Counted from the first letter of the stretch, positions 1 through 32,548 are shown. The stretch: DNA of 32,548 nucleotides from Draconibacterium orientale (GCA_020721645.1 DYMH01000027.1:1-32548), one strand, 5' to 3'. Numbers and translations: made by a program. The notes: a model not told the origin generated them from the sequence alone.

Positions 1-76
1 AATTTTGGAATGTAAACGGATATTTGGAAAAATAGGACTTTTTCAGGGGTGACTAATTATTTTTGCAAATTTACAT

Positions 77-103
77 TTATTTGACCTACGTAGGGTCAAA
101 TAA
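77..103 (-). terminator. hairpin after the Ehr operon, possible terminator
   Basis: Perfect 10-bp inverted repeat: TTATTTGACC (77-86), loop of 7, GGTCAAATAA (94-103). It lies directly after the stop codon of the small-subunit gene, the last gene of the minus-strand operon. No clear U-run follows on the minus strand, so it may be a weak or factor-assisted terminator or an mRNA 3'-end stabiliser. Confidence 0.4.
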
Positions 104-104
104 A

Positions 105-857
105 CTATCTCCGTTTTCTAGTAAAATCCAGAATGGCATTAATAAACATCAAAGGGTGAATCGGATTTCCGGGAATATACAAATCGACGGGATATTTTTC
201 TAAAAACCGCCTGTCGAGAGCCGGACTGTCGGCAAAAATACCGCCGCTGACAGCATCGACACCTGCCAAAATGATAATTTTAGGCTCCGGCACTGCATCA
301 TAGGCAATTTGCAAAGGAGTTGCCATGTTTTTGGCAATCGGCCCGGTTATTACGATACCGTCGGCATGGCGCGGCGAAGCGACAAAATCGATCCCGAAAC
401 GACTCATATCAAAATTTACATTATTGGCAGCATTCATTTCCCATTCGCAACTGTTGTCGCCGCCTGCGGAAACTTGTCGTAATTTGAGCGAACTGCTGAA
501 ATATTTTCTGATTTCGGGGCGAATTATTTGTTCGTTCATCGTAATCGGAAAATCATCACCTTCTTTAACAATTAATCGACTGCGGTCGTTCGATGCTAAT
601 TTATAATCTTTCGTAAAACGAATTTTTTCGGGAAACGCAACAGCACATTCGCCGCAAAAGGCACATTTTCCCAAATCTATTTGGACAGGATTTGTCGAAA
701 TAGCATTTAAGGGACACAAATCGACCAATGCAACTTCATCGACTGAACTATTACTTATAACCGGTCTGCCTCGATATACTCCCGGAACTACGGAAGTTCT
801 GACATCAGAAATGTACTGTTTTCCTTGATGATAGAGTATTTTGATTGAGTTGAACAT
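105..857 (-). CDS. Ehr complex small subunit: one-cluster ferredoxin domain fused to a NuoB/HyfI-like domain that has lost its cluster ligands
   Basis: 250 residues from the ATG at 857; a TTG start at 926 would overlap the upstream gene and add an unlikely leader. The N-terminal half is a HycF/NuoI-like ferredoxin domain with Cys48 (LCP), Cys65, Cys68 and Cys71. The usual fourth Cys of that last motif is missing (AFP at 74-76), so only one 4Fe-4S cluster is expected. The C-terminal half aligns with group 4 hydrogenase small subunits and NuoB (RHADGIVITGP at 163-173, SGGIF, PVDLYIPG). Of the four ligands of the proximal/N2 cluster only Cys137 remains: the first Cys position reads Asp134, the third is in GVDA (199-202) and the fourth is Asn231 in PGNP. 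It probably sits on the cytoplasmic face against the large subunit. Electron transfer cannot follow the usual hydrogenase route. Family placement is firm; function is unknown. Confidence 0.85.
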   Translation of the reverse strand: MFNSIKILYHQGKQYISDVRTSVVPGVYRGRPVISNSSVDEVALVDLCPLNAISTNPVQIDLGKCAFCGECAVAFPEKIRFTKDYKLASNDRSRLIVKEGDDFPITMNEQIIRPEIRKYFSSSLKLRQVSAGGDNSCEWEMNAANNVNFDMSRFGIDFVASPRHADGIVITGPIAKNMATPLQIAYDAVPEPKIIILAGVDAVSGGIFADSPALDRRFLEKYPVDLYIPGNPIHPLMFINAILDFTRKRR

Positions 858-907
858 TTTGTTGAATTTTAAGTTGAAAGTCGAAGTGTAATTTGTTTTA
901 CTTTTGG

Positions 908-2407
908 CTAAAGATCGTGCCCGCAATACGACAAATTAAAACTTTTGTTACAAATCGGGAAATCTGAAATTTCGTTATTCCTCACAGCCATCGCCAGAGC
1001 CGTCCAATTATGGAACGAAGGGTCTTTTATTTTGTAAACTGCCAATTCTCCGTTTTCGTCGGTAATTGCACAGTGGCAAATTTCACCGCGCCAACCTTCT
1101 ACTAAAGAAATTGTAAAAGAACTTGGAGCCGGCTGATATTTTTCGGTGATATTTTTTGATTCCGCAGGCATTTCGTCCAGCATTTTACGGATATAATCGA
1201 TAGATTGCAAAATTTCTTCTTTTCTGATTTGAGTTCGAGAATATACATCGCCGTGTCGCTTTACAATTGGTTGATGATTCAGGGTTTCATAAATGCCGAA
1301 TGGGTGTGTTTTGCGAATATCGCGTTCCGAACCGGATGCACGAGCCGATAAACCTACACAACCCAAAGCCCGAACAGTTTCCTCGGAAACAATTCCGGTT
1401 TTTTCCAAGCGAGCCAAAACCGAAGGTAAGGTGCTCATTGTTTGACTCATTTCTCTAAAATCGGGCTCGTATTTTGCGATAGTTTCTTTCCATTTTTCCA
1501 ATAATTCCGTGTTAAACGAGAAATTTGTTTTAAACGGTCGGATAAGTCCTTTGGCAAATCGATTCCCTGCCCAAATTTGGAAATAATTAATAATCGGAGT
1601 TCGTAAACGCCCAAAAACCGAGCTTCCCAATTGATAAGCAATATCGGTACAAATTGCGCTTAAATCGCCGGTGTGTATGGCGATGCGCTCGTGTTCGAGT
1701 GCCAGAAAACGGTCGAATTGCAATTTCAGCGACGCATCGAAACCACACAAACTTTCCCAAAGATTTACAAACGCAACCGTATGTCCGACAGGTGTATCAC
1801 CCACAATATTTTCGGCAAGCAATATTTTTTGAAGCAGTTTCTTTTTCTTTAAAAACAGTTCTTCAATTCCGCGATGTTGGTAACCTAATTGAATTTCGAG
1901 GTGCAAAATTTGTTCGCCGTTGCAAATAAACCGGAAATGCCCGGGTTCAATAATTCCGGCATGTATCGGACCGACTCCGACTTCGTGCAATTCTTCGCTG
2001 TGAATTTCGAAAAACGGATAATTTTCGACAGTATTTTTCTTATCAAATTGATTTTCGGGGTAGCGAACCGGTTTCAACCACGGATGATCGACGTATTTAA
2101 TTCCGAAATTTTCTGAAATTTCGCGTTCAAATTTTTCAAAAGTTGTATTATGTTTTGTAAAAGATGATAATCGTTGATTTTTATCGACAACAGAGGAAGA
2201 CACTCGAATTGTATGCGAGTCGTCGTCGGCAATACAGCAAATCAATTTGATTTTATCGTTAAAATAATGAGCAAAATAATTGACGCAATGCAAGTTTTGC
2301 AAATCGGAGGTTTCAACGGCATTGATTTGCAAAAATTCATCGTAAACTAAAATCGGAATTTCGGCATGGTCGATGGTTTGATTGTTTTTTATGTTGGTAC
2401 AGTTCAT
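908..2407 (-). CDS. Ehr complex large subunit (NuoCD/HyfG-like), lacking NiFe-binding cysteines
   Basis: 499 residues. Residues 1-130 resemble a NuoC/30-kDa domain; residues 140-499 resemble NuoD/HycE/HyfG, with the characteristic stretch GVGPIHAGIIEPGHFRF (144-160) and GYQHRGIEE (175-183). In NiFe hydrogenases the metal is held by RxCGxC and a C-terminal DPCxxC. Here the first site reads AENIVGDTPVGHT (198-210) with no Cys, and the end reads NLSYCGHDL (491-499) with a single misplaced Cys. The protein also simply ends there, without the peptide normally cleaved after NiFe insertion. It therefore cannot bind a NiFe centre in the known way. The start lies 1 base after the stop of the HyfF-like gene, indicating translational coupling. 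This matches the described 'Ehr' relatives of complex I, whose substrate is not established. Confidence 0.9.
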   Translation of the reverse strand: MNCTNIKNNQTIDHAEIPILVYDEFLQINAVETSDLQNLHCVNYFAHYFNDKIKLICCIADDDSHTIRVSSSVVDKNQRLSSFTKHNTTFEKFEREISENFGIKYVDHPWLKPVRYPENQFDKKNTVENYPFFEIHSEELHEVGVGPIHAGIIEPGHFRFICNGEQILHLEIQLGYQHRGIEELFLKKKKLLQKILLAENIVGDTPVGHTVAFVNLWESLCGFDASLKLQFDRFLALEHERIAIHTGDLSAICTDIAYQLGSSVFGRLRTPIINYFQIWAGNRFAKGLIRPFKTNFSFNTELLEKWKETIAKYEPDFREMSQTMSTLPSVLARLEKTGIVSEETVRALGCVGLSARASGSERDIRKTHPFGIYETLNHQPIVKRHGDVYSRTQIRKEEILQSIDYIRKMLDEMPAESKNITEKYQPAPSSFTISLVEGWRGEICHCAITDENGELAVYKIKDPSFHNWTALAMAVRNNEISDFPICNKSFNLSYCGHDL

Positions 2408-2408
2408 T

Positions 2409-3836
2409 TTATTTCGGTAAATTAATGACGGCTTCCTTGATTAAAATAACAAATTCCGCGGGAGGATTGTATCCCAAATAAATAGCCAAAACCAATAATA
2501 TCAATTGAGACAGCGATTCTACGGGCTTGATTTTTTCGACATGCGATTCGTCGAAATTCGATAATGGCGTGAACAGGAGTTTGAGCAAATTTTTGCCAAA
2601 TCCCCAAATAATAATTGTTAAAAACAGCAATACAAAACCCAAAAGTAAATAATAACGAGCGTTGAACAGCGATTGAAAAATCAAAAATTCGCTTACAAAC
2701 AAGCCGGAAGGCGGAATTGCTGTCGAACTTAGAAATCCGAGTAACAAAATCAAAGCTCCTGTTGTGTTGTATTTGAAGTAATTCCCTACATCGTAAATGC
2801 TTTTACTTTTGAAAACTCTATAAACCTGAGAAAATTGAAAAAATAAGCTTGATTTGACAAAAGCATGAAGAATAATATGTAAAATTGCCGCGTAATATCC
2901 CACTCCACCGGCAGCCAGAGCCAAAGTTACCAAGCCCATGTGTTCGATACTCGAATATGCAAACATTCGTTTGATATTTTTAATTCGAGTCATATAAACC
3001 GTTGCCACGAAAATAGACAAAGTTCCGGCAATCAGTAAAATCATATTTGCCCAAGCGTGCATCGAAGTTTGCGCCATAATGCCGTAGATTCGGAAAATGC
3101 CGACAAATCCCATATTCATCAAAACGCCTGAAAACAGAGCTCCTGCTGCCGAAGGAGCCTTGTCTTTGGCATCTATTCCTGCTGTGTACATGGGCACTAA
3201 ACCTATTTTTACGGTGAATCCTGTAAATATGAACAGAAATGCGAGTTTCAGCCAAAACGGATTCAAAGCCGAAGCGTTTGCCATTAAATTGACAAACGAC
3301 AAATCGTCGGAGCCGGCGTGTTGAAGAGATAAACTCAAAAAAAGTATGCCTATAAAAACAAATGTAATACTTACAGAACAGATAAAAACATATTTCCATG
3401 TTGCTTCCAACGAGCGTTCGTTGCGTCGGTGGTATATTAATGCCGATGCGCTGAGTGTGGTGATTTCGGCAAAAATCCACATAACCGCAATGTGATTTGC
3501 CAAATATGCCGCTCCGATAGAAGTAATTAACAAACTAACGGCGGCGTAATATATAGACTGCGATTTGGGTGAGTCTTTCCTTTCGTTGAGGTAAATATAA
3601 CTGTGAATAAATGCAGGTATGCTGATAATGCTCAATGTGCCCAGTAATAATATTCCCAAAGCATCGACCGTAAAATATTTAAAATCAGTTTCGTGCAAAT
3701 GTAAATATTCGTAAACCGTAAACGACAGTTGCACCAAAACAAATAAAACAATCAACGGAATATACAATTTCCGGTTGCGGTTAAAAAAGAATAATCCGCT
3801 TATTAATGTTGCGATTCCTAAATAAAGTAATATCAT
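2409..3836 (-). CDS. Ehr complex antiporter-like membrane subunit, HyfF/NuoN family
   Basis: 475 residues, strongly hydrophobic throughout, with about 13-14 predicted membrane segments. It belongs to the Mrp/NuoL-M-N proton-translocating family. The conserved helix glutamate is present (Glu124 in WIFAEITTLSASALIYH, 120-136) and so is the broken-helix lysine (Lys210 in FTVKIGLVP). The following loop, which normally reads PLHTWLPDAH, is changed to PMYTAGIDAK (215-224), so the usual His and Trp are gone. Its stop is followed 1 base later by the large-subunit start. Its position just before the catalytic-type subunits matches hyfF in hydrogenase-4 operons. Expected role: proton or sodium translocation within the complex. 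Confidence 0.85.
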   Translation of the reverse strand: MILLYLGIATLISGLFFFNRNRKLYIPLIVLFVLVQLSFTVYEYLHLHETDFKYFTVDALGILLLGTLSIISIPAFIHSYIYLNERKDSPKSQSIYYAAVSLLITSIGAAYLANHIAVMWIFAEITTLSASALIYHRRNERSLEATWKYVFICSVSITFVFIGILFLSLSLQHAGSDDLSFVNLMANASALNPFWLKLAFLFIFTGFTVKIGLVPMYTAGIDAKDKAPSAAGALFSGVLMNMGFVGIFRIYGIMAQTSMHAWANMILLIAGTLSIFVATVYMTRIKNIKRMFAYSSIEHMGLVTLALAAGGVGYYAAILHIILHAFVKSSLFFQFSQVYRVFKSKSIYDVGNYFKYNTTGALILLLGFLSSTAIPPSGLFVSEFLIFQSLFNARYYLLLGFVLLFLTIIIWGFGKNLLKLLFTPLSNFDESHVEKIKPVESLSQLILLVLAIYLGYNPPAEFVILIKEAVINLPK

Positions 3837-3932
3837 ATTTTTTTTCTGATAGTCGAATATGTATAAAATTTGATAATTTGTCGGAAAATATTTCGTAATG
3901 ATTTGTCAGTAATTTGTTTTTCAAACATAATT

Positions 3933-4562
3933 TCAATCAACCAGTCCTTTCAATTCATCGACATCGGGGTTCACCAGAATGTCGCCTATTTTATTGACAA
4001 AGATTCCCAAAATTAGCACACTGACAAAAATATCGAGCATGATTCCCATATTCAGCAACATCGGCATTTCGTTTCCGACAGCCAAAGAAAGAACGAAAAC
4101 GCCGTTTTCGATAATCAAATATCCGACAAGGTGTGTAATGATTTTTTTTCGCGAAGCAATCAGATACAATCCGGTAAACAGGGTGGACAATGCAACGACG
4201 AAAAATATTTTCTGAACATGTGTATCTTCAACGGCATTCGACAATAAAATGGTAATTACAATTATTCCCGTAACGATAATCAGCGAAAAGAAATGCGGCA
4301 AAAACGGTTCGGTTTCGCGAGTCATTTTGTTTCGTTTTATTAAGTATCGTAAAAAAAACGGAACAGCAATCGCCTTAAAAACAATTGTTTCGAGCAAAAC
4401 CAAAACCAAGTTCCATGTTTCGATTTTATCCAACGCATTAAAAGTTACTCCGAACAAAATTAATCCTTGAATAATTAACATATATATAAAGGACAAAATT
4501 CGATTCGATATACTTGTGTATAAAAGCGTAATAATGAATAATATCAGCAATACATCGGTCAT
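3933..4562 (-). CDS. Ehr complex HyfE-like membrane subunit (NuoK-related)
   Basis: 209 residues with about six or seven hydrophobic segments, the length and pattern of hydrogenase-4 component E. The C-terminal half carries the NuoK-like region (LVGYLIIENGVFVLSLAVGN, 145-164) with a membrane-buried Glu in IENG, as is typical for the family. It lies between the HyfC-like and HyfF-like genes, the same relative order as in hyf operons. Expected role: link between the antiporter-like subunits and the peripheral module in proton transfer. Gaps to its neighbours are short (59 and 96 bases), so it should be cotranscribed. Confidence 0.82.
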   Translation of the reverse strand: MTDVLLILFIITLLYTSISNRILSFIYMLIIQGLILFGVTFNALDKIETWNLVLVLLETIVFKAIAVPFFLRYLIKRNKMTRETEPFLPHFFSLIIVTGIIVITILLSNAVEDTHVQKIFFVVALSTLFTGLYLIASRKKIITHLVGYLIIENGVFVLSLAVGNEMPMLLNMGIMLDIFVSVLILGIFVNKIGDILVNPDVDELKGLVD

Positions 4563-4621
4563 TTTTTATAATTTAAAATATTTCTAATTCGTGATATTCA
4601 AATCGGTTTCTTATGATTTTT

Positions 4622-5563
4622 TTAAACAAATTTTCCTGTTAAAAGCAAAACTGCGAAAAATATCAGCAAAGAAACCGAAGACAAGATGAAAATAAATTGC
4701 GGATTGTGTCCCATTCGGAAACGTGCCATGAAGGATTCAATCAACCCGGCAGACACTGCAAACAAAAATTGAACAACAAAAAATAACATTATACCGAAAG
4801 GCAAAGCCATGCCGTCGAGAAAGAAATTGGCAATCAGCGCGCCGTACATTGCAAATTTAAGGCTTGTTGTATAGAGAATCAAACCCAAATCGAAACCGCT
4901 GTTGTCTAAAATCATTACTTCGTGAATCATTGTCAGTTCGAGGTGCGTGTTGGGGTCATCGACAGGCATTCGGCTGTTTTCCGTCATTGCAATCATCACT
5001 AAGACAAATGTTGCCAGAACCGCCAACACGTAGGACAAATAAGTTTCTCGCGTTAGTTCTGCTCCCGGAGCAAAATGCGATGCAAGGTGTAAAGACGAGA
5101 AAATGTCGTGAAACGAAGTGAAACCCGTCAGCAGAGAAAATGAGCCCATTAGAATGAAAAAAGCCGGCTCGGCAAACATCGAAAACAAAGCTTCGCGGCT
5201 TGCCCCCATGCCTTCGAAACTGCTTCCGGTGTCTAATGCACCGATTATGCTGAAAAATTTTCCCATAGCCAACACATAGGCGAAAAATACGAAATCGCCG
5301 TTAAAAGAAATAAATCCGCTGCGCGAACCAAACGGAACGACAAGCAAAGCCGCAAGCACCGAAGCAAAATATACGGTCGGTGCTATTTGGAAGATATAAC
5401 TCGTGGTGCGGCTGTAAACTGCACCTTTACGCAATAATCGAATAATGTCGCGCATGGGTTGCATAATTCCGGGTCCTTTGCGCCCGGAAGCCAGACTTTT
5501 GGTGCGAATTAGAATTCCCATGAAAAACAGGCTCGAAATAAATATCAGTAAAAAACTTATCAT
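4622..5563 (-). CDS. Ehr complex HyfC/NuoH-like membrane anchor subunit
   Basis: 313 residues and about eight membrane helices. Family signatures are intact: GRKGPGIMQPMRD near 27-39 in the first cytoplasmic loop; GASREALFSMFAEPAFF near 120-136; and PVDDPNTHLELTMIHE at 200-215, the acidic loop that couples redox events to proton movement in NuoH and HycD/HyfC. In the superfamily this subunit contacts both peripheral subunits and forms the quinone chamber in complex I. The coupling residues are retained although the NiFe and proximal-cluster ligands are lost, which argues that the complex is active rather than decaying. Confidence 0.88.
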   Translation of the reverse strand: MISFLLIFISSLFFMGILIRTKSLASGRKGPGIMQPMRDIIRLLRKGAVYSRTTSYIFQIAPTVYFASVLAALLVVPFGSRSGFISFNGDFVFFAYVLAMGKFFSIIGALDTGSSFEGMGASREALFSMFAEPAFFILMGSFSLLTGFTSFHDIFSSLHLASHFAPGAELTRETYLSYVLAVLATFVLVMIAMTENSRMPVDDPNTHLELTMIHEVMILDNSGFDLGLILYTTSLKFAMYGALIANFFLDGMALPFGIMLFFVVQFLFAVSAGLIESFMARFRMGHNPQFIFILSSVSLLIFFAVLLLTGKFV

Positions 5564-5630
5564 TGATAATTGTTAATTGTTAATCAGCACAATTGTTTAA
5601 TGAATTTCAAATCTCATGCTTCATTTGTTC

Positions 5631-7655
5631 TTATATTGATTGTAAAAATGAAACGAGTATCAGAATTTTTTCATAAATGTACGGAATAATCATTGCCAAA
5701 GCTATAAATGCGATTTCGTAAATGATATATGTTTGTATTCGTCCGTTTTCGAGAAAAGAAAAAAGGCTGAAAAATGATTTTAACCGGTTCAAAGGTCTGT
5801 CTATCAAAATTTTTTCTATTTTATCGTAAGGGTGAATTTCGTGTCGTCCGCTTGTGGGGAAAATTCCTGTAACATCTTCTCTCCTTTTTTGGATTTCGAG
5901 AACAGGATTCACCAATTTACGATATGTTCGCACGAAAGACGATGCCGTATATTGCATTCTTTCGGCATTTCCGGTGTATCCGCAGCCCCAAGTTGCGTTG
6001 CAATTCACTGTTCTGTTTGTGTTGATTTTTTTTCGTATCAGAAAAATGAGAAAAATCAATCCGAGAAAAATCAGAGAATAATACCCGACCGAAGAAACAG
6101 TCGAAAGTGTCGATGCGACAAAGATTGCGTTGCCGCTCGGGACAGAATCGGTAAATAAATTTAAAGTATTTTGCATCAACACAAAAAAGAATTTCGGGAA
6201 AATACCTATAAGTATAATCGGCACGGCAGCCAAATACATAGGAATGAGTTTTTTGATATTCTTCTCAGGTGCTGTTTCGGAATGCGATTCGCGATTGCTG
6301 CCCAAAAATACTGTTCCGAAAGCTTTCGTAAAACAGAGCATTGCCAGCCCGCCGATAAAAGCCAATGCAAATATCGAAAAAATGAGCATCAGAACCTGCG
6401 CCAGATTTTGGTTTTGAATGCCGTTGAACATTCCGTCGTAAATGATAAATTCTGATACAAATCCGTTGAACGGCGGAATTCCGCAAATTGCCAAAGATGC
6501 AAGCAGAAACAAACCGGCTGTTTGCGGCATGAATTTAATCAATCCGCCGGATTTTTCCAAGTCCAAATTATGTGTGCTTTGATAAATATTTCCCGCGCCG
6601 TAAAACAGCAGCGACTTGAACAGCGAATGGTTGAGCGTGTGAAGTAAAGCTCCTGCAAATCCGGCAAATGTAAGACCGAAACTATTTATTCCCAATCCCA
6701 TGCAACCGATTCCGATGCCGATTCCGATTATACCGATATTTTCGATACTGTGATATGCCAAAAGTTTTTTCAGATTGTGTTGAACAATTGCCAACATTAC
6801 TCCGTAAACTCCCGAAATGACTGAAATTGTTAAAATGACAATGCCCACGAAATAAAAATCGGTTTCGACAGTGAGTATCATTCGCAGAATACCGTAGATT
6901 CCCATTTTAATGATTACGCCCGACATAACGCCCGAAATATGCGACGGTGCTGCCGGGTGTGCATAAGGCAACCACGTATGGAACGGAACAAAACCGGCTT
7001 TGACGGCAAATCCGATAAAAAACAATAAAAACAAAGCTATGCCGATAAATTCGGGACTTGTTGCCGTAAATTGTCGAATTGCTTCGAAATCGAAGGATTT
7101 AGTTTTCGCCGCCGCTCCGATAAAGGCTACAATGAGAAAGAGAACCGAAATGTGAGATTGTACGAAATAATTTAACCCGGCACGCAAAGTTGTGTGTTTC
7201 GTATGTTCAAATATCACCAACAGAAAAGCCGAAACGGTCATCATTTCCCAAGCAATCAAAAAAACTAAACTGTTTTGAATAACGGTAATTGCCGTAAGTG
7301 CGAAATGAAGCGAAATATAAGCCGCAAAATGCAGAGAAATATTTGAAATCTGTTCTTTGTAATGTTTCAGATATTGAACACCGTATAAAATGCCGGTGAT
7401 AAACGTAAAATTTATTATCAGAATAAACCACGCCGAAAGTGAGTCGATACGAATGGGAATAGGTCCGGTAACGGAACTGCCGGCGAAAATATATTCGAGA
7501 TTATTACCCGTGAACAGTATTTGAAATGCCGGAATACTGCTCGCGGTTGCCATAATAAAAACGCCGACTGTTACCATCCAATTTTTTATTTTTAAATTGA
7601 AGGATACAATCCCGACGATTGCTATTAATGCTGATACGGCAAAAAATAATATCAT
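5631..7655 (-). CDS. Ehr complex antiporter-like membrane subunit, HyfB/NuoL family, copy 1 (proximal to hyfC)
   Basis: 674 residues. It is a full-length HyfB-type subunit with about 14 core helices plus a C-terminal extension. Key transport residues are present: Glu137 (IAWEMM) and Lys219 followed by PFHTWLPYAH (His226). The C-terminal part has the HyfB signature TWGCGYTGNAERMQYT (about 545-570), a cytoplasmic stretch and a last helix near the end, comparable to the lateral arm of NuoL. It is a clear paralogue of the next gene upstream and differs from it throughout, so the duplication is old. Expected role: ion translocation. Confidence 0.88.
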   Translation of the reverse strand: MILFFAVSALIAIVGIVSFNLKIKNWMVTVGVFIMATASSIPAFQILFTGNNLEYIFAGSSVTGPIPIRIDSLSAWFILIINFTFITGILYGVQYLKHYKEQISNISLHFAAYISLHFALTAITVIQNSLVFLIAWEMMTVSAFLLVIFEHTKHTTLRAGLNYFVQSHISVLFLIVAFIGAAAKTKSFDFEAIRQFTATSPEFIGIALFLLFFIGFAVKAGFVPFHTWLPYAHPAAPSHISGVMSGVIIKMGIYGILRMILTVETDFYFVGIVILTISVISGVYGVMLAIVQHNLKKLLAYHSIENIGIIGIGIGIGCMGLGINSFGLTFAGFAGALLHTLNHSLFKSLLFYGAGNIYQSTHNLDLEKSGGLIKFMPQTAGLFLLASLAICGIPPFNGFVSEFIIYDGMFNGIQNQNLAQVLMLIFSIFALAFIGGLAMLCFTKAFGTVFLGSNRESHSETAPEKNIKKLIPMYLAAVPIILIGIFPKFFFVLMQNTLNLFTDSVPSGNAIFVASTLSTVSSVGYYSLIFLGLIFLIFLIRKKINTNRTVNCNATWGCGYTGNAERMQYTASSFVRTYRKLVNPVLEIQKRREDVTGIFPTSGRHEIHPYDKIEKILIDRPLNRLKSFFSLFSFLENGRIQTYIIYEIAFIALAMIIPYIYEKILILVSFLQSI

Positions 7656-7912
7656 ATTTCTAATAAGATATGAGATGCAAAATGTTAGATATAATACAAA
7701 ATAATTCTGTGTTTAGCTTTATTACGCAGTTGTATATTTTAATTCTTTTTTGTGATTTTTGTGCCTTCTTTGTAAACCTTTGTGTAATAGCTGTATCACA
7801 AAAGACACAGAGGAGGCACAAAGAAACACAAAGAGAGTCGATACTCTTTAATTAAACGACAATGATTTATTATTGATTTCTAATATCTTGTGTCTAAAAT
7901 CTCATATCTAAG
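7656..7912. repeat. nested inverted repeats between the two hyfB-like genes
   Basis: This 257-bp spacer has an outer 11-bp perfect inverted pair, AGATATGAGAT (7666-7676) and ATCTCATATCT (7899-7909). Nested inside is a long imperfect hairpin with arms of about 43 bases (7748-7790 and 7791-7833), built from words such as TTTGTGCCT and its complement AGGCACAAAG. Words of the type 'cacaaagacacagagg' look like spacer sequence I associate with Bacteroidota genomes. It could be a small mobile or inactive palindromic element, an attenuator, or an mRNA processing site. No gene is supported here. Confidence 0.6.
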
Positions 7913-9904
7913 TTAAAACAAATTAAAAATCGTTCCCAAAAAAATCAATACTATAAAAAATATACCGTAAAGCACATATTGCTGTGTTTTTCCGTTTTGT
8001 ATGAATTGAAAATAATTCAGAAAATGATTCAATCGTTTGACTGCCGGATTGACGAATCGACTTTCGGCAAAATCCAAATAAACAGAATCATGCGTGCGTT
8101 TTGAGGGGTGTAGTTCGTCTGCCCGAATTTCGATGTATTTTTTTTCTTCTTTAAGCAAGAAATTCAGCAGTTTGCCCAATGTTTTCGAGAACGATTTTCC
8201 GGTGTATTGCATTCGCGTGTTTGCCGCCGTATAGCCGCAACCCCATGTTTCTGCAATCGACGAGGGTTTTTGTTTCACCAATTTGAAACGGATAAAAATC
8301 AGTACAGCCGAGACGATAATAAAAATCATTGAAAATCGCCCAACCATAGTTATTGTTTCGATAACCGAATCGGCAACCGAAAAATCGACAAAATCCTTTG
8401 TTGCAGTGCTCGATATTAAAACAGATATGGCTTTGTCGTAGAAAAATTGCGGAAAAATTCCGATAAAAACGATGACTGCGATAATCAAATATTGGGGCAA
8501 TCGCATTACGAACGACACTTCGTGTGCATGTTCGGTATGTTCGGAGCGCGGCGAACCTAAGAATATCACTCCGAAGGCTTTTGTAAAAGTTAAAACAGCA
8601 ATTCCGCCAATGAGTGCAAGCCCTGCAATTCCCGAAATCATTAAAAAGACTGCGGTTGTATCGACCGATTTTATGCCTTCCAGAAAACCGGAGTACAGAA
8701 TAAATTCCGACACAAAAGCGTTGAAAGGCGGCAATCCCACGGCTGTCAATATCGCAATAAGATAGAAAACGGCAGTATGCGGCATTTTATGAATCAATCC
8801 ACCGAGTTTTTCCATATCGCGTGTGTGTGTTTGCTGATAAACGGAGCCGGAGGAGTAGAAAAGCATCGACTTAAACAACGAATGGTTGAGGGAATGAAGT
8901 AATGCTCCGCCGTAACCGAATATTATCAAAACGGAGTTCTCGATTCCGCTCCCTATCAATCCCATACCGATTCCGATGCCCACGATGCCGATATTTTCTA
9001 CCGTACTGTAAGCCGGCATTTTCTTTATGTCGAAACGCATTGCGGCGTTCAGTATTCCGTACAATCCGGTTGCTATCGACAGGCTTAAAATTATTTCGCC
9101 AAGCAGTAATTGGTCGTGGGCAAGATAAAAAACCATTCGTAAAATACCGTAGATTCCCAATTTCACAATTACGCCGGACATTACGCCCGATACATGCGAC
9201 GGGGCGGCAGGGTGTGCTTCGGGCAACCATGTGTGAAGAGGGACGAAACCGGATTTAACGGCAAAGCCTATGAAAAACAGAATGAAAAGCCAAATTGACG
9301 GATTGTGCAGAAAATATTCCTGAACGGCTTTGAAATCGAATGAAGATGTTGAGAAATATATCCAAATAAATCCAATGGTTAAAAACGCAACACTGATGTG
9401 CATTTGAACCAGATAATTGATTCCGGCTTTCAGCGTATTTGTATTTTGATGCTCGAATATCACCAAAAGCATCGAAGAAATCGACATCACTTCCCATGCC
9501 GTAAGAAATATCAAACTGTTTTGAAGAACGCAAACCCAAAGCATTGAAGCATGAAACGTGATAAACAAAATCCAATGCAGGGATAAATTTGATTTTCGGT
9601 CGGCATACGATTTCATGTATCCGCTGCCGAACAGCACGCCGGTGATGCTTGTGAAATTGATTATCAGAATAAACCATGCCGAAAGCGAATCGATGCGAAT
9701 GGCTATCAGACCCGTAATTGGCGAGCCTTGCAACAGAATTTCTGTCGGCAAACCGCCGAGTGCATTCCATGCAGGGATAAGCGAAGCTGCTGCATTTGAA
9801 ATAACTGCAATGACTGCTGCAATACTTTTCAATTTCGGATTGACAAAGGGAATAGTCACAACAGAAACCGCAAGAACAACGAATGAAAAATATATGAAGG
9901 GCAT
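7913..9904 (-). CDS. Ehr complex antiporter-like membrane subunit, HyfB/NuoL family, copy 2 (first gene of the operon)
   Basis: 663 residues, with the same architecture as the downstream paralogue. Glu138 is in LTAWEVM, Lys217 in FAVKSGF, and the loop PLHTWLPEAH (His224) is intact. NHSLFKSMLFY and the C-terminal TWGCGYTAANTRMQYT signature are present, followed by a final hydrophobic helix (QYVLYGIFFIVLIFLG). As the first gene it probably sets the operon start, with a leader of about 80 bases. Two long HyfB-type subunits plus a HyfF-type subunit give the complex three antiporter-like modules, as in complex I, implying a larger ion-pumping arm than in simple group 4 hydrogenases. Confidence 0.88.
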   Translation of the reverse strand: MPFIYFSFVVLAVSVVTIPFVNPKLKSIAAVIAVISNAAASLIPAWNALGGLPTEILLQGSPITGLIAIRIDSLSAWFILIINFTSITGVLFGSGYMKSYADRKSNLSLHWILFITFHASMLWVCVLQNSLIFLTAWEVMSISSMLLVIFEHQNTNTLKAGINYLVQMHISVAFLTIGFIWIYFSTSSFDFKAVQEYFLHNPSIWLFILFFIGFAVKSGFVPLHTWLPEAHPAAPSHVSGVMSGVIVKLGIYGILRMVFYLAHDQLLLGEIILSLSIATGLYGILNAAMRFDIKKMPAYSTVENIGIVGIGIGMGLIGSGIENSVLIIFGYGGALLHSLNHSLFKSMLFYSSGSVYQQTHTRDMEKLGGLIHKMPHTAVFYLIAILTAVGLPPFNAFVSEFILYSGFLEGIKSVDTTAVFLMISGIAGLALIGGIAVLTFTKAFGVIFLGSPRSEHTEHAHEVSFVMRLPQYLIIAVIVFIGIFPQFFYDKAISVLISSTATKDFVDFSVADSVIETITMVGRFSMIFIIVSAVLIFIRFKLVKQKPSSIAETWGCGYTAANTRMQYTGKSFSKTLGKLLNFLLKEEKKYIEIRADELHPSKRTHDSVYLDFAESRFVNPAVKRLNHFLNYFQFIQNGKTQQYVLYGIFFIVLIFLGTIFNLF

Positions 9905-9919
9905 TGAGCAGAAAAATAA

Positions 9920-9950
9920 ATTAGGAATTGGTAATTAAGAATTAGGAATT
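9920..9950. repeat. short direct repeat upstream of the Ehr operon
   Basis: ATTAGGAATT occurs twice with a period of 21 bases (9920-9929 and 9941-9950), separated by TGGTAATTAAGA-like sequence. It resembles non-coding filler seen in AT-rich Bacteroidota spacers. It lies in the predicted leader of the operon. No function is evident. Confidence 0.5.
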
Positions 9951-9992
9951 ATTTTTAACAGATATTGTTGTATCAATAGCTGTTATAAGAAA

Positions 9993-10025
9993 CAAAGTTA
10001 TTTTTGTTTGATATTTTTTCTCGAA
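9993..10025 (-). promoter_or_regulatory. candidate promoter of the Ehr operon
   Basis: On the minus strand TAACTTTG (plus coordinates 9993-10000) matches the Bacteroidota -7 element TAnnTTTG. A weak TTTC sits about 22 bases further upstream in place of the -33 TTTG. Predicted transcription would begin near 9986, giving a leader of about 80 bases. The -33 match is poor, so this is tentative. Confidence 0.35.
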
Positions 10026-10089
10026 AAACTTCGACCGGCAAAAATATATCAATTCAAAATTCATTTTTTTGAGAAACATCAGAATAAAA

Positions 10090-10123
10090 ATTGACTTATC
10101 TCAACTTTATTTAGGTATTTTTG
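10090..10123 (+). promoter_or_regulatory. candidate promoter of the Crp/Fnr-family regulator gene
   Basis: ATTG at 10090-10093, a 22-base spacer and TATTTTTG at 10116-10123 fit the Bacteroidota form TTTG-N19-21-TAnnTTTG with one slack position. Transcription would start near 10130, about 30 bases before the ATG at 10160. Confidence 0.42.
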
Positions 10124-10159
10124 CCGAGTTAAATTCGTTGTAAGATAATAATAAAAAGT

Positions 10160-10870
10160 ATGGATTTCAACGCGGAAGGTTTTACATTAAAGAATTTCAG
10201 ATTCGAGAGCAACTCGGTTCTTACGGGTTTGTTGCCGGACGATTTGGCGGAAATAGACGCGAATATCAAGTATCGACATTATAAAAAAGGGAAGACAATT
10301 TTTACGGAAGGTGCATATCCGGCAGGTATTTTTTATGTGAAAGAGGGTTTGGTGAAAAAGTATAAAAACTTTAACGACAGCAAAGAACAGATAATTTACA
10401 TTTGTAACAGTGGCGAATTATTCGGTTATGCTGCCGTGTTGAGCGAAGAAACGTATCCGGATTCGGCATCGACTTTGGTCGATTCGCAGATTGGTTTTTT
10501 GCCGAAAGATGTTTTTTTGAAAATATTGAATCGTTCGCCAATTTTTTCGGTCAAATTGCTGAAAAATTTGAGCCACGAATATGGTGTCATGGCAAACAAT
10601 ATTGTAAGTTTTGCCCGGCGAAACGTTCGAGAGCGTTTGGCTTTGGTATTGATTGTTTTGAAAGATAAATTTAAAGTCGGAAACATCGATATGTCGCAAA
10701 CGGAAATATGCCTGTCGCGCGAAGATTTGGCAAATACGGTGGGCACTGCCGTTGAAACCTTAGTACGCTTGCTTCATGATTTTAAAGATGAAGGATTGAT
10801 TGCAGTGCACGGAAGAACAATTGTTTTGCTCAACGAAAATACTTTGGTAAAAGCGGCACATTTGTTTTAA
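10160..10870 (+). CDS. Crp/Fnr-family transcriptional regulator, divergent from the Ehr operon
   Basis: 236 residues: a cyclic-nucleotide-binding-like beta-roll (about 30-125), a dimerisation helix (about 128-160) and a C-terminal winged helix-turn-helix (about 175-230). The recognition helix reads TVGTAVETLVRLL (193-205), with the Glu199 and Arg203 typical of the family. The N terminus has no cysteine cluster, so it is not an oxygen-sensing Fe-S Fnr. The position of the cAMP-binding Arg-Ser in Crp reads Asp101-Ser102, so cAMP binding is unlikely. The ligand is unknown. Its divergent position and shared 255-bp spacer suggest that it regulates the Ehr operon and itself, but this is inference. 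Confidence 0.85.
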   Translation: MDFNAEGFTLKNFRFESNSVLTGLLPDDLAEIDANIKYRHYKKGKTIFTEGAYPAGIFYVKEGLVKKYKNFNDSKEQIIYICNSGELFGYAAVLSEETYPDSASTLVDSQIGFLPKDVFLKILNRSPIFSVKLLKNLSHEYGVMANNIVSFARRNVRERLALVLIVLKDKFKVGNIDMSQTEICLSREDLANTVGTAVETLVRLLHDFKDEGLIAVHGRTIVLLNENTLVKAAHLF

Positions 10871-11301
10871 AAGCAGTATAAAACGGATTGTGTAAACTCA
10901 CTTCGCATAGGCGGTTTGGAAAATTTCGACCGTTGAGCGGTGGTAAGCAAAAAGATACGAACACATTCGGAATGCACAATGGCTTCTGCAATTCAGCTTA
11001 ACCCAACTTGAAAATTATCGCAGATACTTCAATTTTGAAAACAACACACTCAAATTTTAATAAGCTAATAATAAGACACATACAGAACCTTAGTGCATGA
11101 CAAAAAATAAAATTTTATTAAAATAAAAAAGCACGGAAGAAGGGCTGTCAGTGTTTTTAAGTACGAACCGGACTATTTGTCAAAAGTCCTTATAACAGGA
11201 ATTAATGTGCTTAATATTAGTATTTTTAAATTTTTGACATCCACTTAGAAACTGTTTAAAAATTTTGAATTTATTTTATTCTGACTATTTCCGACAACCG
11301 G
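10871..11301. other. 431-bp intergenic region without a supported gene
   Basis: No reading frame of useful length. The left part (about 10,900-11,010) is richer in G and C than the rest and contains the palindrome CATTCGGAATG (10964-10974) and a possible larger stem around it (about 10969-10998). The right part is AT-rich and contains the perfect palindrome AATAAAATTTTATT (11106-11119). The left part could be a decayed gene or repeat remnant; I could not identify it. It separates the convergent regulator gene and polyprenyl synthase gene. Confidence 0.5.
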
Positions 11302-12276
11302 TTATTTGTTGCGTTGCATGATTTCTTTGGAGAATTGCTCCAAAATTTTTATTCTCTCGGGATTAATTTGAAGATTGTGCAGATAGTTGAGAGCTTTTCG
11401 ATAAAATTCATCAATACGGTTCAGACACATCTCATCTATTTTTAAGGAATTGTAGATTTGGGTGATTGTTTTAATTTTATCGACCTCGTTTATCGATTTA
11501 TTTCCTATTGTTTCATCGAGTGTTTTACGCATATCGCCTTGTGCAAATTCAAAGGCTTTGATGAGCAGAAATGTTTTTTTGTCGGCAATAATATCACCGC
11601 CGATTCTTTTGCCAAAGATTTCGGAATTTCCATAAACATCGAGGTAGTCGTCTTGTAATTGAAATGCTAAACCTAAATTGAGTCCAAAATTGTACAGCAA
11701 ATCGGCAGATTTGGTATCACCTCCACCGATAAGTGCACCGGATTTTAGACAGGCAGCCAAAAGAACCGATGTTTTCAAGCGTATCATTTCGGTATATTGG
11801 GCATCGGAGATGGAATTTTCGATTTCAAAATCCATGTCCAATTGTTGCCCTTCGCATACTTCGAGGGCTGTGGTATTAAAAATTTCGACAACCTGCGGAC
11901 GAACGTTTTCGGGAGTATTTTGAATTAATGTTTGTGCTAATATCATCATAGCATCACCCGAGAGTATCGCAGTATTGATATTCCATTTCCGGTGAACAGT
12001 TGGTTTCCCTCGCCGCTTGGGTGAATTATCCATGACATCATCGTGCAAAAGAGTAAAATTATGGAAAATTTCGTAGGCTATTGCCGTATCGACGGCTTGT
12101 TTTGTATTATCGGAAAATAGATTACAAGCCGCCAAAACCAATGTCGGACGCAGACGTTTTCCGCCCAAACTCAAAATATAGTGAATCGGTTCGTAGAGAT
12201 TTTGCGGCTTCGATTTTATTCGTGATTCAAGGAGGCTGTCCGAAAAAAGATTTTGAAATTCTGCGATAGAGTACAT
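11302..12276 (-). CDS. polyprenyl diphosphate synthase (short-chain type likely)
   Basis: 324 residues, all-helical prenyltransferase family. The first Asp-rich motif is DDVMD (79-83, in LLHDDVMDNSPKRRG) and the second is DDYLD (209-213). The substrate-binding GGKRLRP is at 38-44. The first motif is the plain DDxxD form, not the longer bacterial FPP-synthase form. Phe74 lies five residues before it, a position where a bulky residue limits chain length; in type I GGPP synthases this gives C20. A farnesyl/geranylgeranyl-range product is therefore more likely than octaprenyl, but paralogues of both kinds are often confused. It makes isoprenoid precursors for quinone or other lipids. It begins 25 bases after the phosphatase gene, so the two may be cotranscribed. 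Confidence 0.88.
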   Translation of the reverse strand: MYSIAEFQNLFSDSLLESRIKSKPQNLYEPIHYILSLGGKRLRPTLVLAACNLFSDNTKQAVDTAIAYEIFHNFTLLHDDVMDNSPKRRGKPTVHRKWNINTAILSGDAMMILAQTLIQNTPENVRPQVVEIFNTTALEVCEGQQLDMDFEIENSISDAQYTEMIRLKTSVLLAACLKSGALIGGGDTKSADLLYNFGLNLGLAFQLQDDYLDVYGNSEIFGKRIGGDIIADKKTFLLIKAFEFAQGDMRKTLDETIGNKSINEVDKIKTITQIYNSLKIDEMCLNRIDEFYRKALNYLHNLQINPERIKILEQFSKEIMQRNK

Positions 12277-12300
12277 ATTTTTTTAAGCAAATGTAGAAAA

Positions 12301-14328
12301 TTAAAATTTTATTGCCATCAGTGTAATATCGTCACGCTGTTCAATGGATTTCATATATCCTTTGAGATAGGATTCGATATAGGCTTGTTGCAAATCGAAG
12401 GATATTGTATGCAGTTCTTTGATTAATGCTATTAAATTCAGCGAGCCGAAACGTTTTTTAGATTCGCCGTTTTGGTCAATAATGCCATCGGAAAGAAGAA
12501 ACACAATATCACCTAATTCGAGCTCAAAAGTTTTAGAAGTAAATTGAACGTGGTCGTAATAAATGCCTCCAATAGCTTTTACATCACCCCGAATACGCAA
12601 CACTTCGCCCGTTTTCTTTTTTAGTATATAAAAAGTTTGCTTGGCTCCGGAAAAAGTTATTTTGGTTATTTTATTTTGTTTTACAGCACGAATTATACTC
12701 ATATCCATACCATCTGTATTGTTGGATTCGTCTTGTTTCAATGTAGTTTTAACAACCGTGTGCATTGTTTCCAAAATATCGCTTGGGTCATAAATTTTTT
12801 TTTCGAGAATTGTTTCGTTCAAAATACGATTTCCAATCATCGCCATAAAAGCCCCCGGAACGCCGTGCCCGGTGCAATCGATTACGGAAGCAAAAATGTT
12901 TTTTGTATTGTTATCGTAGATTTCCGAAAACCAAAAAAAATCGCCCGAAACAATTTCCCTGGGTTTGTAGATTACAAAATATTCGTAGGTTTTACCTTTG
13001 TGTTTTTTGGGTGGAAGTATTGCATTTTGTATGGTTTGAGCATAGCGTAAACTTGCATTGATTTGCTTGTTTTTTTCTTGCAGTATTGAAGTTTGTGAGC
13101 TTAAATCGAAATTCATTTTCTTCAATATTTCCGATTGGTTTTTAATCTCTTCTTGACTTGTTTGCAATTCATTGTTCGTTAAATTCAAAGCTTCTGCTTG
13201 TTTTTCTATTCGATGTTTTTGTTGCAGAACTTCGATATTTTTTTCGTTCAATCGGTTATTGATTTTTTGTTTGTTTCGGAATAAATAGAAAATAGTTAAA
13301 ATTAATACGGCAAATATCACAATAATGATAATGCTGATATGTATGGTACTTTTTTGATTTTTAATGGTATCGGTTTGGCTTGTCAGAGTTTCTATTTGTT
13401 GTTCTATTATTTTTTTATTTTGATAAATGTCTTTCAGTTGGCTGTCGAGAATTTCTTTTTGGTCGGATATTGCTTTGCGTTGTTTATCAATTTCATTTTC
13501 TTGTTTTATAATTGCCATTTTTTGAATATTGAGCAAATCCATTTTTTGATTCAAAATAAGTTCCTGAACTGAAATCGAAGTTGTTAATTTTTTTAAATTA
13601 TCTTTCTGCTGCATAATTTGTGATTGCAGCAAAACAACGTCTTTTTTACTCTCATTAATTTCGCGTTTTCGCTTCTCCAATTCAAAAGATTGCTCTTCCA
13701 AAAATTGTTGTTGATGTTTTAAATTTTGTTGAGCACTGTCTAATTTTTTTTCTAAATCGTGGTACAAATCGAACAAATCGATATCCTTACCACCCAGTAA
13801 AACAAGTTTCGTTGAAACATCAATTTTTTGACCAAAGAGAGTAATTCTGTTTACTTCAAAATTGACTTTTTGCTTATCTTCGGTAAAATTAATCATCACA
13901 TACTGATTCTCGCGACAATTTGTTGTAATTAACAAACAATTTGAAGAAGCTATTTTGCGATATATCTGTTTGATATTAAAATTGTATTCCTGCCCAACAA
14001 TCAATATCTGTGGGAAAGGAGCAACAACATTATCTAAATGCTTTAATTTTTGAACAGAAATAGACAGGTTATTAATTTTTTTTAATTTCGAGAGCTTATC
14101 TAATTCATAGACTAATTCCCGGTCTTCTCCAATAATAAAAATCTGAAAACTATCGGGCGATTTTGTTAAATTCCATTTTAAATTCTGGGTGAATTTAAAA
14201 ATCAAACCTGTTTTTATTTGAGCGGCGGAGAGGTTTTGAGCCTGTGAATTCAGGGCAATAAAAGAGATTATCCCAATGTACAGGATTTTGAAATAAATAA
14301 CGCTGCTATTTTGAAATGATAATTGCAA
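12301..14328 (-). CDS. membrane sensor: signal peptide, YfiR-like domain, coiled coil, one TM helix and SpoIIE/PP2C phosphatase
   Basis: 675 residues. Order: signal peptide (1-31, ending SQAQ); a YfiR-like (DUF4154-type) domain (about 35-180, IKTGLIFKFTQNLKW); a long coiled coil (about 190-325); one TM helix (329-350); a second coiled coil (351-425); and a SpoIIE/PP2C-like Ser/Thr phosphatase domain (about 450-675). The metal-binding motifs are intact: SGDFFWF (461-467), DCTGHGVPGAFM (484-495), LSDGIID and QRDDIT near the end. It probably couples a periplasmic signal to dephosphorylation of a cytoplasmic protein such as an anti-sigma antagonist, but no partner is encoded nearby. The start is TTG at 14328; no in-frame ATG exists before the signal peptide, and the ATG at 14339 is out of frame. 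Confidence 0.85.
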   Translation of the reverse strand: MQLSFQNSSVIYFKILYIGIISFIALNSQAQNLSAAQIKTGLIFKFTQNLKWNLTKSPDSFQIFIIGEDRELVYELDKLSKLKKINNLSISVQKLKHLDNVVAPFPQILIVGQEYNFNIKQIYRKIASSNCLLITTNCRENQYVMINFTEDKQKVNFEVNRITLFGQKIDVSTKLVLLGGKDIDLFDLYHDLEKKLDSAQQNLKHQQQFLEEQSFELEKRKREINESKKDVVLLQSQIMQQKDNLKKLTTSISVQELILNQKMDLLNIQKMAIIKQENEIDKQRKAISDQKEILDSQLKDIYQNKKIIEQQIETLTSQTDTIKNQKSTIHISIIIIVIFAVLILTIFYLFRNKQKINNRLNEKNIEVLQQKHRIEKQAEALNLTNNELQTSQEEIKNQSEILKKMNFDLSSQTSILQEKNKQINASLRYAQTIQNAILPPKKHKGKTYEYFVIYKPREIVSGDFFWFSEIYDNNTKNIFASVIDCTGHGVPGAFMAMIGNRILNETILEKKIYDPSDILETMHTVVKTTLKQDESNNTDGMDMSIIRAVKQNKITKITFSGAKQTFYILKKKTGEVLRIRGDVKAIGGIYYDHVQFTSKTFELELGDIVFLLSDGIIDQNGESKKRFGSLNLIALIKELHTISFDLQQAYIESYLKGYMKSIEQRDDITLMAIKF

Positions 14329-14349
14329 TTGTTAGTCATTGGTAAAATT

Positions 14350-14357
14350 CAAATATA
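14350..14357 (-). promoter_or_regulatory. candidate -7 element of the sensor phosphatase gene
   Basis: On the minus strand this reads TATATTTG, a match to TAnnTTTG. Transcription would start near 14343, leaving a leader of only about 15 bases before the TTG start at 14328. A TTG-containing -33 is about 24 bases away, longer than usual. Confidence 0.35.
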
Positions 14358-14423
14358 ATAATTTTGTTTGTGCTAAAAAATCAATAATGAAAAAAAATAT
14401 TTTCGATAAAATACTTTGTTTTT

Positions 14424-14454
14424 TTTGGCAAAACAAAACAATTAATTACTTTTG
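14424..14454 (+). promoter_or_regulatory. promoter of tRNA-Leu
   Basis: TTTG at 14424-14427, a spacer of exactly 19 bases, and TACTTTTG at 14447-14454 form a full match to the Bacteroidota housekeeping promoter. The tRNA starts 10 bases downstream. This is the best promoter in the window and supports the phylum assignment. Confidence 0.7.
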
Positions 14455-14463
14455 CACGCACTT

Positions 14464-14547
14464 GCCCGGGTGGCGGAATCGGTAGACGCGCCGGTCTCAA
14501 ACACCGGTGATAGCAATATCGTGCCGGTTCGACCCCGGCCCCGGGTA
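14464..14547 (+). tRNA. trnL: tRNA-Leu, anticodon CAA
   Basis: Class II tRNA of 84 bases. Acceptor arm GCCCGGG (14464-14470) pairs with CCCGGGT (14540-14546) and the discriminator is A14547. The D-arm region contains GGTAGACGC. The anticodon loop is CTCAAAC with anticodon CAA, reading UUG. A variable arm follows. The T arm is GCCGG-TTCGACC-CCGGC (14523-14539). The 3' CCA is not encoded and must be added by tRNA nucleotidyltransferase. Confidence 0.96.
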
Positions 14548-14548
14548 C

Positions 14549-14583
14549 AAAAGTTTCAATCGAAAGGTTGAAACTTTTTTTAT
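14549..14583 (+). terminator. Rho-independent terminator of tRNA-Leu
   Basis: Perfect 11-bp stem: AAAAGTTTCAA (14549-14559) and TTGAAACTTTT (14568-14578) with an 8-base loop, running into a T tract. It starts 1 base after the tRNA discriminator. Confidence 0.85.
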
Positions 14584-14597
14584 TCATGGGAATAATT

Positions 14598-14605
14598 TAA
14601 TTTTG
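14598..14605 (+). promoter_or_regulatory. candidate -7 element of the nuclease gene
   Basis: TAATTTTG matches TAnnTTTG and lies 24 bases before the ATG at 14630. The -33 region overlaps the T tract of the tRNA terminator and has no clear TTTG, so this is weak. Confidence 0.3.
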
Positions 14606-14629
14606 AGCACTTAAAGAAAAACAAAATTG

Positions 14630-15394
14630 ATGATACACAATTTCCGAAGCTCTATTTACGCAGGACTCCTTATCATAACATTCAGCCTTTCCTGTACAAA
14701 ACAGGAAGTTGAATATTCATTGAATTATCTCGAAATTCCTTCGACCAACGGAAATCAAATTGTTCCGCATTATGCCTACACCCTTCAATATAACGAAACC
14801 TACGAACAAGCCGATTGGGTTGCCTACGTACTAACACGAGAAGAAGCAGAAAGTACCACTTACGAACGAACAAATATATTTCTTGTGGATCCCGATATAT
14901 CAACAAACTCCGCCAATGCTGATGATTATTCGGGATCGGGATACGACCGCGGGCATTTAGCACCTGCCGGGGATATGCGTTGGTCGGAAACAGCGATGGC
15001 AGAAAGCTTCTATTACAGCAACATGTCTCCCCAAATGCCGGGCTTTAATCGCGGAAAATGGTCTTCGCTAGAAGACAAAGTCCGGGATTGGGCTTCTGAA
15101 TACGGTAAATTATATATTGTAACAGGAGGTATTCTCAACGAAGGATTGCCCAAAATAGGTCCGAATGATGTTGCTGTTCCGCAATATTTCTATAAAGTAC
15201 TTCTCGATTATGATAACAAAAAAGCCATCGGTTTTCTAATGAAAAACGAATCCCTATCTGAATCCTTGGGCTTTTATGCCACATCGATAGATGAAATTGA
15301 AACGCTATCAGGCATTGATTTTTTCTTTCGACTGCCGGATTCTGATGAAAATTCTCTTGAAAATCACTTCGATTTAACGCTGTGGGGCTTATAA
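14630..15394 (+). CDS. exported DNA/RNA non-specific endonuclease (NUC family)
   Basis: 254 residues from the ATG at 14630; a TTG one codon earlier is less likely. It has an N-terminal hydrophobic signal (about 5-21) followed by Cys22. The sequence FSLSC is only an approximate lipobox, so it may be a lipoprotein or simply secreted. The catalytic motif DRGHLAPAGD (106-115) carries the general-base His109; Asn131 in YYSNMSPQ is the expected metal ligand. The fold is that of Serratia nuclease and NucA. It cleaves DNA and RNA without sequence specificity and probably serves nutrient scavenging or extracellular DNA removal. It stands alone between a tRNA and a permease gene, with no immunity-protein candidate. 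Confidence 0.9.
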   Translation: MIHNFRSSIYAGLLIITFSLSCTKQEVEYSLNYLEIPSTNGNQIVPHYAYTLQYNETYEQADWVAYVLTREEAESTTYERTNIFLVDPDISTNSANADDYSGSGYDRGHLAPAGDMRWSETAMAESFYYSNMSPQMPGFNRGKWSSLEDKVRDWASEYGKLYIVTGGILNEGLPKIGPNDVAVPQYFYKVLLDYDNKKAIGFLMKNESLSESLGFYATSIDEIETLSGIDFFFRLPDSDENSLENHFDLTLWGL

Positions 15395-15460
15395 TGAAAA
15401 TGTGTAAATTTGGGAATTTGAAAATTAGATAATTATTCGTTCATCTGATTATTTTGTAAT

Positions 15461-15480
15461 TGTAAAACTAAAATTTTACA
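15461..15480. repeat. small hairpin after the nuclease gene
   Basis: TGTAAAA (15461-15467) and TTTTACA (15474-15480) form a perfect 7-bp stem with a 6-base loop between the nuclease and permease genes. It is AT-only except for one G-C pair and is not followed by a good T run. It may be a weak terminator or chance. Confidence 0.3.
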
Positions 15481-15522
15481 TACTTAAAAAAAACTAAAAG
15501 AAATTATCTTATCACCGGTTAT

Positions 15523-16395
15523 ATGAAAGAAGCTGCAAATACAAAAATTCAGGTCGAAGACGATTACACCATGACTATACGCCCCAAAAGACATTGGTTC
15601 GATATCAATTTAAAAGAACTGTGGACGTATCGTGATTTGGTTATGCTTTTCGTTCGGCGAGATTTTGTATCAAAATACAAACAAACAATACTCGGACCGC
15701 TTTGGTTTATCATACAACCATTATTAACAACTTTGATGTTCACCGTTGTTTTCGGAAACATCGCTAAAATACCTACCGACGGATTACCGCCTGTATTGTT
15801 TTATATGGCGGGAATTACGGCGTGGAATTATTTTTCGGTGGGCATCACAAGTACTTCAACCACTTTTGTTCAAAATGCCAATTTATTCGGCAAAGTTTAT
15901 TTTCCGAGATTGACCATGCCCATTTCAGTGATTATTTCAAATTTAATACAATTTGGTATTCAATTCGTATTTTTAATAGCTTTTATGGTTTTCTATTGGC
16001 TGACAGGTGCCGAATTTTCACCCAATTTATATATTTTATTAATTCCGATTTTATTGATATTAATGGCAGGTCTGGCTTTGGGCTTCGGAATCATTATCTC
16101 TTCATTGACAGTAAAGTATCGAGATTTAGCCTTGCTTGTTGCTTTCGGCGTTCAATTGTGGATGTATGCCACGCCAATAGTATATCCGCTTTCGAGTTTG
16201 TCCGAAAAATATCAATTAATTCTCATGGCGAATCCATTGACATCCGTTATCGAAACATTTCGTTTTGCCTTGCTTGGTGTGGGGACATTCAGTCCTTTAA
16301 ATTTGCTTTACAGTTTTGGTTTTATGATTTTTACATTGATAGGCGGCGTTCTTTTGTTTAATAAAATTGAACAATCTTTTATGGATACCGTGTAA
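15523..16395 (+). CDS. ABC-2 type polysaccharide export permease (Wzm/TagG family), without adjacent ATPase
   Basis: 290 residues: a cytoplasmic N terminus (1-55) with the family feature LFVRRDFVSKYKQTILGPLWF (42-62), then about six membrane helices. Motifs such as LGPLWFIIQP, YFPRL (near the second cytoplasmic segment) and NPLTSVIETFRFALLG are typical of Wzm-type exporters of O-antigen, teichoic acid or capsule chains. These permeases need a separate Wzt-type ATPase, usually the next gene, but ribF follows here. The chain exported is unknown, as no glycosyltransferases are nearby. Either a distant ATPase serves it or the partner was lost. Confidence 0.88.
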   Translation: MKEAANTKIQVEDDYTMTIRPKRHWFDINLKELWTYRDLVMLFVRRDFVSKYKQTILGPLWFIIQPLLTTLMFTVVFGNIAKIPTDGLPPVLFYMAGITAWNYFSVGITSTSTTFVQNANLFGKVYFPRLTMPISVIISNLIQFGIQFVFLIAFMVFYWLTGAEFSPNLYILLIPILLILMAGLALGFGIIISSLTVKYRDLALLVAFGVQLWMYATPIVYPLSSLSEKYQLILMANPLTSVIETFRFALLGVGTFSPLNLLYSFGFMIFTLIGGVLLFNKIEQSFMDTV

Positions 16396-16396
16396 T

Positions 16397-16494
16397 AAGT
16401 AATGGTTAATTATTACCGGTTAATGAAGTAATAGTTTGATCTTGATAAGATACGGACAATATAATATACAAATATAACTGTCCGACTACTTATT
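16397..16494 (+). repeat. dispersed intergenic repeat, copy B
   Basis: Begins right after the permease stop codon. The core (16450-16485) starts ATACGGACA and ends CTGTCCGA, forming a CGGACA...TGTCCG inverted repeat around an AT-rich centre. The core and the preceding AAGTAATGGTTA...AATGAAGTAA block both recur, in the same order, on the minus strand between sufC and sufD (copy A). Copy B has an extra 7 bases in the first block. Confidence 0.6.
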
Positions 16495-16587
16495 TTACAC
16501 TAAAATTTTTAAAATCAATAAACAGCATATTTCTGTAAATTCTGCTTAAAAAATATAAAAAATAAGCGATTGAGCTTCGATTTTTTC

Positions 16588-16595
16588 TACATTTG
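16588..16595 (+). promoter_or_regulatory. candidate -7 element of ribF
   Basis: TACATTTG matches TAnnTTTG. The nearest TTG upstream (16570-16572) is only 15 bases away, short for a -33 element. If real, transcription starts near 16602, which excludes the TTG at 16570 as a start codon and favours initiation at about 16612-16621. Confidence 0.35.
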
Positions 16596-16620
16596 CATCG
16601 AAACCGAAATACTGCTTTTT

Positions 16621-17559
16621 CTGAAAATCTATCACAACATATCACATTTTAAAGTTCCCCACACTGTTTTAACAGTAGGGACTTTCGATGGTGTTCATCT
16701 TGGGCATCAAAAGTTGTTGGAATTTCTACTTTATAAATCACACCAACTTTCCAAAGAATCCTGCATTTTGACTTTTGCACCACACCCGCGACAAATTTTA
16801 TTTCCGCTGCAAAGCGACTTGACACTGCTGACAACTCTTGATGAAAAATTACAACTTTTTGAGAAAACAGGAATCGAACATGTTATCATTCAAAAATTCG
16901 ACCAATTATTTTCAAAAATAAATTCCGTCGAATTTATTGAGAGCATACTTCACAAAACTTTGGATATTAATCATTTAATTGTCGGATACGACCATCATTT
17001 CGGAAGCGACCGTTTGAACAACATCGAGATTATAAAAAAAACGGCAGAACAATTCGGCATCACCGCCGAAAAACACGAGGCTTTTAATACCGATGGAACG
17101 AATATCAGTTCAACAAAAATAAGAAATCTGCTGAAAGCCGGAGAAATTTGCTCGGCAAATCGGTTTTTGGGATACGATTACCAAATTACGGGACGAGTTG
17201 CAGAAGGCGAAAAAATAGGACGACAAATCGGCTTTCCCACTGCAAATATTGAAGTTTCGGACACAAACAAATTGATACCTGCCGATGGGGTTTATGCCGT
17301 AGAAGTTACTACCGACAATTTATTGTATCGTGGGATGTTGAATATCGGGAAACGACCGACTTTTAATGGTGAAAAACGCACGATAGAAGTGCATATTTTC
17401 GATTTTATAGGCTCAATTTACGGTATGAATCTTACACTCTACTTTAAAACATTTATTCGACACGAACGAAAATTTAATTCGGTCGATGAGCTTATTAATC
17501 AATTGAAAATAGATAAAAATACCGTTGAAAATTTCTTTGAAGGATTAATTTTAAAGTAA
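16621..17559 (+). CDS. ribF: bifunctional riboflavin kinase / FAD synthetase
   Basis: Makes FMN from riboflavin and then FAD. The N-terminal FAD synthetase domain has the nucleotidyltransferase HLGH (26-29, in GTFDGVHLGHQ), GYDHHFGSDR (122-131) and ISSTKIR (162-168). The C-terminal riboflavin kinase domain has GRQIGFPTANI (200-210) and NIGKRPTFNG. Numbering is from a CTG at 16621, which gives 312 residues, the usual family length, and the usual N terminus (xKIYHN). No in-frame ATG or GTG exists there; the only conventional start is TTG at 16570, which would add 17 hydrophobic residues. The start codon is therefore unsettled. Function is certain. Confidence 0.93.
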   Translation: MKIYHNISHFKVPHTVLTVGTFDGVHLGHQKLLEFLLYKSHQLSKESCILTFAPHPRQILFPLQSDLTLLTTLDEKLQLFEKTGIEHVIIQKFDQLFSKINSVEFIESILHKTLDINHLIVGYDHHFGSDRLNNIEIIKKTAEQFGITAEKHEAFNTDGTNISSTKIRNLLKAGEICSANRFLGYDYQITGRVAEGEKIGRQIGFPTANIEVSDTNKLIPADGVYAVEVTTDNLLYRGMLNIGKRPTFNGEKRTIEVHIFDFIGSIYGMNLTLYFKTFIRHERKFNSVDELINQLKIDKNTVENFFEGLILK

Positions 17560-17669
17560 TGTATTATTTACATTTGTACACTTAAACACGACTTGCGCTT
17601 TACGTCTTTATTTTTATTAGATAAAAAAATTAAACATAAAGCATTGTATATCAACGAAAAGAAAATTTA

Positions 17670-17701
17670 TTTCGTATTCCGAATTAATGAATTTATCTTT
17701 G
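17670..17701 (+). promoter_or_regulatory. candidate promoter of sppA
   Basis: TTTC (17670-17673), a 20-base spacer and TATCTTTG (17694-17701) match the Bacteroidota consensus with one mismatch in the -33 element. The expected start is near 17708, about 45 bases before the ATG at 17754. Confidence 0.5.
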
Positions 17702-17753
17702 TAAACAGTAAAAATAAAAGTAATCCATAATTTACATTATTAATTTTTTTCAA

Positions 17754-19499
17754 ATGAAAGATTTTTTTAAATATTTATTTGCCGGTCTCATCGGCACATT
17801 TATAGCCTTAGGAATTATAGTAATTATTGTCGTAATTGCAATAGCAGGCATAACAAGCGAAGGCGATACCGAAGAACTTAAAGACAATAGTATTTTACAT
17901 CTGACATTCAAAGACGAAATTTCCGACCGGAGTTCGGTAAAACCCAATTTATCAGCTTTTTCGATAGAAAAAAAAGCAGGATTATCGGAAACAATAAAAG
18001 CGATTAAAAATGCCGAAAAAGATGAGCATATCAAAGGAATTTATCTTGATTTAGGAATGTTGTCCGGCGGCATGGCGAGTGTTGAAGAAATTCGTACAAC
18101 ATTGCTTGATTTTAAAAAATCCGGAAAATTCATCATCAGTTCAGCCGATTATTACACTCATAAATCATATTATTTAGCATCAGTTGCCGACAGTGTTTTT
18201 ATGACACCCCAAGGCGAAATTCAATTCACGGGACTCAGTGCACAGATAATGATGTACAAAAATTTGCTTGAAAAAATAGGAATAGAACCTGAAATTATTC
18301 GCCACGGAAAATTTAAAAGTGCAGTTGAGCCTTTTATGCTGGAACAAATCAGTGATGCGAACCGAGAGCAAACTTCTGTTTTTATGAACTCTCTTTGGAA
18401 TAAAATTTTACTTGGAATTTCGCTGGAAAGAAATATCTCTGTTGACTCTCTGAAAATGTATGCCGATAATCTTATCATTCGTAGCGATAAAGCTGCTTTG
18501 AGCCATAAATTTATCGATGGATTGATTTATAAAGACGAAATTTTGGATAAATTAAAAACATTATCGGGTATTAAGAAAAAAGACAAATTAAATTTAATTT
18601 CATTGAGCGATTACTCGAAAATTCCGCAAACAAAAGATAAGGAATTTTCTAAGGACAAAATAGCAGTTATCTATGCCATTGGCGAAATACAATCCGGGAA
18701 AAGCAAAGACGAAACAATCGGTTCCGAAACATTGTCGGCGGCACTACGTAAAGTACGTGAAGATTCGACCATAAAAGCGATTGTACTTCGCATCAATTCG
18801 CCCGGAGGAAGTGCTTTGGCATCGGAAATTATATGGCGAGAAACACTGTTGATGAAAAATAAAAAACCATTTATTGTTTCGATGGGAGATGTTGCAGCTT
18901 CGGGCGGATATTATATCGCCGTAAATGCAGACACGATTGTCGCCGAACCAAATACAATTACGGGTTCTATTGGAGTTTTTGGTTTACTTTTTAATGCCGA
19001 AGGTTTGATGAAAACTGTCGGTGTAAATGTGAGCACTGTCAATACCAATTCACATTCGGATATAGGCAGCCCTTTGCGTAAAATGGACACCTTTGAACGC
19101 AGCATCATACAAAAAGGTGTTGAAGATATTTATCAAACTTTTATCAACCATGTTGCCGAAGGTCGAAAAATGACCGTAGCCCAAGTGGACAGTATCGGGC
19201 AAGGACGCGTTTGGAGCGGAGAAAATGCTAAATCCATCGGTTTGATCGATGTTTTCGGAGGTTTAGATGATGCCATACTGATAGCTGCCGGGAAAGCAAA
19301 ATTGACAAATTATCGAATCGTAAAATATCCCGAAAAAGATAAATATACCGAAATGTTTGAAAAATTGATGGACGATTCCGAAGAAACGGCAATTCAGGAA
19401 AAATTAGGAAGTGCATATATTTACTACAAAAATTTGGAATCAGTAAAAAATATAAACGGAGTACAAGCCCGCTTGCCCTTTTTTATTGATATTAAATAG
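17754..19499 (+). CDS. sppA: signal peptide peptidase SppA, long (67-kDa) type
   Basis: 581 residues, the length of the E. coli-type enzyme with two tandem S49 domains. It has one N-terminal TM helix (about 8-32). The catalytic Lys188 lies in the first domain (FKSAVEPF, equivalent to the E. coli KSAVEPF lysine). The catalytic Ser383 lies in the second domain (GDVAASGGYYIA), after NSPGGSALASE. The protein is membrane-anchored with its active site in the periplasm and degrades cleaved signal peptides. It has its own candidate promoter and is followed by a terminator-like hairpin, so it is probably monocistronic or loosely linked to lpxK. Confidence 0.95.
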   Translation: MKDFFKYLFAGLIGTFIALGIIVIIVVIAIAGITSEGDTEELKDNSILHLTFKDEISDRSSVKPNLSAFSIEKKAGLSETIKAIKNAEKDEHIKGIYLDLGMLSGGMASVEEIRTTLLDFKKSGKFIISSADYYTHKSYYLASVADSVFMTPQGEIQFTGLSAQIMMYKNLLEKIGIEPEIIRHGKFKSAVEPFMLEQISDANREQTSVFMNSLWNKILLGISLERNISVDSLKMYADNLIIRSDKAALSHKFIDGLIYKDEILDKLKTLSGIKKKDKLNLISLSDYSKIPQTKDKEFSKDKIAVIYAIGEIQSGKSKDETIGSETLSAALRKVREDSTIKAIVLRINSPGGSALASEIIWRETLLMKNKKPFIVSMGDVAASGGYYIAVNADTIVAEPNTITGSIGVFGLLFNAEGLMKTVGVNVSTVNTNSHSDIGSPLRKMDTFERSIIQKGVEDIYQTFINHVAEGRKMTVAQVDSIGQGRVWSGENAKSIGLIDVFGGLDDAILIAAGKAKLTNYRIVKYPEKDKYTEMFEKLMDDSEETAIQEKLGSAYIYYKNLESVKNINGVQARLPFFIDIK

Positions 19500-19544
19500 T
19501 TAATACAAAAAAGTAGTGAGATTACAAACCAAATAACCCATTTA

Positions 19545-19566
19545 AAGCAATTTAATTGCTTTTTGT
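19545..19566 (+). terminator. terminator-like hairpin between sppA and lpxK
   Basis: AAAGCAATT (19545-19553) and AATTGCTTT (19555-19563) are perfect complements around one base, so a 7-bp stem with a 5-base loop can form, followed by a short TTG. It lies between the sppA stop and the lpxK ATG at 19583. The T tract is short, so termination may be partial. Confidence 0.45.
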
Positions 19567-19582
19567 TAATAATTCGATTTCA

Positions 19583-20686
19583 ATGTTTAAAGCCTTTTTT
19601 TTATATCCAATTTCTCTATTTTATGCTTTTGGTGTCAAATTCAGAAATATGCTTTTCGATTATAAGATATTGAAATCCAAAGAATTTGACCTTCCAATTA
19701 TTTGTGTGGGCAACATCACGGTAGGCGGCACCGGTAAAACACCTCATGTAGAATATCTCATTGAAATTCTCAAAGAAAAATATAAAATAGCCGTTTTGAG
19801 TCGGGGATACAAGCGAAAAACAAAAGGATTTTTTTTAGCCAACGCAGCATCGACGTTTGAAGAAATCGGCGATGAACCTGCTCAAATAAAACGAAAATTT
19901 GCCGATATTGAAGTGGCTGTTGATGAAAAACGAGTTCACGGAGTGCGGAATTTGCTCGAAAAATTTGAAAATATAGATGTGATTTTGCTCGATGATGCAT
20001 TTCAACACCGCTACATTTATCCGGGACTTTCTCTCGTTTTGATTGATTATAACCGCTTGGTATTTAACGACCATTATTTGCCTTACGGACGACTGCGCGA
20101 CAGTATTCGACAATTGCATCGAGCCGGTATTATTTTAATCACGAAAACGCCTGAAAACATCAAACCGATTGATATGCGAATCATTTCCAAAGATTTGAAT
20201 TTGCTTTCGTATCAAACACTTTATTTTACAGGTCTTGAATACGGAAAAATTCAACCCATATTTAAGGAATGCGACTTACTTTTGGACAAAGATATCAGCA
20301 AAACACATGATTATTCGTGCCTTTTGGTGAGCGGAATTGCCGATTCGACATTGTTTCGCAAACATGTTGAGGGCTTCGTAAAAGAAATTACCGAATTAAA
20401 ATATGCCGACCATCATGCTTATACGGTGGACGATGATAAGAAAATTTTTGAAATGTATCAGGCAATTGCAAACGAAAATAAATATATAATAACAACAGAA
20501 AAAGATGCTGTTCGCTTTTTGAAAAACGAATTTCTGAATCCGGAGACTAAAAAGAGACTTTTTTACATTTCAATCAATATCTCGGTTCTTAATAATGAGA
20601 AAGAAATTTTTGAAAATCAAATAATTGATTTTGTGGACAGAGATTTTTCGCGGCAAAGTATGCAAAGTTCGCAAAAAAAATTTTAG
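19583..20686 (+). CDS. lpxK: tetraacyldisaccharide 4'-kinase (lipid A synthesis)
   Basis: 367 residues from the ATG at 19583, which gives the usual MFKAFFLYPISLFYAF membrane-anchoring start; a TTG at 19556 is less likely. It phosphorylates the 4' position of the lipid A disaccharide at the inner membrane. The P-loop GNITVGGTGKTP (43-54) matches the LpxK Walker A form. The LLDDAFQHR motif, typical of the family, follows further on. Its presence shows that the organism makes lipid A. The last four bases overlap the 3' end of the convergent peptidase gene. Confidence 0.95.
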   Translation: MFKAFFLYPISLFYAFGVKFRNMLFDYKILKSKEFDLPIICVGNITVGGTGKTPHVEYLIEILKEKYKIAVLSRGYKRKTKGFFLANAASTFEEIGDEPAQIKRKFADIEVAVDEKRVHGVRNLLEKFENIDVILLDDAFQHRYIYPGLSLVLIDYNRLVFNDHYLPYGRLRDSIRQLHRAGIILITKTPENIKPIDMRIISKDLNLLSYQTLYFTGLEYGKIQPIFKECDLLLDKDISKTHDYSCLLVSGIADSTLFRKHVEGFVKEITELKYADHHAYTVDDDKKIFEMYQAIANENKYIITTEKDAVRFLKNEFLNPETKKRLFYISINISVLNNEKEIFENQIIDFVDRDFSRQSMQSSQKKF

Positions 20687-21840
20687 CTCGAAAAATTCAA
20701 GATTTGCAAAATATCGGTTGCATCGCTGCCAATATTTATTTTTTGACTGATAAATTGCGAATTTGCGTCGATTTCGGTATAAGCATTAAAATTTTTCAAA
20801 TCGCCGATGTCCTCGATGAGCCATTTTGAAGAGTTTAAATTATCGAAAACAATCATTTTTTGCCTTATTCCAATATCAGCAGTTAGAGTAAAATCGTTAA
20901 ATTTTAATGTGATATTTTTAATTATAACATCGAATAATTTGTTTTTTTTATTCAGCGGAATACTAAGATAATCGTTGATATTTTCATCATCAAAAGTATT
21001 CAGTGCGATTGTCTTAAATGCTGTGAGCAAAGAAAGAACATTCATTTTACGAACAAATTGTTTTTCGGTATCATTATAAAAACCGCCGCTTTCAATCAGA
21101 ATTGTAGAAGTTCCGCATTTTTGAACGGCATCACCAAAAGCCGAAGGAATATAATCATCGGAATATCGCCCGATGCGGTTGGGAATATAGTTTTGGAGCA
21201 TTCGGTTGAGAGCGGCAATGAGTTTCATAGAATTTTCACGCGAAGTATTGCAAGTTTTTTGCGGGTCGAAAGCCGGTGCAAGAAAAGAAAGCACGGCAGG
21301 ATATTTAGTGTCGCCGGCTGAGTAATAAATTTCTTGGTCGTGCAGATTGAAGGCAAAATCGGGTTTTATTTGCTTGCAAAATTGCATCAAACTTTTACCC
21401 TCCGGAGTTTGCAAAGCAAGGGCATCTCGGTTGATGTCGATGTCGGCAGCATTTCGGCGTTTAAAGACTTCCGCTCCGTCAGGATTTAACATGGGAACAA
21501 AATACACTGTGCATTTTTCGGAAATTAATTTCTGCTCGGCTGAGAAAACCGAATTTTCGAGAAAATTGAAAATATCGAAGATTGCGGCTGTTGCCGTAGG
21601 CTCGTCACCGTGCATTTGGGACCAAACGAGGATTTTTGTTTTTCCGTTTCCGTATTTGAGGAGATATAAAATGCGATTTTCGAGCGAATGACCAATTTCT
21701 GATACTTCAAATACTTCGCCATTTGTTCGTTTTTTTATGAGCGGAACAATTGTGCGATGCTTAATAAATCGATTGAGAATTGATTTTTCGGAAAAATCGG
21801 AATAATGCTCTAATATTTTATCGCTGAAATTGTTAGACAT
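20683..21840 (-). CDS. M14-family zinc carboxypeptidase-like peptidase, apparently cytoplasmic
   Basis: 385 residues. The zinc ligands are visible: His77 and Glu80 in MHGDEPT, and His167 in FNLHDQE. Arg138 in DINRDA fits the substrate-binding Arg of the family, and Glu250 in ILIESGGF fits the catalytic Glu. The C-terminal 100 residues look like an added beta domain. There is no signal peptide, which is unusual for this family. Substrates could be peptides, peptidoglycan fragments or an amidated/glutamylated product; none can be chosen from sequence. Its 3' end overlaps lpxK by 4 bases, tail to tail. Confidence 0.85.
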   Translation of the reverse strand: MSNNFSDKILEHYSDFSEKSILNRFIKHRTIVPLIKKRTNGEVFEVSEIGHSLENRILYLLKYGNGKTKILVWSQMHGDEPTATAAIFDIFNFLENSVFSAEQKLISEKCTVYFVPMLNPDGAEVFKRRNAADIDINRDALALQTPEGKSLMQFCKQIKPDFAFNLHDQEIYYSAGDTKYPAVLSFLAPAFDPQKTCNTSRENSMKLIAALNRMLQNYIPNRIGRYSDDYIPSAFGDAVQKCGTSTILIESGGFYNDTEKQFVRKMNVLSLLTAFKTIALNTFDDENINDYLSIPLNKKNKLFDVIIKNITLKFNDFTLTADIGIRQKMIVFDNLNSSKWLIEDIGDLKNFNAYTEIDANSQFISQKINIGSDATDILQILNFSS

Positions 21841-21841
21841 G

Positions 21842-21873
21842 GATTAATTGATGTGATGATTAATTGATGTGAT
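21842..21873. repeat. 16-bp tandem repeat, two copies
   Basis: GATTAATTGATGTGAT is repeated exactly twice (21842-21857, 21858-21873) and followed by a partial third start (GATT). It lies directly upstream of the peptidase start codon. Related words (TTGATGTGATG) recur in the sufC-sufD spacer. Confidence 0.7.
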
Positions 21874-21885
21874 GATTTTGTTGGA

Positions 21886-21938
21886 TATTAGTTACTTATC
21901 GACATCTAAAAGTAAACAAATAACCCGTTTTTAGTTTA
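21886..21938 (+). repeat. dispersed intergenic repeat, copy C
   Basis: The block from 21909 (AAAGTAAACAAATAACC, then CGTTTTTAGTTTAA) matches the minus strand of the sufC-sufD spacer (27541 down to 27511) at 29 of 31 positions. A second word, TTACTTATCGACATC, resembles TTACTTATCAACGCATC there. It lies between gldB and the peptidase gene. Confidence 0.6.
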
Positions 21939-21940
21939 AT

Positions 21941-22945
21941 TTAAGGATTGTAATGCGAATCGCTTAAAATTTTATTGGCATCGTTTTCGGTCATCATTTC
22001 TTGAAAAGAAGTTCCCGAATTTTGTTTCATGTATGCTTCGATGATTTTATATCCGACTCGAACACCTGCACGCGGCATCGAAACTTTTGAAAATGGAACG
22101 GTAAATGGTCCGTCGCTGATAAAACTGCGAATATCGGACTTTTCGGAAGAAAAAATTTTCTTTTGCTCAACGAGGAAAGTCCAAATATTTTTCTCGTTTT
22201 TTTTCGCCCATTCAAATTGTTTCGCTGTGCAAGCCCATTTTAAAGTATCCGAGACTGCGGGTAAAAAAGCGTCTAAAAGATATTGTATTTTGCCTTCATA
22301 AATCATGTTTTCCAAGAGGTTGTCCGAGTTTAGAGAAAATGGAAATTCCGACTGTATCCATGCACGCATAACATCTACCGGTATCATCTCAGGAATCATT
22401 TTTCGCTTCAAATAATTGTCTAAGTCCAAGCGATGGTAGTATTGAGATTTTGTGCCTAAATATTTATCCAAAGCAATTCCAACGCTCGCACTGTCGGTGA
22501 AAACCGATTCGTTAAATGCGGAAATGCAGGAATAAATGTGAGGGATATTGTTTTGGGGGAAATAATATTTATAATGTTTGAATGCTGAAATTAAAGAATT
22601 TTGAAGTGTATCAAGTTTCGGGAAAGATTTTTGTACATTTTCGGAGATTTTTTCGTTTTCGCAATACACAATAAATTTGCCGAGATTTTGGTCAAAATCA
22701 GGTTCTGTGAATATGCCGATATTGAGAATTTTTGAGGTGTACAAATTAAAAAAACTACCGTATTTTAGTGATAAATTTTTGAGAAAAGCCTCACTGTCAT
22801 CGGGTTTAAATTTGAACAAATCCTCATCAAGACGTTCTATTTTTATATCAACTTTTACATTTGACACATCAATATCAAATTTATTTTTTACGGAACAGCT
22901 CGAAAGTATCATTAAGAATAATATCGATATTGATTTGATTTTCAT
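21941..22945 (-). CDS. gldB: gliding motility lipoprotein GldB
   Basis: 334 residues. Lipoprotein signal MKIKSISILFLMILSSC with Cys17 in a canonical LSSC lipobox. The body matches the GldB family: MIYEGKIQYLLDAFLP, the KQFEWAKKNEKNIWTFLVE stretch, and a C-terminal MPRAGVRVGYKIIEAYM in place of the usual SPGRVGxWIGxxIVRSYM. GldB is needed for gliding in Flavobacterium; its exact role is not known, and homologues are widespread in non-gliding Bacteroidota. The usual partner gldC is not adjacent. Confidence 0.85.
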   Translation of the reverse strand: MKIKSISILFLMILSSCSVKNKFDIDVSNVKVDIKIERLDEDLFKFKPDDSEAFLKNLSLKYGSFFNLYTSKILNIGIFTEPDFDQNLGKFIVYCENEKISENVQKSFPKLDTLQNSLISAFKHYKYYFPQNNIPHIYSCISAFNESVFTDSASVGIALDKYLGTKSQYYHRLDLDNYLKRKMIPEMIPVDVMRAWIQSEFPFSLNSDNLLENMIYEGKIQYLLDAFLPAVSDTLKWACTAKQFEWAKKNEKNIWTFLVEQKKIFSSEKSDIRSFISDGPFTVPFSKVSMPRAGVRVGYKIIEAYMKQNSGTSFQEMMTENDANKILSDSHYNP

Positions 22946-23048
22946 CGATTTTTGTTTAAGTTATTTTTTAAAATATATTTTTTTTGAGGCAACGGAAATA
23001 TAATAAAATAAAGCAAGTTTACGAAAAATAGAATGAGAAATATCTAAA

Positions 23049-23987
23049 TTATTGAATCAATTCCGGATTAATAAAATCTAAATTTCGTTTAAATCCATCG
23101 AATTTAGCACGTTTGACAGCCGATTTTCTAAAAATCGATTCAAAATCGGTTTTCGAAAGTTGATTCCAATCATTAAAAGTAAAATTTAACCAATCCAATT
23201 TCGGAATAAAACGTTCGTTGTTGTGTAATATTGGTTTTTTGTTGTGCGGGCAAACATCTTGACAAATATCGCAGCCGAAAATACGATTTGAGAATTTGCC
23301 TTTAAATTGTTTCGGAATATCACTCTTATTTTCTATTGTAAGATACGAAATACATTTGCCTGCATCTAAACCATTACTTTCGGACAGGGCTTGTGTTGGG
23401 CAGGCATCGATACATTTTGTACACGTTCCGCAATAATTTTTTGCAGGCAAATCGTAGTTAAATACTAAATCGCACAAAATTTCGGCGATAAAAAAAAAGG
23501 AACCGGCATTTTTGACGATTAAATTTCGGTTTTTCCCAATCCAGCCCAAACCGGAGAGTTGTGCCCACTTTTTTTCAAGAATTGGTGCACTGTCGGTGAA
23601 AATACGGAAAGTAAAATTGCCATAGAGAGATTTCATCGAATCAATTAATTGGTTCAGTCTGTCTTTTATAACTACATTATAATCTTCACCATAAGCATAT
23701 TTAGAAATAATGGGCAGATTGCCGGTTGATTGTATTTTATGAGGAAAATACGGATAAATTAATGAAATAACAGACTTTGTTCCGGGTAGAAGAAGTCGTG
23801 GGTCGAGTCTCATTTCAAAATGCCTTTCCATGTATATCATACCGGCATTTTGTCCGTTATCGAGCCATTTTCGTAGATTTTCTTCTTCTTCATCGAGTCT
23901 TCGTGCAGCAGAAATACCACAGCCGAAAAAGCCGAGACGTTTTGCTTCGGCTTTAAGTTTATCGGAATTACAGGCAGTGGTTTGCAT
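23049..23987 (-). CDS. queG: epoxyqueuosine reductase
   Basis: 312 residues from the ATG at 23987; the TTG at 24023 would add 12 poorly conserved residues. It reduces epoxyqueuosine to queuosine in the wobble base of GUN-reading tRNAs, using cobalamin and two 4Fe-4S clusters. The catalytic Asp132 is in FTDSAPILEK. Cluster ligands are in CGTCTKCIDACP (186-197), Cys212, and CDICQDVCP (239-247). The protein ends soon after the ferredoxin domain, so it lacks the C-terminal HEAT-like repeats of longer versions. It lies 67 bases after the DUF59 gene of the suf operon and may be cotranscribed with it, which fits an Fe-S enzyme. Confidence 0.93.
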   Translation of the reverse strand: MQTTACNSDKLKAEAKRLGFFGCGISAARRLDEEEENLRKWLDNGQNAGMIYMERHFEMRLDPRLLLPGTKSVISLIYPYFPHKIQSTGNLPIISKYAYGEDYNVVIKDRLNQLIDSMKSLYGNFTFRIFTDSAPILEKKWAQLSGLGWIGKNRNLIVKNAGSFFFIAEILCDLVFNYDLPAKNYCGTCTKCIDACPTQALSESNGLDAGKCISYLTIENKSDIPKQFKGKFSNRIFGCDICQDVCPHNKKPILHNNERFIPKLDWLNFTFNDWNQLSKTDFESIFRKSAVKRAKFDGFKRNLDFINPELIQ

Positions 23988-24054
23988 TGAGATGTTGAGA
24001 AAAAGTTGGTAAAAATTTCTCAAAAGGAAGTGAGGTATAATTTGTTTTTTGAAA

Positions 24055-24369
24055 TTACAAAAACCCTAATTCCAATTTTGCTTCTTCGCTCATCATCGAT
24101 TTGTCCCACGGCGGGTCGAAAACTAATTCGACATTGATGTTTTTTATGCCCGATACTCGGGTGAGAGATTCGTGCACTTCGTTTACAATATCATCGGCAA
24201 TAGGGCAGTTGGGAGCTGTAAGTGTCATTTTCAGAGTAACATTCTTATCGTCATCGACATCAACATCGTAAATCAAGCCCAAATCGTAGATATTTACGGG
24301 AATTTCGGGGTCGTAAATCAATTTGAGTTCTTTGAGAATATCCGATTCTATCTTTAATATTTCGTCCAT
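24055..24369 (-). CDS. DUF59/MIP18-family Fe-S assembly protein (SufT-like)
   Basis: 104 residues, a single DUF59 domain with the conserved Cys55 in LTAPNCPIADD and the DPEIPVNIYDLGL motif (20-32). Relatives (SufT, the domain in MIP18/CIA2 and PaaD) help deliver or mature Fe-S clusters. It starts 2 bases after sufE ends, so it is translationally coupled to the suf operon. Confidence 0.92.
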   Translation of the reverse strand: MDEILKIESDILKELKLIYDPEIPVNIYDLGLIYDVDVDDDKNVTLKMTLTAPNCPIADDIVNEVHESLTRVSGIKNINVELVFDPPWDKSMMSEEAKLELGFL

Positions 24370-24371
24370 AA

Positions 24372-24797
24372 TTATTCATTTGTTTTTGCTTGGTAGGCAA
24401 TTGCATAATTTTTAATTTGTTTTATCATCAATACCAATCCGTTGGCACGGGTTGGAGAAAGGTTTTGATGAAGTCCGATGCGGTCGATACAAAAGAGTTC
24501 TGTTTCGATTATTTCTTTCGGTGTTCGATTCGATAAAATATTCATGAGTAAAGCGATAATTCCTTTGGCGATAATTGCATCGGCATCGGCAGTGAATATG
24601 ACCTTCCCATCGATATAATCGGCATTGAGCCATACCCTGGATTGGCAACCGTTGATGATATTCGCCGGTGTTTTGTATTTTTCGTTGTAAGGCGTTAATT
24701 CGTTTCCCATTTCGATTATCATCTCATATTTATCCATCCAGTCATCGAACAGTGAAAATTCTTCAATAATTTGATTTTGTACTTCTTCGGTTGTCAT
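24372..24797 (-). CDS. sufE: cysteine desulfuration protein SufE
   Basis: 141 residues, the normal length. The sulfur-accepting Cys51 is in NGCQSRVWL. It takes persulfide from SufS and passes it to SufBCD. It lies directly downstream of sufS (47-base gap) and next to the DUF59 gene. Confidence 0.96.
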   Translation of the reverse strand: MTTEEVQNQIIEEFSLFDDWMDKYEMIIEMGNELTPYNEKYKTPANIINGCQSRVWLNADYIDGKVIFTADADAIIAKGIIALLMNILSNRTPKEIIETELFCIDRIGLHQNLSPTRANGLVLMIKQIKNYAIAYQAKTNE

Positions 24798-24844
24798 TTT
24801 TTAAGTATGGATTTGATACTGTAAAGAATTAATAAGTTGTTCTG

Positions 24845-26062
24845 TTAATGAAACATTTTTTGTACACGAAGCAATCCAAGGCATAATTCGTCTATTTCTT
24901 CTTTTGTGTTGTAAAAAGCGAAAGAAGCTCGAATTGTTCCGAGTATTCCGAAATGATGCATCACAGGTTCTGCACAGTGAGTGCCTGTTCTTACGGCAAT
25001 TCCGAGTTTGTCGAGTATCATGCCTGCATCATAGGGGTGAATGTTGCCGAGTTGGAATGACACGACACCGGTTTTTTTTGCGGCTGTACCTATCTTTTTC
25101 AGATTTTCGACTGTCTCCAATTTTTCTTCTGCATAATTTGCCAATTCCGTTTCGTAAGTCTGTATATTCTCCAAATCAATTTGGGTGATGTATTTTATTG
25201 CCTCGCCTAAACTGACAGCTCCCATGTAATTTGGGGTTCCCGCTTCAAATTTCAAAGGTAAATCGGCATATTCGGTCTTTGCGAAACTTACAGATTTTAT
25301 CATATCTCCCCCGCCCTGATATGGCGGCATTTGTTCGAGTAATTCGTGCTTTCCGTAGAGAACTCCAATGCCGGTTTCGGCATAAATTTTATGTCCCGAA
25401 AAAACATAAAAATCGCAATTCAATTCTTGTACATCTGTTTTAAAATGTTGAACACCCTGTGCTCCGTCAATTAACACTTTTGCATTAAATTCATGAGCTT
25501 TTTCAATGATTTTTCGTATATCATTAATGGTTCCCAAAGAGTTTGATACCTGTGCAACCGCAACAATTTTAACCTTTTCCGTCAAGAGTTCAATGTATTT
25601 ATCAAAATCAATTTCACCTTTATCGTTTATCGGTATCGACTTTAATATAGCATGCTTTCTTTGGCAAAGCATTTGCCACGGAACAATATTCGAGTGATGC
25701 TCGGATTCGGCAACCAATATCACATCACCTTTTTCAATAAAACGTTCACCATAGGAAAATGCTACTAAATTGATGGCATCGGTAGTGCCTTTTGTGAAAA
25801 TAATTTCTGATGATTTTTCGGCATTGATAAAGTTTTTTATCACCGTGCGTGCAGCTTCGTATTCATTGGTAGAAGCATCGCTTAGAAAATGCACGGCTCT
25901 GTGTACATTCGCATTGAATGATGAATACATTTCGGATATTTTTTCTATAACGCACAATGGTTTTTGTGTTGTCGCTGCATTATCAAGATATATCAGATTT
26001 TTGCCGTAAACTTTACGGCTTAATATGGGAAAATCGTCTCGTATTTTTTTTATATCAAACAT
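24845..26062 (-). CDS. sufS: cysteine desulfurase SufS
   Basis: 405 residues, a PLP-dependent class V aminotransferase-fold enzyme that releases sulfur from cysteine as persulfide. The PLP lysine Lys225 is in FSGHKIY and the catalytic Cys363 in RTGTHCAEP (the type II SufS/CsdA form). EHHSN (121-125) and LIDGAQG (197-203) hold the cofactor. The motif after the lysine reads AETGIGVLYG instead of the usual GPTG. It starts 15 bases after sufD ends. Confidence 0.96.
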   Translation of the reverse strand: MFDIKKIRDDFPILSRKVYGKNLIYLDNAATTQKPLCVIEKISEMYSSFNANVHRAVHFLSDASTNEYEAARTVIKNFINAEKSSEIIFTKGTTDAINLVAFSYGERFIEKGDVILVAESEHHSNIVPWQMLCQRKHAILKSIPINDKGEIDFDKYIELLTEKVKIVAVAQVSNSLGTINDIRKIIEKAHEFNAKVLIDGAQGVQHFKTDVQELNCDFYVFSGHKIYAETGIGVLYGKHELLEQMPPYQGGGDMIKSVSFAKTEYADLPLKFEAGTPNYMGAVSLGEAIKYITQIDLENIQTYETELANYAEEKLETVENLKKIGTAAKKTGVVSFQLGNIHPYDAGMILDKLGIAVRTGTHCAEPVMHHFGILGTIRASFAFYNTKEEIDELCLGLLRVQKMFH

Positions 26063-26077
26063 AATTGTTGGTAATTA

Positions 26078-27355
26078 TCAAAAATATTTGTTTTCAAACA
26101 AATTTTCGATATAATTTTTGTATTCCGGAATTGAGATTTTATCGATAACTTCTTTTGCAAACGCATTCAACATTAATATTTTTGCCTGTTTTTCTCCGAT
26201 TCCGCGAGATTGTAGATAAAACAAGGCTTCTTTATCAATTTGTCCGGTTGATGAACCATGTGAGCATTGCACGTCATCGGCATAAATTTCGAGTTGGGGA
26301 CGCGAATAGGCTTTGACATAATCAGTTAAAAGCAAATTTTTATTCAATTGACCGGCATCGGTTTTTTGGGCATTTTTATCTACTAAAACCCGTCCGCTGA
26401 ATACGCTGCGGGCTTGCCCGGCGATTATTCCTTTGAATAACTGACGCGATTTTCCGTGCGATTTTTCATGTTTGATTAAGATATAATTATCGAATTGTTG
26501 CTCGTTTGTAGGCAGATAAATTCCGTTTATTTCGGTACGGGCATTTTCTCCGGACAGATAAATTTTAATATCGTTGCGAAGAATTGCTCCCGAGAGGCTT
26601 GCTATATTTACAGTACTTTGGGTGTTTTCCGATTGTTTTAACCGTGTATTATTTAGTGAGCGGGTTTCGATATTTTCTTCTTGAAAGATGTTAAAATTTA
26701 GTATCGAATTTGCTTCGAGAAATATTTCGTTTTGCGAATTGCAGAACGATATCCCATCGGATAGAGATTTGGAAACAGTAATAACATTTACTTCCGAATT
26801 TTTTGCCAAAATAATTAAGTTACGAATTTGATAAGCTGTACTTTGACTTTCTGAATCGGATATGTTGAGAATTTGAATGGGTTTTTGCGATTTGAAATTT
26901 TCAGATACATAAATGAAGGCTCCGTTTTGTGCATAAGCCGTATTGAGAGCTGTAAAGACGGTTTCTATTTCCTTTTCGGATTGATTAAAATATTTATTGA
27001 AGATATCGGGATACATTTTCTTTCCTTCGGCAAGTGAACCGAGAAAGATATTGTTTTTTTCATTTTCAATTTTTGATAATTCTTTTTGAAAAGAACCATT
27101 TATAAAAACAAGACAATTGTCGTTCAACCCATTTATTTTTAATTCATTAATGGAAGTTATCCTGTTTTTTTTTGTGTGTGCCGAAAAATAAATTTGTTCA
27201 ACAAGAGTGCGTAAATCGGTGTTTCGCCAATTTTCGTCTGTTTTATTCGGCAATTCGTGTGTCTTTATATATTCAAGAGATTTTTCCCTGTCTTTGGTTT
27301 CCGAAATATTTGAATCCGAAGCGGAAAAAAGCTCGATGAAATTTTGCTTAGTCAT
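26078..27355 (-). CDS. sufD: Fe-S cluster assembly protein SufD
   Basis: 425 residues, with a beta-helix core and helical C terminus shared with SufB. The C-terminal region reads DDVQCSHGSSTGQIDKEALFYLQSRGI, the SufD form in which the conserved His lies in CSHGS. It forms SufBC2D, the scaffold complex. It is separated from sufC by 243 bases, unlike the tightly packed remainder of the operon. Confidence 0.95.
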   Translation of the reverse strand: MTKQNFIELFSASDSNISETKDREKSLEYIKTHELPNKTDENWRNTDLRTLVEQIYFSAHTKKNRITSINELKINGLNDNCLVFINGSFQKELSKIENEKNNIFLGSLAEGKKMYPDIFNKYFNQSEKEIETVFTALNTAYAQNGAFIYVSENFKSQKPIQILNISDSESQSTAYQIRNLIILAKNSEVNVITVSKSLSDGISFCNSQNEIFLEANSILNFNIFQEENIETRSLNNTRLKQSENTQSTVNIASLSGAILRNDIKIYLSGENARTEINGIYLPTNEQQFDNYILIKHEKSHGKSRQLFKGIIAGQARSVFSGRVLVDKNAQKTDAGQLNKNLLLTDYVKAYSRPQLEIYADDVQCSHGSSTGQIDKEALFYLQSRGIGEKQAKILMLNAFAKEVIDKISIPEYKNYIENLFENKYF

Positions 27356-27404
27356 GTTTTTGGTGTATTGATGTTTTATTTGGTGATGTATTGATTTGGT
27401 GATG

Positions 27405-27541
27405 CGTTGATAAGTAATCGGACAGATTTATTTGTATTTTAAATGTCCGTATTCTTTTAAAAATGAGATTTTTACTTCATTAATAAATAACCTTTACTTA
27501 ATACCTATTGTTATACTAAAAACGGTTTATTTGTTTACTTT
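27405..27541 (-). repeat. dispersed intergenic repeat, copy A, in the sufC-sufD spacer
   Basis: On the minus strand the spacer carries, in order, the AAAGTAAACAAATAAACC block shared with copy C, the AAGTAAAGGTTA...AATGAAGTAA block and the ATACGGACA...CTGTCCGA core (plus 27418-27452) shared with copy B, then TTACTTATCAACGCATC. It continues into degenerate tandem ATCACCAAATCAATAC-like units up to the sufD start. No open reading frame. Confidence 0.6.
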
Positions 27542-27598
27542 AAAATGTTTGTAAATTGTTAATATTCAAGATAATCGGCATTTCATCACATCAAAAAA

Positions 27599-28360
27599 TT
27601 AATCAATCAAAGTATAATTGTCTTTTTTAATCCAATCGTATCCTCGTTCTTCGAGTTCCATAGCAAGTTCTTTGGTGCCTGTTTTTACAATTTTACCGTT
27701 ATAAAGAACATGTACGACATCGGGCACAATATAATCAAGCAGTCGTTGGTAATGCGTGATTACCAAACTTGCATTTTTAGTTGTTTTAAGTTTATTCACC
27801 CCATCGGCAACAATTCGCAGGGCATCAATGTCGAGACCGGAATCCGTTTCATCGAGGATTTTCAATTTCGGGTCGAGCATTGCCATTTGAAAAACTTCAT
27901 TTTTCTTTTTTTCACCGCCCGAAAATCCTTCGTTCACAGCACGCCCTTCGAGTTTTGCTTCCATTTCAACGAGTTCTTTTTTTTCTTTCATCAATTTTAA
28001 AAATTGAGAAGCAGTTAGAGTTTCCAATCCCTGAAATTTACGATGTTCATCGACTGCTGCCCGCATAAAGTTGGTGATACTGACACCCGGAATTTCGACA
28101 GGATATTGGAATGCCAAAAAAATACCTGCCCGAGAGCGGTCTTCAACGCTCAAATCTAAGAGATTTTTACCTTCAAACTCGATGCAGCCTTCGGTGATTG
28201 TATAAATATCGCGACCTGCAATAATTGATGCCAAGGTACTTTTTCCCGAACCATTGGGACCCATTATGGCATGGACTTCGCCGGCATTTATTTCCAAATT
28301 TATTCCTTTCAATATTTCTTTGCCTTCGATTTCGGCTCTGAGATTTTTTATTTTTAACAT
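27599..28360 (-). CDS. sufC: Fe-S assembly ATPase SufC
   Basis: 253 residues, a soluble ABC ATPase. Walker A GPNGSGKST (34-42); ABC signature FSGGEKKKNE (146-155); Walker B KILDETDSGLDIDA (167-180) with catalytic Glu171. This ...DSGLDIDAL ending is diagnostic for SufC. It drives structural change in SufBC2D. It begins 7 bases after the barrel gene. Confidence 0.96.
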   Translation of the reverse strand: MLKIKNLRAEIEGKEILKGINLEINAGEVHAIMGPNGSGKSTLASIIAGRDIYTITEGCIEFEGKNLLDLSVEDRSRAGIFLAFQYPVEIPGVSITNFMRAAVDEHRKFQGLETLTASQFLKLMKEKKELVEMEAKLEGRAVNEGFSGGEKKKNEVFQMAMLDPKLKILDETDSGLDIDALRIVADGVNKLKTTKNASLVITHYQRLLDYIVPDVVHVLYNGKIVKTGTKELAMELEERGYDWIKKDNYTLID

Positions 28361-28367
28361 GAGATTA

Positions 28368-29048
28368 TTATTTGCCGATTTTAAATAAATAGGCGATTTT
28401 TAATGTTAATACTTGATTTTGATTTACAATAGAATTATTAATTGATGTTGATTCGTATAGACTGTAAAATCCATGAGTATATCGTATTTCTATATCGATT
28501 TTTCCGGAGTTTAATATTCGGGCATAATTAAAACCGATATTTGCTCCCAAATCAAAATTCCTTTTTATTTTATCCGGGTAGCCCGATTCGAGGCGTGTTT
28601 CAATAAATGTAATTTTTTGACTTAGTAAATACGAAACATTCGGACCAAGAAGAATGTTAAGTTTATTTTTATTTTTCCCGATTTGTAAAACGGTCATCCA
28701 GTCAAGTTCGATATACGATAATTTTAAATTAAAGTCTATTTCATCGGGTATTCCGAGCGTATCGGTTAAATATTTTTTTTCAAATCGGTCGGTTCCGCCA
28801 CGTTCGGAGTAATTAATTTCGATTTGCGAACCAAAATTTTTATTATTGAAATTTTGATATACCAAACCGGCGTGGTAGCCACTCATAAAATTCAATCCAT
28901 TGATAATTGTTGTATTGATTCGCGACATGCTGTAACCTGCATTGGCTCCAAAATAATTTGAAACAGGTCGATTTTCTTGTGCCGAAATAATTCCTGAATT
29001 GATAAAAATCAGAAAAAGTAAGACCGTTATATTTTTTAAAACTTTCAT
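28368..29048 (-). CDS. outer-membrane beta-barrel protein (PorT-like family) inside the suf operon
   Basis: 226 residues: Sec signal peptide (1-23, ending ISAQ), then alternating polar/hydrophobic strands typical of an 8-10-stranded outer-membrane barrel, ending in an aromatic-hydrophobic strand (LTLKIAYLFKIGK). It is similar in outline to the PorT-like/'outer membrane beta-barrel' proteins common in Bacteroidota. The start lies 17 bases after sufB and the stop 7 bases before sufC, so it must be cotranscribed and cotranslated with Fe-S assembly genes. Function unknown; a part in iron uptake or envelope stress is conceivable but unproven. Confidence 0.8.
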   Translation of the reverse strand: MKVLKNITVLLFLIFINSGIISAQENRPVSNYFGANAGYSMSRINTTIINGLNFMSGYHAGLVYQNFNNKNFGSQIEINYSERGGTDRFEKKYLTDTLGIPDEIDFNLKLSYIELDWMTVLQIGKNKNKLNILLGPNVSYLLSQKITFIETRLESGYPDKIKRNFDLGANIGFNYARILNSGKIDIEIRYTHGFYSLYESTSINNSIVNQNQVLTLKIAYLFKIGK

Positions 29049-29065
29049 TTCTGTAATATTTATTG

Positions 29066-30520
29066 CTATCCAACGCTGCCTTCCAATGTTAATGATAATA
29101 ATTTTTGGGCTTCCATCGCAAATTCCATTGGCAGTTTGTTCAGAACTTCTTTTGCAAATCCATTTACAATTAAACTGACTGCATTTTCGGCAGAAATTCC
29201 TCTTTGATTGCAGTAAAAAATTTGGTCTTCTGATATTTTTGAAGTCGTGGCCTCGTGTTCCACCACAGCACCGGGGTTTTCAACATCGATATAAGGAAAA
29301 GTATGTGAGCCGCATTGGTCGCCGATTAGAAGCGAGTCGCATTGAGAATAATTGCGTGCATTCTGAGCATTTTTATTGATTTTAACCAGTCCGCGATAAG
29401 TATTTTGACTATTACCCAGAGAAATGCCTTTTGAGATTATCGTGCTTTTTGTGTTGCGACCGATATGTGTCATTTTGCTTCCGGTGTCGGCTTGTTGATG
29501 ATGATTTGTAACGGCAACAGAATAAAATTCGGCAATCGAATGGTCGCCCAATAAAATTGTAGAAGGATACTTCCACGTGATAGCCGAACCTGTTTCAACC
29601 TGTGTCCAAGATATTTTTGATGAATCGCCTTTACATATCCCACGTTTGGTAACAAAATTATAAACACCGCCTTTTCCCTTTTTGTCGCCCGGATACCAAT
29701 TTTGAACAGTCGAATATTTCACTTCCGAGCCTTTTAAAGCAACGATTTCAACAACGGCAGCATGTAATTGATTTTCATCTCTCATGGGAGCAGTACACCC
29801 TTCGAGATAGCTGACATATGATTCTTCATCGGCAACAATAAGTGTTCGTTCAAATTGACCGGTATTCGCCTGATTGATTCTAAAATACGTTGAAAGCTCC
29901 ATCGGGCAGCGCACACCTTTGGGAATGTAGGCAAAAGAGCCATCGGTGAAAACGGCACAATTTAGTGCCGAATAAAAATTATCGTTGTACGGAACAACCG
30001 AGGCTAAATATTTTTGAATCAATTCGGGGTGTTCCTGAATGGCTTCACTCATCGAACAAAAAATAATCCCTTTTTCGTTCAATACTTCTTTGAAGGAAGT
30101 ATGCACCGAAACACTGTCGATAACGGCATCAACCGCAACATTTGAAACTCCTGTGAGAAGTGCCTGTTCTTTAAGAGGAATGCCCAATTTTTCAAACGTT
30201 TTGAGTAATTCCGGATCAACTTCATCTAAACTGTTATATTTCGGTTTATTTTTTGGTCCGGCATAATAACTGATATTTTGAAAATCAGGTTTTTCATAAT
30301 GAAGATTTGCCCACTGGGGTTCTGTCATTGTTTTCCAATATCGAAAGGCTTTTAAACGGAATTGGAGCATAAATTCTGGCTCATTTTTTTTTGCAGAGAT
30401 TTGACTTATAATGTCTTCATTTAATCCAACGGGAAAAACATCACTTTCGTAATCGCTGAAAAATCCGGCTTCGTATTCTTTATTTTTTAAATCGGAAATT
30501 ATTTTATCTTCTTGGCTCAT
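29066..30520 (-). CDS. sufB: Fe-S cluster assembly protein SufB
   Basis: 484 residues from the ATG at 30520; the TTG at 30544 would start closer to the operator and adds MNIKRLKK. It is the scaffold subunit of SufBC2D. Diagnostic stretches: [34 protein letters not shown], and [17 protein letters not shown] followed by [22 protein letters not shown]. The Cys in DQCGSHT corresponds to the cluster-building Cys of the family. First gene of the suf operon. Confidence 0.96.
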
Positions 30521-30552
30521 TTTTTTTAATCGTTTGATATTCAACCTGCTTT

Positions 30553-30571
30553 ATTTAGACTTAATCTAAAT
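30553..30571. promoter_or_regulatory. perfect 7-bp inverted repeat upstream of sufB, candidate operator
   Basis: ATTTAGA (30553-30559), 5 bases, TCTAAAT (30565-30571). It covers the predicted transcription start of the suf operon, a good place for repression. The symmetry and AT-rich TTTAGA...TCTAAA form resemble operators of DtxR/MntR-type metalloregulators more than known IscR sites. The regulator is not in this window. Confidence 0.5.
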
Positions 30572-30576
30572 AGTTG

Positions 30577-30584
30577 CAAATATA
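30577..30584 (-). promoter_or_regulatory. candidate -7 element of the suf operon
   Basis: The minus strand reads TATATTTG, a match to TAnnTTTG. Transcription would start near 30571, inside the inverted repeat. A TTTG-like -33 is not well placed (a TTTG lies 26 bases upstream), consistent with a regulated promoter or a poor call. Confidence 0.4.
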
Positions 30585-30644
30585 CAAAAAAATACGAACT
30601 TGCATTGAAACAAAGTATCAATTTTTGAAAATATTTATTAAAAA

Positions 30645-30685
30645 TAAAAAATAGAAAAAACCTTCAAATTTCCTTTTGAAGGTTT
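30645..30685 (-). terminator. Rho-independent terminator of aspS
   Basis: AAACCTTCAAA and TTTGAAGGTTT (plus 30658-30668 and 30675-30685) form a perfect 11-bp stem with a 6-base loop. On the minus strand it is followed by a T-rich run (plus 30645-30660). It lies 26 bases after the aspS stop and separates aspS from the suf operon. Confidence 0.8.
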
Positions 30686-30710
30686 ATATCGATTTAGAAT
30701 CAAAAAAAAA

Positions 30711-32456
30711 CTATTTCAATTTTAATCCCAATTCGTTTAATTGAGCACTATCGATAAATGCGGGAGAATCTATCATAATATCTCTGCCGGCATTGTTTTT
30801 GGGGAACGCAATCACATCGCGAATCGAATCGGAGCCATTAAAAAGAGCTGTCCAACGGTCGAAACCGAAGGCAATACCACCGTGAGGAGGAGCTCCATAT
30901 TTAAAGGCATTAATCAGAAAACCAAATTGTGATTCTGCTTGTTCATCGGTAAATCCCAAGAGTTTGAACATTTTACGCTGTATCTCCGTATCATGAATAC
31001 GAATTGAACCTCCTCCGATTTCTGTTCCGTTAATGACTAAATCGTAGGCATTTGCCCGAACTTTTTCGGGAGCAGTATCTAAAAGCGGAATGTCTTCTTT
31101 TTTTGCTGAAGTGAAAGGGTGGTGCATTGCATTTAATTTTCCTGTTTCTTCATCATTTTCGTACAAAGGAAAATCAACAATCCACAAAACAGCAAATTTT
31201 GTAGAATCTCGCAAGCCGAGACGCGAGCCCATTTCCAATCTCAATTCGCTGAGTGCTTTGAGGGTTTGGGATTTGGTACCCGAAAGCAACAATATTAAAT
31301 CGCCCGGTTTAGCAGTAAATTCGGTGGCAATTTTCGATAAATCGTCTTGTGAATAGAATTTATCAACCGAAGAGCGAAAAGTTCCATCGTTATTACATTT
31401 TATATAGAACAAGCCTTTGGCTCCGATTTGCGGACGTTTTACAAAATCGGTGAGTTCGTCTAATTGCTTTCGGGTATATTCACTGCAACCGGACGCACAA
31501 ATACCGCCAATATATTCGGCTTCATCGAAAACTTTAAATTCTTTTCCCTGAACTTGTGCAGTTAAATTTTGAATCTTCATATCGAAACGCAAATCGGGCT
31601 TATCATTTCCATAAGAATCCATAGCTTCGGAAAAAGGCATTTTCTGTATATTCTCCGGCAGCTCGATGTTGAGGATTGTTCTGAACAGATGTTTGACTAA
31701 ACCACCGAAGGTATTCATCACATCATCGGGTTCAACAAATGACATTTCGCAATCAATTTGTGTAAATTCAGGCTGGCGGTCGGCACGTAAATCTTCATCG
31801 CGAAAACATTTTACGATTTGATAATAGCGATCCAGTCCGGCAATCATCAGCAATTGTTTAAAAGTTTGCGGCGACTGAGGAAGTGCGTAAAAAGCTCCGT
31901 GGTGCATTCGCGAGGGGACGACAAAATCTCGCGCACCTTCGGGAGTCGATTTAATTAAATAAGGAGTTTCGATTTCGGTGAAACCCTGTAAATCTAAGTA
32001 GTTTCTTACTTCTTTTGCCATGCGATGGCGCAGCAAAAGACCTTTCTGAACCGAATTACGGCGTAAATCCAAATAGCGATATTTCATGCGAATTTCTTCA
32101 CCGCCATCGGTTTCTTCTTCAATCGTAAAAGGCGGTAATTCCGATTTATTCAGAATGTCCAAAGTCTCAACAATGATTTCGATTTCACCTGTAAAAATAT
32201 TGTGGTTTTTGCTGCTGCGTTCGGCAACTTTTCCACTTACACGAATCACAAACTCCCTTCCTATTTTTTGTGCTGTATTGCACAATTCGGCGTTTGTTTC
32301 GGCATTAAAAACTAATTGTGTAATTCCGAATCGGTCGCGAATATCAATAAATGTCATACCGCCCAGATTCCTAATTTTTTGAGCCCAGCCGCTCAGAGTA
32401 ACTGTTTGTCCAATATGTTGCTTGCAAAGTTCGCCGCATTTGTGTGTTCTGTACAT
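30711..32456 (-). CDS. aspS: aspartyl-tRNA synthetase
   Basis: 581 residues, the full length of the bacterial type: N-terminal OB-fold anticodon-binding domain (about 1-105), class II catalytic core, and an inserted GAD domain (about 290-400). Motif 2 is [23 protein letters not shown]-like (QIDCEMSF visible near 235-242) and motif 3 is GIAFGFDRW near the C terminus. It charges tRNA-Asp. It is transcribed alone, with its own terminator. Confidence 0.97.
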
Positions 32457-32511
32457 GTCCTTGTGTTGAATGATGTTGATACTTATTTTTTTTAAAAATT
32501 ATTTCAATCAG

Positions 32512-32519
32512 CAAAAATA
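32512..32519 (-). promoter_or_regulatory. candidate -7 element of aspS
   Basis: The minus strand reads TATTTTTG, matching TAnnTTTG, about 55 bases before the aspS ATG. A TTTG at the window edge (32545-32548) is 25 bases upstream, a little far for the -33 element. Confidence 0.35.
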
Positions 32520-32548
32520 GAAAGATTTTTTAAAATCGCTTTGACAAA

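Follow-up and report, generated by a model that had tools for sequence, protein, structure and literature searches.

What work can be done by a complex that keeps every membrane subunit of a group 4 hydrogenase but none of the metal ligands of its active site? The question is raised by an operon in a stretch of DNA of 32,548 nucleotides, here called the window, which is one whole contig of a Bacteroidota genome. Gene calls together with Pfam and NCBIfam searches on the window give seven intact open reading frames between positions 105 and 9904, all on the minus strand (Table 1). They are transcribed in the order HyfB-like, second HyfB-like, HyfC/NuoH-like, HyfE-like, HyfF-like, large subunit and small subunit, and homologues of every group 4 hydrogenase core subunit are present in this single operon. 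The first-pass annotation of the same DNA had described an intact operon with all the membrane subunits of a hydrogenase-4-like complex, and the seven assignments bear this out. For the small subunit a start at ATG 857 is more likely than the alternative TTG at 926.

Table 1. The operon, the codons at the replaced ligand positions and the upstream region; positions are counted from the first letter of the window
Feature	Position	Strand	Basis
HyfB-like antiporter-type subunit, first copy (EhrA-like)	7913..9904	-	NCBIfam PRK06521 E=2.9e-145
HyfB-like antiporter-type subunit, second copy (EhrA-like)	5631..7655	-	NCBIfam PRK06521 E=2.6e-148
HyfC/NuoH-like membrane subunit (EhrB-like)	4622..5563	-	Pfam PF00146 E=8e-32
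HyfE-like membrane subunit (EhrC-like)	3933..4562	-	NCBIfam PRK11492 E=1.8e-15
HyfF-like antiporter-type membrane subunit (EhrD-like)	2409..3836	-	NCBIfam PRK08676 / hydrogenase 4 subunit F
Large subunit (EhrL-like, fused NuoC-NuoD-like)	908..2407	-	Pfam PF00346 + PF00329
Small subunit (EhrS-like), N-terminal ferredoxin-like domain fused to NuoB/HycG-like domain	105..857	-	Pfam PF01058 E=1.3e-20
Codon of Asp134 (GAC), first N2 ligand position	456..458	-	ligand-column alignment
Codon of Asp201 (GAT), third N2 ligand position	255..257	-	ligand-column alignment
Codon of Asn231 (AAT), fourth N2 ligand position	165..167	-	ligand-column alignment
Crp/Fnr-family regulator, divergent from operon	10160..10870	+	Pfam PF00027 + PF13545
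FNR/Crp-type box TTGACTTATCTCAA between operon and regulator	10091..10104	no strand	motif match

Alignment of the large subunit to HyfG confirms what had been noticed at first reading: none of the four NiFe cysteines is there. Residues 200-209 read NIVGDTPVGH against RVCGICGFAH in HyfG, and the C-terminus reads NLSYCGHDL and then a stop codon, against DPCYSCTDR plus a tail of 32 residues. Neither the RxCGxC nor the DPCxxC motif is present in this alignment, and the C-terminal maturation-protease extension is absent, the protein stopping at GHDL. A hydrogenase with shifted ligands is ruled out by the same comparison. The aligned large subunit also lacks the His and Tyr that form the quinone site of NuoD in complex I. 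G203, D204 and H209 are invariant, and so is the C-terminal NKSFNLSYCGHDL that abuts the stop codon. The nearest solved relative is HycE (7z0s_E), and HycE is also the top structural match of an AF2 model of the subunit (pLDDT 79). Confidence is low in two stretches of that model, residues 111-177 and 482-499, and the probable reason is the absence of the partner chains.

The rest of the genome (97.28% complete) was searched for hyp maturation genes, hydrogenases and complex I, as proposed alongside the first-pass annotation. It contains no HypD and no PF00374 NiFe hydrogenase, and it encodes the complex I subunits NuoB and NuoD. HypD is missing from seven of nine carrier genomes, the window's own and those of relatives. 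A link to hydrogen metabolism was dropped, HypD being absent from most carriers. As to aerobic respiration, no link is inferred; the carriers include genomes with and without COX1-family proteins.

The operon product is an Ehr (energy-converting hydrogenase-related) complex, and its earlier assignment to this group of unestablished function agrees with the subunit set, the grouping in our tree and the published accounts. On the large-subunit tree, the branch that parts the Ehr sequences from HyfG and the hydrogenase of genome G326 has an SH-aLRT value of 100. The NiFe cysteines are likewise missing from every other Ehr large subunit that we examined, and it is by this absence that members of the group are recognised (PMC4378227, PMC10284858). 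Ehr complexes have no NiFe ligands and no established function (PMC10284858, PMC12342949, PMC4378227, PMC6349859), and HydDB leaves them out as non-hydrogenases (PMC5037454). That of G. sulfurreducens is a seven-gene cluster, GSU0739-45, of which EhrA-1, EhrC, EhrL and EhrS have been named (PMC7894505). With these complexes the one in the window shares the subunit set, the seven-gene layout, the lack of NiFe cysteines and the expectation that it is not a hydrogenase. The remaining G. sulfurreducens subunits are presumably a second EhrA, EhrB and EhrD. Its three antiporter-like subunits had been taken to make the present version large; this does not hold, since E. coli Hyf has three as well (HyfB, HyfD and HyfF) and the Geobacter Ehr also comprises seven genes.

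The membrane arm is intact. Key Glu and Lys residues of the proton path are kept throughout the membrane subunits in our alignments, as had been suggested. In the HyfB-like subunit E138, K217, K248 and K345 are invariant in 121 family sequences and K442 is present in 120; in the HyfF-like subunit E124, K210, K328 and E383 are invariant in 79 relatives, as are acidic residues of the HyfC-like subunit (e.g. D39, E124, E132, E195, E209, E215 and E276).

The small subunit has lost a second metal site. Three of the four ligands of N2, the proximal [4Fe-4S] cluster, are replaced by D134, D201 and N231, and C137 is kept. Aligned to MbhJ and HycG, the first motif is GGDNSCEWE in the window against GSCNGCDIE and GGCNGCEIE, the second is GVDAVSGG against GACPTGG and GACGNSGG, and the third is PGNPI against PGCPP. 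The replacements belong to a whole clade. Among 82 clade small subunits, position 134 is Asp in all, position 201 is Asp in 80 and position 231 is Asn in 80, and each of these positions is Cys in 19 of 19 N2-intact Ehr. With the thresholds used, no column of the subunit other than these three and the adjacent residue 136 separates the two classes cleanly. Further sampling in the order and the class, with the window excluded, gave 38 clade members from other genomes, and all 38 have D-x-D-N, where x (the position of Cys137) is C, A, S, G or N. Hydrogenase small subunits, unlike those of the clade, keep all four N2 cysteines.

Since Cys137 is dispensable, a cluster at N2 of the clade proteins appears very unlikely. 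An Asp-ligated [4Fe-4S] cluster at this place was considered as well and is disfavoured, since some members have A, S, G or N in place of the one remaining Cys. Each change from Cys to Asp or Asn needs two base changes (the codons in the window are GAC, GAT and AAT), which argues for selection and not for drift. Elsewhere in the small subunit one cluster seems to have survived. A 2[4Fe-4S] ferredoxin has two clusters, and the ferredoxin domain retains the four cysteines that bind one of them, C48, C65, C68 and C71. About 81 of 83 small subunits conserve these, and in the draw from order and class they are complete in every clade member where the domain aligned. On the standard ferredoxin topology, we take the retained cluster to correspond to N6b of complex I. 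The cysteines of the second ferredoxin cluster are absent in the window clade and present in the N2-intact Bacteroidota lineage L126 and in Variovorax. The fold itself is intact: an AF2 model of the small subunit has pLDDT 85.4, and its top structural match is HycG (Z 17.9 over 138 residues, rmsd 2.3). The loss of the N2 ligands had been missed in the first-pass annotation.

Where did this state come from? At least 545 places that encode a large-subunit relative came up in a scan. The best 80 of these loci have 61-68% identity and lie nearly all in Bacteroidota; the full operon is present in most of the well-covered relative loci, and intact operons occur in dozens of genera. One culturable carrier, Arcticibacter eurypsychrophilus (L104), has a form of the operon with a single HyfB. 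Between related pairs in which synonymous sites are not saturated, dN/dS is 0.04-0.19, and by this measure the operon is under purifying selection. Sequencing error and pseudogene formation, the two doubts attached to the first reading of this DNA, are ruled out by these ratios and by the finding of the same state at the 80 loci of other genomes. All four N2 cysteines are found in proteobacterial Ehr (Variovorax, Rhizobium, Paraburkholderia, Azospirillum and Methylocalor) and also in other Bacteroidota, namely lineages L126-L139 and loci L163 and L177. The window clade forms a single group on the large-subunit tree, adjoining its N2-intact sister L126. The loss of N2 is a derived, selected state, with one origin in the window clade on this topology.

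Over the whole tree there are at least three losses of N2, a provisional count because the tree is a quick one and has long branches for A. silvanus and L040. The two other losses are single long-branch sequences, that of A. silvanus with T-D-E-S and that of genome G032 (L040) with D-C-D-D. No further D-C-D-D members like L040 were seen among the loci read from class and order, and a convergent D-C-D-D type would be provisional, being based on the one genome G032. The small subunit of G032 has matches in 66 of 247 sampled genomes of the order (E<=1e-25); most of the matches to this query are frames of about 250-265 residues, which is the Fer4-fused length, and complex I NuoB accounts for a few others.

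A literature search, the scope of which did not extend to Coppi 2005 and Marreiros 2013, where Ehr complexes were reportedly defined, turned up no paper on N2 loss in Ehr. We describe this loss as new, and on the sequences compared here the clade is a new form of Ehr in Bacteroidota, one in which the wire is predicted to be cut.

The neighbourhood of the operon names no partner. Across 80 loci there is no conserved partner gene or oxidoreductase beside it, and the largest cluster of neighbouring genes is found at only eight of them. A Crp/Fnr gene lies divergently adjacent (within 400 bp) at 7 of the 54 relative loci that have enough upstream DNA, and of 65 operons, 12 are preceded by a TTGA-N6-TCAA box, where random windows from the same loci give 1.1 on average and 4 at most. 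Taken alone, the window's box does not stand out from the chance matches there. The operon is probably controlled by the divergent Crp/Fnr-type regulator.

Several known systems resemble this complex in part. With Hyf and Hyc, the group 4a [NiFe] hydrogenases, it has the fold and the subunits in common, and HycG and HycE are its nearest solved structures. It differs from them in having no NiFe cysteines, no maturation tail, no N2 ligands and no HyfA or HyfH electron-transfer proteins, in having a ferredoxin domain fused to the small subunit, and in a genome that lacks HypD and NiFe hydrogenase. Respiratory complex I has the NuoB, NuoCD, NuoH and NuoLMN-like modules in common with it, but the window's complex has neither the quinone-site His and Tyr of NuoD nor the N2 cysteines, and the NADH input module NuoEFG is neither encoded in the operon nor conserved beside it in relatives. 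Membrane-bound sulfane reductase, or Mbx (PDB 6u8y), is another group 4 relative that is not a NiFe hydrogenase; it is a distant sequence match only (E=5e-11 for the large and 5e-10 for the small subunit) and presumably retains N2. Mrp antiporters (PMC7419157) and DAB-type NuoL-like transporters have proton-path membrane subunits that work without a redox chain. Such systems have no NuoB/NuoD-like soluble arm, which the window's complex keeps conserved. Within Ehr, the proteobacterial and other Bacteroidota lineages have C-C-C-C at N2, whereas the window clade has D-C-D-N and a single ferredoxin-type cluster.

The NiFe site, the N2 ligand set, the complex I quinone pair and a conserved donor gene at the locus are all absent, and the pump is intact. 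Electrons are presumably barred from the usual path. The first-pass annotation had proposed a working complex with an unknown electron donor and acceptor. Its first part stands, the operon being intact and under purifying selection, but the idea of redox pumping is weakened by the loss of the N2 ligands and of the quinone-site residues. The reading that we prefer, although we give it slightly less than even chances, is that of an ion-translocating machine (for H+, or for Na+ and H+) that would work without electron transfer through N2 and whose old N2 site would have been reprogrammed. If correct, Asp-Asp-Asn at the old N2 would be a hard-ligand or charge site, which may bind a cation such as Mg2+ or Ca2+, or may supply the negative charge that the cluster once provided. 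Binding or protonation in the large-subunit cavity, for which N2 is not required, would be coupled to the membrane arm or would gate it. The remaining [4Fe-4S] cluster would probably be a redox sensor or a structural element, and the mode of working would be nearer to that of the Mrp/DAB-type non-redox relatives of complex I than to that of a hydrogenase. A bolder suggestion can be made, which we offer as speculation: a machine of the complex I superfamily that is common among Bacteroidota may have abandoned electron transfer altogether, with the N2 site remade under selection as an Asp-Asp-Asn cation or charge site and a pump driven or gated by binding or protonation. Two observations sit uneasily with any non-redox view. 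One [4Fe-4S] motif has stayed strictly conserved, a hint that electrons have some part to play, and the cavity, whose residues are as well conserved in the clade as in N2-intact Ehr, is the same as in those relatives, which could well catalyse redox reactions.

A redox pump is the main rival. In it the ferredoxin cluster would feed a substrate in the cavity, either directly or via a new cofactor (mononuclear metal, flavin or quinone) bound by Asp/Asp/Asn, and would in this way drive ion translocation. The conservation of the four ferredoxin cysteines and the invariant residues of the cavity speak for it, as does the resemblance of the N2-intact relatives to complete redox enzymes. It has to contend with distance, however: by the geometry of complex I, the gap from the N6b-like cluster to the cavity should exceed the usual tunnelling distance once N2 is gone. 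In addition, the clade can do without the fourth Cys, the residues that took the place of the other three are hard ligands, and no donor module is encoded nearby. We regard a redox pump as possible but doubtful. Alternatively, electrons could come from a formate dehydrogenase (FDH) encoded elsewhere, as in the proposed FDH-Ehr complex. Ehr subunits increase on formate in G. sulfurreducens (PMC7894505), and FDH-Ehr has been put forward for Margulisbacteria and Saganbacteria (PMC6349859). Such a complex would be expected to have linked FDH and NuoE/F-like genes, but the 80 Bacteroidota loci have no conserved gene of the FDH, NuoE-like or NuoF-like kind, nor is any seen around plasmid Ehr operons, and delivery of electrons to the cavity would be blocked by the loss of N2; a formate-linked complex is improbable on these grounds.

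The complex might also be a plain cation/proton antiporter with a soluble arm that is structural, Asp/Asp/Asn only filling the cavity of the cluster and neutralising arginines close by. The membrane arm is intact, and the cluster ligands alone have been swapped for acidic or polar residues while the rest of the subunit is unchanged, just as such an antiporter would have it. Conservation of the C-terminal NKSFNLSYCGHDL and of the cavity residues in the large subunit, among which are D204, H209 and K488, is nevertheless too strong for a mere scaffold, and we see little chance for this suggestion. That two metal sites are gone might point to a decaying relic. With dozens of genera that carry an intact operon, the low dN/dS and replacement residues that are themselves invariant, decay is most improbable.

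Whatever the complex does, it bears on the central open question of complex I, which is how N2 and the adjacent substrate drive proton pumping. Here is a natural, selected lineage in which the whole pump is kept and three ligands of N2 are replaced, and it would be a ready-made test of whether redox chemistry at N2 is needed. For the Ehr family, the split into N2-intact and N2-lost branches means that one shared function can no longer be assigned to all of its members.

Most relatives have their two HyfB-like (antiporter-type) genes directly adjoining or overlapping by a few bases, unlike the window, where an AT-rich gap of 257 bp lies between them. The text of this gap is G/T-rich and repeat-like (CTTTGTGTTTCTTTGTGCCTCC), and we found no convincing ORF in positions 7656-7912. 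Possibly a small repeat has been inserted here within the Ehr operon. The number of HyfB-like copies itself varies among the related loci: most have two, L075 has three, and L104, L092 and L070 have one each.

Features of the window and of one related locus
Feature	Position	Content	Basis
Gap between HyfB-like genes	window 7656-7912
QueG-like gene, after apparent SUF operon	window 23049-24023		ORF translation only
Apparent SUF iron-sulfur assembly operon	window 24055-30544	SufB-, SufC-, SufD-, SufS- and SufE-like genes; DUF59-like protein	ORF translations only
Ehr operon with adjoining complex I operon	L070 (Paludibacter sp.) 11527-21041	NuoA-, NuoB-, NuoD-, NuoL- and NuoM-like ORFs in the complex I operon

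In the Paludibacter locus the complex I operon comes directly after the Ehr operon, and hence the two may be co-expressed. At L096, too, a NuoA-like ORF follows the small subunit. A Variovorax sp. PBL-E5 plasmid (L142) has two different Ehr-type operons separated by about 3.4 kb, one with a small subunit fused to a ferredoxin-like (Fer4) domain and the other, cut at the end of the stretch, annotated with a short NuoB-family subunit. In the Bacteroidota genome G326, an Ehr with intact ligands for N2, the proximal [4Fe-4S] cluster, occurs together with a true group 4 [NiFe] hydrogenase whose ERICGIC and DPCYCC motifs are present (L127 and L141).

N2 ligands may also have been lost elsewhere. L040, from genome G032, is a different Ehr type in which the small subunit comes first, lacks the ferredoxin domain and has the ligand set D-C-D-D, a possible convergent loss of N2; two draws, of 395 and 247 genomes, yielded no second member of this type in the loci that were read. 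In another Ehr, on an Allomeiothermus silvanus plasmid (L143), all N2 cysteines are absent, with T-D-E-S in their place, and, as in the window, one ferredoxin-type cluster is retained. This looks like a second, independent case of N2 loss, outside Bacteroidota.
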